DNA from: an uncultured Clostridia bacterium
Lineage (GTDB): Bacteria > Bacillota > Peptococcia > Peptococcales > Peptococcaceae
Assembly: GCA_944391625.1 (NCBI GenBank)
Contig: CALXUG010000004.1
Location: 1 to 64,000 of the forward strand
Reading direction: 5' to 3'
Length of the DNA stretch: 64,000 bases
Below, one piece after another: positions 1 to 64,000 of this stretch (position 1 is the stretch's first letter; each line of letters opens with the position of its first letter). Under the pieces are notes generated by a model. That model worked only from the letters and a program-made list of their open reading frames with translations, made no database searches and was not told where the DNA came from. The translations under genes and the position numbers were made by a program.

Positions 1-175
1 CTGCGTCTGCCACGATTGGGACAGTCGGCAGAAATCTCCATCCAGAGGTGGACTTTCTGCAAAGAGATTGCCCTCTTAGCAATTTGGGGAAAGGTTAATG
101 TAACATGGGGTAGACATATTATAGTTTTTCTAACTTTATCTTTTTTTCTGCAGTAAATTTATGCTATCTTCCTGG
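1..175 (+). repeat. Dispersed hairpin repeat (family A), partial copy
   Basis: This is the 3-prime part of a repeat also found at 14481, 28647, 28928, 47499 and 48212. It has the CATCCAGAGGTGGAC hairpin and the AAGAG/CTCTT hairpin, then a tail with a T-rich block before CTGCAGTAAATTTA. The tail recurs in the copies at 14.7 kb and 29.05 kb. The 5-prime part differs from the full copies and most resembles the copy at 28928. It ends just before the pcrA promoter. Confidence 0.75.
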
Positions 176-176
176 C

Positions 177-205
177 TGGACTAGCTGCTGTTTTTTTGTT
201 ATAAT
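177..205 (+). promoter_or_regulatory. Candidate sigma-A promoter of pcrA operon
   Basis: TGGACT, a 17-bp spacer and a perfect TATAAT lie 49 bp before the pcrA start. The -35 is weak (4/6), the -10 is consensus. Confidence 0.5.
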
Positions 206-253
206 ATTTTTATTTGATTTTATGATGAAGTCCTAGAAAGTGGGGGTATCGGA

Positions 254-2458
254 ATGGATTTGTCACAGTTGAATATGCCCCAGCGGGAAGCGGTGGAGTG
301 TACGGAAGGGCCTTTGCTGATTCTGGCTGGCGCTGGTTCTGGCAAGACCAGAGTGCTGACAACGCGGATTGCCTATTTGATTTATGAAAAGCGGGTAGCG
401 CCATGGAATATTTTGGCCATTACGTTTACCAATAAAGCGGCGCAGGAGATGCGGGAACGGATCGTGTCGCTGGTTGGGCAGGATGGAGAAAAGGTTTGGG
501 CCAGCACCTTTCATTCTACCTGTGTAAGAATTTTGCGCAATGAAATTTCTTATATTGGATATGACACCAATTTTGTTATTTATGATGACAGCGACCAGCA
601 GACGTTGCTGAAAATGATACTGAAAGAGTTGAATCTGGACGAAAAAAAATATCCGCCTCGCGGTGCAGCGGCAAGAATTTCTGCCCATAAAAATGAGCTG
701 CGCACGCCGCAGCAGGCGCATTTTGCTGCTGAGGGCGATTTTTTAGAGGAACAGCATGCAGAAATTTACCGCATTTATCAGGAGCGATTAAAGCAGAATA
801 ATGCGGTAGATTTTGATGATTTGATTATGCTGACGGTGCAGCTTTTTTCTGAAAATCCTGATGTATTGCAGCGGTATCAGGAACGATTCCGCTATATTCT
901 GGTGGATGAGTACCAGGATACCAATATGGCCCAGTATGTGCTGGTAAAACTGTTGGCCAGCCGCTATCAGAATCTGTGCGTGGTGGGGGATGATGACCAG
1001 TCTATTTATCAGTGGCGCGGCGCGGATATTCGCAATATTCTCAGTTTTGAGGAGGATTATCCTTCTGCCCGGGTGGTGAAACTGGAAGAAAACTATCGTT
1101 CTACCCAGAGTATTTTAGATGCGGCTTACAGTGTGGTATGCCGCAACACAGGCCGCAAAGATAAACGGCTCTGGACAGAAAAAAAAGAAGGCAGTCAGCT
1201 GGCTTGCTATACCGGATATACGGAGAAAGAGGAAGCCTATTTTATTGCCCGGCAGATTCGGGCAGGGCTGCAGGATGGCCGCCGATTAAAGGATTTTGCT
1301 ATTTTGTGCCGGGCGACGGCCCAGTTCCGTGCGCTGGAAGAAACGCTGATTAAAGAGAACATTGCCTATCATATTTTTGGCGGACAAAAGTTCTATGGCC
1401 GCAAAGAAATTAAGGATATTATGGCTTATCTGCGGATCATCTCCAATCCTGCTGATGAAGTCAGCGCAGAGCGGGCTTTGGCCACACCGCGCAGAGGTGT
1501 GGGGGATACCAGCTGGATGCGGTTGATGCAGTTTGCCCGGGAGGAAAACATTGCGGTATCCGATGCGTTGATTCGGGCCGAGGAAAGCGGCGCCGGTAAA
1601 AAGTACGCTTTGATTATGGCCCAGTTTGGCCGTTTGCTGGACACATTCCGGTTGTTAAGCCAGACTATGAGCGTTACCGAACTGACCCAGACTGTATTGG
1701 AGGAAAGCGGATATTTGCAGGCGCTGCAGGCTGAAAAAACAGTGGAGGCAGAAACCCGCCTGGAAAACCTGAAAGAATTTTTATCTATTACTACCGCTTT
1801 TGATACCCGTGAGGATAATGAAGGGGCAACGCTGTCTGCCTTTTTGGCTGAAGTGGCGCTGTTTACCGATTTGGATCAGATGGATGGAGAGGAAGATTCG
1901 GTCACCATTATGACCATGCACGGCGCCAAAGGGCTGGAGTTTCCAGTGGTATTTGTAACCGGTATGGAGGAAGGGGTATTTCCGCATGCCCGGGCGGTGC
2001 ATTCGCTGGACCCAGATGAAATGGAAGAAGAACGCCGTCTGTGCTATGTGGCGCTGACTCGGGCTAAGGAGCAGGTTTATCTGACTCGCGCCGGGGAACG
2101 GATGCTGTATGGCCGCAGCAATTATAATCCGGCTTCCCGTTTTCTGCGGGAGATTCCTGCGGAACTTTTGCTGGATATGAATCAGCAAACAGCGCAAAAA
2201 CGGGCTGCTGAGCGCAAAAGCACAGCGCCTTCCCTGGGTGCTGCCGGTGTGGCTGCGCCGGTAAAGGCAGCAGGCAGCACAGCCGCAGCTTTTACAGACT
2301 ATCAGATCAATGATACCGTTGAGCATAAAAAGTGGGGACAGGGTGTGATCGTGGGGGTCTCCGGCAGCGGAGAAGAGTTATCCCTGCGGGTTATTTTTCC
2401 CGATATTGGCATGAAGGATTTGTTTGTTAAATATGCGCCTATTCACAAGGTGGAATGA
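254..2458 (+). CDS. pcrA: ATP-dependent 3'-5' DNA helicase PcrA (UvrD/Rep family)
   Basis: Superfamily 1A helicase of 734 residues, the usual PcrA length. Walker A GAGSGKT is at residues 26-32, the Walker B/DEXX motif VDEYQDT at about 217-223, followed by GDDDQSIYQWRGAD, LEENYRS and VALTRAKEQ (motifs III to VI). The C-terminal ~50 residues (WGQGVIVGVSGSGEE) match the Tudor-like domain by which PcrA binds RNA polymerase. It unwinds DNA in repair and clears protein and transcription roadblocks. The ATG start is supported by a GGGGG ribosome site. It is first in a pcrA-ligA-gatCAB order that is common in Firmicutes. Confidence 0.97.
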   Translation: MDLSQLNMPQREAVECTEGPLLILAGAGSGKTRVLTTRIAYLIYEKRVAPWNILAITFTNKAAQEMRERIVSLVGQDGEKVWASTFHSTCVRILRNEISYIGYDTNFVIYDDSDQQTLLKMILKELNLDEKKYPPRGAAARISAHKNELRTPQQAHFAAEGDFLEEQHAEIYRIYQERLKQNNAVDFDDLIMLTVQLFSENPDVLQRYQERFRYILVDEYQDTNMAQYVLVKLLASRYQNLCVVGDDDQSIYQWRGADIRNILSFEEDYPSARVVKLEENYRSTQSILDAAYSVVCRNTGRKDKRLWTEKKEGSQLACYTGYTEKEEAYFIARQIRAGLQDGRRLKDFAILCRATAQFRALEETLIKENIAYHIFGGQKFYGRKEIKDIMAYLRIISNPADEVSAERALATPRRGVGDTSWMRLMQFAREENIAVSDALIRAEESGAGKKYALIMAQFGRLLDTFRLLSQTMSVTELTQTVLEESGYLQALQAEKTVEAETRLENLKEFLSITTAFDTREDNEGATLSAFLAEVALFTDLDQMDGEEDSVTIMTMHGAKGLEFPVVFVTGMEEGVFPHARAVHSLDPDEMEEERRLCYVALTRAKEQVYLTRAGERMLYGRSNYNPASRFLREIPAELLLDMNQQTAQKRAAERKSTAPSLGAAGVAAPVKAAGSTAAAFTDYQINDTVEHKKWGQGVIVGVSGSGEELSLRVIFPDIGMKDLFVKYAPIHKVE

Positions 2459-2501
2459 GGGCAATACAGTAAAAATTTGTGTGACAGGAAAGAACAGATA
2501 A

Positions 2502-4544
<2,043 letters not shown>

Positions 4545-4594
4545 ACAAAAGGGTGTACAATTAGGTAAGATATTAATTGATAAGGGGTGTAGTT

Positions 4595-4876
4595 ATGGAA
4601 AGAGAAGCGTTGAGAAGATTGTGTTTGCTCAACCAGCTCAGTTTGACAGACACGCAAAAAGATGATGTGATAAGCTTTTTTGCAGAGCGTGATGCGGATA
4701 CCGCAACGTTGGATGCAATTGATACTGAACATGTGGAGAGAATGGTGCATGTGATGCCGATTCTTACCGTTGTTCGTGAGGATGGGGCGTGTCAGCCTTT
4801 CTCCCGTGAAGATCTGCAGGCAGGCGCACCGGAAACCGATGAAGGGTACTGGTGTGTACCTCGTGTGCTTGAATAA
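4595..4876 (+). CDS. GatC-like subunit of a second, divergent GatCAB set
   Basis: Small GatC-family protein of 93 residues, alignable end to end with the canonical GatC at 7764 (HVMPILTVVREDG against HVLPIENVFREDD, and a VPRVL/VPKIV ending). GatC normally wraps around GatA and GatB and stabilises the tRNA amidotransferase. Start ATG 4595 follows AAGGGGTG. It is 50 bp downstream of ligA and 11 bp before the degenerate gatA, so it is probably translated as part of that set. It is more diverged than the second copy. Confidence 0.85.
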   Translation: MEREALRRLCLLNQLSLTDTQKDDVISFFAERDADTATLDAIDTEHVERMVHVMPILTVVREDGACQPFSREDLQAGAPETDEGYWCVPRVLE

Positions 4877-4887
4877 GGAGGAGCTAT

Positions 4888-6069
4888 ATGAGTATTTATA
4901 TGATGAAGCAGGAAACGGCTGAAGCCAAAGCAGTCGTTGTGGATGATATGTTTCTTACAACAGATATGCCTACCACTGCAGGTTCCAAAATGCTGGAAGG
5001 CTATAACAGCCTGTTTGAAGCTGAGGTGCTGACACGGCTGAAAAATGCAGGGTATGCTGTTGCAGGGAAAACCAAGGTTGGTGAATTTGGCGTTGACTTG
5101 TTGGGTGAAACCTGTTATTTTGGTGCAGAATATGAGGGCGAATCCTTACAGTATCCTGCAGCGTTGGCTGTGAAAAACGGCGATGGAAAGGCAGCTGTCG
5201 TTTTAGATGTAAACGGCGCTCCAAGAAGAGGCGCTGCTCAGAGCGGTTTAGTGGCGCTTAAACCGACATACGGCAGAGTGTCCCGTTACGGAACCATTCC
5301 GGTGGCTTGCTCCGGTGAGACAGTGAGTGTGATTGCAAACAATGGGACTGATTGCCGTGAAGTGTTCTGTGCGATGGCAGGTCATGACAGCAAAGATGGA
5401 ACTTCTCTGCCGGAGAGCATGACAGAGCAGGGGAAGGCCGCTGTGAACAAAAGGAATAAGGTTGCAGTATTGTCCTCTATGCTGAAAGGTGTGAATGAAG
5501 AGGTACAGGCAAAGATTGCAGCTGCTGCTGAACAGCTGAGCAAAAACGGCGTTGAGGTGGTTACCATAGATGCCCAAACAGTTGCTTATGCAGGTGCTGC
5601 CTGGAATATTCTGATGTCCGCAGAGCTTTGCAACAATGTATCCCGTTATGATGGTGTGAAATATGGATACCGTACCAAAAACTATACCAATATTGACGAA
5701 CTTTATACTAATTCCCGTACAGAAGCATTTGGTGATTTTCTGAAATCTGCTATTCTGTTCGGTTCCGAAACCTTGTCTACCGAAAACTACAGTAAAGTGT
5801 ACGACAAAGCAATGCGGGTAAGAAGAGTGATCCGCGATGATATGGCTGCTATGCTTGCCGACTGTGATGCGTTGCTGATGCCTGCCGTAAGTACGCTTTC
5901 CTATGACAGGACTTTGGTAGAACGTGATAAATACTTGCCTTACAAGGAAAATTTCTTTACAGCTCCTGCGTCTATTACAGGGTTTCCTGTTGTGGTAGCA
6001 GGCGGCGTGCAGCTTGTGGGAAATGCCTTCTCTGAGGAGCTGCTCCTTGACTTGGCAGAGCTTGTGTAA
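4888..6069 (+). CDS. Degenerate GatA-like protein lacking the amidase triad
   Basis: GatA homologue of 393 residues (canonical copy 488). Recognisable blocks are SKMLEGY, LVALKPTYGRVSRYG and NVSRYDGVKYGYR, shared with the GatA at 8058. The amidase catalytic residues are not conserved: the AVKDN lysine is replaced in AVVVDDMF (V18), the GGSSGGS loop carrying the cis-serine reads ESLQYPA, and the nucleophile in DTGGSIRQ is an alanine in DVNGAPRR. The frame is open with a good AAGGAGGAGC ribosome site, so this is not simple decay. It probably cannot release ammonia from glutamine; a structural or regulatory role with its GatB and GatC partners is an inference. Confidence 0.85.
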   Translation: MSIYMMKQETAEAKAVVVDDMFLTTDMPTTAGSKMLEGYNSLFEAEVLTRLKNAGYAVAGKTKVGEFGVDLLGETCYFGAEYEGESLQYPAALAVKNGDGKAAVVLDVNGAPRRGAAQSGLVALKPTYGRVSRYGTIPVACSGETVSVIANNGTDCREVFCAMAGHDSKDGTSLPESMTEQGKAAVNKRNKVAVLSSMLKGVNEEVQAKIAAAAEQLSKNGVEVVTIDAQTVAYAGAAWNILMSAELCNNVSRYDGVKYGYRTKNYTNIDELYTNSRTEAFGDFLKSAILFGSETLSTENYSKVYDKAMRVRRVIRDDMAAMLADCDALLMPAVSTLSYDRTLVERDKYLPYKENFFTAPASITGFPVVVAGGVQLVGNAFSEELLLDLAELV

Positions 6070-6086
6070 AGGAGGAAACCAATAAG

Positions 6087-7526
6087 ATGAAATACGAAAC
6101 CGTCATTGGCTTGGAAGTTCACGTTGAACTTGCAACCGAATCTAAAATATTCTGCTCTTGCTCCGCCCATTCTTTTGGCGCTGAGCCCAACTCCCATGTA
6201 TGCCCTGCTTGCTGCGGGATGCCGGGTATGCTGCCGGTAGTAAACCGCCGTGTAGTCGATTTTGGTATGAAAGCGGGGATGATGCTGAACTGTGATATTA
6301 ACCGTGTTACAACCTTTGATAAAAAAAGCTATTACTATCCTGACCTGCCGGGTGCCTATCAGACTACACAATGGTTTGCGCCTGTGGCAGTCAATGGCCG
6401 CGTGGATATTGAAACCTCTGCAGGCAAGAAGAGCGTTCGTATTAAACAGATTCACATGGAAGAAGACGCAGGAAAGCTGGTTCATGATATCAGCGAAGGG
6501 ACAACCCATGTGGACTTTAACCGCACCAGCGTTCCGCTGATTGAAATTGTAAGCCAGCCGGATCTTTCCAGTGCAGAAGAAGTGGAAGCATATTTGGTGC
6601 GTTTGAGAACCTTGTTGCGCTATGCCAAGGTTGCAGAATGTGAGATGGCCCATGGTACCATGCGCTGCGACGTAAACCTGTCGGTAAGACCTGCGGGCAG
6701 TGATGTTCTGGGCGTTCGTACCGAGATGAAAAACATGAACTCTATCGAAGCCATCAAACGTGCCATCGAATTTGAAACAGCAAGACACATTGATGCTCTG
6801 GAGAACGGGACAGAAGTTCTGGTTCAGGAAACCCGCCGTTGGGATGATGCCAAAGGAAAAAGCTATGCCATGAGAAACAAGGAAACAGCCGGCGATTATC
6901 GTTATTTCCCGGATCCAAACGTGATGCCTGTGGTGATCGATGATGCATGGTACGAAGCCATTCAAAATTCTGTTCCCGAATTTCCGGAGGTAAAACGGGA
7001 GAAATATATCGCTCTTGGCCTTACCGAATATGATGCGGAACGAATCAGCGAAAGCATCATGCTCTGTGAATGTTTTGAAGAAGCCAGCGAAGCGTGCGGC
7101 AATCCAAAAGAAGTGGTAAACTGGATTACTTCCGATGTTATGCGTATCCTCAATGCTAAAAAGATGACCTATGAAATGCTGAATCTGGACAATCAGGCAT
7201 TGGGGAAATTGATTTCTTTGACTGGGGATGGCAAAATCAGCCGTGCCAACAGTAAAAAAATTCTCAGCGCCATGTTTGATGATCGCAGCATTGATCCGGA
7301 GGCCTATGCAGAAGCCAATGATATGCTGATCGGGGAACAAAATGACGATATGATTCTTGATGTTGTGAAAAAAGTGATTGAGGCTGATCCAAAATCGGTA
7401 AATGATTTTAAAAACGGCAAAGAAAAAGCATTGATGGCATTATTCGGCAAATGTATGAAGGAATTGAAAGGTAACTGTGATCCGCAGCAATTAAAAGTTA
7501 TCTTGCTGGAGTGCATCAACGGATAA
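6087..7526 (+). CDS. GatB-like subunit of the second GatCAB set
   Basis: Full-length GatB homologue (479 residues). It begins YETVIGLEVHVEL, keeps the zinc-type cysteines (CSC...CPACC), the HMEEDAGKL kinase-domain motif, [14 protein letters not shown] and a C-terminal YqeY-like helical region. GatB activates the misacylated Glu-tRNA(Gln) or Asp-tRNA(Asn) with ATP before amidation. Here the partner GatA is catalytically degenerate, so kinase activity may persist without glutaminase activity. RBS AAAGGAGGAAACC precedes the ATG. Last gene of the pcrA-ligA-gatCAB run. Confidence 0.9.
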   Translation: MKYETVIGLEVHVELATESKIFCSCSAHSFGAEPNSHVCPACCGMPGMLPVVNRRVVDFGMKAGMMLNCDINRVTTFDKKSYYYPDLPGAYQTTQWFAPVAVNGRVDIETSAGKKSVRIKQIHMEEDAGKLVHDISEGTTHVDFNRTSVPLIEIVSQPDLSSAEEVEAYLVRLRTLLRYAKVAECEMAHGTMRCDVNLSVRPAGSDVLGVRTEMKNMNSIEAIKRAIEFETARHIDALENGTEVLVQETRRWDDAKGKSYAMRNKETAGDYRYFPDPNVMPVVIDDAWYEAIQNSVPEFPEVKREKYIALGLTEYDAERISESIMLCECFEEASEACGNPKEVVNWITSDVMRILNAKKMTYEMLNLDNQALGKLISLTGDGKISRANSKKILSAMFDDRSIDPEAYAEANDMLIGEQNDDMILDVVKKVIEADPKSVNDFKNGKEKALMALFGKCMKELKGNCDPQQLKVILLECING

Positions 7527-7638
7527 AAGTTTAAACTGCTGCGATGTTGTCATATCACAGGTGATAGAGCTGTCGGCGTATTCATAATTCTGTATATAGA
7601 ATTATTGAACAGAATCGGATAAGAACGGTGATAAAGAC

Positions 7639-7666
7639 TTGACAAAATAAGGGTTATGAGTATAAA
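7639..7666 (+). promoter_or_regulatory. Candidate sigma-A promoter upstream of canonical gatCAB
   Basis: TTGACA, 16-bp spacer, TATAAA. It reads directly into the hairpin terminator at 7686-7740, with no other clear promoter between that terminator and gatC. Confidence 0.6.
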
Positions 7667-7685
7667 ATTATAATCCTAAAAAGGC

Positions 7686-7740
7686 AAAGACGTTTTCAGT
7701 GGTGTGCTATGCACTTTTGAAGACGTCTTTTTCATTTTTT
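7686..7740 (+). terminator. Intrinsic terminator or attenuator before gatC
   Basis: A 13-bp stem pairs AAAGACGTTTTCA with TGAAGACGTCTTT (one G-U). An internal GTGC/GCAC hairpin lies within it and TTTTTCATTTTTT follows. It sits between the 7639 promoter and gatC, so expression of gatCAB needs read-through. Confidence 0.75.
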
Positions 7741-7763
7741 GATCCGTTACAGGAGGCGTTATC

Positions 7764-8045
7764 ATGATAAGCAAAGAAGTCGTAGAAAAAGTTGCCAAAC
7801 TGAGCCGTTTGAATCTGGATGAGGCAGAGATTGCCCTTTATGCAGAGCAGTTGAGTCAGATTCTGGATACTATGGAAGGCTTACAGCAGATTGATACTGA
7901 CGGTGTGGTGCCGTTGGCCCATGTGCTGCCCATTGAAAATGTGTTCCGTGAAGATGACGTGGGACAGTGCTTTCGTCAGGAAGAAGTATTGGCTAATGCA
8001 CCAGAACAGTCTGACGGCATGTTCCAGGTACCAAAAATCGTATAA
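7764..8045 (+). CDS. gatC: Asp-tRNA(Asn)/Glu-tRNA(Gln) amidotransferase subunit C
   Basis: GatC of 93 residues with the family pattern of an N-terminal helix (VEKVAKLSRLNL), a linker (LAHVLPIENVFREDD) and a VPKIV end. It holds GatA and GatB together in the heterotrimer that converts Glu-tRNA(Gln) to Gln-tRNA(Gln) and Asp-tRNA(Asn) to Asn-tRNA(Asn). RBS ACAGGAGGCG is 9 nt before the ATG. First gene of the canonical gatCAB operon, behind a promoter and terminator that suggest attenuation. Confidence 0.95.
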   Translation: MISKEVVEKVAKLSRLNLDEAEIALYAEQLSQILDTMEGLQQIDTDGVVPLAHVLPIENVFREDDVGQCFRQEEVLANAPEQSDGMFQVPKIV

Positions 8046-8057
8046 GGGGGAAGAATC

Positions 8058-9524
8058 GTGACAATATCCAGACTAACGATTCATGAACTGCATGAACTGC
8101 TGGTTAAAAAAGAAATCAGCGCTGTGGAGCTGACCCGGGAACACCTGGATCGGATCCAGAAACTAGATGGCGATGTAAAAGCCTATATCACCGTAACTGA
8201 TCAGTTGGCGCTGGAACAGGCCAAAGCAGTAGATGCAAAAATATCTGCCGGAGAATCCATTGGCACGCTGGCCGGGATTCCTATGGCAGTGAAAGATAAT
8301 CTATGTACAAAAGGGATCAATACTACCTGTGCTTCAAAAATGCTGGACGGCTTTCAGCCACAGTACAGCGCTACTGTTGTTCATAAATTGCAGGCAGAAA
8401 ATGCGATCCTGTTGGGCAAAGCCAACATGGACGAGTTTGCCATGGGTTCTACCACAGAAAACTCTGCCTTTTTTGCTACCAAAAATCCATGGAATGCAGA
8501 CTGTGTGCCCGGTGGTTCCAGCGGCGGATCTGCTGCTGCTGTAGCGGCAGATTTGGCGGTGTATTCTCTGGGATCTGATACAGGCGGATCAATTCGTCAG
8601 CCGGCTTCTTTCTGCGGTATTGTTGGCTTAAAACCAACTTACGGTGCAGTTTCCCGTTTTGGGCTGATTGCCTTTGCTTCTTCGCTGGATCAGATTGGGC
8701 CGCTGGCCAAAGATGTAACCGATACTGCGTTGATTTTAAATGCCATTACCGGCTATGATAAGCAGGACTCCACCTCTGCCAAATATGATTATCCTGATTA
8801 CACCAAAGCGCTGACCGGAGATGTCAAAGGGCTGCGCATCGGTTTGCCGAAAGAATATCTGGGCGAAGGGATTGATCCTGAAGTAGAAGCGCAGGTACGG
8901 GCAGCAGCAGCCAAGCTGGAAGAATTAGGCGCTGTGGTAGAGGAATGCTCTCTGCCGTATACGCGGTATGCGATGCCCGCCTATTATTTAATTGCGCCGG
9001 CAGAAGCCAGTTCCAATCTGGGACGTTATGATGGTGTGCGTTACGGCTTGCGGGTGCAGGCCAAAGATGTGGTGGACATGTTCTGTGATACCAGAAAGCA
9101 GGGCTTCGGTGCCGAAGTAAAACGGCGGATTATGCTGGGCACTTATGCGCTGAGTTCCGGTTATTATGATGCTTACTATTTGAAGGCATTGAAAGTGCGG
9201 AATCTGATTAAACAGGATTATGATCAGGCATTTGCCAAATATGATTGTCTGATTGCGCCGACTGCGCCGACCACTGCACTGCACAAAGGGCAGAACCAGG
9301 ACCCGCTGGCGTTGTATAAAGGGGATATTTGCACCATTCCGAGTAATCTGGCCGGGATTCCGGCTTTGTCGCTGCCGTATGGTCTGGATAAAAATCAGAT
9401 GCCTATCGGTGTGCAGCTGCTGGGAAAAGCTTTTGCTGAACCTACTTTGCTGCAGGTTGCTTATGCGCTGGAGCAAAATACAACATTGACCAGATTAAAA
9501 CCAAACCAGGGGAAGGGGCTGTAA
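8058..9524 (+). CDS. gatA: Asp-tRNA(Asn)/Glu-tRNA(Gln) amidotransferase subunit A
   Basis: Canonical GatA, 488 residues. It is an amidase-signature enzyme that hydrolyses glutamine and channels ammonia to GatB. The Ser-cisSer-Lys triad is intact: K79 in AVKDN, S154 in GGSSGGS and S178 in DTGGSIRQ, the same numbering as the structurally known Staphylococcus aureus GatA. GTG start with AAGGGGGAAG ribosome site; 12 bp after gatC and 3 bp before gatB. This is the active copy that the degenerate GatA at 4888 should be compared with. Confidence 0.97.
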
Positions 9525-9527
9525 CTC

Positions 9528-10973
9528 ATGGAGTATGAAGTAGTCATCGGCTGCGAAGTCCACGTAGAATTAAAAACGAAAACAAAAATTTTCTGTAGTT
9601 GTCCTACCGATTTTGGCGGCGCACCCAACACACATGTCTGCCCGGTTTGCCTGGGATTGCCTGGCACATTGCCGGTGCTGAATAAAAAAGTGCTGGAATA
9701 TGCCATCAAAGCCGGATTGGCAATGAATTGCGAAATTGCCCATTTTAGTAAATTTGACCGTAAAAATTATTTTTATCCCGATTTAACCAAAGCATATCAG
9801 ATTTCTCAGTTTGATTTGCCGATTTGTAAAAACGGATATATTGATATAGAAACCAGTCAGGGAGCAAAACGAATCGGGATTACCCGCATTCATATGGAAG
9901 AAGATGCCGGTAAACTGGTGCATCAGGGTGCAACCATTACCACATCTGCCGGTTCTCTGGCGGATTATAACCGTGCCGGTGTGCCGCTGATTGAAATTGT
10001 ATCCGAACCGGATATGCGCAGTGCGGAAGATGTGATGGCTTTTCTGACCAATTTGAAAGCCATTATTGAATATACCGGTGTATCGGATGCCCGCATGGAG
10101 CAGGGTTCCTTGCGCTGCGATGTGAATCTGTCGCTGCGTCCGGTAGGACAGGAAGTCTTTGGTACCCGGGCCGAAATTAAAAATCTGAACTCGTTCCGTG
10201 CAGTAGAACGGGTTGTAAAATATGAAATTGAACGGCAGACCGAAATTCTGGAAGCGGGCGGCAAAGTGGTGCAGGAAACACGCACCTGGGATGATGGCAA
10301 GGGTATCACCTTAAGCCTGCGCAGCAAAGAGGATTCAGATGAATATCGTTACTTCCCCGATCCGGATTTGACGCCGATTATAGTTACCGATGCCTATATC
10401 GAAGAATTGCGCGCCAGCCTGCCGGAAATGCCGCAGGTAAAACGGCAGCGCATGATGGAGGAAGATGGTCTGCCTGCCTATGATGCCGGTGTCATTACCG
10501 CCTCCAAGGCGCTGGCAGATTTCTATGATGGCGTACATGCCCATTATAACGATACCAAAAAAATCAGCAACTGGATTATGGTAGAGCTGTTGGCGAAAGT
10601 CAATGCTGAAGGTATTGAGCTGGCTGATGTGAAAATCAGACCGGAACAGATGGCAGCATTGTTAAAATTGATTGATGCCGGTGAAATCAGTGGTAAAATT
10701 GCCAAGAAGGTATTTGGTGAAATGTTTGCAACCGGCAAAGATGCAGAAGCGATTATCAAAGAACAGGGGCTGGTGCAGATTTCTGATGAAGGTGCACTGA
10801 AAGAAATGGTGGCCGCTGTGGTAGAAGCCAATCCAAAATCGGTAGAGGATTACAAAGCCGGTAAGAAAAAGGCCATGGGCTTTTTGGTCGGTCAGATTAT
10901 GAAAGCATCTAAAGGGCAGGCCAATCCGGCTGTGATCAATCAATTGCTGACAGAAAAATTAGACAGTATGTAA
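9528..10973 (+). CDS. gatB: Asp-tRNA(Asn)/Glu-tRNA(Gln) amidotransferase subunit B
   Basis: GatB kinase/transamidase subunit, 481 residues. It has [13 protein letters not shown] at the N terminus, zinc-type cysteines (CSC...CPVC), [12 protein letters not shown] and a C-terminal YqeY tail domain that contacts tRNA. It phosphorylates the tRNA-bound carboxylate and uses ammonia delivered by GatA. The start is 3 nt after the gatA stop, implying translational coupling. A bidirectional terminator follows. Confidence 0.97.
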
Positions 10974-11029
10974 GAGAATATCAGCGGATATTTGTTAAAC
11001 GAACAAACAAAATACTATAGATGCAAATA

Positions 11030-11069
11030 AAAAGTTGCAGCTGGTTATAAAACCGACTGCAACTTTTTA
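11030..11069. terminator. Bidirectional terminator between gatB and lutC-like gene
   Basis: AAAGTTGCAG pairs with CTGCAACTTT with CTGGTT/AACCG pairing inside. A runs precede and T runs follow, serving both convergent operons. Confidence 0.85.
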
Positions 11070-11083
11070 TTTGTGTTTTTTTA

Positions 11084-12076
11084 TCAAATAGTCAACGCAT
11101 TTTTTAGATCCTGTGCAGTGATGCCGACAGGACACTGCCAATGCAGTGCATCCCATTGAGCATGCTCCAACTGATAAGGGGTGTGCAGATTGGCCAATGC
11201 CAGCGATTTACAGGTCAGCGGTGCCGGAATAGGCTGATGGTCATGCAGCAGCTGCTGTAAGGCTGCGGTGCACTGACCGCATTCCAGACATTGCAGCAGT
11301 TTGCCCTTTCCATGGGAGAGCAGCTGACTGCGCCCGTTATCCAGCAGGATAATATGCACCTCTAAGGGGCCATGCATACCGCAGACGATAATCCCTTCAA
11401 TGTCACCGGTACGGCTGGGCCCTGTGATATAAGAATAATACACCGGCGGGTTCTGGCGGGAACCGGCGCTCCAGGCTACATGGATACTTTCCAGCGCAGC
11501 CTCGTTAGATGGATAAAGTTTTTCCAGCCCCATAACAGCCAGATGGCGGGTTGGGATATTGGAGACCAGGCGGCCGTTGCCCTGGTCTTCGGCTAAAATG
11601 ACGGTGCCGGTGTCGGCAGCAATGCCATCTGCGCCGGTAATCCCCCAATCTGCCTGGTCTGCTGCAGCTTTCATTTTTTGTTTGAGCGCTGGAAGCAGTT
11701 GCTCCGGCGGCACAGTCTGGCCCAGATATTGCTGTAGTGCTTGCACAATTTGAGATTGCTCCGTGTCATCTAGCGGCGCGCGGCGCGGATTGTAGTAAGG
11801 GCGTTCTAAAGTCTGTGCAACAACTGCTTCCAAGTCTGTCTGCATGGCCTGCGGGAGTATCTGCTGCAGGTGGATTTCTTCCAGTTCGGGCGCAAAGGTG
11901 CAGACGGTGTTTGTCTGTCTGCAAAGTTCACTGATGAGCGCAGCTGCTTCGGCAGCGTCTTGAGCTATATGAACGACACAGCCTTTTTCCGTTAATGTAT
12001 CGATGGCCTGTTTGAGCAGCCGGGTGTGCTGCTCTATCCGTTGCTGTGCCATAGTTTGAGCATGGTAACATGTCAT
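11084..12076 (-). CDS. LUD-domain protein, LutC-like
   Basis: LUD (lactate utilisation) domain protein of 330 residues. The signature WGITGADGIAADTGTVILAEDQGNGRLVS and the downstream HIILLDNGR block match LutC/YkgG. It probably assists the LutAB iron-sulfur complex that oxidises L-lactate to pyruvate. The ATG at 12076 has GGAGGCGGAG before it and overlaps the stop of the upstream lutB-lutA fusion (ATGA), so the two are translationally coupled. Oddity: near the C terminus it carries CLECGQC, a three-cysteine remnant of the ferredoxin motif present in the partner, without the fourth cysteine. Confidence 0.85.
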   Translation of the reverse strand: MTCYHAQTMAQQRIEQHTRLLKQAIDTLTEKGCVVHIAQDAAEAAALISELCRQTNTVCTFAPELEEIHLQQILPQAMQTDLEAVVAQTLERPYYNPRRAPLDDTEQSQIVQALQQYLGQTVPPEQLLPALKQKMKAAADQADWGITGADGIAADTGTVILAEDQGNGRLVSNIPTRHLAVMGLEKLYPSNEAALESIHVAWSAGSRQNPPVYYSYITGPSRTGDIEGIIVCGMHGPLEVHIILLDNGRSQLLSHGKGKLLQCLECGQCTAALQQLLHDHQPIPAPLTCKSLALANLHTPYQLEHAQWDALHWQCPVGITAQDLKNALTI

Positions 12077-14250
12077 TGATCTCCGCCTCCTTGTCGATAT
12101 GCTGCGGCTAACAGGCTGACCAGGTGAACAGCCTGCTGCTGACTGTGATTGCGGTGGAGTCCGTCTTTTAAATGCATCAGACATCCGGGACAGCCTGTGA
12201 CTGCATACTGGGCATTGGTGTCAGCAATCTGCGCGATTTTTTCGTCGTTGACACTGCGGGATACGTCATAATGAAACAGACTGAAACTGCCGCCAAAGCC
12301 GCAGCAGCTGTCCGGCGATTTCATTTCCTGCAAGGTCAGCCCCAGCTGCTGCAACAGTTGACGAGGTTCCTGGGAAATGTGCAGTCCGCGTATCAGATGG
12401 CAGGGATCATGCCAGGTGACGGTGCAGCTATCCTTTAACAATGGCGGCTGAATCTGCAGCACATGCACCAGATAATCGCTGAAATCAATCACTTTACGCT
12501 GTATGGCTTGATATTGTTCCAGCAGCTGTTGGTCTCCACAATCTGCCAGCAGCGTTTCCCACTGTTCTTTGACGGTGGTGGCGCAGGACGGGCAGAGAAA
12601 GATCAGATAATCATAATCTTCCGCGCTGAGAGCCTGGATATTTTTTTGCGCCATGGTGCGGGCTGCGGCAGTATCGCCGCTCATAATGGCAGGAAGACCG
12701 CAGCAGGCTTCCTGTGCAATGGTCAGCATCTGCACCTGGTTGGCCATGAGAATATCGTAACAGTCCACACCCAGCTGCGGGTAAGCATAATTGACCATGC
12801 AGCCGGCGAACAGCGCTACCCTTTGCCGCGGATGCTTTAGCGGCGCTTTGTTGCGCAGCCGTTCAGGCAGGGATTGACTGGATAAGGTGGGCAGCAGCCG
12901 TTCCTGTGGCATACCGGCTATGCCCAATTTTTCCAAATTAAAACGCAGATGTGCGTCCTGCTGCTGTTGCTTTAAGGCAATACCCTGTACTTGCCGGCCG
13001 ATTTTGGTCAAGGGCTTCAGTGCATTGGCGCCCAGTAAGGAAAAAACGGTATCTTTCATCCAACCGTTGCCTTCTGTGCGGGCTTTTTCTTCACGCAGCT
13101 GCAAAATCATCTGCGGTACGGGCATATGGAGCGGGCAGGTGTCGATACATCGCTGACAGCCGATACAGAGTGATAGGCCTGCTTCCTCCAGCTTTTCTGA
13201 TTGGTTGGTGTGAAAAGCAGTAAACACAGTGCCGCGGCCGCCGAGATATTTATAGCCGAATTGGTCGCCGATGGCGCTGTAAACCGGACAGGTGTTGAGA
13301 CAACTGCCGCAGTTCAGGCAATACAGAACCGACTGACAGCCGGCGTCAATGGCCTGTTGCCGTCCTTGCTTTAGTAAAATGACATGGACTGCTTGCGGCC
13401 CTTGCCCGCTCTGCAGAAAATCCATAGCCGGGTGGGAGAAATGGCTGACTCCGTCGATAATGGAAACATAAGTACCGATATCCTGTCCGCAGCCATAGGT
13501 GGAGGCGCTGCGCACAACGGTGAGACCGTCGGCAAAGTGGGGCACAATTTTTTCAATACCGGCGATGACGATATGGATAGACGGCATGCTGGTGACACAG
13601 CGAATATTGCCTTCGTTTTCAGTCAAAAAGACAGCGCCGGTGTCGGCTGCAATGGCATTGGCACCGGAGATGCCCACCTCTGCCTGCAAGAATACAGCAC
13701 GCAACGCACGACGAGCAGCACCTACTAATAATTCAGGATCGTCTGACAGTGTTTCCTGCAAATCCTGGGCCAAAAGTTGGGCGCATTCCACTCTGGCCAG
13801 ATGGCAGGCCGGTGCTAATGTGTGAGCCGATTTTCCCTTACCTTCCAATTGAGCTAGGCGATCACCCAGGTCGGTTTCGTAAACGGTGGCGCCTTGCTGC
13901 TGTAAACGGCTGGTGACGGCAATTTCTTTTCCGGTGTTGGTCTTGGATTTGACTACCAACCCATCGCCCACCAGGTTGGCAATATACTCTGCCGCCGCCT
14001 GATTATCCTCCGCCAGATATACCTGAAATCCCCGCTGTTCCATGGCGGCAATGGCCTGGGGCAGTAATTGATCCAGATTAGCAATGGCAGTTTCTTTTAT
14101 CTGCTGCAAAGCCGGTGACAGTTCGGGATGGGCCTGCACGGTGCGGACGATGCCGGGCCGCAGATGGTCGATGGTTGTATGTCGGCCAATCCAAGCAGGA
14201 TGATCCTGCAGTCCGGCGTTAATTTTTTGTTGTAATATCCCATTGGACAT
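12073..14250 (-). CDS. LutB-LutA fusion: LUD + 2x[4Fe-4S] + two CCG domains
   Basis: A 725-residue fusion. The first ~300 residues are a LUD domain (VGISGANAIAADTGAVFLTENEGN). Two ferredoxin-like motifs follow, CLNCGSCLNTCP and CIGCQRCIDTCP, as in LutB. The C-terminal ~280 residues carry two cysteine-rich CCG domains (FAGCMVNY...CCGLPA and HDPCHL...CCGFGGSF), as in LutA/GlpC/HdrB proteins. In Bacillus these are separate lutA and lutB genes. The likely role is electron transfer from lactate or a related 2-hydroxyacid. ATG 14250 follows GGAGGAATCACC. First gene of a two-gene operon with lutC. Confidence 0.88.
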   Translation of the reverse strand: MSNGILQQKINAGLQDHPAWIGRHTTIDHLRPGIVRTVQAHPELSPALQQIKETAIANLDQLLPQAIAAMEQRGFQVYLAEDNQAAAEYIANLVGDGLVVKSKTNTGKEIAVTSRLQQQGATVYETDLGDRLAQLEGKGKSAHTLAPACHLARVECAQLLAQDLQETLSDDPELLVGAARRALRAVFLQAEVGISGANAIAADTGAVFLTENEGNIRCVTSMPSIHIVIAGIEKIVPHFADGLTVVRSASTYGCGQDIGTYVSIIDGVSHFSHPAMDFLQSGQGPQAVHVILLKQGRQQAIDAGCQSVLYCLNCGSCLNTCPVYSAIGDQFGYKYLGGRGTVFTAFHTNQSEKLEEAGLSLCIGCQRCIDTCPLHMPVPQMILQLREEKARTEGNGWMKDTVFSLLGANALKPLTKIGRQVQGIALKQQQQDAHLRFNLEKLGIAGMPQERLLPTLSSQSLPERLRNKAPLKHPRQRVALFAGCMVNYAYPQLGVDCYDILMANQVQMLTIAQEACCGLPAIMSGDTAAARTMAQKNIQALSAEDYDYLIFLCPSCATTVKEQWETLLADCGDQQLLEQYQAIQRKVIDFSDYLVHVLQIQPPLLKDSCTVTWHDPCHLIRGLHISQEPRQLLQQLGLTLQEMKSPDSCCGFGGSFSLFHYDVSRSVNDEKIAQIADTNAQYAVTGCPGCLMHLKDGLHRNHSQQQAVHLVSLLAAAYRQGGGDQ

Positions 14251-14295
14251 GGTGATTCCTCCATTTTCCATTGATATTGATTGTCAGAACATTTT

Positions 14296-14321
14296 CACAA
14301 TCACTTGTAGATTTGATTGTG
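14296..14321. promoter_or_regulatory. Inverted repeat, candidate operator of the lut operon
   Basis: Perfect dyad CACAATCA-N10-TGATTGTG about 45-70 bp upstream of the lutBA start, where a repressor such as a LutR-type GntR protein could bind. No regulator gene is adjacent. Confidence 0.45.
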
Positions 14322-14480
14322 GAAAGGTTAGAAAGGTTAAAAAAGATTCTGAGCAAAAGTATAGCACAAATTTATGATTATCGTTCCAATTTTTTTCGGA
14401 AACCGGAAAGTGTTCTGTATACAAGATGAGAGTTGTTGTGCTGCGGATATATTTCATAATAAGAGAATTGAGGTAAGACG

Positions 14481-14745
14481 GTGTAAAATTTTGTAGAAAA
14501 CTGTGATAAATAAATCCGGTTATGTGTAAGTTTCATCGGGCAATATCTGTTGCAGCGTCCACACGCTGCTCTGGACAGTAGCTGCACGTATTTTTGTCGC
14601 ATTGGACTCCGTCCAGCTCCATAAAATACGTTTGCCACAGTCCATCCAGAGGTGGACTTTCTGCAAAGAGATTGCCCTCTTGCAGGTCTGGGAAACGTTA
14701 GGACAGAGTTATCTTTTTTCTACAGTTAATTTACACGATGATTGG
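14481..14745 (+). repeat. Dispersed hairpin repeat (family A), full copy
   Basis: Full copy. It begins GTGTAAAATTTT, then a GCAGCG/CGCTGC hairpin, an 8-bp CGTATTTT/AAAATACG stem enclosing TGGACTCCGTCCA, then the GTCCA/TGGAC and AAGAG/CTCTT hairpins and the T-rich tail. Very similar to 28647-28872. No convincing open reading frame; the apparent frames translate the repeat itself. Confidence 0.85.
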
Positions 14746-14756
14746 GCAAGTGCATA

Positions 14757-14785
14757 TTGACAGGAAAAAGGCTGCTTGCTATACT
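14757..14785 (+). promoter_or_regulatory. Sigma-A promoter of the thi operon
   Basis: TTGACA, 17-bp spacer, TATACT. It begins just after the repeat tail and reads into the terminator at 14810. Confidence 0.75.
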
Positions 14786-14809
14786 AGAACGCAGATAGCT
14801 TGTTGTAGA

Positions 14810-14869
14810 ACAGGGCATAAAATGGGGAGCACCACCCGGGGTGTTTTCTTTTTTATGCCCTGTTTTTGT
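14810..14869 (+). terminator. Intrinsic terminator in the thi leader
   Basis: Perfect 13-bp stem ACAGGGCATAAAA / TTTTATGCCCTGT with an inner CACC/GGTG hairpin and a TTTTGTTTT tract. It lies between the promoter and thiS. I see no TPP (thi-box) aptamer upstream of it, only about 20 nt of leader. Confidence 0.85.
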
Positions 14870-14938
14870 TTTATCTATATTGATTTTAACAAAAAAGAGT
14901 TGCACATGAGTGCAAACCGGATACGAGGTGATAGCACA

Positions 14939-15133
14939 TTGCAGATTAATGGAGCAGCTGTGACAGTGGCAAAAGGTATGACACTGCTGGCGTATTTGAC
15001 AGAGCAGCAGTATGTATTGGAACGGATTGCCGTGGAATACAACGGCAATATCGTGCAGCGTGAGCAATATGGCAAGATTGTATTGCAAGAAGAAGATTAT
15101 ATTGAAATTGTCAGTTTTGTAGGCGGTGGTTGA
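14939..15133 (+). CDS. thiS: Sulfur carrier protein ThiS
   Basis: Ubiquitin-fold sulfur carrier of 64 residues ending in the required Gly-Gly (SFVGGG). It is adenylated by ThiF and carries sulfur as a thiocarboxylate to ThiG. The TTG at 14939 is preferred: it has GAGGTG 8 nt upstream and gives the usual MQINGAAV start. An ATG at 14906 would add 11 residues with no ribosome site. First gene of thiSFGHE. Confidence 0.9.
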   Translation: MQINGAAVTVAKGMTLLAYLTEQQYVLERIAVEYNGNIVQREQYGKIVLQEEDYIEIVSFVGGG

Positions 15134-15134
15134 G

Positions 15135-15929
15135 ATGGAAGTGGTGATAAACGGCAAGAAGACAGAAACCAGCTGCTGTTATTTACAGGAGTTGGTGGCT
15201 GGGCAGCAGGGCCAGACGTTGCTTTATAATGGCTATCAAACAGAAGAGAACCTGCCCTTGCAGGCAGGCGATCAGATCGTCATTCTGCCCAGGGGCGTTA
15301 TGCCTGACAGGGACAGCTGGGAATCTATGCTGGCAGCTCGTCATACGCCGCCGGTGCATGAGCGTATTCGGCAGGGCGCAGTGGCCATTGCCGGACTGGG
15401 AGGTTTGGGCTCTCATATCGCCGTGATGTTGGCGCGGGCAGGAATTGGAAAGCTGCTGCTGGTGGATTTTGATACAGTGGAAATCAGCAATTTGAATCGG
15501 CAGCATTATACAGTGCGGCATTTGGGTATGCCCAAAACAGAAGCGTTGGCCATGCAGCTGCAGGAAATCAATCCCTTTGTGCAGATTACAACTAAGCAAA
15601 CGACGGTGTGCGCTGAAAATGCTGCCCCATTATTTGCTGATTGGCCGCTGGTGTGCGAAGCTTTTGACAATCCAGCCGCCAAAGCCATGCTGGTTAATAC
15701 GCTGTTGGCTGACGGACAGAAACAAATTGTAGCTGCCTCCGGCATGGCCGGGTATGGCAGCGCCAATCAGATTCAGACTGTGCGCAAAATGAAAGGGTTG
15801 TATCTTTGCGGCGATGAAAAAAGCGAGGCTGTGGTGGGGCAGAGCCTGATGGCGCCAAGGGTGCAGATTTGCGCCGGACATCAGGCCAATATGGTGCTGC
15901 GATTGTTATTGGGACTCACAACACCCTGA
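15135..15929 (+). CDS. thiF: ThiS adenylyltransferase ThiF with N-terminal ubiquitin-like extension
   Basis: E1-like enzyme that adenylates the ThiS C-terminal glycine. GLGGLGS (residues 87-93) and DFDTVEISNLNRQ mark the ATP-binding Rossmann fold. The first ~60 residues (MEVVINGKKTE...LPLQAGDQIVILPRG) look like a second ThiS-like beta-grasp domain, a layout I recognise from clostridial ThiF. At 264 residues it lacks the CxxC zinc pairs of longer MoeB-type enzymes. ATG 15135 overlaps the thiS stop region; a GTG at 15126 is an alternative. Confidence 0.88.
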   Translation: MEVVINGKKTETSCCYLQELVAGQQGQTLLYNGYQTEENLPLQAGDQIVILPRGVMPDRDSWESMLAARHTPPVHERIRQGAVAIAGLGGLGSHIAVMLARAGIGKLLLVDFDTVEISNLNRQHYTVRHLGMPKTEALAMQLQEINPFVQITTKQTTVCAENAAPLFADWPLVCEAFDNPAAKAMLVNTLLADGQKQIVAASGMAGYGSANQIQTVRKMKGLYLCGDEKSEAVVGQSLMAPRVQICAGHQANMVLRLLLGLTTP

Positions 15930-15991
15930 TGAAAATGATTGGCAACGTAGAAATATACTGAAATGAAAATAAGAACAGGAGAGATGTACAG

Positions 15992-16759
15992 ATGCAGGAT
16001 CCATTGGTGATAGGCGGACATAGTTTTCAGTCCCGGTTTATTTTAGGCTCAGGGAAGTTTTCATTGGATTTGATTCAGGCAGTGGCAGAGCAGGGTGGTG
16101 CTCAGATGATCACACTGGCTTTGCGGCGGGCCAACACAGGAGGTGCTGCGGATGTTTTAGAATATATTCCCAAGGGACTAACCTTATTGCCCAATACCTC
16201 CGGCGCCCGCACAGCGGAAGAAGCGGTGCGGATCGCCCGTCTGGCCAGAGCCATTGGCTGCGGCGATTTTGTGAAAGTGGAAGTGATTCGGGACAGTAAA
16301 TATTTGCTGCCCGATAATTATGAAACCATTCGTGCCACAGAGATGCTGGCCAAAGAAGGATTTTTGGTGCTGCCATATATGTATCCCGACCTGAATGTAG
16401 CCCGCTCTTTACAGGATGTCGGTGCAGCAGCAGTGATGCCGCTGGCAGCGCCTATTGGCAGCAACAAAGGGCTGCTGACCAAGGAATTTATACAAATTTT
16501 AGTAGATGAAATCGATCTGCCTGTGATTGTAGATGCCGGAATTGGGCGGCCATCGCAGGCCTGTGAAGCCATGGAGCTGGGGGTAGATGCCATTATGGCC
16601 AATACTGCCATCGCCACTGCCGGTAACGTGAAGCAAATGGCAGCGGCATTCCGGTTGGCTATTGAAGCAGGCCGTCAGGCCTATCTTTCCGGTTTGGGGC
16701 GGGTGTTGGAAGGTCGCGCAGAGGCCTCCAGTCCATTGACCGGTTTTTTGGAGGCGTGA
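15992..16759 (+). CDS. thiG: Thiazole synthase ThiG
   Basis: Makes the thiazole ring from deoxyxylulose-5-phosphate, dehydroglycine and ThiS thiocarboxylate. TIM-barrel protein of 255 residues with the family N terminus ([10 protein letters not shown]), FVKVEVI (Schiff-base lysine region, about residue 95) and the phosphate-binding [10 protein letters not shown] and MANTAIA segments. RBS AGGAGAG before ATG 15992. The dehydroglycine should come from ThiH, the next gene. Confidence 0.95.
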
Positions 16760-17917
16760 ATGATGAACTTAAATGCCATTGACCCTATGGGTTATCTGCC
16801 GGATATGGAGCAGATTCAGTCAGATATTTTGGAAAAAGTGCTGCGCCGTACAGAAGTATATCAGTATCAGGACTATACTGCCGCTGATGTACAGCGGGCA
16901 TTAGCAAAAGACAGCTGCAGTATTGATGATTTTGCGGCCCTGCTTTCACCGGCGGCGCTGCCGTTTTTGGAACAGATGGCGCAAAAAGCCCAGCGGGAAA
17001 CAAGAAAACACTTTGGCAGCTCCGTTTGCTTATTTACGCCATTGTATATTGCCAATTATTGTGAGAATCATTGCGTCTACTGCGGTTTCAACTGTCATAA
17101 TCATATTTTGCGGGCCAAGCTTTCAGAAGAAGAAATTGAGCAGGAGCTGCAAGCCATTGCAGCTACCGGACTGCAGGAAATTTTGCTGCTTACCGGGGAA
17201 TCCAGAGCAGCTTCCAGTGTAGACTATATTGGTCAGGCAGTTTCGCTGGCCAGTAAATATTTTAAAAATGTAGGCATTGAAATTTATCCGTTAAACAGCG
17301 ATGAGTATGCTCATCTGCATCAATGCGGCGCTGATTTTGTTTCAGTTTATCAGGAAACCTATCATCCGGAGCGGTATGCACAGGTACATTTGAGCGGCCA
17401 TAAACGGGTTTTCCCTTATCGTTTTTATGCGCAGGAACGAGCGCTTATGGGTGGTATGCGGGGTGTTGCCTTTGGAGCATTGCTGGGACTGGATGATTTC
17501 CGCAAGGATGCTTTTTCTGCCGGGCTGCATGCTTACTATACCCAGCAGAAATATCCCCAGGCAGAAATATCTTTTTCCTGTCCGCGTATGCGGCCTTATA
17601 TCAACGGTGCGGATAATAATCCCAATGATGTGCATGAACCGCAGCTGCTGCAGGTTATGCTGGCATATCGTCTGTTTTTGCCTTTTGCAGGTATTACCAT
17701 TTCTACAAGGGAACGGGCCGGATTCCGGGACAATGTGGTAGGTATGTGCGCCACCAAAATATCCGCCGGTGTTCGAGTTGGTGTAGGCGGTCATGAAGAG
17801 GAGCAAAAGGGCGACGAACAGTTTGAAATTTCCGATCCGCGCAGTGTGGAAGAAGTGGACGCCATGCTGCGGCAAAAAGGATTACAGCCGGTTTATATTG
17901 ATTATGTGAGGGTATAA
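16760..17917 (+). CDS. thiH: 2-iminoacetate synthase ThiH (radical SAM)
   Basis: Radical SAM tyrosine lyase that produces dehydroglycine (2-iminoacetate) for ThiG in anaerobes. The cluster-binding CENHCVYC motif has C101, C105 and C108. The downstream blocks LLLTGESRAASSVDYIG and SFSCPRMRPY and a C-terminal VGGHEEEQKGDEQFEI region are typical. At 385 residues it is full length. The ATG overlaps the thiG stop; a second ATG is three bases later. Its presence instead of ThiO fits an anaerobe. Confidence 0.95.
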   Translation: MMNLNAIDPMGYLPDMEQIQSDILEKVLRRTEVYQYQDYTAADVQRALAKDSCSIDDFAALLSPAALPFLEQMAQKAQRETRKHFGSSVCLFTPLYIANYCENHCVYCGFNCHNHILRAKLSEEEIEQELQAIAATGLQEILLLTGESRAASSVDYIGQAVSLASKYFKNVGIEIYPLNSDEYAHLHQCGADFVSVYQETYHPERYAQVHLSGHKRVFPYRFYAQERALMGGMRGVAFGALLGLDDFRKDAFSAGLHAYYTQQKYPQAEISFSCPRMRPYINGADNNPNDVHEPQLLQVMLAYRLFLPFAGITISTRERAGFRDNVVGMCATKISAGVRVGVGGHEEEQKGDEQFEISDPRSVEEVDAMLRQKGLQPVYIDYVRV

Positions 17918-17919
17918 CC

Positions 17920-18492
17920 ATGGAATTGATTGCGGTAACCAATCGGAAGTTATGCCATCGGGATTTTTTACAGCAGTTGTATGAATTGGCCAATGCGCAG
18001 ATTGCGGCCATTATTTTACGAGAAAAGGATTTATCGGAGGAGGAATATCTGCAGTTGGCATATCAATGTCAGCAAGTATTGCAGCCTACCGCAGTTCCAT
18101 TGATTTTGAATGGACATATTGCAGCGGCGCGGCAGTTGGGGATTGATGCAGTGCAGTTATCCTATCAGGATTTTGCTGCACAAAGACAACAGCTGCAGGA
18201 TTTTTCCCGCGTGCTGGTGTCGGTGCATAGTGTGCAGGAAGGGCAGCAGGCTGTACAGTGGGGAGCTCATGCTCTGATTGCAGGGCATATCTTTCCCACA
18301 GACTGCAAAAAAGGAGTTGCCCCCAGAGGGATGTCTTTTTTAGAACAGGTTTGTGATGCGGTAACAGTGCCGGTATATGCCATTGGCGGTATTACCGCTG
18401 ACACGCTGCCTTTGGTGCAGCAAAGTAAAGCAGCCGGTGCTTGCATCATGAGCCAGGCCATGCAGGAAAAATTTTTCTGGTTTCCGTATTGA
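17920..18492 (+). CDS. thiE: ThiE/TenI-like thiamine phosphate synthase
   Basis: TIM-barrel protein of 190 residues starting 2 nt after thiH. VQLSYQDF, VSVHSVQEG, AGHIFPTDCKKG and the phosphate-loop IGGIT are the ThiE/TenI family marks. ThiE joins HMP-PP and thiazole phosphate; TenI lacks that activity but shares the fold. The sequence is short, so a TenI assignment cannot be excluded. Last gene of the operon; its stop codon overlaps the -35 of the following tRNA promoter. Confidence 0.8.
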   Translation: MELIAVTNRKLCHRDFLQQLYELANAQIAAIILREKDLSEEEYLQLAYQCQQVLQPTAVPLILNGHIAAARQLGIDAVQLSYQDFAAQRQQLQDFSRVLVSVHSVQEGQQAVQWGAHALIAGHIFPTDCKKGVAPRGMSFLEQVCDAVTVPVYAIGGITADTLPLVQQSKAAGACIMSQAMQEKFFWFPY

Positions 18493-18517
18493 CAATCACA
18501 ATAGAAGGTATTAAACT
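18489..18517 (+). promoter_or_regulatory. Candidate promoter of tRNA-Pro
   Basis: TTGACA (overlapping the thiE stop), 17-bp spacer, TAAACT, 37 bp before the tRNA. Confidence 0.6.
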
Positions 18518-18553
18518 ATATAAGGTCAGATAGGTACTACCTTCTATTGGTAT

Positions 18554-18627
18554 CGGGATGTAGCGCAGCTTGGTAGCGCGATTGCTTCGGGAGCAATAGG
18601 CCGCAGGTTCGAATCCTGTCATCCCGA
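18554..18627 (+). tRNA. tRNA-Pro (anticodon CGG)
   Basis: Cloverleaf of 74 nt: acceptor CGGGATG/CATCCCG with discriminator A, anticodon stem ATTGC/GCAAT enclosing TTCGGGA (anticodon CGG), T arm GCAGG-TTCGAAT-CCTGT. CCA is not encoded. Confidence 0.96.
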
Positions 18628-18636
18628 TTGATAAAA

Positions 18637-18687
18637 GAAAAGCCCTGAATGCGTATTTCGCTTAACAATGCGCATTTGGGGCTTTTT
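18637..18687 (+). terminator. Terminator after tRNA-Pro
   Basis: AAAAGCCCTGAATGCG pairs with CGCATTTGGGGCTTTT, followed by T residues. Confidence 0.8.
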
Positions 18688-18744
18688 CTGTGTTTAGAAA
18701 ATTGGAATAAAGGTTTCTATTTTTAACTGAAATCCATTCGCAAG

Positions 18745-18810
18745 CTATACTGCAATAAAGGTGCAAATTCCGTTTGTAACTACTGTTTCCAACGGTTTTT
18801 CTATATTCAT
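18745..18810 (-). CDS. Possible 21-residue peptide
   Basis: On the minus strand an AAAGGAG ribosome site lies 10 nt before an ATG opening a 21-codon frame (begins MNIEKPLE, ends CTFIAV). It has one cysteine followed by hydrophobic residues, which recalls AgrD-type or other signalling peptides, but no processing partner is adjacent. Nothing else is recognisable in 18690-19040. Real translation is uncertain. Confidence 0.25.
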   Translation of the reverse strand: MNIEKPLETVVTNGICTFIAV

Positions 18811-19044
18811 ATCATGCACGCTCCTTTTGTTTCGGATTGCCATTGGGTTTGAATTTTTCCTATAAATTATCGAGAAAAGTCCATTTTTGAATATGGTTTT
18901 ACACTGCGCTACATATAGCGATATTTCTGTTTTAGATAGTATAAACGTTTCTTTGACATTACTATAACATAATGGTTAAAAAACACAGCAAAAAGTTTAG
19001 GGAACAAAAATATTTTTTCGGTGGCATGAAAATGCAGCTTCTTT

Positions 19045-19074
19045 CGCATACTTTTTTTTTCTGGTGGAATACTA
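19045..19074 (+). promoter_or_regulatory. Sigma-G-like forespore promoter of spoVA operon
   Basis: CGCATA, 17-bp spacer, AATACTA (6 of 7 to the CATACTA -10 of sigma-G). spoVA is a sigma-G operon in Bacillus. The implied leader is short, about 16 nt to the ATG. Confidence 0.45.
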
Positions 19075-19096
19075 CCATCACAAGGAGGCGGAAGCA

Positions 19097-19750
19097 ATGG
19101 AACTGCATTTAGAGCATAATCTGAAAAATAGAGAGAAACGATTACAAAAGCTGCAGGAGCTGGATCAGGCAAACATGGAACAGCTTTTATTGGAGCTGCA
19201 GCAGGAGCACCAGCAATTGGTGTCTATGGAGGCGGGCAGTATTGATCTGGCGGAGCAGCGATATTATCAGGAGTTGATAGAGCAAAATAAAGAACAGACC
19301 TTACGGATACAAAAGGAAATCGACAAAGAATATCAAAAACAAATTTCCCTTGTAACGCCGAAAGCGCCGGTTTTAAAAAATGTGCTGCGCGCTTTTTTGG
19401 TGGGCGGCACCATTTGTTTACTTGGACAGCTTGTAATCAACTTTATGATGCTTACGTATGACGCTGATTTTAAAAGTGCTTCGGCTTTGGCCAGTATCAC
19501 CATCGTTGTGATTACAGCGGTTCTGACAGGGATTGGGGTGTATGATGAGATTGGTCGTTATGGCGGCGCCGGTTCTATGGTGCCCATCAGCGGCTTTGCC
19601 AATTCGGTGGTATCCGCGGCATTGGAGTTTAAGCGGGAAGGCATGATTTATGGAATCGGTGCCAAGATTTTTACCATTGCCGGTCCGGTTATTTTATATG
19701 GCACAGTGGCTTCTGTGGTAATTGGTATGATTTATTATTTGCTGGGGTGA
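19097..19750 (+). CDS. spoVAC: Stage V sporulation protein AC with N-terminal coiled coil
   Basis: Membrane subunit of the SpoVA channel that moves dipicolinic acid into the forespore and out at germination; SpoVAC is a mechanosensitive pore. The conserved core starts near residue 85 (LKNVLRAFLVGGTICLLGQ) and contains GGAGSMVPISGFANSVVS. It has 217 residues; usual SpoVAC is about 150. The extra ~75 N-terminal residues are rich in E, Q, K and L and look like a coiled coil. ATG 19097 follows AAGGAGG. First of spoVAC-AD-AE. Confidence 0.92.
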   Translation: MELHLEHNLKNREKRLQKLQELDQANMEQLLLELQQEHQQLVSMEAGSIDLAEQRYYQELIEQNKEQTLRIQKEIDKEYQKQISLVTPKAPVLKNVLRAFLVGGTICLLGQLVINFMMLTYDADFKSASALASITIVVITAVLTGIGVYDEIGRYGGAGSMVPISGFANSVVSAALEFKREGMIYGIGAKIFTIAGPVILYGTVASVVIGMIYYLLG

Positions 19751-19754
19751 TAGT

Positions 19755-20771
19755 ATGGGAAAACGAATTGGAAAAAGAACCATTGCATATGATACACCGG
19801 CAGTCATTCGTTCTTGGGCTACCGCTGCCGGTAGGAAAGAAGCCCGGGGAAAGCTGGCGGAGCAGTATGATTTTATTTTGAATCATAATCAGTTTGGTGA
19901 AAAGTCCTGGGAGCGGGCAGAGCAAAAAATGCAGCAGTATGCGTTGGAACTGGCGCTGGAGAAAGCAGGGCTGCAGGCAAGTCAGCTGGATTACTTTTTG
20001 GGCGGTGATTTGCTCAATCAAATTATAGCCACCAGTTTTACTGCAAGAGCAGCAGGTGCGCCCTATTTTGGTTTGTATGGCGCCTGTTCTTCTTTGGCAG
20101 AAGGAATGATTTTAGGTGCTTGTCTGTTGGACGGAGGATTTGGCCGCATGGCTGCTGTTTGTACATCCAGTCATCACGATGCTGCTGAACGGCAGCTGCG
20201 ATATCCGACAGAAATGGGTGTGCAGCGCACATTGACAGCCCAATGGACCGTGACAGGCAGTGGTGCTTATATTTTGGACAAAGGGCATGGACAATGGCAG
20301 ATTACGCAGGCTGTACCAGGGAAAATTATTGACCGGGGAATCAGTAACAGTTCCGACATGGGCTCTGCTATGGCGGCCGCAGCTGTAGATACCATTACAG
20401 CATGGCTGCAGGATACTGATAATCTGGATGGTGTGGATTATATTGTAACCGGCGATTTGGGTAAAATCGGATATGAAATCTGTAAGCGGCAGCTGTTGGA
20501 ACAAGGGTATGATGTAAATGGAAAATATTATGATTGTGGAATGCAGATTTATCACGAAGAAGATCAGGATGTGCATGCCGGAGGAAGCGGCTGCGGCTGT
20601 TCTGCTGTGGTGATGGGTGCCAAATTTTTGCCGCAAATGGCAGCACAGCCCCATTGTCGTCTGCTGTTTGTGGGAACCGGTGCTTTGCTCAGCCCGTTGA
20701 CGGTGCAGCAGGGGGAAACCATACCGGGGATTGCCCACGGCGTTTTGATTGAGTATAAACAGGAGGGATAG
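19755..20771 (+). CDS. spoVAD: Stage V sporulation protein AD
   Basis: Soluble DPA-binding subunit of the SpoVA complex, with a thiolase-like fold. 338 residues with family blocks GKRTIAYDTPAVI, GGDLLNQIIATSF, ACSSLAEG and the C-terminal GGSGCGCSAVV. It binds dipicolinic acid at the inner forespore membrane. It starts 4 nt after spoVAC and ends 2 nt before spoVAE. Confidence 0.96.
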   Translation: MGKRIGKRTIAYDTPAVIRSWATAAGRKEARGKLAEQYDFILNHNQFGEKSWERAEQKMQQYALELALEKAGLQASQLDYFLGGDLLNQIIATSFTARAAGAPYFGLYGACSSLAEGMILGACLLDGGFGRMAAVCTSSHHDAAERQLRYPTEMGVQRTLTAQWTVTGSGAYILDKGHGQWQITQAVPGKIIDRGISNSSDMGSAMAAAAVDTITAWLQDTDNLDGVDYIVTGDLGKIGYEICKRQLLEQGYDVNGKYYDCGMQIYHEEDQDVHAGGSGCGCSAVVMGAKFLPQMAAQPHCRLLFVGTGALLSPLTVQQGETIPGIAHGVLIEYKQEG

Positions 20772-20773
20772 AA

Positions 20774-21136
20774 ATGATGCAGGGACTTTTATTGGCCTTT
20801 GTTGTAGGCGGTTTGATTTGCGTCATTGCCCAGCTGATTATTGAGCTGACACCCTATTCCATTACACCAGCGCATATTTTGGTGGGCTATGTGGTAGGCG
20901 GCGCAGTGTTAAGCGGCATTGGATGGTATCAGCCGCTGGTGGATCTGGCTGGCGCCGGTGCTACTGTTCCGTTATCTGGGTTTGGCCACATGCTGGTGCA
21001 AGGTGTCTTTGAAGCAGTGGGGCAGGAAGGATTAAAAGGTGTTTTTACAGGCGGCTTAACTGCCTCGGCATTTGGTATTACCGTTGCGCTGCTGATGGGT
21101 TTGACCGTGGCGCTGGTCTTTAATCCAAAAGGTTGA
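20774..21136 (+). CDS. spoVAE: Stage V sporulation protein AE (SpoVAEb-type)
   Basis: Small integral membrane subunit (120 residues, about four hydrophobic segments) of the DPA channel. The core GGAVLSGIGWYQPLVDLAGAGATVPLSGFG resembles SpoVAC, with which it is paralogous. Two ATG codons in tandem begin the gene. A 13-bp hairpin without a T tract (21161-21194) follows; termination is not obvious. Confidence 0.94.
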   Translation: MMQGLLLAFVVGGLICVIAQLIIELTPYSITPAHILVGYVVGGAVLSGIGWYQPLVDLAGAGATVPLSGFGHMLVQGVFEAVGQEGLKGVFTGGLTASAFGITVALLMGLTVALVFNPKG

Positions 21137-21312
21137 ATGTGCAGTCGCCTATGACGAAAGGAACTCCTTCAGCATATCTTTGTGTTGGAGGAGTTGTTGT
21201 ATCTGATTGTTTTTCCAATAATTGAGAATTGTATCCTGTAAAAATTTAGTTTGATATGATATAATACTAATATTGCAGGAACTTTCCAATTGGTATGAAA
21301 GGTGGTCTGTAC

Positions 21313-22734
21313 ATGAGGATAACAGATCTTCTTGGAGAAGCAACAGAATATGATAAAAAACAGGCAGTTGAACATAAAAAAGTGAAAAGTTGGCTTAAGA
21401 GTGTTAGTGCTTTTGCTAATACCTCTGGTGGAACTTTGATATTTGGAGTTACGAATGATGAAGAGATTGTTGGTTTAGAAAATCTAAAATCTGATTCAGA
21501 ATTTATCAGCCAAAAAATTAAAGAGAGAATTTCACCGTTCCCGGAAGTTGTAATGCAGCTGCAGAAAACGGAAGAAGGCAAGGAACTTTTGCTTCTTCAT
21601 ATTCCAGCGGGAACAGAAACACCATATTATTATACTGGTGATGGTGCAACAGAAGCATATATCCGCGTCGGAAATGAAAGTGTGATTGCCGATGCAACAG
21701 AATTAAAACGTCTGGTTATGCGTGGCCGAAATTCTTCTTATGACTCTTTAATATCCCCGTATAACTATGAAGATTTTTCTTTCAGCAAACTGAGAGAACG
21801 GTATAAATCTTGGACTGGAAACAGTATGGAAGAGAAGAATTTTGAATCCTTTGGCATTCGAGATACCTATGGACATCTTACCAATGCTGGAGCGTTACTT
21901 GCGGATGATTCTCCAATTCGATGGTCTCGTCTTTTTTGTACAAGATGGAATGGGTTGGATAAAAGTGGTGGACAGATTGATGCTTTAGATAGTGCAGAAT
22001 ATACAGGTAGTCTTATTATACTTTTGAATGATGGTATGAGTTTCGTAAAGCGTAATATGAAAACACTTTGGAAGAAAACATCGGATTCCAGAATTGAAAT
22101 GCCAGACTACTGCGAGCGAAGTGTTTTTGAAGCATTGGTTAATGCTTTGATTCATAGAGATTATTTAATTAACGGTAGTGAAGTTCATGTAGATATGTTT
22201 GATGATCGGCTTGTAATCTATTCACCAGGTGGCATGCCTGATGGAACGCAGATTCAGGAACGTGATATTGACGATATTCCATCTACTCGAAGAAATCCGA
22301 TTCTTGCAGATATTTTTGCGCGCCTTGGATATATGGAACGTCAGGGCAGTGGCTTGAGTAAAATTCGTACTGCCTACGAAACCGCTACAAATTATCAGCT
22401 TGGTATGGAACCTACATTCAGGTCTAATCGAGTAGAATTTACAGTGAAACTTCCAAATTTGAATTTTAATATGCCAAATGGCACATTAAATGGCACATTA
22501 AATGGCACATTAAATGGCACATTAAATGGCACATTAAATGGCACATTAAATGAGGAAGAAAAAATGATATTGGATATATTTCGTTCAAATCCACAAATTT
22601 CATTAACAGCTTTAGGCGAAATGATTTCATTTTCAAGAAGAAATCTGCAAAGAATAACAAAAAAACTGCGAGAGGAAGGTTACCTCGAACGAGTTGGCTC
22701 CAAGAAAAGCGGCAGTTGGATTGTTAAGGATTAA
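21313..22734 (+). CDS. AlbA_2/Schlafen-type domain + ATPase + winged helix regulator
   Basis: 473 residues. An N-terminal AlbA_2 (divergent AAA_4) domain includes ANTSGGTLIFGVTNDEEIVG. A C-terminal HATPase-like block covers ALIHRDYLINGSEVHVDMFDDRLVIYSPGGMP, and a terminal winged helix has ISLTALGEMISFSRRNLQRI. Proteins of this kind are annotated as DNA-binding transcriptional regulators; the target is unknown. Between ATPase and winged helix is a linker of six NGTL units. ATG 21313 is used because AAAGGTGG precedes it; the ATG at 21295 has none. It stands alone. Confidence 0.85.
   Translation: MRITDLLGEATEYDKKQAVEHKKVKSWLKSVSAFANTSGGTLIFGVTNDEEIVGLENLKSDSEFISQKIKERISPFPEVVMQLQKTEEGKELLLLHIPAGTETPYYYTGDGATEAYIRVGNESVIADATELKRLVMRGRNSSYDSLISPYNYEDFSFSKLRERYKSWTGNSMEEKNFESFGIRDTYGHLTNAGALLADDSPIRWSRLFCTRWNGLDKSGGQIDALDSAEYTGSLIILLNDGMSFVKRNMKTLWKKTSDSRIEMPDYCERSVFEALVNALIHRDYLINGSEVHVDMFDDRLVIYSPGGMPDGTQIQERDIDDIPSTRRNPILADIFARLGYMERQGSGLSKIRTAYETATNYQLGMEPTFRSNRVEFTVKLPNLNFNMPNGTLNGTLNGTLNGTLNGTLNGTLNEEEKMILDIFRSNPQISLTALGEMISFSRRNLQRITKKLREEGYLERVGSKKSGSWIVKD
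22477..22548 (+). repeat. 12-bp tandem repeat (6 copies) inside coding region
   Basis: Six perfect units of AATGGCACATTA encoding (NGTL)6. The unit is four codons, so copy-number change alters linker length without shifting frame. Confidence 0.97.
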
Positions 22735-23363
22735 AAAAATGCTATGTTAAAACTTTATTGTTTTGATACGGAACGAAGGCGTTTTTTCTATACAAATTTA
22801 CAGCAGGAATAACTATATATAGTTTCTCTATGTACGAAAACAACGTGCGGTGAAAAATGCATCAATGCAATATAGTGACCATTCTACCAGAAACAGAAGC
22901 ATTCGAATTTAATAGAGACTGTAACCAGATTGGTTGAGAGATTGTTAAAATAAAATAGGACGTTTTGACATCAAAATGGCACGATATTGATGACAGGCTG
23001 GTTGGCTGCCAAAAGCAGTTGGTCAGTCTGTTTTGTTATAGGTAGATAAAATGATGCGGATGGATGGTTCTTTATGGTTTGCAGGACTATATGAGCAGGC
23101 ATGAATCTGATTAAAGTAGAATGCGCCATAGTGTGAAACGATGTTAATAATTTTTGATAAAGATAATGGGGAAACATGGACAAATAGCGGATTTATTGAT
23201 AAAATGTAACAATCAATTTGTCCCATGGAAGGGATACGGCATTTTTGTATGTGAGAAACAGACAATGCAAATCATGCAGTATAAGAGATACCATCGTAAT
23301 ACATAGCAGTTTTATGAATTGCAAGACTGTGATATGGAATGAAACAGATAGGAGTGATTACAT
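22735..23363. other. Intergenic region without recognisable genes
   Basis: About 630 bp, AT-rich. No frame with a ribosome site, RNA gene or terminator that I can support. Short frames on both strands look random. Confidence 0.5.
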
Positions 23364-24221
23364 ATGGCAACAATACAGTGGTTTCCTGGTCATATGGCCA
23401 AAACAAAACGATTGATTCAGGAGCAGTTAAAGCTGGTAGATGTGGTGATTGAGTTGGTGGATGCCCGCTTGCCGATCAGCAGCCGCAATCCATTACTGGA
23501 TCAGCTGGTTGGGGGAAAAAAGCCGCGAGTCATTATTTTGAACAAGGAAGATTTGGCAGACCCGCAGCGAACCGCCTATTGGGTCAATTATTTTAATCAG
23601 CAAAGTGATTGTCGGGCATTTCCCTTTAATGCTACCATTAATAAAAAGCAGCTGATTAGTCAGCTGAAGGCCGCTTTGATGGATTTGACCGCAGAAAAGC
23701 GGGAGCGAATGGCGAAAAAGGGAATCCGCAAACAGACAATCCGTTGTATGATTGTGGGAATTCCCAATGTAGGGAAAAGTACGTTTATTAATATTATAGC
23801 AGGTAAGAAGGCTGCGCAGACCGGGGATAAACCCGGCGTTACCCGCGGCACCCAATGGATTCGTCTGGATGCAGATCTGGAACTGCTGGATACACCGGGG
23901 ATTTTGTGGCCAAAGTTTGAAGATGAAATGGTGGGCTTTCGTTTGGCTTTGTCCGGCGCTGTCAGTGATGAGGTGTTTGATCAGGATGAGGTTGTATTGA
24001 AATTGATTGCATTTTTAAAAGAACGATATCCCAAACAATTACAGGAGCGGTTTAAGTTAGAAGAAGAACTGTTAACAGCAGAGCCCATTGAGATATTGGA
24101 ACAGATCGGCAAAAACCGCGGGTGTTTATTAAAAGGCGGGCGGATTGATTATACAAAAGTTTCCCGTGGAATCATGATAGACTTCCGACAGGCAAAAATC
24201 GGTCGGATTACATTAGAGTAA
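23364..24221 (+). CDS. rbgA: Ribosome biogenesis GTPase YlqF/RbgA
   Basis: Circularly permuted GTPase needed for late 50S subunit assembly. 285 residues. G4 NKEDLAD comes first (about residue 61), then G1 GIPNVGKST from residue 132 and G3 DTPGI, with the family N terminus IQWFPGHMAKTKR. The C-terminal ~70 residues form the RNA-contacting ANTAR-like helical domain. RBS AGGAGTGA before ATG 23364. Confidence 0.95.
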   Translation: MATIQWFPGHMAKTKRLIQEQLKLVDVVIELVDARLPISSRNPLLDQLVGGKKPRVIILNKEDLADPQRTAYWVNYFNQQSDCRAFPFNATINKKQLISQLKAALMDLTAEKRERMAKKGIRKQTIRCMIVGIPNVGKSTFINIIAGKKAAQTGDKPGVTRGTQWIRLDADLELLDTPGILWPKFEDEMVGFRLALSGAVSDEVFDQDEVVLKLIAFLKERYPKQLQERFKLEEELLTAEPIEILEQIGKNRGCLLKGGRIDYTKVSRGIMIDFRQAKIGRITLE

Positions 24222-24225
24222 GCAT

Positions 24226-24603
24226 ATGTATTTGATTAATCAGCGAATTATTTTATTGGTTAAGATGACAGTTTTGTTGGGTGTGCCGTTATTGTGCAGT
24301 TTTCTTTTTCCCTGGCTGTCCTTTTGGAAACTGCCATCGGTGTTATTGCTGTTGGCCGGTTATTATCTGAACAACTGCTATCCTGACAGAATTTTAATCG
24401 AATCGGATAAAATTGAAATCAAGATTTTTTTATATCCTGAATGGATTGCCTATCAGCCGCAGCAGCTGCAATATCAGCAGGGCAAGCATTGTATCTATCT
24501 GTATGCAGATGGCAAGCGGCGCTACCGGATTAGTATGGAACGGTTATCGCTGCGTTTGTATCGGCAATTGACAGAGTCATTACAGCCCTATGCAGGTGAA
24601 TAA
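24226..24603 (+). CDS. Hypothetical small membrane protein
   Basis: 125 residues, unrecognised. Two adjacent hydrophobic segments (about residues 8-45) are followed by a basic, cytoplasmic-looking tail rich in Tyr, Arg and Gln. It starts 4 nt after rbgA and has no strong ribosome site, so it is probably coupled to it. A terminator follows. The layout resembles small PH-domain-like membrane proteins, but I cannot assign it. Confidence 0.6.
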   Translation: MYLINQRIILLVKMTVLLGVPLLCSFLFPWLSFWKLPSVLLLLAGYYLNNCYPDRILIESDKIEIKIFLYPEWIAYQPQQLQYQQGKHCIYLYADGKRRYRISMERLSLRLYRQLTESLQPYAGE

Positions 24604-24652
24604 AAAATAGAATAAGACCCCTTTCATTTGTACAATAATAAGAGAGCCATAC

Positions 24653-24702
24653 AAAAAGCTGGACATCTCCATGGTGAAACATGTGAGATATCCAGCTTTT
24701 TT
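24653..24702. terminator. Bidirectional terminator after rbgA operon
   Basis: AAAAAGCTGGACATCTC pairs with GAGATATCCAGCTTTTTT across a 14-nt loop; shared with the convergent UPF0182 gene. Confidence 0.85.
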
Positions 24703-24752
24703 GATTTGGTTGATTAGAAGTATTTTCAGAACAGTTTTATCGACAGAATGGT

Positions 24753-27512
24753 TTATTCTGTTGTGCTGTTGTTGCTTTCTGTTGTACTGTCACTGCTTTC
24801 TGCAGTAGTGGCAGTTGCCGATGAACGATCCAGCTGATTGATGGATTGTTCCAGCTGTTCCAGATAACTGCCATACGCTGCCCAATTTCCTGCCTGCGCG
24901 GAAGTTTTGGCATTTTGGTAAGCGGCTTTCAATTGCTGTATCAGCTGGTCATAGGTAAGGATGGAGGTATCTCCCGCCTCATCTTCAATTGCAGCACCTT
25001 CTGTCTGGAAGTTGGTGCCAAAGATTTGGCTCAAAGCCTCGTCTAATGTTTTGGCCATAACAATTTTATCCTGGTAAGCTACAACGATACGGACGACTTC
25101 AGGCAGGCTATTCTCGTTGTTGGTTGTCAGATAAATTGGCTCTACATAAAGAATGGAATTTTTGATCGGGATAACCAGCATATTACTGCGGATGACCGAC
25201 GACCCCTGCTGATCCCATAAGTTCAGATTTTGAGAGATTTCCGAGTCATTGCTGATTCTGGATTCTATCTGCAGCGGACCGTAAATGGTGGATTGTTTCG
25301 GGAATTTAAACAACACCAGCTCGCCATAGTGCTCATCGTCATTGCGGGCCGCCAGCCAGGCTACCATATTTTGTTTTTGTGTTGGCGTAAATGGCCGCAT
25401 TAACAAAAATTCCAGCTGGTCAGAGCCAGGTAAACGCATATTTACAAAATAAGGTTCCATTTTTGTTGTTTCACTGCCGTAGATTTCATTGGCAATGCTC
25501 CACATATCTTCTTTGTTATAGAAAACAGTTGGATTTTTCATATGATATTGCTGATAAATCTCTGTTTGCACTTCAAATAAGGTTGTGGAATATTTTAAAT
25601 GCTGCCGCAGGTTTTCCGGCATTTGGTCTAAAGATTGGAATAAACCAGGGAACACCTTGGCATAGCTCTGAATCAATGGATCTTGTTCGTCGCAAATATA
25701 AAATTTGGTTTCGCCGGTGTAAGCATCCACAGTGGCTTTTACCGAGTTGCGAATATAGTTTTGTCCGTAGAATGGAGACTCGCTGTTTGAAACTGGCGCA
25801 GCATAAGGATATTTGTCAGTGGATGTGTAAGCATCAATGATCCACACCAATCGTCCTTGGTCAATGACTAGGTATGGATTGGATTCAAAGGTTAAGAACG
25901 GTGCAATTTTTTCTACCCGTTCAATAATATTTCGATTCAATAAGATTTTACTGTCACTGGTAATTAAATTGGAAAATAGAATTTTATAGTTAGCCCGGTC
26001 TAAGGCAAATAAAATTTTATTCGGCAAATTCAAAGGAATACCGGCATCTTCCTGATATTGGGACTGGGCATTGCTGTCTCCGGTAGGGTAATCAAATTCC
26101 GGCTCTTTTGTATTGACAATGACATAGTCATTGGTTAACTGACCAAAATAAATTTCCGGGCGGGTAATTTCCAGTTCCGGCACTTCTGTTGTAGGCGGTA
26201 TATTTTCTACCCACATTTCAGGCTGTCCTTGTGTGGTTACTTGGTTTACCGGTGTTGCCACAGCGCCATAGCCATGGGTGTATTTTAAATATTTATTTAC
26301 CCAGGTTTGCGCACTGCTGTCCAAGCTGTTCTGATCCAGTTCCCGGGCAGAAAGATAAACTTGCTGCTGAGAGCCGTCAATGGTATAACGATCAATATCA
26401 ACATCTACAAATTTATAATAGAGCCGCATACTTTGCAACTGATTGAACACGGTAATGGTTGGACGATAGTCAATCAGACGAATGTTTTTGATGGTATCCA
26501 TTTCTTCCCGCAGGTCTGTAGCGGTGAGTGTGCCATCAGCGCTGAACTCTACTTCCTGAATATGATCCAGCCCGTAGGCTTTATTGGTCATGTCAATATT
26601 ATTGGCAATATAAGGCTGCTCTTTGGAAATTTCGGCTGGTTTTACCACAAAGTTCTGAACGCCGATGGCGGCAATATTACCGACAACAAGCACTGCCAGC
26701 AACACTGCCGGACCGACTGCTGCAATTTTGGCGCTTCTCTTTTTCAGCCCCAGCAACAATGTGACGGCGGTCAGCACGCAGGCGGCAGAAGCCAGATAAT
26801 ACATGGGCAGGATAACCTTTAAATCGGTGTAGCCTGCGCCATAAACAGAACCGTCCTGTGTATAAAGCAAATTCGCTGCTTTTAACTGGAATCCGATGAT
26901 TAAAAGCAATACAGCTGCAACTGCAAAATAAATGATGCGTCTGCCCATCAGCTTGAAGGTTTTTTTGCTGGCGCCCTGCAGATAAAATGTCATCAATACA
27001 TTACAGAAAAAGATGACCATCAGGAACAGAAAGGCCAAATAATAGATGGTTTCAAGCAATGAGAGATTGAAAAAATAGAAGCTGATATCTCTATGAAAGA
27101 CAGGATCTGTGATATTGGCTGGTGTCTGTTGCAAAAATAATAAAATATTTTGCCACAGGGCAGTCGCAGATAACCAACCGGCCAATAATCCTAACAATAG
27201 AGAAGGCAGCAGGATTAGCATTCGTTTTCCGGATTTCTTTCCTGGTACATTGATGACGGCATCGTTTTCTACCTGTACTTCCGGTTGATATTTGGTCGTC
27301 ATCTGCAATGTGAAATAAGATAGTAAAAATACTAACAGGAAAACAACAAAGCCAACAATAAATTTTGCAAAGGTAAACTTGATAAATACAGACTGATAGC
27401 CCAGTTCAGAAAACCACAGATAGTCCGTTGAAAAATGAGCGATCTGCGGCAGACAAATGAACAGCGCCAGCAGTATGATGGCAAGTATGCCAAATTTGCC
27501 TATTTTTTTCAA
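24753..27512 (-). CDS. UPF0182 family large membrane protein
   Basis: 919 residues; COG1615/UPF0182. The first ~310 residues contain about seven transmembrane helices (for example FGILAIILLALFICLP and IIYFAVAAVLLLIIGF). A long extracytoplasmic region follows, with family blocks NNIDMTNKAYGL and YTHGYGAVATPVN. A helical section and a low-complexity Ser/Thr tail (residues ~895-919) end it. Function is unknown in the family. The ATG has AGGAGGAATGC before it. Convergent with rbgA. Confidence 0.9.
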   Translation of the reverse strand: MKKIGKFGILAIILLALFICLPQIAHFSTDYLWFSELGYQSVFIKFTFAKFIVGFVVFLLVFLLSYFTLQMTTKYQPEVQVENDAVINVPGKKSGKRMLILLPSLLLGLLAGWLSATALWQNILLFLQQTPANITDPVFHRDISFYFFNLSLLETIYYLAFLFLMVIFFCNVLMTFYLQGASKKTFKLMGRRIIYFAVAAVLLLIIGFQLKAANLLYTQDGSVYGAGYTDLKVILPMYYLASAACVLTAVTLLLGLKKRSAKIAAVGPAVLLAVLVVGNIAAIGVQNFVVKPAEISKEQPYIANNIDMTNKAYGLDHIQEVEFSADGTLTATDLREEMDTIKNIRLIDYRPTITVFNQLQSMRLYYKFVDVDIDRYTIDGSQQQVYLSARELDQNSLDSSAQTWVNKYLKYTHGYGAVATPVNQVTTQGQPEMWVENIPPTTEVPELEITRPEIYFGQLTNDYVIVNTKEPEFDYPTGDSNAQSQYQEDAGIPLNLPNKILFALDRANYKILFSNLITSDSKILLNRNIIERVEKIAPFLTFESNPYLVIDQGRLVWIIDAYTSTDKYPYAAPVSNSESPFYGQNYIRNSVKATVDAYTGETKFYICDEQDPLIQSYAKVFPGLFQSLDQMPENLRQHLKYSTTLFEVQTEIYQQYHMKNPTVFYNKEDMWSIANEIYGSETTKMEPYFVNMRLPGSDQLEFLLMRPFTPTQKQNMVAWLAARNDDEHYGELVLFKFPKQSTIYGPLQIESRISNDSEISQNLNLWDQQGSSVIRSNMLVIPIKNSILYVEPIYLTTNNENSLPEVVRIVVAYQDKIVMAKTLDEALSQIFGTNFQTEGAAIEDEAGDTSILTYDQLIQQLKAAYQNAKTSAQAGNWAAYGSYLEQLEQSINQLDRSSATATTAESSDSTTESNNSTTE

Positions 27513-27656
27513 AATGCATTCCTCCTAAAATAATAAAATAGTTTCTACTTATAAATTTATATCATTCTGCAGCGATAGTCAATTGAAGTTTTTGTGTCAA
27601 TAGACCATGGTTGATTCATATACTACAGAGAGAATGAAGAAAGGGGGTCAATTAGT

Positions 27657-28439
27657 ATGACCAATTGTAATTCTTCTGGCAGATGCCCAACACTGCGCTT
27701 GGGAAACCGTGGCTCTGCTGTCGCGTTTGTTCAGAATTTATTGCGGCAGCGCCGGTATTCTTTGCGGGTGGACGGTGTTTTTGGGCAAACGACACGAAAT
27801 GCTGTGCTGGCCTTTCAAAAAAATAACGGGCTGCGGCAGACCGGAATGGTAGATACGCCTACCTGGCGGGCGTTAGGTGTTACCTGCCTGCCCAGTCAGT
27901 ATTATCCGCCAAATGATGTTCCGACCACGCTGCCCAGTTTCCCCAGTGTTCCCAGCTTTCCCGGTCCGGAAGATAAACCGCAGACCTTGCCCAGTTTTCC
28001 GGATAAGCCGGTTTGGGAACCGCCAAACAATGAACCAAATTTGAATGGTCTGAACTATACCTGGGAGGAAATTGGAGATTTTCGGTATATTTTAACAACC
28101 AATAAGTCCCGGTATACACAGGGCGAAGATGTGTATATTACATTCCGTAAACGTAATATCACCGACGGCACCATTGTGTTGCGTTATCCATCCGATGAAC
28201 TGTTTGATTTTTATATTTCTAACAGTGAAGGACAGGAGCTGTATCGACTTTCAGACAATGTGTATGATTCCGGAATGCCTCATGAAATCGTAATGTCACC
28301 AGGCGAAGCGGAAAGTCAGAATTTTGTATGGAATCAGGTCAGCAATACAGGACAATGGGTACAACCGCAGGAACTGACTTTATGGGGTGTCAATAACGCA
28401 GTAGGAATCAGTATTCCGCTGCCATTTTCCATTTACTGA
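27657..28439 (+). CDS. Peptidoglycan-binding + BsuPI domain protein
   Basis: 260 residues. Residues ~10-70 are a PG_binding_1 repeat (LRLGNRGSAVAFVQNLLRQRRY...FGQTTRNAVLAFQKNNGL). A proline-rich linker spans ~75-135. The C-terminal ~125 residues (FRYILTTNKSRYTQGEDVYITF...MSPGEAESQNFVWNQ) match BsuPI, the fold of the Bacillus intracellular proteinase inhibitor. There is no signal peptide, although cell-wall or spore-cortex binding is suggested. RBS AAAGGGGGTC. Stands alone with its own terminator. Confidence 0.85.
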   Translation: MTNCNSSGRCPTLRLGNRGSAVAFVQNLLRQRRYSLRVDGVFGQTTRNAVLAFQKNNGLRQTGMVDTPTWRALGVTCLPSQYYPPNDVPTTLPSFPSVPSFPGPEDKPQTLPSFPDKPVWEPPNNEPNLNGLNYTWEEIGDFRYILTTNKSRYTQGEDVYITFRKRNITDGTIVLRYPSDELFDFYISNSEGQELYRLSDNVYDSGMPHEIVMSPGEAESQNFVWNQVSNTGQWVQPQELTLWGVNNAVGISIPLPFSIY

Positions 28440-28468
28440 GTTTGATGCCGTGCAGTAAGCAAACAGAG

Positions 28469-28506
28469 AACCTCTTTCCACGATTGGTGATGGGAAGAGG
28501 TTTTTT
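28469..28506 (+). terminator. Terminator after the BsuPI gene
   Basis: AACCTCTTTCC pairs with GGGAAGAGGTT, then TTTTTTAT. Confidence 0.9.
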
Positions 28507-28646
28507 ATGGTTCTTTTTGCCATGGGCAATAGCGTATTGCTACAATGATAATTACAATTATTAATAGAATTCTGCCTTCTTAATTGGATATCCTGTATAT
28601 CCTGTTAAAATGGTTTGAGAAAAATAATTTCCTTGGCATAAGGACA

Positions 28647-28872
28647 GTGTAAAATTTTTGAATAAAATGGTGATACATAAATCCGGTGAAGTGTAAGTTT
28701 CATCGGACAATATCTGTTGCAGCGTCCACACGCTGCTCTGGACAGTAGCTGCACGTATTTTTGTCGCTTTGGACTCCGTCCAGCTCCAAAAAATACGCTC
28801 GTTACAGTCCATCCAGAGGTGGACTTTTTGCAAAGAGATTGCCCTCTTGGTGATTTGAGGAAAGGCTAATGG
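28647..28872 (+). repeat. Dispersed hairpin repeat (family A), full copy
   Basis: Nearly identical to 14481-14700, with all four hairpins including TGGACTCCGTCCA at 28770. The flanking stretch 28507-28646 holds nothing else recognisable. Confidence 0.85.
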
Positions 28873-28927
28873 AAATGGAGGAAAGGTGTCTGCTGATAAG
28901 AAACGGATCGTACTTTAGGAAGGTGTT

Positions 28928-29079
28928 GTCAGAAATCTCCATCCGGAGGTGGACTGCGGCAAAGATATTTGCCCTCTTAGCAATTTGGGAAAAGGCTAAT
29001 GTGGAATGGAGTAAATATATTGTGTTTTAGGATAGCGTTATCTTTTTTCTTGCAGGAAATTTACGCGATCTTGGTATAA
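28928..29079 (+). repeat. Dispersed hairpin repeat (family A), 3-prime half copy
   Basis: Starts CAGAAATCTCCATCC, like the copy at the window start. It has the GTCCA-like/TGGAC and AGAG/CTCT hairpins and the T-rich tail, ending at the cobO promoter. It forms a tandem with the full copy 56 bp upstream. Confidence 0.8.
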
Positions 29080-29087
29080 GTTTTGAC

Positions 29088-29115
29088 TTGACAGTTTTCT
29101 GTTGTTGTTTAAAAT
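29088..29115 (+). promoter_or_regulatory. Candidate promoter of cobO
   Basis: TTGACA, 16-bp spacer, TAAAAT; 45 bp before the start codon. No cobalamin riboswitch is visible. Confidence 0.6.
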
Positions 29116-29159
29116 GAAACTAGATTTTATAAGAACAGTATCAGGAAAAGGAGCAGTGT

Positions 29160-29681
29160 ATGGACGGATTGATTCATATTTATACCGGAGACGGAAAAGG
29201 GAAGACAACAGCGGCAGTTGGATTGGCCGTGCGATCTGCAGGTTATGGGAAACGGGTGTTATTTGCTCAATTTTTGAAGGATGGCCGTTCAGGTGAAATT
29301 GTCCCGCTGAAACAGATTGGAGTAACTGTGTGGGGATTAAGCAAGCCTTATGATTTTGTGTTTCGGTTGAGCGCATCAGAAAAGGAACAGTTGGCTGCAG
29401 AGCAGAATCAATTGCTGCAGCAGGTTGTGGAAGAATGTCTGGCAGAGAAGTGGGACTTGGTGGTGCTGGATGAGATTATGGCTGCTTGCCAGTTACAAGT
29501 GGCAGACGGTGCATTGGTAGATTTTTTGCTGCAAAATAAGCCGCAACAGTTAGAATTGGTTTTAACAGGACGGGATGCACCTGCGCAGTGGCAGGCGCAA
29601 GCTCATTATGTAACCGAAATGGTGCTGCATAAACATCCCTATACGCAGGGAATTGTTGCGCGGGAAGGCATTGAATATTAA
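29160..29681 (+). CDS. cobO: Cob(I)yrinic acid a,c-diamide adenosyltransferase (CobO/BtuR/CobA type)
   Basis: Transfers the adenosyl group from ATP to cobalt(I) corrinoids to make coenzyme B12. 173 residues. P-loop GDGKGKT is at residues 10-16; VVLDEIMAAC and LVLTGRDAP are family blocks. No other cobalamin genes lie nearby, so it may serve salvage. It precedes spoIVA but is separated by 131 bp. Confidence 0.92.
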   Translation: MDGLIHIYTGDGKGKTTAAVGLAVRSAGYGKRVLFAQFLKDGRSGEIVPLKQIGVTVWGLSKPYDFVFRLSASEKEQLAAEQNQLLQQVVEECLAEKWDLVVLDEIMAACQLQVADGALVDFLLQNKPQQLELVLTGRDAPAQWQAQAHYVTEMVLHKHPYTQGIVAREGIEY

Positions 29682-29812
29682 AGCATTTTTCTGTAAAATG
29701 CATGTTTTGTAGCTCTGAAAATTTTTTGCTGTAAATTGATATTGGGTTGTTCTATTTTATGGGGACTGGCAATATATATGAACAAGCGATAGAGCTATGG
29801 AGGGATGCATAC

Positions 29813-31291
29813 ATGGAAGATGTAACAATCTTTGAGGATATTTCCAGCCGTACCGGAGGTAATATTTATATTTCAGCGGTAGGACCAGTGCGGACAGGAA
29901 AATCGACATTTATCAAAAAGTTTATGGATTTGGTGGTATTGCCGCGCATTACAGATGATTATGACAGAGCGCGCACTACCGATTCTTTGCCGCAAAGCGG
30001 CGCCGGTAAAACCATCATGACTACCGAATTGAAGTTTGTGCCCGATGATGCAATTTTGATTGAGGTGAAAGATGGTGTAAAGGCTAAAGTGCGCCTGGTG
30101 GATTGTGTAGGGTATGCCATTGACGGTGCCTTGGGATTTATGGAATCGGATGGGCCCAGAATGGTGCGTACTCCCTGGTATGATCACCCCATTCCCTTTG
30201 AAGAAGCAGCGGAAATTGGGACCAAAAAGGTGATTACCGATCATTCCACTATGGGGATTCTGGTGACAACCGATGGCAGTATTACCGATTTACCCCGCGA
30301 AGCATATGTAGAGGCAGAGCAGCGTGTGGTAGCTGAGATGACAGAACTGAACAAGCCGTTTATTGTGGTGTTGAACAGCCGTCATCCGGAGGATGAAGAA
30401 ACCATGCAGCTGGCGGCAGAATTAGAAGAAGCCTATCAGGTGCCGGTACTGCCTACCAATGTGGCAGGGCTGGATGAAGATGGCATTATGAACATTCTGG
30501 AAGAAATTTTGTTTGAATTTCCTGTATCAGAAGTCAATATTGGTTTACCGCAGTGGATTGAGGATTTGGATTGCGAGCATTGGCTGCGGGCCAAATTTGA
30601 AGATGCGGTACACAGTGCCATCAGCGAAGTAAAACGGCTGCGGGATATCGACCAGTCCATTCAGTGTTTATCCGCCTATGATTTTGTAAAGGATATTGTG
30701 CTGGATCATATGGATTTGGCTACAGGGGTTGCCAGCATTGAGATGGCAGCAGAGGATGGTTTGTTCTATCGGGTTTATCAGGAAGTCAGCGGTGTAGAAG
30801 TGGCGGGGCTGCACGATATTTTAAAAAATACCAAGGAGTTTGCTTTTGCCAAGAAAGAATATGATAAACTGGAACGGGCTCTGGAAGATGTGCATGAAAA
30901 GGGCTATGGCATGGTGACGCCAACTATGGAGGATATGGTGCTGGAAGAGCCGGAACTGACCAAGAAGGGCGGCAGTTTCTGTGTACGGTTAAAGGCCAGC
31001 GCGCCGACACTGCATATTATTCGTTCCGATGTTACTACCGAGATTACACCATTGATGGGATCAGAAAAGCAGTGTGAAGATCTGGTTCGCTATATGAGTG
31101 AGAAATTTGAACAAAATCCACTATCCATGTGGGAATATGATATTTTTGGAAAATCGCTGCACGATCTGGTGCGGGAAAATATGGAAGGCAAATTGCAGAA
31201 AATGCCGGAAAATGTGCAGCATAAACTGCAGGAAGCTGTGCGCCGCATTACCAATGACGGCGGTGGCGGTTTAATTTGTATTATTATTTAA
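29813..31291 (+). CDS. spoIVA: Stage IV sporulation protein A (spore coat ATPase)
   Basis: Cytoskeletal ATPase that forms the basement layer of the spore coat around the forespore. Exactly 492 residues from this start, the Bacillus subtilis length. Walker A GPVRTGKST holds K30, and the TRAFAC-like regions TTDSLPQSGAGKTIMTTE and VDCVGYAIDGALG are conserved. The C terminus GGGGLICIII is the SpoVM-interacting end. ATG 29813 has GGAGGG 8-10 nt upstream; an earlier in-frame ATG lacks one. Expected to be sigma-E controlled, but I could not place the promoter. Confidence 0.97.
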   Translation: MEDVTIFEDISSRTGGNIYISAVGPVRTGKSTFIKKFMDLVVLPRITDDYDRARTTDSLPQSGAGKTIMTTELKFVPDDAILIEVKDGVKAKVRLVDCVGYAIDGALGFMESDGPRMVRTPWYDHPIPFEEAAEIGTKKVITDHSTMGILVTTDGSITDLPREAYVEAEQRVVAEMTELNKPFIVVLNSRHPEDEETMQLAAELEEAYQVPVLPTNVAGLDEDGIMNILEEILFEFPVSEVNIGLPQWIEDLDCEHWLRAKFEDAVHSAISEVKRLRDIDQSIQCLSAYDFVKDIVLDHMDLATGVASIEMAAEDGLFYRVYQEVSGVEVAGLHDILKNTKEFAFAKKEYDKLERALEDVHEKGYGMVTPTMEDMVLEEPELTKKGGSFCVRLKASAPTLHIIRSDVTTEITPLMGSEKQCEDLVRYMSEKFEQNPLSMWEYDIFGKSLHDLVRENMEGKLQKMPENVQHKLQEAVRRITNDGGGGLICIII

Positions 31292-31360
31292 AATGATGCA
31301 TAGATAACAGAGCAGGTGCAATGTATTGCGCCGCATTACCCAGATTAAGTGAACAGATTT

Positions 31361-31393
31361 CTGCCGGCAGGATTATCCTGCTGGCAGTTTTTA
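31361..31393 (+). terminator. Terminator after spoIVA
   Basis: CTGCCGGCAGGA pairs with TCCTGCTGGCAG (one G-U), loop TTA, then TTTTTATATTTTT. Confidence 0.92.
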
Positions 31394-31503
31394 TATTTTT
31401 GTCAGTTTATCTCATATTTCCGGTATGGTATTACAGATTCTTTTTGTGTTTGTCGATTGTGATATACTGTGCAAGTTCAACGGTATCTGCAGGAAAGAAA
31501 TTA

Positions 31504-31690
31504 TTTTCATAGGTTCAAAATTGTGATACAATATGGGCGGAATAAACAAATTGACGAAACCGCTTTTGTAAGCATGCTTACTTGGTAAGGGACTGATTTT
31601 GCTGTCATAATCAAGAGCATGGGTCTTTTAGATTATGGAATACCCGACTGGCTTGTTTTTTAGGTAGTGCGGCGGCGCATTTGGTTGAGG
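31504..31690 (+). other. Promoter plus structured non-coding stretch
   Basis: TTTTCA-17 bp-TACAAT (31504-31532) precedes a non-coding stretch with a 14-bp palindrome GTAAGCATGCTTAC (31568) and a CATAATC/GATTATG stem (31606/31631) enclosing AAGA/TCTT. The next operon has its own perfect promoter at 31799, so this looks like a separate small transcript. I considered 6S RNA but could not build its long rod. No clear 3-prime terminator. Confidence 0.3.
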
Positions 31691-31798
31691 AGTATATTTT
31701 ACAGCTGCTTGTCAAATATTACAAATCGTTGTATATTTATGATATAAAAAATCTAAATGGACTTTTTTTAGTTTTGTCTTTCCATGGTGTATTTTTCA

Positions 31799-31827
31799 TT
31801 GACAAATACCCTGTTTGGGCATATAAT
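31799..31827 (+). promoter_or_regulatory. Consensus promoter of the ACT-hom-thrB-lysC operon
   Basis: TTGACA, 17-bp spacer, TATAAT; 43 bp before the first start codon. Confidence 0.85.
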
Positions 31828-31869
31828 GTCTTGCAAGCAAGGAAAATTATCCACCAGGAGAGAACAAAA

Positions 31870-32325
31870 ATGCCTGAAATGAACAAAGAAAAAGGGAAGT
31901 TCTACATCGTAGACGAAGGGATTTTACCAGAAGCTATACTGAAAACAGCCAGAATAAAAGAACTGTTGGCCAAGTATAAGGATATGACAGTGAATGATGC
32001 CGTCGAAGAAGTCGGGCTTAGCCGCAGCGCTTTTTACAAGTATCGTGATGGTGTATTTCCATTTTATGAAGCAACAAAAGCAAAGATTATCACATTACAA
32101 ATTTCAATGGATAACAAAGCGGGTATTTTGTCAAATTGCATTAATACCATTGCCCGTGCCAACTGTAATATTCTGACCATCAATCAGGGGATCCCCATTC
32201 AGAATGTTGCAATTGCAACCATTGCGTTTGAAACAGCACATATGGAGCAAAATCTGGAAACTGTGATTGAGATTATGGAACAGCTCAGTGGTGTTTTACA
32301 TGTTGAAATTGTTGGACAAAGTTAA
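31870..32325 (+). CDS. ACT domain protein (PheB/UPF0735 family)
   Basis: 151 residues. An N-terminal helical part (ILKTARIKELLAKYKDMTVNDAVEEVGLSRSAFYKYRDGVF) resembles a helix-turn-helix. The C-terminal ~75 residues form an ACT domain (ITLQISMDNKAGILSNCINTIAR), the usual amino-acid-sensing fold. It heads the homoserine/threonine operon, so a regulatory role for threonine or aspartate-family flux is plausible but inferred. ATG 31870 with AGGAGA; 14 bp before hom. Confidence 0.85.
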   Translation: MPEMNKEKGKFYIVDEGILPEAILKTARIKELLAKYKDMTVNDAVEEVGLSRSAFYKYRDGVFPFYEATKAKIITLQISMDNKAGILSNCINTIARANCNILTINQGIPIQNVAIATIAFETAHMEQNLETVIEIMEQLSGVLHVEIVGQS

Positions 32326-32339
32326 GGAGGGTATCAGTT

Positions 32340-33641
32340 TTGGAAGAGAAAATTCTGAAAGTTGGCTTAATGGGTTTAGGAACGGTCGGTACCGGTGTTT
32401 ATAAGGTAATTGAAAATCAGAAAGAGGAGTTTCCGCATAAAATCGGCTCTAAACTGGAGATAAAAAAAATTCTGGTGCGCAAAGAAGCAATTGCCGCGTC
32501 AAAAGCCAAAGTGCGGGAAGGCATCGAATTTGTAGATAGTTATGAGGATATTGTCAATGACGAAGAAATTGATATCGTAATTGAAGTGATGGGCGGCATT
32601 GAATTTGCTAAAACCTGCATTCTTGCTGCATTGAACAAAGGAAAAAGTGTTGTTACCGCCAATAAAGACCTGGTAGCTGTTCACGGCAAAGAATTGCTGG
32701 ATACAGCAGCGGCCAATGGCTGCGATTTTCTGTTTGAAGCTGCAGTAGCTGGCGCGATTCCCATCATCCGTCCATTGAAACAATGTCTGGCTGCCAATAA
32801 TATCAGCGAAGTAATGGGGATTGTCAATGGGACAACCAACTATATTCTGACCAAAATGACATTAGAAGGCATGACCTTCCAGGAAGCGCTGGCTAAGGCA
32901 ACAGAACTGGGATATGCAGAAGCAGATCCTACAGCCGATATTGAAGGGCTGGATGCAGCGCGCAAGGTTGCCATCATGGCATCTATTGCATTTAATTCCC
33001 GTGTCGTTCTGGATGATGTTTACGTAGAAGGCATCACCAAATTAACAGCAGAAGATATCAATTATGCCACCGAGATGGGTTATACCATTAAATTGTTGGG
33101 TGTAGCCCGTCATAGCGAAAATGATGGCATTGAGGTTCGGGTTCATCCGATGCTGATTCCAAGCAATCATCCATTGGCAACTGTAAACGATTCTTTTAAT
33201 GCGGTGTTTGTACATGGCGATGCAGTCGATGATGTAATGTTTTATGGCCGCGGTGCCGGTGAAATGCCGACAGCCAGTGCAGTTGTGGGCGATGTGATGG
33301 ATATTGCCAGAAACATTCAATTTAACTGCAAAGGCCGTATCCGTTGCACTTGCTATAAAGAAGTTCCAATTAAATCTATTGATGACTGCAGCAGCAGTTA
33401 CTTCATTCGGATTCAGGCCCATAATCGCCCTGGTGTATTGGCCAATATCGCAGGCGCATTTGGCAAAAGCAATGTAAGTATTGCGCAGTTTATTCAAAAA
33501 AATGTACAAGATGAAGATGCAGAGATGGTATTAATTACAGAAAATGTATTGGAAAAAGATTTCCGCGCTGCAGTAGAAGCGTTGAAACAGATGCCGATTT
33601 TGAAAGAGATTTCTGCAATCATTCGTGTATATTCTGCATAA
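32340..33641 (+). CDS. hom: Homoserine dehydrogenase
   Basis: Reduces aspartate semialdehyde to homoserine with NAD(P)H. 433 residues: N-terminal nucleotide-binding GLMGLGTVGTGVYKV, catalytic-domain motifs GIVNGTTNYILTKM and GYAEADPTADIEGLDAARK, and a C-terminal ACT domain (YFIRIQAHNRPGVLANIAGAFG) for threonine feedback. TTG start with AAGGAGG 9 nt upstream. Second gene of the operon. Confidence 0.96.
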   Translation: MEEKILKVGLMGLGTVGTGVYKVIENQKEEFPHKIGSKLEIKKILVRKEAIAASKAKVREGIEFVDSYEDIVNDEEIDIVIEVMGGIEFAKTCILAALNKGKSVVTANKDLVAVHGKELLDTAAANGCDFLFEAAVAGAIPIIRPLKQCLAANNISEVMGIVNGTTNYILTKMTLEGMTFQEALAKATELGYAEADPTADIEGLDAARKVAIMASIAFNSRVVLDDVYVEGITKLTAEDINYATEMGYTIKLLGVARHSENDGIEVRVHPMLIPSNHPLATVNDSFNAVFVHGDAVDDVMFYGRGAGEMPTASAVVGDVMDIARNIQFNCKGRIRCTCYKEVPIKSIDDCSSSYFIRIQAHNRPGVLANIAGAFGKSNVSIAQFIQKNVQDEDAEMVLITENVLEKDFRAAVEALKQMPILKEISAIIRVYSA

Positions 33642-33662
33642 GATATAAAGGGGCGGTTTTAC

Positions 33663-34562
33663 ATGAAACGTATGCGGATTCCGGCCACAACAGCTAACAT
33701 GGGACCCGGTTTTGATTGTATTGGTATGGCTTTTGATTTGTATAACTATATTGAATTTGAACCAACTGATGAAATTGGATTCTGTGCGCTGAGTGCCGAT
33801 GGAGAAGCCGGAAAGATTGATTTGTCTAAAAATAATCTGATTTATAAAGCGTACTGTGCAGTATTTGATTATTTGCAGAAACCCGTAATGGGTATTCAGA
33901 TGCATTTTGAAAATAACGTCCCTTATTCTCGCGGATTGGGCAGCAGTTCAGCTGCCTTGATCGGCGGTGTAAAGGTCGCCAATGATGTGTTGGGCAATCC
34001 GTTAGATGATGCTGCATTGCTGAAGATTGCGCTGCAGTTTGAAGGACATCCGGATAATATAGCGCCTGCTTTATTAGGCGGAATTGTAATCAGCGGTCTG
34101 GATGCATCTGGAGAAGTTTTTTATCGTAAAATTTTGCCTCCTGATCATTTGCATTGTACCGTTATTATTCCTGATTATCCGCTGGCGACGCAAAAAGCCA
34201 GGGAGGTATTGCCGGAGCAATTATCTATGCAGGATGCGGTTTTTAATATCGGGCGTATGGCATTGTTGGTAGATGCTCTGCATACCGGTAACCTGCAGCA
34301 GCTGGCATTGGCCATGGAAGACAGACTGCATCAGCCGTATCGGATGCAGCTGATCACAGGCATGGAGGAAATTATTCCGGCAGCAAAGGCGTTGGGCGCG
34401 TTGAATGTTACAATCAGCGGCGCCGGTCCTACCATTCTTTTGGTGAGTGACGGCAAAAAGGATTTTTCTTCTTTGGCTGCATTGTTGCAGGAAAAAGGGG
34501 TAACTGCAAAAATTATAGAACTGCATCCGGTGCGGGAAGGTGCAGCGATTACAGAAGGATAG
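33663..34562 (+). CDS. thrB: Homoserine kinase
   Basis: GHMP-family kinase that phosphorylates homoserine on the way to threonine. 299 residues, with PATTANMGPGFDCIGMA at the N terminus, the ATP loop PYSRGLGSSSAAL and a C-terminal VTISGAGPTIL motif. 21 bp after hom and 11 bp before lysC. Threonine synthase is not in this window. Confidence 0.95.
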   Translation: MKRMRIPATTANMGPGFDCIGMAFDLYNYIEFEPTDEIGFCALSADGEAGKIDLSKNNLIYKAYCAVFDYLQKPVMGIQMHFENNVPYSRGLGSSSAALIGGVKVANDVLGNPLDDAALLKIALQFEGHPDNIAPALLGGIVISGLDASGEVFYRKILPPDHLHCTVIIPDYPLATQKAREVLPEQLSMQDAVFNIGRMALLVDALHTGNLQQLALAMEDRLHQPYRMQLITGMEEIIPAAKALGALNVTISGAGPTILLVSDGKKDFSSLAALLQEKGVTAKIIELHPVREGAAITEG

Positions 34563-34573
34563 GAGAGACAAAA

Positions 34574-35806
34574 ATGGCACTGATTGTACAAAAATATGGC
34601 GGGACATCTGTAGGAACTGTGGAACGGGTAAAATGTGTCGCAAAGCACATTGAAAGTTTCCGTAAAGCAGGGCATGATATGATTATCACAGTTTCTGCGC
34701 CCAGTGGTGTAACCGACAAACTGATTGAAGTGACGAAAAATTTTGATAAAAAACCGCCGACAAGAGAAATGGATGTGCTGTTATCCACCGGGGAACAGAT
34801 TTCTATTGCTCTGCTGGCTATGGCTTTAAATGACCTGGGCATTCCTTCTGTTTCCATGACAGGGAGCCAGATGGGGATTATGACCACCGATGCGCATATG
34901 AAAGCCAGAATCAACTATATTAAGACAGAAAAAATCCGCAAAGAACTGGATGAAGGCAAAGTCATTATTGTAGCCGGTTTCCAGGGTATTACGGAAGAAG
35001 GCGAAATTACCACATTAGGACGGGGTGGTTCCGATACTACCGCGGTCGCAGTTGCAGCGGCTACCAATGCCGATCTGTGCGAAATTTATACAGACGTTGA
35101 CGGTGTGTACACCGCTGACCCAAGAATGGTGCAGAACACCAGCAAACTGGCCATGATTACCCATGATGAAATGCTGGAACTGGCCAGCCTGGGCGCAAAA
35201 GTGCTGCATCCGCGTTCTGTAGAAATTGCGAAAATCCACGATGTAAGATTATGCGTACGTTCAAGTTTTGATACAACCAAGGAGGGAACCTTTGTGGTAA
35301 GCAGAGAGCAGTTAGAAAAAGAGTTTGTAGTAACAGGTTTGGCTTGTGACCAGAAAGTAGCAAAAATTGGAATCTTTGATTTGGAGGATAAACCAGGCTC
35401 CGCAACAAAAGTGTTCCAGGCTCTGGCAAATGCCAATGTAAACGTTGATATGATCGTACAGAGCGCAATGCGTAATGACCTGAATGATATTGCGTTTACT
35501 GTACCAAAAGATGAAGTAGAAACCGCATTAGAAGTATTAGAAGCATTAAAAAGTGAACTGAACATGTCTGAAGTTGTATACTCTACCGATGTAGCCAAAG
35601 TATCCATCGTAGGGGCCGGTATGATCACTTCTCCGGGCGTTGCGGCAAAAATGTTTTCTGTATTAGCTGACAACGGGATTAACATTGAAATGATCAGTAC
35701 TTCAGAAATTAAAGTATCCTGCATTATTGATAAAAACAATGATATTCCCAAAAAAGCAATGCAGGCACTTCATGATGCGTTCGAATTAGATAAAATCAAT
35801 GGTTAA
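34574..35806 (+). CDS. lysC: Aspartate kinase
   Basis: First step of the aspartate family: phosphorylates L-aspartate. 410 residues with VQKYGGTSVG at the N terminus, GFQGITEEGEITTLGRGGSD, YTDVDGVYTADPR and two C-terminal ACT domains (residues ~265-410), so it should be feedback regulated by lysine and/or threonine. Alone among the operon members it also supplies lysine and methionine branches. RBS AGGAGAGAC. Confidence 0.96.
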   Translation: MALIVQKYGGTSVGTVERVKCVAKHIESFRKAGHDMIITVSAPSGVTDKLIEVTKNFDKKPPTREMDVLLSTGEQISIALLAMALNDLGIPSVSMTGSQMGIMTTDAHMKARINYIKTEKIRKELDEGKVIIVAGFQGITEEGEITTLGRGGSDTTAVAVAAATNADLCEIYTDVDGVYTADPRMVQNTSKLAMITHDEMLELASLGAKVLHPRSVEIAKIHDVRLCVRSSFDTTKEGTFVVSREQLEKEFVVTGLACDQKVAKIGIFDLEDKPGSATKVFQALANANVNVDMIVQSAMRNDLNDIAFTVPKDEVETALEVLEALKSELNMSEVVYSTDVAKVSIVGAGMITSPGVAAKMFSVLADNGINIEMISTSEIKVSCIIDKNNDIPKKAMQALHDAFELDKING

Positions 35807-35916
35807 TATATAGGATAAATTCGATTTTGTCAGAGCCAGTTGTTATGGAATCCGGGAATGATTTTCCGCGTTATAGCCGTAGAGAGTCATACTGAGATTA
35901 TGATAAAGATATAATT

Positions 35917-35993
35917 TCCTGATATGCGTTTTTCGGGCATTGCCGTTATGAATTCGGTGTATCTGTCTGAACAGGCGCATATCAGGATTTTTG
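35917..35993 (+). terminator. Probable terminator after lysC
   Basis: Perfect 12-bp stem TCCTGATATGCG / CGCATATCAGGA with a 47-nt loop and TTTTTG after it. The remaining 35994-36087 has nothing recognisable. Confidence 0.6.
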
Positions 35994-36087
35994 TCTGTTT
36001 TTATCTGTATAGATGATAGATGGTTTATCAGCAAGGGTAAAATTGGACAGAAGAAATTTTATTTGTTGATGTACCTGTAAAAATATG

Positions 36088-36116
36088 TTGCAGCTCAAAA
36101 AAAGATGTGCTATAAT
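36088..36116 (+). promoter_or_regulatory. Promoter of tRNA-Val
   Basis: TTGCAG, 17-bp spacer, TATAAT; 13 bp before the tRNA. Confidence 0.8.
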
Positions 36117-36128
36117 AGCACAGAACTT

Positions 36129-36202
36129 GGGAGATTAGCTCAGTTGGTTAGAGTACTTGCTTGACATGCAAGGGGTCGGAGGTTCGAGCCCTCTATCGCC
36201 CA
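36129..36202 (+). tRNA. tRNA-Val (anticodon GAC)
   Basis: 74 nt; anticodon stem CTTGC/GCAAG with loop TTGACAT (anticodon GAC), D arm GCTC/GAGT, T arm GGAGG-TTCGAGC-CCTCT. The acceptor GGGAGAT/ATCGCCC has an A-G mismatch at pair 4-69. CCA is not encoded. Confidence 0.9.
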
Positions 36203-36214
36203 GTAGATTTGTTA

Positions 36215-36247
36215 AGCGGCTTTTGCGGTTTGCAGGAGCCGTTTTTT
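36215..36247 (+). terminator. Terminator after tRNA-Val
   Basis: CGGCTTTTGC pairs with GCAGGAGCCG (ten pairs with two G-U), followed by TTTTTTT. The first toxin-like peptide begins immediately after. Confidence 0.85.
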
Positions 36248-36248
36248 T

Positions 36249-36320
36249 GTGTCTTTGATTATCTCTATTATAGCAAGTGTAGTAGCATATTACATTTGCA
36301 AGTGGCTGGATAGAGATTAG
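36249..36320 (+). CDS. Type I toxin-like hydrophobic peptide, unit 1
   Basis: A 23-codon frame (GTG start, AGGAG about 11 nt upstream inside the tRNA terminator) encodes a hydrophobic segment ending YYICKWLDRD. It is homologous to the peptide at 36595. It lacks the promoter and leader of units 2 and 3 because the tRNA-Val terminator sits directly in front. Expression would need read-through, so it may be silenced, while its antisense promoter is intact. Confidence 0.6.
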   Translation: MSLIISIIASVVAYYICKWLDRD

Positions 36321-36343
36321 GTGGCAATCAGCACAAACGCAAG

Positions 36344-36412
36344 AAAAACCCAGTAGCTGCAACTACTGGGTTTTTGTGTTGTTATGAATAATCGTGTCTT
36401 TGATTATTTTTA
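36344..36412 (-). ncRNA. Predicted antisense RNA (antitoxin), unit 1
   Basis: Minus-strand promoter TTGCAA-17 bp-TATAAT (36448 down to 36420) gives a transcript from about 36412 to the bidirectional hairpin AAAAACCCAGTAG/CTACTGGGTTTTT (36344-36375). It is convergent to and overlaps the 3-prime end of the peptide message. Confidence 0.65.
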
Positions 36413-36419
36413 CAAGCAC

Positions 36420-36448
36420 ATTATAGCATATGCAAAATTGGTTTGCAA
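36420..36448 (-). promoter_or_regulatory. Antisense promoter, unit 1
   Basis: On the minus strand: TTGCAA, 17-bp spacer, TATAAT. Confidence 0.75.
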
Positions 36449-36493
36449 TATCCCTAGTTGTTATTTCCTTACTTAATCATGTAACCATAGGCT

Positions 36494-36525
36494 CTTTTCC
36501 TGCGTCAACAGGAAAGACTTTTTAT
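36494..36525 (+). terminator. Hairpin upstream of toxin unit 2 promoter
   Basis: TTTCCTG/CAGGAAA stem with loop CGTCAA, then TTTTTATTTT. The same element precedes unit 3 at 36871-36903, so it belongs to the repeat unit. Confidence 0.65.
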
Positions 36526-36538
36526 TTTGACCAAATTA

Positions 36539-36547
36539 TGGTATAAT
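36539..36547 (+). promoter_or_regulatory. Extended -10 promoter of toxin unit 2
   Basis: TGGTATAAT (TG-N-TATAAT) without a good -35. The same element occurs at 36916-36924 for unit 3. Confidence 0.65.
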
Positions 36548-36594
36548 TTACAATGTTACCGCCCCAATACTGGTAGCAGGAAGGGGGGCTCAAC

Positions 36595-36681
36595 ATGGAA
36601 TTTGTAATCTCATTTGCTGTCTCTGTTGTGGCAGGTGTAGTCGCATCCTACATCTGCAAATGGTTGAATAGAGATCAATAG
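36595..36681 (+). CDS. Type I toxin-like hydrophobic peptide, unit 2
   Basis: A 28-residue peptide: MEFVISFAVSVVAGVVAS is one membrane span, followed by a charged tail with YICKWLNRDQ. ATG 36595 has AGGAAGGGGGG upstream. The message runs from the extended -10 promoter at 36542 to the hairpin at 36717-36740. Size, single span and basic tail resemble Fst/TxpA/BsrG-type toxins. The predicted antisense RNA overlaps the 3-prime end. The most complete of the three units. Confidence 0.75.
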   Translation: MEFVISFAVSVVAGVVASYICKWLNRDQ

Positions 36682-36716
36682 CCGGTAACCAGCCTCGGTT
36701 GTTAAAACCGAAAAAA

Positions 36717-36785
36717 CCCCAGTAGTCGCATCTACTGGGGCTTACTTTTGCGCTCAACATGAAAACGCAATCTCATTTATTGCCT
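36717..36785 (-). ncRNA. Predicted antisense RNA (antitoxin), unit 2
   Basis: Minus-strand promoter TTGCAA-17 bp-TATACT (36820 down to 36792) drives about 70 nt, ending at the CCCCAGTAG/CTACTGGGG hairpin with T runs on both strands. Convergent with the unit 2 peptide message. Confidence 0.68.
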
Positions 36786-36791
36786 AGGCAT

Positions 36792-36820
36792 AGTATAGCA
36801 TATGCAAAATCGGTTTGCAA
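36792..36820 (-). promoter_or_regulatory. Antisense promoter, unit 2
   Basis: On the minus strand: TTGCAA, 17-bp spacer, TATACT. Confidence 0.75.
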
Positions 36821-36915
36821 TATCCCCTGTAGTTCTTTTTCTTCTTTATGTAACTTTGTAACTGTATGTTCTTTTCCTGCGTCAACAGGAAAGGCCTTTT
36901 ATTTTGACCAAATTA

Positions 36916-36924
36916 TGGTATAAT
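36916..36924 (+). promoter_or_regulatory. Extended -10 promoter of toxin unit 3
   Basis: TGGTATAAT in the same context as unit 2, including the upstream hairpin at 36871. Confidence 0.62.
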
Positions 36925-36972
36925 TTACAATGTTACCGCCCCAATACTGGTAACAGAAAGGGGGCGTCTAAA

Positions 36973-37065
36973 ATAGAAATCCTTGCAGTTTTAATGATTA
37001 CTGTCATGGCAAATGTAACTAGCCACTACATTTGCAAATGGCTAGACGGTAAGAAGAAACGGTAA
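36973..37065 (+). pseudogene. Type I toxin-like peptide, unit 3, with ATA in place of ATG
   Basis: The frame aligned with unit 2 starts at ATA (36973) after AAAGGGGGCG. It encodes EILAVLMITVMANV and ends HYICKWLDGKKKR. Either the start codon was lost (ATG to ATA), or translation begins at ATA or the internal ATG at 36994, which would remove a third of the span. Promoter, hairpin and antisense promoter are intact. It may be attenuated or inactive. Confidence 0.6.
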
Positions 37066-37094
37066 CTAGCCTAGTCTATATGGACTATAAAAAG

Positions 37095-37163
37095 AAAACC
37101 CCAGTATGCCAGTACTGGGGTTTTCGTGTCTAAAACAGAACATCCTTGCAATGCTCTTTGCCT
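37095..37163 (-). ncRNA. Predicted antisense RNA (antitoxin), unit 3
   Basis: Minus-strand promoter TTGCAA-17 bp-TATACT (37198 down to 37170); the transcript ends at the AAAACCCCAGTA/TACTGGGGTTTT hairpin (37095-37124). Confidence 0.65.
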
Positions 37164-37169
37164 AGGCAT

Positions 37170-37198
37170 AGTATAGCATATGCAAAACTAGTTTGCAA
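37170..37198 (-). promoter_or_regulatory. Antisense promoter, unit 3
   Basis: On the minus strand: TTGCAA, 17-bp spacer, TATACT. Confidence 0.75.
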
Positions 37199-37392
37199 TA
37201 TCCCCGATGGGAGTTTCTATCATAAATATTGCAGCACACTTAGTTCCGTAAAAATTCCCCTCTCTTACTTAATTAGTATAACAGAAAAAGATATGCTTAT
37301 TGAGCATATTTCACTATTTAGTATAAGTATTTGCTAATTGGAATGATGAATGTTAGAATTTACTTGTAAAAATGAAAGAAAGGGAGAAGAAC

Positions 37393-37932
37393 ATGAACAA
37401 AAATGTATTGATTATTTCGACCAGTCCCCGTAAAAATGGGAATTCGGAAATTTTAGCAGATGCGTTTGCCAAAGGTGCTGCGGATGCAGGACATCAGGTT
37501 GAAAAAGTTAGCCTGTATGATAAAACCATCAACTTCTGTAGGGGGTGTCTTAGCTGTCAGAAAACAGGACGCTGTGTAATTCACGACGATGCAGATACCA
37601 TTGCTCAAAAAATGCTGACGGCTGATGTGCTGGCGTTTGCTACACCAATCTATTATTATGAAATGTCTGGCCAGATGAAAACTATGTTGGATCGTGCCAA
37701 TCCCTTATATTCACTGGAATATGCATTTCGTGATGTGTATTTGCTGGCTGCGGCAGCAGAAGCGGAAGACAGTGCGATAGATGGTGCTGTTCATGGTCTG
37801 CAGGGCTGGATTTCCTGTTTCCCCAATTCTCGTCTTGCCGGAACCGTGTTTGGCGGCGGTGTAGATGCAGCTGGTGTTATCAAGGGGCATCCGTCTGTCA
37901 AGCAGGCGTATGAGATGGGAAAAGGCATTTAA
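37393..37932 (+). CDS. Flavodoxin-fold NAD(P)H-dependent (FMN) oxidoreductase
   Basis: 179 residues. The N terminus VLIISTSPRKNGNSEILADAF is the FMN phosphate-binding loop of the NADPH-dependent FMN reductase family. CRGCLSCQKTGRC is the cysteine cluster common in iron-sulfur flavoprotein relatives, and PIYYYEMSGQMKTMLDR is the second family motif. ATG 37393 follows AAAGGGAGAAG. It precedes an iron-containing alcohol dehydrogenase; both could reduce reactive carbonyls or quinones, but the substrate is unknown. Confidence 0.85.
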   Translation: MNKNVLIISTSPRKNGNSEILADAFAKGAADAGHQVEKVSLYDKTINFCRGCLSCQKTGRCVIHDDADTIAQKMLTADVLAFATPIYYYEMSGQMKTMLDRANPLYSLEYAFRDVYLLAAAAEAEDSAIDGAVHGLQGWISCFPNSRLAGTVFGGGVDAAGVIKGHPSVKQAYEMGKGI

Positions 37933-38021
37933 CCCTGGAAACGGCAATGTAACTGTGACCTTTTCGGTGGCAGAATCATAATATAAAGGTTGATTTTTGT
38001 TTAATAAGGAGGAGTATCGTT

Positions 38022-39188
38022 ATGTTAGGCAATTTTAGTTACAGCAATCCTACAAAGTTATATTTTGGTGAAGACTCTTTGCAGTTTCTCAATGAAGAAC
38101 TGCCCAAATACGGTAAGACTATACTGCTGACTTATGGCGGCGGTTCGATTAAAGCAAATGGCATCTATGACAAAGTGGTTGAGATTTTAAAGGCAAATGG
38201 AAAACAGATTGTAGAGGACGGAGGGGTTATGCCCAATCCTACTGTTCAGAAGCTGTATGAAGGCTGCAAACTGGCAAAAGAGCATAATGTGGACCTGATT
38301 CTCGCCGTGGGCGGCGGCTCGGTCTGCGACTATTCTAAGGCCGTTTCCGTTTCCGCATACTGCGAGGAAGATCCATGGGAAAAATATTATATCCGCATGG
38401 AAGATGTGGACAATAAAATTATTCCTGTCGGCTGTGTTTTGACTATGGTCGGCACCGGGTCAGAGATGAACGGCGGCGCTGTCATTACCAATCATGAACA
38501 AAAGCTCAAAATCGGTCATATATTTGGCGACAATGTGTTCCCCAAATTTTCTATTCTAAATCCGGTATTTACTTATACACTGCCGCAGTATCAGATGGTG
38601 GCCGGAATTTATGATATTATGAATCATATTACAGAGCAGTATTTTTCCGGCGAAGATGACAACACCTCCGACTACATTATGGAGGGGCTGATGAAATCCT
38701 TGATTCATTCCAGCCGGATTGCTTTGGAAAATCCAACCGATTATGAAGCCCGCAGCAATATCATGTGGACTGCAACCTGGGCCTTAAATACATTGGTGGC
38801 GCAAGGAAAATCTACCGACTGGATGGTACACATGCTTGGGCAGTCGGTGGGTGCTTATACCGATGCTACCCATGGGATGACTCTTTCTGCTGTTTCCATG
38901 GCGTATTACCGCTATATTTGTCCATACGGCCTTGCCAAATTTAAAAGATTTGCTGTAAACGTATGGGATGTGGATTGCAGCGGCAAATCTGATGAACAGA
39001 TTGCAGCCGAAGGACTGGAACGTATGGAAGCGTGGATGAAGGAACTGGGTCTGACCATGAATATCAGCGCTCTGGGTGTGACAGAAGATATGCTGGAAGG
39101 CATCACAGAGGGTGTTTTCGTTATGGATGGCGGATACAAGGTGCTGGATCACAGCGAGATTATGGAGATTTTACGAGCCAGCATGTAA
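38022..39188 (+). CDS. Iron-containing alcohol dehydrogenase (YqhD/BdhA-like)
   Basis: 388 residues; NAD(P)H-dependent reduction of aldehydes. GGGSVCDYSKAVSV is the dinucleotide-binding region and NHITEQYF plus DATHGMTLSAVSMAYY carry metal-ligand histidines. Its closest look is the NADPH-dependent butanol dehydrogenase / YqhD group. RBS AAGGAGGAG. 89 bp after the flavoprotein, with which it may be transcribed. Confidence 0.92.
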   Translation: MLGNFSYSNPTKLYFGEDSLQFLNEELPKYGKTILLTYGGGSIKANGIYDKVVEILKANGKQIVEDGGVMPNPTVQKLYEGCKLAKEHNVDLILAVGGGSVCDYSKAVSVSAYCEEDPWEKYYIRMEDVDNKIIPVGCVLTMVGTGSEMNGGAVITNHEQKLKIGHIFGDNVFPKFSILNPVFTYTLPQYQMVAGIYDIMNHITEQYFSGEDDNTSDYIMEGLMKSLIHSSRIALENPTDYEARSNIMWTATWALNTLVAQGKSTDWMVHMLGQSVGAYTDATHGMTLSAVSMAYYRYICPYGLAKFKRFAVNVWDVDCSGKSDEQIAAEGLERMEAWMKELGLTMNISALGVTEDMLEGITEGVFVMDGGYKVLDHSEIMEILRASM

Positions 39189-39255
39189 TGATGATTTACC
39201 ATATGCTGATAGATAGTTATTTTTGCAGTATGCGTTTTTGATAAAAATTATATAG

Positions 39256-39302
39256 ATAGCCCCGTTTTTTCATTTGTTTGCTGGAAAAAGCGGGGCTATT
39301 TA
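39256..39302 (+). terminator. Terminator after the alcohol dehydrogenase
   Basis: AGCCCCG.TTTTT pairs with AAAAA.CGGGGCT, with AT-rich flanks. Confidence 0.75.
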
Positions 39303-39762
39303 TATAGCCAGTAAGAAGAAATCGCCTGCTTGTTGAGTGGGAATAATACAACTAAAATTATTGTATCAAAAAATTAGGCTGCATGATAAAAAAGAAAAAG
39401 TTACAAAATATAAGAACGATATTAAAAATGTAGCTAAAATATAACTTTGATAAATTTTAGTGATGATACATATTGTAAAATCTATAGTATAATGGTAAAA
39501 AATGCACTGAACGGTGTTTTGTATCAATTTTCTTGGTAATATATAGTTTATTGTTAAAAAATTGGGAACATAAAACATAGAACGGGGAAAGCGATTAAAG
39601 TACATAATTGACAACATGATCATATAAAATTATGGCATTGATATGAGGGGATAGCATATAGATGGTTATAATGGCTGATGATCGTAACATAATCGCGTGA
39701 GGCAGCAAGTGAACATATTGGAGGTTATGGGATAACTATTTAATCAGAAGAAGGGAGCTATT
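39303..39762. other. AT-rich intergenic region
   Basis: About 460 bp, very AT-rich, no supportable gene. A TTGACA at about 39608 could serve the XRE gene, but its -10 is unclear. Confidence 0.45.
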
Positions 39763-40116
39763 ATGATTTACACAAATGAAATGGAACAGAATAATAATAC
39801 GGAGAGGCCGTCTGATAAATTGTTGTCAAAACAGGATTTCTTTTTTGACAGATCGGAGCTAGATATGCAGAGAACTCGCGGTGTGGATGTATTGATTAGT
39901 AATTTGAAACGGTACAGAAAAAATTACAAATTATCTCAAGAAGAGCTGGCAGCCAGATCAGAGTTAACGACTCGCTGTTATGGGCAGATTGAACGAGGCG
40001 AAGTGCAGCCCAGATTAGAAACCTTGGATAAACTTTCTTATGGAACAGGGTTGAGTTTGGCTGTATTATTAACAGAAAATTTTGAATTTCCTGTACAATT
40101 GGAATTAGATTTGTAA
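39763..40116 (+). CDS. XRE-family helix-turn-helix regulator
   Basis: 117 residues. Residues ~45-105 are a Cro/C1-type HTH (LKRYRKNYKLSQEELAARSELTTRCYGQIERGEVQPRLETLDKL). The N-terminal 40 residues are polar and unassigned. ATG 39763 follows AGAAGGGAGC. It stands alone, with a strong terminator behind it. Its target is unknown. Confidence 0.85.
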   Translation: MIYTNEMEQNNNTERPSDKLLSKQDFFFDRSELDMQRTRGVDVLISNLKRYRKNYKLSQEELAARSELTTRCYGQIERGEVQPRLETLDKLSYGTGLSLAVLLTENFEFPVQLELDL

Positions 40117-40141
40117 GGGAATTTGATTGTAACATATTGAT

Positions 40142-40183
40142 AGGAAGAAAACTCCATTGCCGACGGTTTTCTTCCTATTTTTT
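40142..40183 (+). terminator. Terminator after XRE gene
   Basis: Perfect AGGAAGAAAAC/GTTTTCTTCCT stem, then ATTTTTT. The 69-bp repeat abuts its T tract. Confidence 0.9.
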
Positions 40184-40184
40184 A

Positions 40185-40253
40185 TTGCTTTCGGTAGTTT
40201 CGTGATGAAATAGCGAACAAGTAACTTGATTCAAGTCTGCTGTGAATGCTTAT
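40185..40253 (+). repeat. 69-bp repeat, copy 1
   Basis: TTGCTTTCGGTAG... matches 43115-43183 with a few mismatches. Here it directly follows a terminator T tract; there it directly follows the 3-prime end of a group II intron. Confidence 0.9.
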
Positions 40254-40362
40254 ATGAAAGCAGCATACAAGAAATTGACAGATAGCCGTCCCGTTCCGAA
40301 AATAAGTCACACAAGGCAGGCAAATGTTAGTGCGCTTATCTGTCTTGTGCAGCGTTGGAATA

Positions 40363-40773
40363 TCAGTATGGGTTGGAAAAGTTGCACAGTTGCATAGCGA
40401 CCCCATCGCTCATACGCTGGAAACCATGTTTTTCATAAAATGCAGCATTTTTGCTTTCTTCAGGCATGATTTCAATATACAGATAATCTTTATATTTCTC
40501 CTTTGCCATTTCCATCAGCGTTCCGGCAATTCCTTGTCCTTGATAGTCCGGATGAACCAGAACATAGTGCATATAAGCAAGCATCTCGCTGTCATCTAAA
40601 AGCCGCACCAGTCCCACAAGCCGATCGCCATCCCATGCTGTTAGTACGGTAGAGGAATTGAGCAATGCCTTGTATAAACGGGAGGGGTATTTTCCCGATA
40701 CCCAACCGACAGATAGAAATAAATCCTGTATGGATTGTTGTGTGAACTTTTTTTCGTCAGTATAAGTAATCAT
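40363..40773 (-). CDS. GNAT family N-acetyltransferase
   Basis: 136 residues. The acetyl-CoA motif is VHPDYQGQGIAGTLM (Q/RxxGxG/A type), followed by YIEIMPEESKNAAFYEKHGF. The N-terminal FLSVGWVSGKYPSRLYKAL block is common in a clostridial GNAT subgroup. The acceptor substrate is unknown. ATG 40773 with AGGATTT upstream. Next to a broken HxlR regulator that may have controlled it. Confidence 0.88.
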   Translation of the reverse strand: MITYTDEKKFTQQSIQDLFLSVGWVSGKYPSRLYKALLNSSTVLTAWDGDRLVGLVRLLDDSEMLAYMHYVLVHPDYQGQGIAGTLMEMAKEKYKDYLYIEIMPEESKNAAFYEKHGFQRMSDGVAMQLCNFSNPY

Positions 40774-40788
40774 AGTTTGAAATCCTTT

Positions 40789-41171
40789 CTATGTTTGATT
40801 TCGGTAATCACATTTTTGACATTGCGGCAAAGAATGTTCGGTATTCTTATGGTGATATAATCCTGCCCATTGGCAAATGCTTTGCAGGATTGGAACTACG
40901 GATTTTCCTTTATCCGTAAGATCATATTCTACGTGGGCGGTATTTCGTTGAATTGATGTCGAATGATAATTCCATCTGCCAATAACTCTTTTAATGTAGC
41001 CGCCAGCACAGCGTCTGTTATATTACTCATTTCCCGGCGTAAAACGCTGTACCGTAATGACTTCTTTTCCGCGAGCACACAAATAATACGAGATTTCCAT
41101 TTCCCACCAAATATTTCAAGTCCGTATTCGAGCGGGCAGCGTATATCTTTTTCAAGTTTTGGTTTATACAT
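40789..41171 (-). pseudogene. HxlR-family regulator with a frameshift
   Basis: The frame from ATG 41171 encodes an HxlR winged helix (CPLEYGLEIFGGKWKSRIICVLAE...LRREMSNITDAVLAATLKELLADGII) and stops after NEIPPT near 40929. Dropping one frame at about 40932 restores the family C terminus (HVEYDLTDKGKSVVPILQSICQWAG) to a stop at 40789. This is a single-base deletion in a PPH codon run or a sequencing error. Intact length would be about 127 residues. RBS TTAGGAGTTG. Confidence 0.8.
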
Positions 41172-41175
41172 TATT

Positions 41176-41361
41176 TCAACTCCTAACGATATTCCATGTA
41201 TAATAGAGCAGGAAAAGACCAAAGAGTAAATTAATTGCTTTATAGTGCTTTGTGTACCAAATTTTGTTGTCGTGTTTATTGTCCAAATATTTTCGGGACC
41301 GGGGGGGATAGGAGCTAATTGTCATATATCCCAGCATTGCCCCTAAAAGCGATAGTGTCAT
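41176..41361 (-). CDS. Small hypothetical membrane protein
   Basis: About 61 residues from ATG 41361 (GAGAGGA upstream); an ATG at 41385 is possible. An N-terminal hydrophobic stretch (MTLSLLGAMLGYM) and a C-terminal one (INLLFGLFLLYYTW) flank a basic middle. It lies 4 bp upstream of the HxlR pseudogene on the same strand. No family recognised. Confidence 0.4.
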   Translation of the reverse strand: MTLSLLGAMLGYMTISSYPPRSRKYLDNKHDNKIWYTKHYKAINLLFGLFLLYYTWNIVRS

Positions 41362-41542
41362 TTTGATAATTTCCTCTCTGATCATGTGATTTCATTATAC
41401 GATGTAAGCTTTTTCAATACAAGTTACTATGAAATTTATTAGTAACTCATAAATCAACCAATATCTTTTACAGCGAAAGCTGTAATGTTATGCTTGTATC
41501 AAGCTTATAAAAGCTACCATAAAGAAAAAAGGAGCAATCAAA

Positions 41543-41833
41543 ATGAAAGTAAATGCTTATTTGGAAATCACAATGAAAATCGACAATGCAAATCGTCCGG
41601 CAGCCGCAAAGGTTTATACCGACTATCGCCAGCCGTTTCTTGACACGATTGAAGGAGCGTTGACAAAGGAGCTGCTTGTCCGTGATGAAGATGTGCAGGT
41701 GCTTCACGGGTTTGACAATGTGGAGCATGCACAGGCTTATCTCTCCAGCGCTATGTTCCAGAATGATGTATTCGTAGGGCTGAAACCGCTTTGGAGCGCA
41801 GATCCCGATGTGAAGATTTATACCGTTGCGTAA
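41543..41833 (+). CDS. Small alpha/beta protein, possibly ABM/dimeric barrel-like
   Basis: 96 residues, ATG after AAAAAAGGAGC. The pattern MKVNAYLEITMKI...FDNVEHAQAYLSSAMFQND resembles antibiotic-biosynthesis-monooxygenase-like ferredoxin folds, which act in small-molecule oxidation or degradation. The match is by eye and weak, so no function is claimed. It is divergent from the HxlR cluster, which often regulates such genes. Confidence 0.6.
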   Translation: MKVNAYLEITMKIDNANRPAAAKVYTDYRQPFLDTIEGALTKELLVRDEDVQVLHGFDNVEHAQAYLSSAMFQNDVFVGLKPLWSADPDVKIYTVA

Positions 41834-41870
41834 TAAAATGCATAATTACTATTAATACAATTTTTAAAAT

Positions 41871-41991
41871 AGCAAATCCAGCCGGAGCAGCGGGCAGTCA
41901 AGATGAACGGGCTATGCCCGCCGCCTACTGCCCCGTCCGGCTTTGCAAATGGGTAATCAAAGGGCGACGGCAAACAATGCTGTCGCCCTTT
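41871..41991 (+). repeat. 121-bp structured repeat, copy 1
   Basis: AGCCGGA/TCCGGCT outer stem, GGGCAGT/ACTGCCC middle stem and a GGGC/GCCC tip, followed by a 12-13-bp terminator-like stem AAAGGGCGACGGC / GCTGTCGCCCTTT. Nearly identical to 43917-44037, same orientation. Confidence 0.93.
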
Positions 41992-42019
41992 ACGATTATT
42001 CAAGAAAGGAGACGTTTCT

Positions 42020-42109
42020 ATGATGAACGGGCGTGCAAATGCTGATGTGGAAGAACACGTTAAACGAAAGTTGATAGAAAGTCTTATGAAGTTTAGGTTT
42101 GACCGTTGA
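42020..42109 (+). CDS. Possible 29-residue peptide
   Basis: ATG 42020 with AAGGAGACG upstream encodes a charged helix-like peptide (MMNGRANADVEEHVKRKL...). It follows the 121-bp repeat by 28 bp. It could be a truncated N terminus of a mobile-element gene. Not recognised. Confidence 0.3.
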   Translation: MMNGRANADVEEHVKRKLIESLMKFRFDR

Positions 42110-42181
42110 GCGTGGATTTTAAGAATAAACTATGGTAGAATAAAGCCAGTAACAAATTTGAATTAAAGGGAGGACACTTTT

Positions 42182-42556
42182 GTGAAAAAATTTGTATTGT
42201 TAGTTTGTATGCTGGCACTTACTTTCTCTCTAACTGCATGTGGTACAGACTTTAATGGTAGCCGGACAGGTAGCGATAGTGAATTTATTATGGAGTATAG
42301 TGTGTTGAATACAACGGACACCCAGGAATTAACTGTTGAATCTGGCGATACCATTCAGGCAAAAATTGTGGTTAAAAAAGGTAGCTTAGCAATAAAAATT
42401 CAAAAAGATGGAGAAGAACCTATATATGAAAGCGATGGTATTTCTATATCTAATGAGTTTGATGTTGAAATTGATGAAAGTGGAACATATACAGTTGAAG
42501 TAACAGGAAAAAAGGCAAAGGGAAGTGTCAGTTTTGTAGTGGAAAATAATCCATAA
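42182..42556 (+). CDS. Predicted lipoprotein
   Basis: 124 residues. Lipoprotein signal KKFVLLVCMLALTFSLTAC with the lipobox cysteine at position 20. The mature part is beta-rich (ELTVESGDTIQAKIVVKKGSLAIKIQKDG) and ends VEVTGKKAKGSVSFVVE, an immunoglobulin-like or EMAP-like pattern. GTG start with AAGGGAGG. Function unknown; attached to the outer face of the membrane. Confidence 0.75.
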   Translation: MKKFVLLVCMLALTFSLTACGTDFNGSRTGSDSEFIMEYSVLNTTDTQELTVESGDTIQAKIVVKKGSLAIKIQKDGEEPIYESDGISISNEFDVEIDESGTYTVEVTGKKAKGSVSFVVENNP

Positions 42557-42618
42557 ACTTTCATTTTGTAAGTAAATACGATTAAATATCCGCCGCCCAT
42601 CACAGCGCCCCATAGAAG

Positions 42619-42653
42619 CAGTAAATCTGAAAAAAGGTTTGCTGTTTTTTTTT
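42619..42653 (+). terminator. Terminator at the intron insertion site
   Basis: CAGTAAATC pairs with GGTTTGCTG (two G-U), then nine T. The group II intron begins two bases later. Confidence 0.8.
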
Positions 42654-42654
42654 A

Positions 42655-43114
42655 GTGCGCCCAGCATGTGCGCAGTCTAAAGGGTGAAAGTCCCGAAGCC
42701 GTCCCGTAGCGGGAAGGCAATAGTGGAACCTCAAGGGTGGAGTGTTACAAACTGGCGAAGATGGAGAAATTACTAAAAAGCATCGATGCATGGATGAGAA
42801 GAAGAATTCGCATGAATATCTGGAAGATGTGGAAGAAAACACGAACTAGATATACAAATCTTGAGAAACTGGGAATCAGCCATGAAAATGCAGGGGCCTT
42901 CGCAAATAGAAGAAAAGGCTGCTGGAGATTATCCAGTAGCCCGACTTTGCAAGCAGCCCTCTCTAACAAGCGATTAGAGAAAGCAGGCTATTTGTTTTTC
43001 AATTGTTATTACAAATCTGTAAAAGTATAAACTATGGAACCGCCGTATACCGAACGGTACGTACGGTGGTGTGAGAGGTCGGCTATTCAACTAATGAATA
43101 GCCTCCTACTCGAT
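42655..43114 (+). mobile_element. Internally deleted group II intron
   Basis: The 5-prime end GTGCGCCCAGCATG and AAAGGGTGAAAGTCCC are the group II intron start and domain I. The 3-prime part has the domain V-like GTACGTACGGTGG and a domain VI hairpin GGCTATTCA/TGAATAGCC, ending CTACTCGAT. Only ~460 bp remain where ~2 kb is normal, so most of domains I-IV is gone. It sits just after an intrinsic terminator, the habit of class C introns. Confidence 0.85.
42737..43030 (+). pseudogene. Group II intron reverse transcriptase/maturase, C-terminal remnant
   Basis: The frame contains the maturase X-domain tail: LKSIDAWMRRRIRMNIWKMWKK, LEKLGISHENAGAFANRRKG, SPTLQAALSNKRLEKAGYLF. The RT finger/palm (including the YADD motif) is missing. 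Only about 90 of ~430-600 residues remain, inside the deleted intron. Confidence 0.88.
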
Positions 43115-43183
43115 TTGCTTTCGGTAGTTCTGTGATGGAATAGCGAACAAGTAACTTGATTCAAGTCTGCTGTGAATGCTTAT
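43115..43183 (+). repeat. 69-bp repeat, copy 2
   Basis: Begins at the intron 3-prime boundary; matches 40185-40253. The similarity stops at GCTTAT in both copies. Confidence 0.9.
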
Positions 43184-43269
43184 GTGCGGTAAAGTAACAC
43201 AAAAGAATTTGAAAGACAGTATCCTACTATTCCGTACAAAGAAACGCCAACAAAACTTTGCAAATATAA

Positions 43270-43319
43270 TTGACAAGTAAACTTGGTAATGCTATTATGA
43301 TAATACCAAGTACGCTTGG
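43270..43319 (+). promoter_or_regulatory. Promoter with two XRE-type operators
   Basis: TTGACA-17 bp-TATTAT (43270-43298). One CAAG-TAAA-CTTG dyad overlaps the -35 and spacer (43274-43286) and one CCAAG-TACG-CTTGG dyad lies after the -10 (43306-43319). Probable autorepression by the XRE protein at 43693. Confidence 0.75.
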
Positions 43320-43343
43320 CAATTTAGTCTGGAGGTTTCTATT

Positions 43344-43679
43344 ATGGACAAGGAAAAAATTTTAGCAAAAAGCAGAGCAGAAAATAAGAACAAGGATGTA
43401 TACGAGCAAGAAGTCTTAAAACAGGCAAGTAATAACGCAGTTATAGTTCAAATGATTTTGGCGGCTATCTTTTTCGTGACGCAGATATTTGTTGGCGGAG
43501 GTATCAACTGGGGGTTATGGGCACTTGTTTTTAGTACAAATATGACGACTAACTGGGTGAAATATATTAAACTTCACCGTAAGCACGAGCTTGTGATAGC
43601 AATCACCTATACGATATTGGTATTCATAATGTCTGGATACTACATCTATGAACTGATTGTATCTTCCACGATTTTGTAA
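43344..43679 (+). CDS. DUF6442-like membrane protein
   Basis: 111 residues. A polar, charged N terminus (EKILAKSRAENKNKDVYEQEVLKQAS) is followed by about three hydrophobic helices (IVQMILAAIFFVTQIFVGG, INWGLWALVFSTNM, LVIAITYTILVFIMSGYYIYEL). Such proteins are commonly paired with a small XRE regulator, as here. Function is unknown. ATG 43344 with CTGGAGG; the XRE gene begins 13 bp after its stop. Confidence 0.8.
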   Translation: MDKEKILAKSRAENKNKDVYEQEVLKQASNNAVIVQMILAAIFFVTQIFVGGGINWGLWALVFSTNMTTNWVKYIKLHRKHELVIAITYTILVFIMSGYYIYELIVSSTIL

Positions 43680-43692
43680 AGCGGTGGAATTT

Positions 43693-43905
43693 ATGGATGA
43701 TAAGTTGGTATTAAAAAATCATTTGAAAGAAGCAAGAGCAGAATACAAACTCTCTCAAACTCAGCTTGCCGAAATGGTGGGTGTCTCTCGTAATACCATT
43801 AGTTCGATTGAAACGGGGCAGTTTAACCCCACGGCTAAGCTTGCACTCATTTTGTGTATTGCTCTTGATAAAAAGTTTGAGGATTTATTTTATTTTTCTG
43901 ATTAA
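43693..43905 (+). CDS. Cro/C1-type regulator
   Basis: 70 residues, almost entirely HTH (LKEARAEYKLSQTQLAEMVGVSRNTISSIETGQFNPTAKLALILC), ending FEDLFYF as is typical for this family. ATG 43693 is preceded by a weak GGTGG, so it is probably coupled to the membrane protein. Likely binds the CCAAG-N4-CTTGG sites upstream of the pair. Confidence 0.88.
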   Translation: MDDKLVLKNHLKEARAEYKLSQTQLAEMVGVSRNTISSIETGQFNPTAKLALILCIALDKKFEDLFYFSD

Positions 43906-43916
43906 ATATCGTAAGT

Positions 43917-44037
43917 AGCAAATCCAGCCGAAGCAGCGGGCAGTCAAGATGAACGGGCTATGCCCGCCGCCTACTGCCCCGTCCGGCTTTGCAAATGGGT
44001 AATTAAAGGGCGACAGCAAACAATGCTGTCGCCCTTT
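43917..44037 (+). repeat. 121-bp structured repeat, copy 2
   Basis: Same stems as 41871-41991. One change (AGCCGAA) weakens the outer stem, whereas the terminal stem AAAGGGCGACAGC/GCTGTCGCCCTTT becomes perfect. It sits 12 bp after the XRE gene and may act as its terminator. Confidence 0.93.
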
Positions 44038-44097
44038 GTCACAATGCAGTATTTAAGGCTGTATCGTTATCTGAATCAGTGAAAGCAGATGAGCATT

Positions 44098-44991
44098 TTA
44101 TTGAATATGGTTGGTCAGCTGCCCGATTTGTTCAATTTCACAGGTAACGGTATCGCCGGGTTTCAAAAAGTTTGGCGGTTCAAATCCCATGCCCACACCG
44201 GCCGGTGTCCCCATGGCAATGATAGTGCCGGCTTTTAAGGTCATGCCCTGGGACAATTCGGAAATCACATGGGCAATATCGAAAATCAGCAGGTTGGTAT
44301 TGCTGTCCTGCCGCAATTGACCGTTGACATAGCTTTTAATGGCCAGTTCCGGCGGTGTTTGAAATTCATCAATGGTAACGATACAAGGCCCCAATGGGGT
44401 AAAACCGTCCAAACTTTTGCCAAAATACCATTGTTTGTGTCTGGTTTGCAAATTGCGCGCGCTGACATCATTCATAATGGTGTAGCCGAATACATAATCG
44501 TAGGCCTGTTCCCGACTGACATTTTTTGCATCTTTGCCGATGATAACCGCCAGTTCCACTTCATAGTCCAGACTGTCCACCAGCTGCTGGCAGGCCGGTA
44601 TGATGCCGCCATGGGCTACCGCCTCATTTACCCGTTTGGAAAAATAGATAGGGTAGGGCCGTTCGCCGCCAAAGGCTTCTTTTTTATATCGGGCCGATTC
44701 CTCTGCATGGGCCAAATAGTTGATGCCCAAACAAATAATATCCTGCCGGGGATGGGTGATGGGCGCACAGGCAATGACGCCGTCTTTTTTCAGAAACCGG
44801 AGTTCCTCCTTGCGGCTGGCCAGATTTAAAATTTGCAGCTCTGCCGGCGTGATTCTGGTAATCAGGTCGGTCATATCAGAAAAATCCATATCAAACTGAC
44901 TGAGTGGATAAAGGAGCTCCTCATTGTATGCATAACCGATGGCCAGTTCCTCTTTTCCGGTATCTTTTGTTTTGTAGGTATAAAACTTCAT
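44098..44991 (-). CDS. Fumarylacetoacetate hydrolase family protein
   Basis: 297 residues. The C-terminal FAH domain has IICLGINYLAHAEE, the metal-binding LDYEVELAVIIGKDAKNVS and GTPAGVGMGFEPPNFLKPGDTV. The N-terminal ~70 residues form the small extra domain. Family members hydrolyse or decarboxylate acylpyruvates and related dicarbonyls; the substrate here is unknown. ATG 44991 follows GGAGGAATTTCC. Confidence 0.92.
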   Translation of the reverse strand: MKFYTYKTKDTGKEELAIGYAYNEELLYPLSQFDMDFSDMTDLITRITPAELQILNLASRKEELRFLKKDGVIACAPITHPRQDIICLGINYLAHAEESARYKKEAFGGERPYPIYFSKRVNEAVAHGGIIPACQQLVDSLDYEVELAVIIGKDAKNVSREQAYDYVFGYTIMNDVSARNLQTRHKQWYFGKSLDGFTPLGPCIVTIDEFQTPPELAIKSYVNGQLRQDSNTNLLIFDIAHVISELSQGMTLKAGTIIAMGTPAGVGMGFEPPNFLKPGDTVTCEIEQIGQLTNHIQ

Positions 44992-45122
44992 CAGGAAATT
45001 CCTCCGAAACATAAAAATAAATTCAGAATAAATTTATTATACTTTTTTTTCCAGAAATACGCAAGAGGGAGTACATATGGTTTATGACGTAACTATTTAT
45101 ACATAGTTGAAACCGAAAGGGA

Positions 45123-45166
45123 AACAGTTCATACCGTTTTACAAAGAAAAACAGCATGAACTGTTT
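45123..45166 (-). terminator. Inverted repeat after the GNAT gene
   Basis: AAACAGTTCA/TGAACTGTTT, a perfect 10-bp stem, lies 4 bp beyond the minus-strand GNAT stop. On the minus strand an internal ACAG/CTGT with T run could terminate. Confidence 0.5.
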
Positions 45167-45169
45167 GGA

Positions 45170-45700
45170 TCAATAAATTGTCAGAGCATCCGATGAAGAA
45201 TAAATATCTTCCCAAAATGCGCGGAAATCTTTTGGAGCAATCTTGCCGCCAATGGAAAGAATTTCATAGGATTCCTGTCTCCATTGATAGTTGACTTCCG
45301 TTTCTTGAAATCCGTTATGCAGATAAAAATATTTGCGTTTACAGCGTTGTTCATTATTTGCCATATGTTTATTTTCAACTTCTATGTCGACAATAATTTT
45401 TTTGTTTGGTTTTAATTCAGTGATTGCAGTAAGAATCGCTGAACCATAACCTTTTCCGCGTAACGAATCTTTAACTGCCAAATATATAATATGGCATATG
45501 TCTTTATTGGTCAGCAGACAGGCAAACCCGCAAAAAATGGCATCATCATAAAAAGCCAGTACTTCACCATGTCCGGTTTTATCCTTTATAAGAGGCATCA
45601 ATGGGCGACGTTCGTTTTCGGGAAATGCTGAGATGTAAAGCGCTTTTATCTGTGATAATGCTTCAAAATTTTCATTTATTTGTACAATCCGTAATTGCAC
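45170..45700 (-). CDS. GNAT family N-acetyltransferase
   Basis: 176 residues from a GTG at 45700 with AGAGGCG upstream; a longer frame would overlap the preceding gene. YISAFPENERRPL, IIYLAVKDSLRGKGYGSAIL (acetyl-CoA loop) and FYLHNGFQETEVNY are GNAT features of a subgroup often found in gut Clostridia. Substrate unknown. Cotranscribed with the next GNAT and probably the MarR gene. Confidence 0.85.
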   Translation of the reverse strand: MQLRIVQINENFEALSQIKALYISAFPENERRPLMPLIKDKTGHGEVLAFYDDAIFCGFACLLTNKDICHIIYLAVKDSLRGKGYGSAILTAITELKPNKKIIVDIEVENKHMANNEQRCKRKYFYLHNGFQETEVNYQWRQESYEILSIGGKIAPKDFRAFWEDIYSSSDALTIY

Positions 45701-45719
45701 ACAAATCGCCTCTGCTTTC

Positions 45720-46358
45720 TTATGCAAATGTTTTTTCGTACAGATAGACATTCAGTTTGAATGGTTGATTGTCTTGCTTCATAATTAAATCTTTTTGTGC
45801 TGTGCGCAAAAATCCATGTCTGTCATAAAATCCAGTATTACAGGTGGAATCTGTATAAAGATAGATTTTTTTTACACCGCAGGAATGATAATATTCCTGC
45901 ATATGATTCAAAAGCGCAGTTCCAATTCCAAATCCTCTGCAAGTTGCATCAACGGCAAATAAAGATAGTGTTCCATCGTATGAGGTGCTGCTTTCTTTCA
46001 AAAAATCATGATATATTTTATGAAGCTGTTGGTAGTCCTTTGTGTTGATACCTTTGCGCTTGGCTGCCAATTCCATTCGCAGGTTATACCAGAGTGCAGT
46101 ACAAAAGGGAGCAATATGCTGATGTAGTTTATAATGATTATCCGCTTTGCCCATAATCACGCCAACCACTTTTCCGTTATGCTCCGCAATTCTGCAGAAA
46201 GTTTGTTCCGCAAGGCATCCTTGCAAATAAGCATGTTTCATATAGGCAAGTGTTTGTTCATCTGGCAGATAACGAGAAAGACCAAAGCTGCTTGCAATTA
46301 AATGCTCGATTGCCGGATAGTCTTTTTTTTGCAATTCACGATACATAATCTGTTCCAT
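45720..46358 (-). CDS. GNAT family N-acetyltransferase
   Basis: 212 residues. MYRELQKKDYPAIEHLIASSF at the N terminus, GVIMGKADNHYK, LFAVDATCRGFGIGTALLNHM (motif A) and YDRHGF near the end. ATG 46358 with AAGGAG 8 nt upstream. Between a MarR regulator and another GNAT gene on the same strand, so probably a MarR-controlled detoxification or resistance operon. Confidence 0.88.
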   Translation of the reverse strand: MEQIMYRELQKKDYPAIEHLIASSFGLSRYLPDEQTLAYMKHAYLQGCLAEQTFCRIAEHNGKVVGVIMGKADNHYKLHQHIAPFCTALWYNLRMELAAKRKGINTKDYQQLHKIYHDFLKESSTSYDGTLSLFAVDATCRGFGIGTALLNHMQEYYHSCGVKKIYLYTDSTCNTGFYDRHGFLRTAQKDLIMKQDNQPFKLNVYLYEKTFA

Positions 46359-46377
46359 ATCCAATACTCCTTATTTT

Positions 46378-46821
46378 TTATTTGTTTATAAATTGCTCTG
46401 CTTCGTTTTGCAACTGTTTTGTAAATAGTTCCAGCCCATGGATAAAATCGGGCGAAGTTTCAAGCAATGTCCGTTCCATTGCCTGTTTTTCAATTTCGTA
46501 AACCTGTTGCAAAATATCTTTGGCGAATAGTTGCCCTTTGGGAGTGAGGCAGATTTCTTTTTCTTTTTTTCCATTGTCTTCATTTAAAAATATATATTCT
46601 TTTTGAATGCACTCTTTTACAATGGTATTCAAAGTTGTTCGCGGTATAAGCCATTTTTCACAGATTTCTTTCTGTGAGTGCGGATTTCCGTCATCAAGCG
46701 CATAAAACAAAGTTAATGTATTTTCTTTAACGCCTATTTTTTTTGCTAACAGTTCGCAAATGCCATCAATGATATTTACGGAAATCATAATTTTTCTGAT
46801 GTTTTTTTCATGGCCGCTCAT
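46378..46821 (-). CDS. MarR-family transcriptional regulator
   Basis: 147 residues. Winged helix with LTLFYALDDGNPHSQKEICEKWLIPRTTLNTIVKECIQKEYIF and the wing LNEDNGKKEKEICLTPKGQLFAKDI. ATG 46821 follows AAAGGGGGAAC. Heads the operon of two GNAT genes and sits behind two near-identical palindromes, which it probably binds. Confidence 0.9.
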   Translation of the reverse strand: MSGHEKNIRKIMISVNIIDGICELLAKKIGVKENTLTLFYALDDGNPHSQKEICEKWLIPRTTLNTIVKECIQKEYIFLNEDNGKKEKEICLTPKGQLFAKDILQQVYEIEKQAMERTLLETSPDFIHGLELFTKQLQNEAEQFINK

Positions 46822-46848
46822 TATCCAGTTCCCCCTTTGTTTTCGTAT

Positions 46849-46908
46849 AATACGAATTCGTATTGATTTGGCATAAGGGATTATAGTACGAATTCGTATT
46901 AAGGTCAA
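46849..46908 (-). promoter_or_regulatory. MarR operon promoter with two palindromic operators
   Basis: Minus-strand TTGACC-17 bp-TATAAT (46908 down to 46880). The spacer contains AGTACGAATTCGTATT (46885-46900), and a perfect AATACGAATTCGTATT palindrome lies downstream at 46849-46864. Centres are 36 bp apart. Confidence 0.85.
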
Positions 46909-47076
46909 GGGATTTTATATAGAGTTTGTGTTAATAAGATTTTGATTTTGTAAAGAAAAATGAGGTTTTTTTGTAGATAGGTTAAAGACGATTTTATTAT
47001 AAGGTTTCAATGATTTGGATAAGCGTTCTGCTGTCTTCACTGGTTTGTTATGGTGATAGAGGAATCATATAAAAAG

Positions 47077-47465
47077 CTAACAAAAAACTAACAAAAAACT
47101 AACGAAAAACTAACGTGCAAATCCCATGGTTAAGCCAAAGCTAACAAAACTAACCAATTTTCCGGAGGACAGACACTTTATAAAAAAATGAAATAATATA
47201 TGTATTATGAAAGATAAGATAAGTATATAGAGATAAGATAATATATAAAAATAAGATAGTATATAGTATATAAAAGATAAAACAATATATAAAAGATAAG
47301 ATAGTATATAAAAGATAGAAAGAACAGTTATGTTTTATTTTTTTTATATAGGAGCCCTCAAAAGTGGTTAGCTACGTTAGCTATGTTAGTTTTTGCGCTG
47401 CAACCCTATTGGTTGACACAAATAAGTTAGCTAACAAATTAGCTAACACAATAAAAATTTGTTAG
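47077..47465. other. Iteron-like CTAAC/GTTAG clusters flanking an AT-rich tract
   Basis: CTAAC begins at 47077, 47088, 47099 and 47110 (11-bp spacing), then 47141 and 47150. An AT-rich stretch with repeated ATAAGATA follows (47210-47330). Then GTTAG at 47367, 47376 and 47385 (9-bp spacing), GTTAGCTAAC at 47426, TTAGCTAAC at 47439 and GTTAG at 47461. No frame crosses it. It resembles a replication origin or a multi-site regulator target, with no initiator gene nearby. Confidence 0.55.
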
Positions 47466-47498
47466 TTTTTTGCCGCAGCTGTACCGGAATGGTGGATG

Positions 47499-47745
47499 GT
47501 GTAGCGATTTTGCAGAAGATTGTGAGAAAGCAATCCGGTTAAGTGTAGAGAACAGGCAGCTTCATCGGGCAATACCTGTTGCAGCGTCCACACGCTGCTC
47601 TGGACAGCAGCAGCACGTATTTTTGTCGCTTTGGACTGCGTCCAGCTCCATAAAATACGTTTGCCGCAGTCCATCCAGAGGTGGACTTTCTGCAAAGATA
47701 TTGCCCTCTTAGCGATTTTGGCGAAATGTTGTGATAGATTGGGTG
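47499..47745 (+). repeat. Dispersed hairpin repeat (family A), copy
   Basis: All hairpins of the family, core TGGACTGCGTCCA (GC instead of the CC variant at 14.6 and 28.8 kb), 3-prime end GCGATTTTGGCGAAATG instead of the T-rich tail. It shares this variant with 48212-48392. Confidence 0.85.
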
Positions 47746-47819
47746 AAACTATGATAAGATAATTGTTTCTTCCACTTGGGACTCCGTTCAGCTCAATGAA
47801 AACAAGACCGCTGCAATTG

Positions 47820-48060
47820 GGAATTTTGGCAAAGGATAGGTCAGCCTTATGTGCGCAAAGCAGGGAGATGTTTTGTTGCCGTTGTCGAGATTGAAACGGA
47901 CAGATGCGCAGTCTGTCTAGCTGAACTGGACGCAGTCCAAAGTGAAGCAGACCGACAAGCAGATGTCTGTTGAACGAGGGCAGGCAACAAACATTCTCCC
48001 AATAATGCAGTATCGTAAACAAAATTGTTTCACGTGAAACACCGTTATTGACCAAATGAA
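47820..48060 (-). repeat. parS-containing repeat (family P), copy 1
   Basis: Inverted copy of 57121-57372 at roughly 85-90% by eye, running from the parS site to GGAATTTTGGC. It contains TGGACGCAGTCCA, the same hairpin core as family A. The open frame here (VSRET... / MFHVKQ...) is a translation of repeat DNA, not a gene. Confidence 0.85.
48026..48041. promoter_or_regulatory. parS site (ParB/Spo0J binding), site 1
   Basis: TGTTTCACGTGAAACA, a perfect 16-bp palindrome identical to the widely conserved bacterial parS consensus. Confidence 0.93.
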
Positions 48061-48091
48061 TCGCAAAGGGTAAGAATTTATCCATGGTAGG

Positions 48092-48177
48092 AGGGCAGGC
48101 AACAAACAGTCTCCCGATAATGTAGCATCGCAAATAAAATTGTTTCACGTGAAACATCGTTATTAACCAAATGAAAT
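48092..48177 (-). repeat. parS-containing repeat (family P), short copy 2
   Basis: Matches the parS-proximal ~85 bp of copy 1 (GAGGGCAGGCAACAAAC to ACCAAATGAA), in tandem with it. Confidence 0.85.
48141..48156. promoter_or_regulatory. parS site, site 2
   Basis: TGTTTCACGTGAAACA, perfect; 115 bp from site 1. Confidence 0.93.
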
Positions 48178-48211
48178 GGCAAACAGCAGGAGTTAAATAA
48201 TATATAATGTA

Positions 48212-48392
48212 TCGGACAATATCTGTTGCAGTGTCCACACGCTGCTCTGGACAGCAGCTGCACGTATTTTTGTCGCTTTGGACTGCGTCCAGCTTCATAA
48301 AATACGTTTGCTACAGTTCATCCAGAGGTGGACTTTCTGCAAAGATATTGCCCTCTTAGCGATTTTGGCGAAATGTTTTGATGGATGGGGTG
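48212..48392 (+). repeat. Dispersed hairpin repeat (family A), copy
   Basis: Starts TCGGACAATATCTGTTGCAG; same variant as 47499. The 5-prime end is truncated relative to the full copies. Together with that copy it brackets the two parS sites. Confidence 0.85.
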
Positions 48393-48542
48393 CAGGGTAG
48401 CAATTAAAAAACTTTTTGGAACAGGTGGGGATAACAGTTGCTTTTTGCAGGGTATTCTTGTAAAATGTATTTGATATAGACCTATGCAAATGTATGGGCG
48501 GATGTCCTATCTAATCTGCCTGTTTCTTGAACAAAAAGGGGG

Positions 48543-48571
48543 TTGACATGCTTGAAACTCCGCAATACACT
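48543..48571 (+). promoter_or_regulatory. Candidate promoter before the SLH protein gene
   Basis: TTGACA-17 bp-TACACT; predicted transcription starts inside the ACAG repeat. Confidence 0.6.
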
Positions 48572-48572
48572 T

Positions 48573-48620
<48 letters not shown>

Positions 48621-48750
48621 TTTGCTGTGCAAATAAGGCTGAAACGCTCTATCCGAAGGGCGCGTTCTGCCTGTGGGTTTTCCACGGACGGGATGCGTCC
48701 TTTTTGTGTCTATCTGTAAAAAATAAATATATGAAAGGAAATCAGAACAG

Positions 48751-51700
48751 ATGAAAATGAAGAAACGATTATTGAGCCTGCTGCTCTGCTGTGCTATGCT
48801 GTTTTCACTCTGCCCCCAGGTGGTATCTGCCGAGGGCGTACGGAACAGCGAACAAGCCATAGGCGGCCTATGTGAACACCAACCGGCGCTGCTATCTGTG
48901 CAGGCCCTTATTGATGCCCTCCCCACGGCGGAGGCGCTGGCCGCTATGAGCCGGGAGGAACAGGATGCGGTCTATGCCGACCTGCAGGCGGCCTATGAAG
49001 CATACGAGGCCCTGACCGACGAGGGACAACAGGAAGTCACCGGCGCGGAGATTTTTGACGGCCTGTTTGCAGTGTTCAATGGAATGACAAATACTTTGGC
49101 GGACAGCGGCTTTACAGTTGGGGGCGGCGAGAGCGGAACGGACTACGAACTTGACAATGATACGCTGACCATCAATAACAATACACCCCTGACCATCTCC
49201 GGAGGAACTGCGGAAAGTCCCATCACCGGGCAGATCGTGATTGCGGAAAATGTCAATGCCGACCTGAAGCTGGAAGGGGTAAATATCAGCGCCCCGAACG
49301 GCAAGAGTGCTATCGAGTTGTCCGACCACTCCAGCCTGACGCTGACCCTGCCCCAAAACGCCGTGAACACCCTGGCAGGCGCCGCCGGCACAACAGATAG
49401 CGGCGCCCCCGGCATCCACGTCCCGCAGAATGCTGCGCTGACCGTTCTGTGTGCAGCGGCCGGGGACGATAGCGGCCATATTTGCGGTAGCAGCTGTGCG
49501 AAATTAACGATTCAAGGCGGTTCATCTACAACTGGTTTCGGAGGCGTTGGGATCGGCGGAGGTATTACGATAACCAGTGCAGGAAGTTCTACTGGCCAGC
49601 CCTGCGGCACAGTTCTCCTTCTGGGCGGGGTTATTACAGTCACGGGTGGCATTGGCTCCGGCAACGGTAAAGCCCAGGACATCGGCGGCAGCGATGGCAG
49701 CGGCACCGGCGCAACTGGCGGAGCCGGAGGTACAGTCATCATCCTGACCGGCGTGCAGAACAGCAGCGGCTCTCTTGATATTGGCGGTGGACATGGAAGT
49801 GAAAATGTCGACAATGGTGCGGGCATCAAGCCCAGTACCGGCAGCAATACTTACGAGGTCTACGGAAGCCTGACCTTGCCGGACGACCTCACCATCCCCG
49901 CAGGCGTGACCGTGAACATCCCCAGCGGGACCACCCTGACCGTCCCCTCCGGCACGACGCTCACCAACTACGGCAGCATCACCGGAGCGGGGACGCTTGG
50001 AAATGGTGGGACATTCGTCAATCACGGCACAGTCAATGTCACGACCAACAACTTCAATAACAACACGGTAGTCGGGGCGTTCAACATCACCGGCGGTTCA
50101 TCAGGCACCGCCTATACCTACTCCGATGGCGTGCTGACCGTCAACAATGGCGCTAACATCACCATTTCCATGTCGAACGGGGGCACCGACCCCACCAGCG
50201 ACCGCATCGTGATCGCCCAGAGCGCCACGGCGACCATCACTCTGGATGGGGTGGAGATCAAAGCGCCGCAGCAAACGAGTGCGATTGATCTTTCCTCCGG
50301 CTCCAAACTGACCTTGATTTTGCCCACCAACTCAACGAGTAGCCTGGAGGGGGGAACCTGGGACAGCAGTGACCTTAGCGGAAACAGTTCCGGCTGTGCT
50401 GGCATCCATGTTCCCGTTGGCGCTGAACTCAATATCCAATGTTCTGAAACAGATACGCACAAATGCTTGGAAGCCTCTTGCGGCAAATTGTCTGTAAAAG
50501 GAGAAGTGAAAAGTGCGGGCATTGGCGGCAATGGAAACGAGGGGTGCGGCACTGTCGTCATTGATAGCGGCGTCGTGACCGTTATCGGAAGTACCGCTGG
50601 TATTGGCGGAGGCGACCACGGTAGTGGCGGAAATGTGACGATCAACGGCGGAATTGTTACCGCTACCGGCAACTCCGGTGCAGGCATCGGCGGTGCGGGT
50701 AGCACTGGTCCTGGAGAAACGATCACCATCACCGGCGGCATCGTGACGGCTACTGGCGCTGGCGGCGGCGCCGGCATTGGCGGTGGCTGGGAGAGCACGG
50801 GTGGCACAGTCATCATCACCGGCGGCATCGTGCAGGCCACCGTTGCCGCCCAAGGTTACAATGGTGCCGGTATCGGCGGCGGACATGCGGCGACAGACAA
50901 CGGCACATTCAGCACCAGCACTGACTCCGCCACCGGCAACGCCGTGATTTTCGCCAGCAGCAACCTCGTCGGCAACGAAATCGGCGATGATGACGACACC
51001 TCCGGCTGGAGCGGCGTGATCTTCCAGGGCGCCCAGGGCTTTGTGTACGGCAAGGTCACCCTGACCGACAGCTTCACCATTCCCAGCGGCTACACCCTCA
51101 CTATCCCCAACGGAGCCACACTGACCATTCCGGATGGCGTCACCATCACCAACAATGGCACGATAGATGTGGTAGACGGCGGCAAAATCGAACCGGAGAG
51201 CCGGGTGAACGGCACTGTCCGCCAGTTCTATACCGTGACCTTTGACGCAAATGGGCACGGGACGGCCCCGAAGGAAACCCTTGTCCTCAAGAACGGCTAT
51301 ATCACCCAGCCCACCGCCCCGACAGCAGACGGCTACACCTTCGGCGGCTGGTACAAGGACGCGGACTGCACGACGGCTTGGAATTTTGACACCAATACCG
51401 TTACAGAAAAAACGATCCTGTACGCCAAGTGGACTCGGAACAGCTCCGGCGGTGGCGGCACCAGCTATGATTATTTCACCATCACCGCCAGTGCGGGAGC
51501 GGGCGGCTCCATCTCCCCGTCCGGCAGTGTCAGCGTCCGGGAGAGCGGGGACAAGATCTTTACCATCACCCCGGACAGCGGCTATCGTATTTCCTATGTG
51601 TTGGCGGACGGAAAGCGCGTGGGCGCGGTAGAAAGCTATACCTTTGAGGACGTGCAGAAAGGGCATACCATTGAGGCGGTATTCGCAAAGGAAAATCCGA

Positions 51701-52257
51701 GTAGGGGCGGCAACCCCTTTACCGACGTTAAGGAGAGCGATTGGTTTTATGGCGATGCGATGTTTGTCTATGAAAAGGGCCTGATGTCCGGCACCAGTAT
51801 CGCCGCCTTTGAACCAAACGCCAACACCACCCGCGCACAGATGGCAGCCATCTTCTGCCGGCTGGACGGCTCCCCCGCTGTGGAGGGCCGGAACAATTAC
51901 ACCGATGTGGAGTATGGCTCTTGGTACTATGACGCGGTGACATGGGCTCGGCAGAGCGGTGTTATGAGCGGCTACGGCAACAACCTGTTCGGCCCCAATG
52001 ACCCCGTAACCCGTCAACAGCTTGCGGCGATGTTCTGCAACTATGCCAACTATAAGGGCTATGACGTAACCGCCGCAGGCGGCCTGTCCGGCTTTACCGA
52101 CGCAGGAGAAATCTCGCCGTGGGCGCAGGACGCTGTGAAATGGGCGGTGGGCATTGGTCTGATGAACGGCAAGGGCGGCGGCATACTTGATCCCCAGGGC
52201 ACTGCCACCCGCGCCGAAGTCGCAGCCATGCTCCATAATTTCATTGAACACAATTAG
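48751..52257 (+). CDS. Large secreted SLH-domain surface protein
   Basis: 1168 residues. A signal peptide ends near VVSA (residue 27). A helical segment follows (~45-110). Two copies of a Gly/Thr-rich beta module come next (GESGTDYELDNDTLTINNN and GGSSGTAYTYSDGVLTVNN as starts), with internal GIGGG-rich repeats that look like a beta-helix. An InlB-type B repeat (YTVTFDANGHGTAPKE...GWYKD) lies near 830-895. Three C-terminal SLH domains (FTDVKESDWFYG, YTDVEYGSWYYD, FTDAGEISPWAQ) bind secondary cell-wall polymer. It is clearly richer in G+C than its neighbours, suggesting transfer. ATG 48751; AAAGGAAAT upstream. Confidence 0.92.
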   Translation: MKMKKRLLSLLLCCAMLFSLCPQVVSAEGVRNSEQAIGGLCEHQPALLSVQALIDALPTAEALAAMSREEQDAVYADLQAAYEAYEALTDEGQQEVTGAEIFDGLFAVFNGMTNTLADSGFTVGGGESGTDYELDNDTLTINNNTPLTISGGTAESPITGQIVIAENVNADLKLEGVNISAPNGKSAIELSDHSSLTLTLPQNAVNTLAGAAGTTDSGAPGIHVPQNAALTVLCAAAGDDSGHICGSSCAKLTIQGGSSTTGFGGVGIGGGITITSAGSSTGQPCGTVLLLGGVITVTGGIGSGNGKAQDIGGSDGSGTGATGGAGGTVIILTGVQNSSGSLDIGGGHGSENVDNGAGIKPSTGSNTYEVYGSLTLPDDLTIPAGVTVNIPSGTTLTVPSGTTLTNYGSITGAGTLGNGGTFVNHGTVNVTTNNFNNNTVVGAFNITGGSSGTAYTYSDGVLTVNNGANITISMSNGGTDPTSDRIVIAQSATATITLDGVEIKAPQQTSAIDLSSGSKLTLILPTNSTSSLEGGTWDSSDLSGNSSGCAGIHVPVGAELNIQCSETDTHKCLEASCGKLSVKGEVKSAGIGGNGNEGCGTVVIDSGVVTVIGSTAGIGGGDHGSGGNVTINGGIVTATGNSGAGIGGAGSTGPGETITITGGIVTATGAGGGAGIGGGWESTGGTVIITGGIVQATVAAQGYNGAGIGGGHAATDNGTFSTSTDSATGNAVIFASSNLVGNEIGDDDDTSGWSGVIFQGAQGFVYGKVTLTDSFTIPSGYTLTIPNGATLTIPDGVTITNNGTIDVVDGGKIEPESRVNGTVRQFYTVTFDANGHGTAPKETLVLKNGYITQPTAPTADGYTFGGWYKDADCTTAWNFDTNTVTEKTILYAKWTRNSSGGGGTSYDYFTITASAGAGGSISPSGSVSVRESGDKIFTITPDSGYRISYVLADGKRVGAVESYTFEDVQKGHTIEAVFAKENPSRGGNPFTDVKESDWFYGDAMFVYEKGLMSGTSIAAFEPNANTTRAQMAAIFCRLDGSPAVEGRNNYTDVEYGSWYYDAVTWARQSGVMSGYGNNLFGPNDPVTRQQLAAMFCNYANYKGYDVTAAGGLSGFTDAGEISPWAQDAVKWAVGIGLMNGKGGGILDPQGTATRAEVAAMLHNFIEHN

Positions 52258-52303
52258 AAAAGGGACGCGGACAGTCGATGAACTGTTCGCGCCCCTTTTC
52301 TGT
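52258..52303 (+). terminator. Terminator after the SLH gene
   Basis: AAAAGGGACGCGGACAGT pairs with ACTGTTCGCGCCCCTTTT. Confidence 0.85.
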
Positions 52304-52404
52304 TTGACGGCTTTTTGAACTGTGTTCTCTGATGCGTTGTCATCCCTTCCGGCGTTTGGCAAAAAAACGAAAGCTGCCGGCAGGATGCCCTTGTAAAAAA
52401 TAGG

Positions 52405-53172
52405 TTACGGCTTTTGTGTAAAATGATAAAAAAGTTTGCCGTCTTCTTCAAAGACATGGGTTTTAATTTGAAATACGTCGTCCAGCAAACCGGTGGCAAT
52501 TACTTGCTGCGGCGTGCCTTCGGTCTGAATCTGTCCCTGGTTCATTAAGATGATGGTGTCGGAGTATTCCAGCGCCAGGTTCAGGTCGTGCAGCACCATG
52601 ATAATGGTCTTTCCTGCCTGATTTAAGGAACGAATCAGATCCATAATTTCAAAGCGGATATTGATATCCAGATAGGTGGTGGGCTCATCTAAAAAGATAA
52701 TATCGGTATCTTGCGCCAAGGCCATGGCAATGTAGGCCCGCTGCCGCTGACCGCCGGACAGATGGCTTACCATGCGCTGCTGATAGGTGTCGGCTTTTAC
52801 CTGCCGCAGAGCATGATTGATGATGATATGGTCCTGTTGGGTCAGTCCCTGTCCGTAACGCTGATGGGGATAGCGGCCGTAGGTGACCAGATCTTTTACC
52901 GGAATTTCCGGCGGGTGATTGGTTTGGCTCAGCAATGCAATTCGTTTGGCCAAGGCTTTGTTTTTCATCTGCTGTATGTTTTGTCCGTCCAACAGGATGG
53001 TTCCCGCAGAAGGGGAGAGCAGCTTGCAGGCAATTTTCAGCAGGGTGCTTTTTCCGCAGCCGTTAGGGCCTAAAATGGTTGTAATTTTTTTCTCTGCAAA
53101 GCTGGTATTGATTTGCTGTAAGAGCGGAGGCTGTCCCGGATAAGAAAAGCAAATGTCACGCAGTTCAATCAT
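52405..53172 (-). CDS. FecE/FhuC-type ABC transporter ATPase
   Basis: 255 residues. Walker A GPNGCGKST, signature LSGGQRQR, Walker B IIFLDEPT. The sequence matches ATPases of iron-siderophore, heme and cobalamin importers. ATG 53172 follows AGGAGGAAC and overlaps the permease stop by 8 bp. Last gene of the MerR-radical SAM-ABC operon. Cargo cannot be read from the ATPase. Confidence 0.94.
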   Translation of the reverse strand: MIELRDICFSYPGQPPLLQQINTSFAEKKITTILGPNGCGKSTLLKIACKLLSPSAGTILLDGQNIQQMKNKALAKRIALLSQTNHPPEIPVKDLVTYGRYPHQRYGQGLTQQDHIIINHALRQVKADTYQQRMVSHLSGGQRQRAYIAMALAQDTDIIFLDEPTTYLDINIRFEIMDLIRSLNQAGKTIIMVLHDLNLALEYSDTIILMNQGQIQTEGTPQQVIATGLLDDVFQIKTHVFEEDGKLFYHFTQKP

Positions 53173-54163
53173 AGTAGTTCCTCCTGTTGCGAATAACCAG
53201 ATAAATAAAGAACGGGCCGCCGATAAAGGATAAGAGAATGCCGACGGGCAGCTCGTAAGGTGCAAAGGCCATGCGGGACGCCAGGTCGCAAAGGGTGACA
53301 AAGGCTGCGCCGCCAAAGGCGCTGGCCGGAATCAGAAACCGATTGTCGTTGCCAATCAAAAAGCGAATGGCGTGGGGGACAATCAGCCCGACAAAGCCCA
53401 GAAGGCCCGAAAAGCTGACAGCTGCACCGGCCAGAATGGCAGAGGTGACAATGAGTAAAAACCGAATCCGGGTCAGATTCATACCCAGGGAGCGGGCGGC
53501 GGTTTCGCCTAACGAAACGATATTCATATCACGGCGCAGCAGCATGGCAAGCACCAGACCGACTGCAATATAAACAACGGGAAATTGCAGGCTTTTTAAG
53601 GTAACCGAGGCCAGTCCGCCCACCAAAAAGGTGCTGGCGCCGATGTAGGCATCGGGATACAAAATCATAATGCAGTTCATGCCGGCGCCCAGAATGCTGC
53701 TCATGGCGATACCGGTCAGTACCAGTGTGATTTTGGAAACGCCGTTTCCCATGGCCAGGGCAAAAATAAGCAGCGCAGTCAGCAATGCGCCCAAAAAGGC
53801 GGCAAGGGGCAGCAGATAATAAAGGGACGGAAACAATGCAGAACACAATAGAACCAATAGTCCTGCCCCTGTATTGACCCCGATAATATTGGGGCTGGCC
53901 AGCGGATTGTTGAGCACAGCTTGTAAAATAGCCCCGGATACAGCCAGAGCACTACCTGCCAGCAATGCCCCCAGCACGCGGGGAAGCCGGATATGCACAA
54001 CAATACGGTATGCCGGGTCGCTGGTATCACCGGAGAGAACCGCCTGTAAAAAAGAGGCTGGAGAAACCTGGTTGGAACCCAGGCAAATCCCCAGCATAAC
54101 AGACAGTATGGTCAAAGCTATGGTGAACAGCAGCATCAACCAGCCCTTTTGCTGATTAGACAT
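53165..54163 (-). CDS. FecCD-type iron/cobalamin ABC permease
   Basis: About 332 residues, ~9-10 transmembrane helices. Family motifs are RLPRVLGALLAGSALAVSGAILQ, NPLASPNIIGVNTGAG and LLGFVGLIVPHAIRFLIG. The ATG at 54163 overlaps the binding-protein stop; an earlier ATG at 54187 is possible. As there is only one permease gene, it presumably works as a homodimer. Confidence 0.93.
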   Translation of the reverse strand: MSNQQKGWLMLLFTIALTILSVMLGICLGSNQVSPASFLQAVLSGDTSDPAYRIVVHIRLPRVLGALLAGSALAVSGAILQAVLNNPLASPNIIGVNTGAGLLVLLCSALFPSLYYLLPLAAFLGALLTALLIFALAMGNGVSKITLVLTGIAMSSILGAGMNCIMILYPDAYIGASTFLVGGLASVTLKSLQFPVVYIAVGLVLAMLLRRDMNIVSLGETAARSLGMNLTRIRFLLIVTSAILAGAAVSFSGLLGFVGLIVPHAIRFLIGNDNRFLIPASAFGGAAFVTLCDLASRMAFAPYELPVGILLSFIGGPFFIYLVIRNRRNYYD

Positions 54164-55130
54164 GGAGCAAGTCTGCAAGGTAAGCATAGCTTTCTGCCCA
54201 TCTTGCATTTGGCTTATACAAAAATTTATCCTTTGGCAGCAGGATATAATGGCCGTTTTGTACTGCGGTTAAGCTGTTCCAGGCCGGATTGCTTTCGATG
54301 CTTTCTGTCAGATTTTTTTGTGCAGCAGCTTCATCATTTCCCATAGGAATTACAAAAATGTAGTCGGGATCAGCTTCTATGATGGCTTCCACACTGAAAT
54401 CTTTCAGCAGGCTGGGATAGTCATCAATGATGTTGTGACAGCCCAAATCGGCCAGCATTTTTCCGGTCATGGTGTCGGAACGCTGCGGCCGGATACCGCC
54501 GGAGTAGGTAATCATCAGCAGCACAGACGGTTCGTCTTCCAGTTTGTTATCGGCAATGATGGTATTGATATTTTCCTGTACCTGCAGGCCGTTTGTCTGA
54601 TACGCTTCTGTGTTTCCGGTAATCTCGGTGCAGGTTTTCAGCATGGCCAGATAATCTTCAAAGTGGGTTACGCTGAAATAAGCAGCTGTAATACCGGCGC
54701 TGCTCAAGGCATCTTTTAGGGCAACGTGGCTGTCGGTACCGGTGGTTTCGGCAGATAAAAGCACCAGATCGGGATCGAGCGCCAGAATTTCTTCTGTATT
54801 GGGTGTCTGGAATTTGCCCACCACTGCAATATCATCAGCCAGCTCCAGGTCACGGCCGTCAAAGGCATCGTCGGTAACGCCGACCAATGTGTCGCCGCCG
54901 CCGGCTAACAGCCAGATTTCGGCAAAGCTGCCCATCAGGGCAACTACACGCTGCGGCTGATTGACGGTAATTTCCTGACCGAGGGCATCAGTAAAGGTAT
55001 AGGAATTGTCATCATTTGTCGTTTGCTGTTCTGCATCTTGCGGCGCTGCGGTGCTGCCGCAGCCCGCAAGGCAAAGACAGACAATGAGACAAAGGGATAC
55101 CATGGAGATAAAAGTACGTTTTTTTTGCAT
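54156..55130 (-). CDS. Fe-siderophore/heme/corrinoid-type substrate-binding lipoprotein
   Basis: 324 residues. The lipoprotein signal ends LCLAGC with Cys24. The mature protein has the helical-backbone binding fold of cluster A-II (FTDALGQEITVNQPQRVVALMGSFAEIWLLAGGGDTLVG...NTEEILALDPDLVLLSAETTG). ATG 55130 with AAAGGAAC. The ligand could be an iron chelate, heme or a corrinoid; the neighbouring radical SAM gene makes a tetrapyrrole-related cargo worth testing. Confidence 0.92.
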   Translation of the reverse strand: MQKKRTFISMVSLCLIVCLCLAGCGSTAAPQDAEQQTTNDDNSYTFTDALGQEITVNQPQRVVALMGSFAEIWLLAGGGDTLVGVTDDAFDGRDLELADDIAVVGKFQTPNTEEILALDPDLVLLSAETTGTDSHVALKDALSSAGITAAYFSVTHFEDYLAMLKTCTEITGNTEAYQTNGLQVQENINTIIADNKLEDEPSVLLMITYSGGIRPQRSDTMTGKMLADLGCHNIIDDYPSLLKDFSVEAIIEADPDYIFVIPMGNDEAAAQKNLTESIESNPAWNSLTAVQNGHYILLPKDKFLYKPNARWAESYAYLADLLHV

Positions 55131-55175
55131 TTGTATGTTCCTTTTCTCTGTGTAGTTTTTTAGTGCAAGCAATGC

Positions 55176-56177
55176 TTATTTCAGCAACTGTTTGCCAAAA
55201 GCGCAGTAGCTGTCTTCCTGCATAATGTCGCCGTCGTGATAATATGCAGAACGGGCGCGGCAGCCGCCGCAGATACCTTTATAGCCGCATTTTCCGCAGG
55301 CGCCTTTGTAGTCCTGGGTGCGCAGCTGCTGGAATAACGGGCTGTTGTTCCAGATTTGGTCAAATGGAGTATCGTGTACATCGCCGGCTTCTTCCACCAT
55401 GTAAGCGCAAGGGCGTACTTTACCGATGGGGCTGATAATGCAATAGGTAAGACCAGCCAGACAGCCGCGGGTAAAGCGAGGATCCAAATCAACGCCAAGC
55501 TGTTTGGCAACACGGGTAAATTGCGGTGCGCAGGTTGGTTTGATTGGGATAGATACCTGTTTCTGTTTTTCCATAATGGTGCGCAGCAGGTTTTCGTATT
55601 CCATCACTTCTACGGCAGTGTCTTCAATATAAACGCCGCGGCCTACCGGAATCAGGAAGAAGATATATTCTGCCATTGCGCCCATTTCTACCGCAAAGTC
55701 GATGATGTCGCAGATTTCATGCTTGTTCCAATCCATGATGGTGGTGTGAATCTGGAATGGCAGACCTGCTTCACGACAGTTTTTCATACCCTGAATGGTA
55801 CTGGCGTAAGCGTTGGCATCACCGCGGAATTTGTTGTGTTTTTCTTCGTCCAGGCTGTCCAGGCTGATGCCCATAGCAGCAGCGCCGCTGTCTTTTAATT
55901 TGCGGGCTACTTCTTTGGTGATAAGGGTGCCGTTGGTGCCGAACACCGGACGCAGACCTTTGGATGCTGCATAAGCCACCAGTTCATAAATGTCGGGGCG
56001 CATGAGCGGTTCACCGCCGCTGAAAATCATAATTTTAAAGCCGGCGCGGGCAATCTCGTCAATCAGTTTTTTGCCTTCTGCGGTGGTCAGCTCGGCATCT
56101 TTTTGGTTGCCGGCGTCCTGATAGCAGTGGCTGCATTTTAAGTTACATTGGTTTGTGGTCATCCATGATACAATCAT
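55176..56177 (-). CDS. Radical SAM/SPASM protein, NirJ/AhbD-like
   Basis: 333 residues. The cluster motif CNLKCSHC (C11, C15, C18) starts almost at the N terminus, followed by MIFSGGEPLMRPDIYELV and LDSLDEEKHNKFRG. The C-terminal SPASM-like cysteines include CGKCGYKGICGGCRA. The compact layout resembles the heme-pathway enzymes NirJ, AhbC and AhbD and also peptide-modifying enzymes. No precursor peptide is visible next to it. It sits 2 bp after the MerR gene and before a FecBCD-type importer. Confidence 0.85.
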   Translation of the reverse strand: MIVSWMTTNQCNLKCSHCYQDAGNQKDAELTTAEGKKLIDEIARAGFKIMIFSGGEPLMRPDIYELVAYAASKGLRPVFGTNGTLITKEVARKLKDSGAAAMGISLDSLDEEKHNKFRGDANAYASTIQGMKNCREAGLPFQIHTTIMDWNKHEICDIIDFAVEMGAMAEYIFFLIPVGRGVYIEDTAVEVMEYENLLRTIMEKQKQVSIPIKPTCAPQFTRVAKQLGVDLDPRFTRGCLAGLTYCIISPIGKVRPCAYMVEEAGDVHDTPFDQIWNNSPLFQQLRTQDYKGACGKCGYKGICGGCRARSAYYHDGDIMQEDSYCAFGKQLLK

Positions 56178-56179
56178 TG

Positions 56180-56977
56180 TTATTCTCCTTGTGTCTTTTG
56201 ATAATTTTTTACAACGTTCTGCAGAAATTCGTTGACTTCAAATCGGAGTTCATGAAAAGAGTCATAAACACTGCTTTTTTCTGCAGAATCAAAAATGACA
56301 AAATCGTGATGGTTGGTTTTGCGGGAAACGGCGCCAACCTCTTTTTCCATAGCCAGATAGCGTTGGGCAATTTCCTGGCTTTTGGCACTGTTCAGCGGTT
56401 CATTCTGCTGTAACAGGCGGATGGCATCGGCAATCAGTTTGTGCCATTGGGCCACTGTTTTCTGCTTTTGCTCGTGGCTTTCCATCAGTTCCTGCTGCTC
56501 TGTTTCGTTTTCCCGATAGGCGTTTTCTTCAAAGGAGCAATTCAGTTTCCAGATATATTTTCCTTCGTCCTGAAAACGCTCGATGACATGGGCATAATGC
56601 TGCCAGTTGACGGCCTGGTCGGATTTTACCGTTTCGCTGAGATTTTTTAATGTGGCGAACCGTTTCATCAATGCAGAAACTTCCTTTTCTACATCGTTGA
56701 TTTTTTTGTCCAGCAAAAGTTTAACTTCTTCAGTGGCGTCAAATCCGTTCAGACTTTGACGGATTTCGGTCAGCGACAATCCCATAAACTTGAAGCAGAG
56801 TATTTTATACAGTTTATCCTGATCTTTTTTTGTATAGAGCCGCTGATTACGGCTTCCTTTGGCGGAAGGCTTCAGCAGGTTTTCCTGGTCGTAATATTGG
56901 ATGGTGCGCACAGTAACGCCGACTCGTTCAGCCAGTTCACCCACTGTCATGTATTCTTCTTCTGTATGCTCCGGCAT
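56180..56977 (-). CDS. MerR-family transcriptional regulator
   Basis: 265 residues. N-terminal MerR HTH (YMTVGELAERVGVTVRTIQYYDQENLLKPSAKGSRNQRLYTKKDQDKLYKI), then a coiled-coil and a ~150-residue C-terminal helical region with no cysteine pattern for metal binding. ATG 56977 follows GAGAGGGGGC. First gene of the operon, behind a promoter with a 19-bp spacer, so it probably activates its own operon in response to an unknown ligand. Confidence 0.9.
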   Translation of the reverse strand: MPEHTEEEYMTVGELAERVGVTVRTIQYYDQENLLKPSAKGSRNQRLYTKKDQDKLYKILCFKFMGLSLTEIRQSLNGFDATEEVKLLLDKKINDVEKEVSALMKRFATLKNLSETVKSDQAVNWQHYAHVIERFQDEGKYIWKLNCSFEENAYRENETEQQELMESHEQKQKTVAQWHKLIADAIRLLQQNEPLNSAKSQEIAQRYLAMEKEVGAVSRKTNHHDFVIFDSAEKSSVYDSFHELRFEVNEFLQNVVKNYQKTQGE

Positions 56978-57012
56978 GTAAAAGCCCCCTCTCATCATAC
57001 ATACCGTTAAGT

Positions 57013-57043
57013 ATTATAGAGGATAACGCAACGTCATTGTCAA
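57013..57043 (-). promoter_or_regulatory. MerR-type promoter with 19-bp spacer
   Basis: On the minus strand TTGACA, 19-bp spacer, TATAAT. The spacer holds a short dyad TGACG-TTG-CGTTA. Over-long spacers are the hallmark of MerR-activated promoters. Confidence 0.88.
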
Positions 57044-57120
57044 CTGAAAAAGTAAAGAATCAGATGTTTTTATGGGCGGGCAGCTTTTTTGAACGTATAA
57101 CTGTTTTGCATATAAGTTTA

Positions 57121-57372
57121 GTTAATTAAGAGTGTTTCACGTGAAACAATTTTGTTTGCGATACTGCATTGTCGGGAGACTGTTTGTTGCCTGCCCTCGT
57201 TCACCGGACATCTGCTTGTCGGTCTGCTTCACTTTGGACTGCGTCCAGCTCAGCCAGACAGACTGCGCAGCTATCCGTTTCAATCTCGACAACGGCAACA
57301 AAACATCTCCCTGGGTTGCGTGTATGAGGCTGGCCTATCCTTTGCCAAAATTCCGACTTAGAGCGAACAATC
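57121..57372 (+). repeat. parS-containing repeat (family P), copy 3
   Basis: Inverted relative to 47820-48060. It contains TGGACTGCGTCCA near 57236 and runs to CCAAAATTCC. With that copy it forms a ~235-bp inverted repeat around 9 kb. Region 57373-57615 holds a decayed fourth end and no gene. Confidence 0.85.
57133..57148. promoter_or_regulatory. parS site, site 3
   Basis: TGTTTCACGTGAAACA, perfect. Confidence 0.93.
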
Positions 57373-57481
57373 TTGCCGTATGTCTAAGCTGAGGTGGATG
57401 AAATCCAAACCGAAGCAGACATACAAAAGATTGTCCGAAATACGGAGGGATAGGCAAAGATAGGACAAGCCGACCATGCAA

Positions 57482-57497
57482 TCTTTCATACGAAACA
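57482..57497. promoter_or_regulatory. Degenerate parS-like site
   Basis: TCTTTCATACGAAACA, four mismatches to parS. It is followed by ATTAACCAAATGA as next to sites 1 and 2, so it appears to be a decayed family P end. Confidence 0.6.
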
Positions 57498-57615
57498 ATG
57501 TGATTAACCAAATGATTTATGGAATGGTATCTATTTTTTGAATTTTGTATTCAAAACAGAAAAAAGAGGGTATAAATCAGATAAGAATGATAAGATAAGA
57601 GAGGGAGGTGCTGCG

Positions 57616-59019
57616 ATGCTGATACCAGATATGGTACAAGTAGAAAAAATAGAAGGATTGGCACAGGAGGTTATGCACTTATGCCGGGATACGCTGGCGG
57701 TGAAACTGCGGTTTATTAATCCGGCGCTGAGCCGGTTGGAACTGATTCCGTCTACGTGGCCGCTGGCTACCGATGGTGCGCGGATGCTGTATGATCCGGT
57801 TTATATATTACACATGTACGCCAATGAAAAAAATATGCCGGTGCGCAGCTATCTGCATGTGGTGCTGCATTGTGTGTTTCAGCATTTTTATGTGGATTTG
57901 CGCATCAATCAGACCATATGGAATCTGGCCTGTGATATGGCAGTAGAAAATATGATTACCGAACTGGGTTTGGACTGCACCTGTGTAAAACGGGAACAGC
58001 AGCAGCAGGAAATATTAGAGCCCATACGAAAGGCGGCAGGGCAGTTAACTGCCGAAAAAATTTATCATTATCTGCTGCGGCACTATCCCGATGAAGATAC
58101 GCTCATTCATTGGGGCAGACGATTTTGGACCGATGAGCATGAAGCGTGGTATATTGCATCAGTAACCGATGAGCTGGATGAAGGGGGCGAGCGTTCCACC
58201 AAAGAGGCCGGTGATTCTGACAAAGACGGCAAGATTGGTGATGATCCAAATTCACCCTTTGATGCTGACCGCATGGCACAGCGCAAGCAATTGCAGCGGC
58301 AATGGGATCAGATTTCTCAGCAGATTCAGATGGATTTGGAGACATTCTCCAGAAAAACGGGCGACAGGGCGTTGGGACTTATGCAAAACCTGGAATCGGT
58401 GAATCGGGAAAAATATGATTATGCCAGATTTTTACAAAAATTTGCTTCCTTAGGGGAAGTGATGCAGGTCAATGATGATGAATTTGACTATATTTTTTAT
58501 ACCTATGGATTACAACTTTATCAAAAGATTCCTTTGATTGAACCGTTGGAATACAAAGAAGTGAAACGGATTAAAGAATTTGTTATTGCCATTGATACGT
58601 CTGGTTCTGTCAGTGGGGAGCAGGTGCAGAGTTTTGTACAGAAAACCTATAATATATTGATGCAGCAGGAAAATTTTTTCTCTAAAATTAATTTGCACAT
58701 TATTCAGTGTGATGCGGTAATTCAGGAAGATGTGCATATTACCAACAGAGAAGAATTTGAGCGGTATCTGGCCAATATGACGTTAAAAGGTTCCGGCGGG
58801 ACTGATTTTCGTCCGGTATTCCGTCATGTAGACCAGATGATCAGCCAGCATAAGTTTGTTAATTTGAAAGGGCTGATTTATTTTACTGACGGCGAGGGCG
58901 TGTTTCCTGAACGGCAGCCGGGCTATCAGACTGCGTTCGTATTTGTAAAAGATGATTATCAGGTGCCAAAAGTGCCGGCATGGGCCATTAAGCTGGTACT
59001 GCAGAATTATGAACTGTAA
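57616..59019 (+). CDS. VWA-like protein with degenerate metallopeptidase domain (DUF2201 type)
   Basis: 467 residues. The N-terminal region has HVVLHCVFQHF (residues 81-), a peptidase-like helix where the HExxH glutamate is replaced by Val. A charged linker spans ~190-230. The C-terminal VWA domain has a complete MIDAS: DTSGS (327-331), T396 and D425 in FTDGEG. Such proteins pair with MoxR ATPases, the next gene. ATG 57616 has GGGAGGTG upstream; a longer frame to 57538 lacks one. Role unknown. Confidence 0.85.
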   Translation: MLIPDMVQVEKIEGLAQEVMHLCRDTLAVKLRFINPALSRLELIPSTWPLATDGARMLYDPVYILHMYANEKNMPVRSYLHVVLHCVFQHFYVDLRINQTIWNLACDMAVENMITELGLDCTCVKREQQQQEILEPIRKAAGQLTAEKIYHYLLRHYPDEDTLIHWGRRFWTDEHEAWYIASVTDELDEGGERSTKEAGDSDKDGKIGDDPNSPFDADRMAQRKQLQRQWDQISQQIQMDLETFSRKTGDRALGLMQNLESVNREKYDYARFLQKFASLGEVMQVNDDEFDYIFYTYGLQLYQKIPLIEPLEYKEVKRIKEFVIAIDTSGSVSGEQVQSFVQKTYNILMQQENFFSKINLHIIQCDAVIQEDVHITNREEFERYLANMTLKGSGGTDFRPVFRHVDQMISQHKFVNLKGLIYFTDGEGVFPERQPGYQTAFVFVKDDYQVPKVPAWAIKLVLQNYEL

Positions 59020-59039
59020 CAGGAGGAAAGGGGTATCGT

Positions 59040-60563
59040 ATGAATATTAAACAAGCCAAAGAACAGATTAAAAATACAATGACAGCATATTTTACCAAGG
59101 ATGCAAGAGGCAATTATGTAATGCCGTTATATAAACAAAGACCGATTTTTCTGATGGGGCCTCCGGGGATTGGCAAAACGGCCATTATTGAACAGGTAGC
59201 AGGGGAATTGGGCGTGGGTGTGCTGTCCTATTCTATGACCCATCATACGCGGCAGAGTGCTTTGGGGCTGCCGTACATTGCTCACAAAAATTATGGCGGA
59301 AAAGAGTATATGGTATCCGAATATACCATGAGCGAAATTATTGCTGCTATTTATGATATGATGGAAGAAACCGGGGTAAAAGAAGGCATTTTATTTTTAG
59401 ATGAAATCAATTGTGTGTCGGAAACACTGGCGCCTATTATGCTGCAATTTTTACAGTATAAAGTATTTGGCCGCCATCGGGTGCCGGACGGCTGGGTTGT
59501 GGTAACGGCAGGCAATCCGCCGGAATATAACAATTCTGTGCGTGAATTTGACATTGTTACCTGGGACCGTCTGAAGCGGGTGGATGTGGAGCCGGACTTT
59601 GATGTGTGGAAGGAATATGCCTACAAAACCGGTGTGCATGCTGCAGTGCTGACCTATCTGGAAATTCGGAAGGCAGATTTTTATCAAATTGAATCTACCA
59701 TTGACGGGAAACGGTTTGTGACAGCCCGCGGCTGGGATGATTTAAGTCAGATGCTGACTCTTTATGAGCAGCATGGGCTTGTGGTGGATGAGGATTTGGT
59801 AAGACAGTATTTGCAGGATGAAAAGATCGCAAAACGCTTTGCTGCTTATTATGATTTGTTTAATAAGTATCGCAGTGATTATCAGGTGGATCAGATTCTG
59901 GCTGGTGATGTCAGTGAAACCATTAAAGAACGGGCCATGCAGGCCGGATTTGATGAACGGCTTTCTCTGCTGGGGTTGTTATTGGATGCGGTTACTGCGG
60001 AAGTGAAAGAAGTGATTCATGGAAAACGGGTTCTGGAACAGCTGATGCAGGTGCTGAAGCAATTTTATGGACAGGCGGCCCGTGGTGGTCAGCAGCCATT
60101 GGCTGTGCTGGAACAATTGCTGCAGATTGAAAAAGACAAGCTGGAAAATGGGCGAAAATCGGGCAGTATCACTACCGATGGGCAACAGCAGCGGGAAGCA
60201 TTGTTGGCGTTTCTGGAAGCTGGCTGCGACAAGATTGCCAATGAGAACGATGGAATGCAAGCCTTTGCGCTGTTAAAGATGGAATTTGACAGCCATGTGA
60301 AGCGGTTAAAACAGGCCGGCAAAGAGAAAGGCGTTTTATTGGATAATCTGTTTGCATTTTGTGAGGAAGTGTTCCCCGATGGCCATGAACTGCTGCTTTT
60401 GGTGACAGAGCTGACAGCCAATTATTATACAGCCAAATATATCAGTGAATACGGTTGTGAACGGTACTTTGCCCACAACAAGGAATTGATGTTTTATGAA
60501 CGGCAGAAGAAAATTATAGAGGAGCTGGATTTGTTGGACTTGGATCTGACACCGGAGGCGTAA
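59040..60563 (+). CDS. MoxR-like AAA+ ATPase
   Basis: 507 residues. Walker A GPPGIGKT (40-47), Walker B ILFLDEIN (~117-124), sensor TAGNPPEYN and arginine-finger-type region VTWDRLKRVDVEPDF. The C-terminal ~280 residues are helical and family specific. MoxR ATPases with VWA partners remodel or activate protein complexes (RavA-ViaA is the best studied). ATG 59040 with AGGAGGAAAGG; 20 bp after the VWA gene. Confidence 0.88.
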   Translation: MNIKQAKEQIKNTMTAYFTKDARGNYVMPLYKQRPIFLMGPPGIGKTAIIEQVAGELGVGVLSYSMTHHTRQSALGLPYIAHKNYGGKEYMVSEYTMSEIIAAIYDMMEETGVKEGILFLDEINCVSETLAPIMLQFLQYKVFGRHRVPDGWVVVTAGNPPEYNNSVREFDIVTWDRLKRVDVEPDFDVWKEYAYKTGVHAAVLTYLEIRKADFYQIESTIDGKRFVTARGWDDLSQMLTLYEQHGLVVDEDLVRQYLQDEKIAKRFAAYYDLFNKYRSDYQVDQILAGDVSETIKERAMQAGFDERLSLLGLLLDAVTAEVKEVIHGKRVLEQLMQVLKQFYGQAARGGQQPLAVLEQLLQIEKDKLENGRKSGSITTDGQQQREALLAFLEAGCDKIANENDGMQAFALLKMEFDSHVKRLKQAGKEKGVLLDNLFAFCEEVFPDGHELLLLVTELTANYYTAKYISEYGCERYFAHNKELMFYERQKKIIEELDLLDLDLTPEA

Positions 60564-60568
60564 TCGGT

Positions 60569-62224
60569 ATGAAACAGGAATTTGTGATAGAGCAGGGCGT
60601 ATTAAAACAATATTGCGGTGATGCTGCTTGCGTTGTTGTGCCGGAAGGGATTCAGGAGATTGGGTATGGTGCGTTTCGGGATAATCCGGCATTAAAGCAG
60701 GTGGTAATTCCGGCGGGTGTCCGTAAAATTGGCAGCCAGGCTTTTTGCGGCTGTGAAAAGCTGGAACGGGCAGAACTGCCTCAAGGTGTAGAACAAATTG
60801 GGTATTCGGCCTTTGAACGGTGCCGTTCCTTGCGGCAGATGGTGTTGCCGGAAGGGCTGCGGTTATTAGATCGGATGGCTTTTTTGGACTGTGTGCAGTT
60901 GGCAGAAATCGCCTTTCCGGACAGTCTGTGTACTGTGGGACGGGACGGGCTGCGGGGAACTGCCTGGCTGGAGCAGCATCTGGAAGGTGTTGTTTACGCG
61001 GGAAAACTGGCTTTGTTTGCAAAAGGGATGGTTACCGACGTTGTACTGCGTTCTGATACAATCAAAATCTGTGTAGATGCGTTTCGCAATTGCAGCAGCA
61101 TTGCCAGTGTGCAGCTGCCTGACGGTTTAGAACAGATTGAAGCGCGCGCTTTTCAAAATTGCCGCAAATTGAAGCAAATAACCATTCCTGCGTCGGTAAC
61201 CGGCATTGGTGACCGTGCTTTTGATGAATGCCAAAATCTGCAAATTCAGCTGGAGAGTCAGCAAGTAAGTTTGGGCAGAGGCTGTTTTGCCGATACTGCC
61301 TCTGTGCGGCTTACCCGAATGGATCCGGCAAAATTGCCGGAAGCAGTGCGCCAAAGTGCGGTCCTGGCCTTTGTTGATGATGTGTACCATGATGTTCCAT
61401 TGGAGGAGGCTTTCTATCAAAGCTGTCTGGATTACATTCGCAGCCGTCGAAAACTGCTCTATTCTGTTGCAGTGCAGCATTGGACTTTGCTGCATTTTAT
61501 GATGGGGGAGCAAATCCTTTCTTTAGAGGATGCGGACACCGTATTGGATATCCTGCTGACAGAACAGCAGACAGAGGCTGCCGCCGCTTTGATTCAGTAT
61601 AAGCAGAAGCTGGATACAGCAACAGATGGAGATTGGGATGCCGGCTGGGAGGATCTCACACTGGACTGGGATTTATCAGAAGTGGAAAAAAGCCCTGATG
61701 AAGTGGCGCGGGAATGGGGGCTGAAAAAGAATCGGGACGGCACCGTTATGCTGCTGCAATATCGGGGCAAGGACACCGCGGTGCAGGTTCCCAGTCAGGT
61801 AGGCGGGCAGATGATTACGTTGCTGGGGCCGGCGGTGTGCAGTCCGCAGCGATACGGTATCAAGCGGGAAACGGCTATGCAGCGGCGGCGTATTACATCG
61901 GTGAAGATTGCAGAAGGTATTTTAAAAATTGGAAACCAGGCTTTTGCAGATTGTGAAGCGCTGCTGCGGGCAACACTTCCGGAAAGCATTGTCCAAATAG
62001 GGTATGAAGCTTTCTACGGCTGTAAAAAATTGCAGGAAATTGAAATTCCCCAAAGTGTAAAAGTGATTGGCCGTGGGGCCTTTGCCAATTGCAGCAGTTT
62101 GCAGAGGGTGGTGCTTCCCAGAGGCGTAAAACTTGAAGAAGATGTGTTTGCAGGCTGTCCGTCTGCTTTGCAAATAGAAGATGGTGTAACGGAACAAGCA
62201 TTTGCAGTTGATGATTCAAAATAA
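60569..62224 (+). CDS. BspA-type leucine-rich repeat protein (LRR_5)
   Basis: 551 residues, no signal peptide, so probably cytoplasmic. LRR_5 units of about 23 residues (IGYGAFRDNPALKQVVIPAGVRKIGSQAF) fill ~20-215 and again ~430-540. The middle ~215 residues are helical and acidic, without LRRs. It starts 5 bp after the AAA gene (GGAGGCG), so the three are one operon. Intracellular BspA-type LRRs in an ATPase-VWA operon are unusual; it may be the recognition component. Confidence 0.88.
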   Translation: MKQEFVIEQGVLKQYCGDAACVVVPEGIQEIGYGAFRDNPALKQVVIPAGVRKIGSQAFCGCEKLERAELPQGVEQIGYSAFERCRSLRQMVLPEGLRLLDRMAFLDCVQLAEIAFPDSLCTVGRDGLRGTAWLEQHLEGVVYAGKLALFAKGMVTDVVLRSDTIKICVDAFRNCSSIASVQLPDGLEQIEARAFQNCRKLKQITIPASVTGIGDRAFDECQNLQIQLESQQVSLGRGCFADTASVRLTRMDPAKLPEAVRQSAVLAFVDDVYHDVPLEEAFYQSCLDYIRSRRKLLYSVAVQHWTLLHFMMGEQILSLEDADTVLDILLTEQQTEAAAALIQYKQKLDTATDGDWDAGWEDLTLDWDLSEVEKSPDEVAREWGLKKNRDGTVMLLQYRGKDTAVQVPSQVGGQMITLLGPAVCSPQRYGIKRETAMQRRRITSVKIAEGILKIGNQAFADCEALLRATLPESIVQIGYEAFYGCKKLQEIEIPQSVKVIGRGAFANCSSLQRVVLPRGVKLEEDVFAGCPSALQIEDGVTEQAFAVDDSK

Positions 62225-62239
62225 AGGGGAGATACTTGC

Positions 62240-62722
62240 GTGATACATTCTTTTGCTCCCATTGCGGACGAGAACTGTCGTGTTTTGGTGTTGGGCTCCA
62301 TGCCCAGTGTGGTATCCTTGGAGCGGCAGCAATATTATGGTCATAAGCAGAATTTTTTCTGGCCGATGATGTTTCAGCTGTTTGCAGAGCCCTACAGTGA
62401 AAGCTATTCCGATAAAAAAGCATTGCTGCTGCGCCATCACGTTGCCTTGTGGGATGTGCTGGCCAGCTGTGAACGGGAGGGCAGTCTGGACAGCAATATC
62501 ACCGATGAGGTGCCCAATGATATCCGAGGATTGCTGAAACAGTATCCTTCGATTGGATATCTGTGTTTTAATGGCGGCAAAGCTTACCAAACATTTAAAC
62601 GGAATTTTCCGGACTTGCTGCAGCAGATGCAGTATTGGCAGTTACCATCTACCAGTCCGGCGCATACGATGAAACGAGAAAAGAAGCTGCAGGCGTGGCA
62701 GGTAATTTTATCGCTCTGTTAA
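62240..62722 (+). CDS. DNA-deoxyinosine glycosylase (UDG superfamily)
   Basis: 160 residues. VLVLGSMPSVVSLERQQYYGHKQNFFW is the N-terminal active-site motif of family 6 hypoxanthine-DNA glycosylases and STSPAHT the second motif. It removes deaminated adenine (hypoxanthine) from DNA. GTG start with AAAGGGGAG. 15 bp after the LRR gene, so it is transcribed with the VWA-AAA-LRR module, although a functional link is not evident. Confidence 0.9.
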   Translation: MIHSFAPIADENCRVLVLGSMPSVVSLERQQYYGHKQNFFWPMMFQLFAEPYSESYSDKKALLLRHHVALWDVLASCEREGSLDSNITDEVPNDIRGLLKQYPSIGYLCFNGGKAYQTFKRNFPDLLQQMQYWQLPSTSPAHTMKREKKLQAWQVILSLC

Positions 62723-62806
62723 GAAAAAAGATAGCATTTTATTTCCAGATGCGTTATACTATAGAAAGACCATTGATGTATACATAATGTGAAGGAGTGG
62801 ATGGTT

Positions 62807-63313
62807 ATGAGTAAGAAAAATAATGAAATGAATAAAAAAGTAAATGAAATCATGAAAACAGATGTATATACTGTTTCTGATGAAGCAACCATTAAGGATG
62901 TGCTGCAGGCGCTGGTTGACAGAAAAACAAGCGGTGTGCCTATTGTAAATGCAAAGCAGCAGGTTGTGGGCTTTATCAGCGATGGTGATATCATGAAGTT
63001 CATTGCCAAGCAAAATCCTCGGATTATCGACATGACAAGCTTCATCACAGTATGGTACGATACAGAATCTTTTGAAAAGAAATTGCATGATTTAATGGAA
63101 CTGAATGTTATGGAACTGGCAACGACCAGACTGGTTTCTGTAGAAACCGATTATGATATTGATGAAGTTGCCAAAGTGTTAGGCGAAAAGAAAATTAAAA
63201 AAGTACCTGTTCTGGAAGACGGAAAACTGGCCGGTATTATTAGCCGTTCCGATATTTTACGGTACATTTTGGGCACTTATTTAGAAAAAGAAGCAGCTGC
63301 TGAAGCGGAATAA
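62807..63313 (+). CDS. CBS-domain pair protein
   Basis: 168 residues; two CBS motifs (VNEIMKTDVYTVSDEATIKDVLQALVDRKTSGVPIVN... and ...DYDIDEVAKVLGEKKIKKVPVLEDGKLAGIISRSDILRYI) with a ~50-residue insert between. Stand-alone CBS pairs bind adenosyl nucleotides and act as energy sensors. ATG 62807 lies 9 nt after AAGGAG. A terminator follows. Confidence 0.92.
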   Translation: MSKKNNEMNKKVNEIMKTDVYTVSDEATIKDVLQALVDRKTSGVPIVNAKQQVVGFISDGDIMKFIAKQNPRIIDMTSFITVWYDTESFEKKLHDLMELNVMELATTRLVSVETDYDIDEVAKVLGEKKIKKVPVLEDGKLAGIISRSDILRYILGTYLEKEAAAEAE

Positions 63314-63348
63314 CAGAAGCATGTAAAATGTATACAGCGACATGGTGA

Positions 63349-63381
63349 AAAAGAGATATCATATTGGTATCTCTTTTTTTC
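63349..63381 (+). terminator. Terminator after the CBS gene
   Basis: AGAGATA/TATCTCT stem, then TTTTTTT. Confidence 0.88.
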
Positions 63382-63429
63382 AATTAGGTTGAATATGCTG
63401 CTGCTGTATCTGCTGTAAAGGAGAATTCT

Positions 63430-63981
63430 ATGGGCTTAGAAGGTATTTTGCTTTATTCGGTTCGGGCAATTCGATTTGCTTTGGCGGTGGAACTGTGCTG
63501 GTTATTGGGATATGCTGTTGCGGCAAGGAGCTGGAGCCAAACCTGCCGGCAGCAGCAAAAACGATGGTTTTGGCCGCGCAGTATATTTGTAGGGTATATG
63601 GCAGCATTGCTGCAAATTACAGTGGTTCGCAGCGGCATTGACTGGCAGAATATCTGGCAGCTTCATGATACCGCTACGGTGCAGCTGATTCCGTTCTATT
63701 ATACCTGGCAGCAGCTGGATGCGGGATGGTGGAATTTTATCTATCCGGTTTGCGGAAATATCCTCTGGTTTGTTCCTTTTGGCTTTTTACTGCCCTGTTT
63801 GGGCAACCGTTTAAAGCGTTGGCAGACTGTGTTGGCGTGCGGCCTGTTGCTCTCTTTGGGGATTGAATGTTTACAGTGGATGTTTGGCAGTGGTGTCAGT
63901 GACATTGATGATGTGATTTTTAATGGAATGGGAGCATTGCTGGGGTCTTGGATTGGGGCTGCCTGCAGAAAAAAACAGTGA
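63430..63981 (+). CDS. VanZ-family membrane protein
   Basis: 183 residues, about five hydrophobic helices. The VanZ signature includes QLIPFYYTWQ, NILWFVPFGFLLPCL, GIECLQWMFGSGVSDIDDVIFNGMGALLG. VanZ proteins confer low-level teicoplanin resistance in one operon, but most members have no known role. ATG 63430 with AAAGGAGAATT. Near the window end. Confidence 0.9.
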   Translation: MGLEGILLYSVRAIRFALAVELCWLLGYAVAARSWSQTCRQQQKRWFWPRSIFVGYMAALLQITVVRSGIDWQNIWQLHDTATVQLIPFYYTWQQLDAGWWNFIYPVCGNILWFVPFGFLLPCLGNRLKRWQTVLACGLLLSLGIECLQWMFGSGVSDIDDVIFNGMGALLGSWIGAACRKKQ

Positions 63982-64000
63982 AAACTTTTTGGTTTTGTAA

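Follow-up and report, generated by a model that had tools for sequence, protein, structure and literature searches.

A widespread GatCAB-like family without a glutaminase site, a probable ammonia-using Asp-tRNA(Asn) amidotransferase of gut Clostridia

The gatC2, gatA2 and gatB2 genes of an uncultured Clostridia bacterium probably encode an Asp-tRNA(Asn) amidotransferase in which the glutaminase is dead and which uses external ammonia. We give this reading, which includes the role of the complex as the sole route to Asn-tRNA(Asn) in its main hosts and its horizontal gain by the genus described here, a probability of about 0.78. In GatCAB, GatB phosphorylates Asp or Glu on the tRNA and amidates it with GatA-derived ammonia, which arrives via a tunnel. 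In the proposed mechanism GatA2, its glutaminase dead, would be kept as a structural subunit. GatB2 would spend ATP to activate the Asp side chain of Asp-tRNA(Asn), and the ammonia for the amidation would be free in solution or handed over by another protein instead of being released from glutamine by GatA. A dedicated AspRS of the non-discriminating type (AspRS2) would work with gatCAB2 in the main hosts, where the genes for both share an operon controlled by a T-box that senses tRNA(Asn). In the genus described here gatCAB2 would act in the presence of AsnRS and of a second, intact GatCAB, and a single AspRS of the non-discriminating type would supply its substrate.

The genes are found in a 64-kb stretch of DNA (the window, i.e., the whole stretch that was analysed), where pcrA and ligA are followed by two complete gatCAB sets; ligA and both sets lie on the forward strand. 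The first set (4595-7526) is flanked by ligA (2529-4544) and the intact set, and is composed of gatC2 (4595-4876), which encodes a GatC-like subunit of 93 residues, gatA2 (4888-6069), a protein of 393 residues with the GatA fold but no amidase triad, and gatB2 (6087-7526), a kinase/amidating and tRNA-binding subunit of 479 residues. The intact neighbouring set consists of gatC1 (7764-8045; TIGR00135, 97.6 bits), gatA1 (8058-9524; TIGR00132, 640 bits), which encodes a canonical GatA of 488 residues, and the canonical gatB1 (9528-10973; TIGR00133, 622 bits). The frame of gatA2 is open, as an earlier note on this DNA had observed. All three genes of the first set are open and in place, the window copy has neither frameshift nor internal stop, and clear Shine-Dalgarno-like sequences precede gatA2 and gatB2. 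The genome from which the window is taken has only these two GatA genes.

GatA1 carries Lys79, Ser154 and Ser178, in register with the S. aureus protein. GatA2, which shares 33% identity with GatA1 and is 95 residues shorter, is missing the N-terminal ~60 residues of GatA as well as its C-terminal helix. In the earlier note the residues of GatA2 aligned with the triad were given as Val, Leu and Ala. The last of these stands, i.e., Ser178 corresponds to Ala111 (codon 5218-5220), but the position of the catalytic Lys79 is, upon alignment with GatA1, occupied by Asp19 (codon 4942-4944) and not by Val, a reading that was off by one. Across the family introduced below this column holds Asp in 36 of 36 members. 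Ser154 falls in a loop that has been deleted or rebuilt (Leu in 29, Ile in 4, Tyr in 2 and a gap in 1 of the 36 sequences), and the column of the nucleophile Ser178 is variable (Ala 13, Ser 11, Thr 8, Tyr 3, Glu 1). The changes extend to Arg358 and Asp425 of S. aureus GatA (Arg357 and Asp423 of GatA1), which we take from the S. aureus structures to be the glutamine-binding pair; the former is replaced by Ala, Met, Thr or Val in the GatA2 family and the latter mostly by Asn. As Lys79, the Ser154 loop, Ser178 and both of these residues have not been retained, the loss covers the glutaminase site as a whole and not the triad alone.

The fold, on the other hand, is retained. An AlphaFold model of GatA2 has a pLDDT of 92, the closest solved folds are GatA chains, and the model superimposes on yeast GatA with a Z score of 48.7 and an rmsd of 2.4 over 382 residues. 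GatA2 thus has the overall fold of the amidase-signature enzymes and lacks their catalytic triad. It scores 255 bits with the TIGR00132 gatA model, under the equivalog cut-off of 481, and keeps 49 of the 113 positions that are invariant in canonical GatA. The family warns that annotation as gatA is not proof of a glutamine-dependent enzyme. It might be argued that GatA2 has rebuilt its active site and continues to hydrolyse glutamine, given that the family is itself strongly conserved (57 invariant positions, n = 36), including its own Asp at position 79. We consider this very improbable, as the triad, the cis-Ser loop and both glutamine-binding residues were lost together, and as two further groups, described at the end, lost the triad in other ways, which fits a relaxed need for glutamine and not one new chemistry.

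The partner subunits are far less altered. GatB2 scores 509 bits with TIGR00133, over the cut-off, lies far below the GatE cut-off, i.e., it is a GatB, and retains the HMEEDAGK and Cys (zinc) motifs reported for it earlier. Of 89 positions that never vary among canonical GatB sequences it keeps 77 (kept meaning found in at least 90% of members), and the 12 exceptions are mostly conservative changes. GatC2 matches both TIGR00135 (55.8 bits, cut-off 47.1) and Pfam GatC (40.7 bits). Compared with 49 of 113 in GatA2, the figure for GatB2 indicates that loss is concentrated in the glutaminase subunit, and the composition of the complex is as the earlier note read it: a pseudo-amidase subunit combined with an intact kinase and tRNA-binding subunit.

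A scan of one genome per species identified 35 further loci (46-87% identity), all in uncultured Clostridia. The gatCAB2 family is thereby found in 36 genomes, mostly metagenome-assembled genomes (MAGs) of herbivore-gut origin, 31 of which lie outside the genus of the window; the record titles often name the guts of goat, sheep, roe deer, water deer, water buffalo, cattle or yak. The order gatC2-gatA2-gatB2 is the same in the window and at all 35 other loci (at L042 gatC2 is cut by the contig end), and GatB2 forms a single clade with a support of 100. A misassembly or chimera of two gatA genes was considered and rejected, since the same gene set is seen in independent MAGs.

Beyond the genus, most loci have the set as part of an aspS-gatC2A2B2 operon, in which the AspRS gene usually precedes gatC2. 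A T-box leader (Rfam) was identified in 26 distinct cases, ahead of aspS or, at L059, directly ahead of gatC; the locus L249 is the same as L075 and was counted once. When read by alignment to the Rfam consensus, the specifier codon is AAC (Asn) in 26 of 26 leaders. No T-box was found at L071, L072 or L074, the last of which is cut short upstream, or in the window at gathering score. L071 and L072 are from the two genomes of the family that have AsnRS.

Most hosts harbor a second, general AspRS. The operon-encoded AspRS2 carries the motif RDHGG, as does the P. aeruginosa AspRS(Asp/Asn), while the general enzymes mostly have RDLG, like the AspRS of E. coli and T. thermophilus. His31 or Leu31 in this motif is, according to mutational work, a marker of the non-discriminating and the discriminating type, respectively; here it was anchored on three enzymes of known class from the PDB set (His in P. 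aeruginosa, Leu in E. coli and T. thermophilus). The His marker supports, but does not prove, that AspRS2 is of the non-discriminating type. Together, an Asn-type T-box and an AspRS that appears non-discriminating point to the ordinary substrate, Asp-tRNA(Asn).

The gene content of the 31 family genomes outside the genus, nearly all of them incomplete MAGs, is in line with such a role. AsnRS is found over cut-off in 2 of them (G086 and G087) and not in the other 29; weak AsnRS-like matches in G079, G082 and G089 are to archaeal-type aspartate--tRNA(Asn) ligase and were rejected as AsnRS. An intact GatA is present in only three (G061, G074 and G077), leaving 28 without, and GlnRS in 25 (in one case in pieces). 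GlnRS is missing from six genomes, and these include all three in which GatA is intact (Fisher p = 0.004, uncorrected for kinship), a distribution that would be expected if an intact GatCAB serves Gln and the set with dead GatA serves Asn. Gaps in the MAGs could explain single absences, but a consistent pattern over 31 genomes is hard to explain in this manner. The main hosts thus show the features of an indirect Asn pathway, i.e., mostly no AsnRS, a T-box with an AAC specifier and an AspRS with the His marker, and for most of them gene content reveals no means of making Asn-tRNA(Asn) besides gatCAB2.

The same data bear on the proposal of the earlier note that the complex could be a scaffold, a regulator or an enzyme acting on another substrate. 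It is conceivable that in the genus of the window, where an intact set is located next door, a catalytically idle complex binds tRNA or AspRS and modulates the intact GatCAB, and pseudoenzymes often regulate active paralogues. For the family as a whole we find no support for this proposal: scaffolding or regulation is improbable because in most hosts, 28 of 31 outside the genus, there is no active set on which the complex could act, and moreover the conserved positions of GatB2 are retained, and the T-box and AspRS2 suggest that Asn-tRNA is made from Asp-tRNA(Asn).

If GatA2 is dead, GatB2 conserved and the complex the sole route to Asn-tRNA, the simplest inference is that the ammonia is external. 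Free ammonia is abundant in the herbivore gut. Yeast GatFAB can use NH4Cl in vitro, the more so if a piece adjoining the GatA site is truncated (PMC4027206). Alternatively, ammonia could be supplied in trans by an asparaginase-I-like protein encoded beside the operon, in parallel to GatD of archaeal GatDE. Such a gene adjoins the operon in nine genomes, in differing arrangements; the best solved matches of the linked protein are type-I asparaginases, with GatD among the matches, and the Thr of GGTI and the Thr-Asp of GTD are kept. The linked proteins, however, apparently no longer have the third catalytic residue, Lys in asparaginases. In most hosts the only homologue is a more distant one located elsewhere, and none was detected in the genome of the window, G001 or G003. 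An unrelated role in asparagine breakdown would explain the proximity to Asn genes equally well, and we regard supply by this protein as unlikely. Use of external ammonia remains the reading that we favor.

The situation in the genus of the window is different in that the genome of the window has AsnRS, GlnRS, AsnB and the intact GatCAB1, from which it follows that gatCAB2 is not visibly essential there. (AsnB is present in G000 and G003, and was not over cut-off in G001 and G005.) The genus, which likewise has AsnRS, GlnRS and an intact GatCAB, has neither AspRS2 nor a T-box at this locus, and the single AspRS in the genome of the window is of the RDHGG type. The tRNA(Asn) of the genus carries the U1-A72 pair, which is common and only weakly diagnostic; this pair is required by the amidotransferase (PMC9976931, PMC4206432), and tRNA-dependent Asn synthesis is carried out by GatCAB in some bacteria that also have AsnRS and GlnRS (PMC4206432). 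With U1-A72 in tRNA(Asn) and an AspRS that looks non-discriminating, the substrate should exist in the genome of the window. In our view it is likely that gatCAB2 acts as an ammonia-using Asp-tRNA(Asn) amidotransferase also in this genus, although we are less sure of this than for the main hosts; a regulatory role may apply here, where AsnRS and an intact GatCAB coexist with gatCAB2. The DNA pattern used for tRNA(Asn) matched in only 19 of 49 genomes, and one tRNA, in G072, has G1-C72.

In the GatB2 tree the genus is nested inside the family clade, beside two Oscillospiraceae/Clostridia MAGs. This position and the insertion of the set between ligA and gatC1 suggest horizontal acquisition; in G003, which belongs to the same genus, the gatCAB2 set is absent and gatCAB1 follows ligA directly. 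The set was probably acquired by the genus without AspRS2 or the T-box. Absence from G003 and the shortening of GatA2 could also be taken as signs of a decaying duplicate without function, for which dN/dS near 1 or a lack of the copy in close relatives had been named as indicators. Both checks came out against decay. The gatA2 gene is retained in four further genomes of the genus (82-88% identity), and pairwise dN/dS within the genus is 0.09-0.12 (NG86) or 0.07-0.13 (YN00) for gatA2, 0.02-0.05 for gatB2 and 0.05-0.15 for gatC2 (both NG86), compared with ~0.05 for gatA1. GatA2 is under purifying selection. The low dN/dS of gatA2 (~0.1) and gatB2, together with the occurrence of a 36-genome family that extends to 31 further genomes outside the genus, excludes chance or decay for practical purposes, and the window copy is free of frameshifts and stops.

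The family resembles several known systems, each in part. To our knowledge, the tRNA-dependent amidotransferases described so far have a glutaminase of their own together with an ammonia tunnel, which is taken as the route of ammonia to the charged tRNA. With GatCAB (S. aureus 2df4/2f2a, A. aeolicus 3h0l) the family shares the subunits, the C-A-B gene order, the GatA fold and the kinase/amidation and tRNA-binding parts of GatB, but GatA2 lacks Lys-Ser-Ser, the glutamine-binding Arg and Asp, the first ~60 residues and the last helix. As in the Asn transamidosome, composed of a non-discriminating AspRS and GatCAB (T. thermophilus 3kfu, P. aeruginosa 4wj3), AspRS2 of the main hosts appears to be a partner of GatCAB. 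The two-AspRS arrangement of Deinococcus and Thermus, where a second AspRS of the non-discriminating type and GatCAB make Asn on the tRNA (PMC4206432), is similar, except that AspRS2 is archaeal-type there and GatA has not been reported to be inactive, whereas AspRS2 of the family is bacterial-type and its gene shares a T-box operon with those of a GatCAB whose glutaminase is dead. In archaeal GatDE ammonia production is also set apart from the GatB/GatE kinase, and GatD is a homologue of type-I asparaginase, as is the linked gene. However, GatE is specific for Glu-tRNA(Gln), the family retains GatC and a dead GatA, and its asparaginase-like partner is not present in all hosts and is of doubtful activity. 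Single-domain NadE, the ammonia-dependent NAD synthetase, likewise uses free ammonia while its relatives have a glutaminase domain (PMC3376133). The ammonia form of NadE is thought to be ancestral (PMC3376133), while in the gatCAB2 family the glutaminase subunit persists as a dead protein, which indicates that here the loss is derived. No report of a glutaminase-dead GatCAB family was found in the open-access literature searched, and an earlier report may exist.

The feature reaches wider than the earlier note could see, in that the same loss appears to have arisen repeatedly and independently. We think it somewhat more probable than its opposite that there is a class of obligately ammonia-fed amidotransferases with at least three origins by GatA inactivation in the absence of AsnRS, which is the sole source of Asn for translation in many herbivore-gut Clostridia and in which an asparaginase-like replacement is possible in some hosts. 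If this is true, decoding of Asn codons would be coupled directly to cellular ammonia. A dead glutaminase in combination with a conserved, apparently essential remainder would show that the coupling is dispensable, perhaps where ammonia is plentiful, such as in the herbivore gut, and the family would offer a natural test of the roles of GatA besides ammonia production. The further losses were identified in a survey of 46 genomes from the class to which the window belongs. In one group (f5), GatA encoded at the pcrA-ligA-gatCAB place has Lys79 replaced by Ser or Thr and Ser154 by Ala in six genomes, while the relative G022 is intact. In the other (f6), the Ser loop is altered in G039 and G045, Lys79 is replaced by Met in G039 and Ser178 by Ala in G042, while G028 and G038 are intact. 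No T-box was found at the f5 and f6 loci. AsnRS is absent from all nine altered genomes, and across the class altered GatA is associated with AsnRS absence at p = 8e-5, a value uncorrected for kinship. GatB of those altered genomes that were put in the tree falls among canonical GatB, which implies that the triad losses are separate events; judged from these sequences, the triad is lost independently in at least two other lineages without AsnRS. GlnRS is present in most of the nine altered genomes.

In the genus of the window, the synonymous divergence of the gatC2, gatA2 and gatB2 genes (window 4595-7526) is, for most pairs, lower than that of ligA or pcrA (254-4544), which perhaps reflects either codon bias associated with high expression or recent exchange.

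The catalytic triad (K79, S154 and S178 in the numbering of the canonical GatA) has been broken independently in other GatA proteins, found at loci L201-L207 (genomes G021, G023, G025, G027, G029 and G036) and likewise at L208-L210 (G039, G042 and G045). The changes across these proteins comprise K79S/T/M, S154A, S178D/A and an altered Ser loop, and AsnRS is missing from the genomes that harbor them.

A divergent asparaginase-I-like family is linked to the aspS2-gatCAB2 operon in nine genomes (L075:2465-3499, L071:522-1574, coordinates within each locus, as well as L199, L073, L061, L063, L056, L069 and L070). These operon-linked proteins retain the GGTI and GTD motifs, and the catalytic Lys seems to be absent. 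At L048 (approximately 1377-3150), a second, divergent AspRS, 52% to AspRS2 and with RKSKN replacing RDHGG, is found immediately upstream of the operon, and the T-box (Rfam match) is located between the two aspS genes. At L059:5405-5626, an AAC T-box immediately precedes gatC2, with no intervening aspS.

Genome G072 carries a tRNA-Asn(GTT) with G1-C72 (L222:1486-1562), which GatCAB should not amidate. The gut Clostridia G079, G082 and G089 (L244-L246) harbor an archaeal-type aspartate--tRNA(Asn) ligase.

Elsewhere in the window, Rfam matched a group II intron domain (43038-43114) and, marginally, the Streptococcus sRNA SpF66 (36932-37134; 42.9 bits against a cut-off of 42). The G+C content is 52-59% at 48000-54000, as compared to ~40% immediately upstream, and, judged by this jump, the stretch is possibly foreign. 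Two minus-strand genes at 11084-14271, recognized by eye alone, resemble LutC/LutB-type (LUD domain) lactate utilization proteins.
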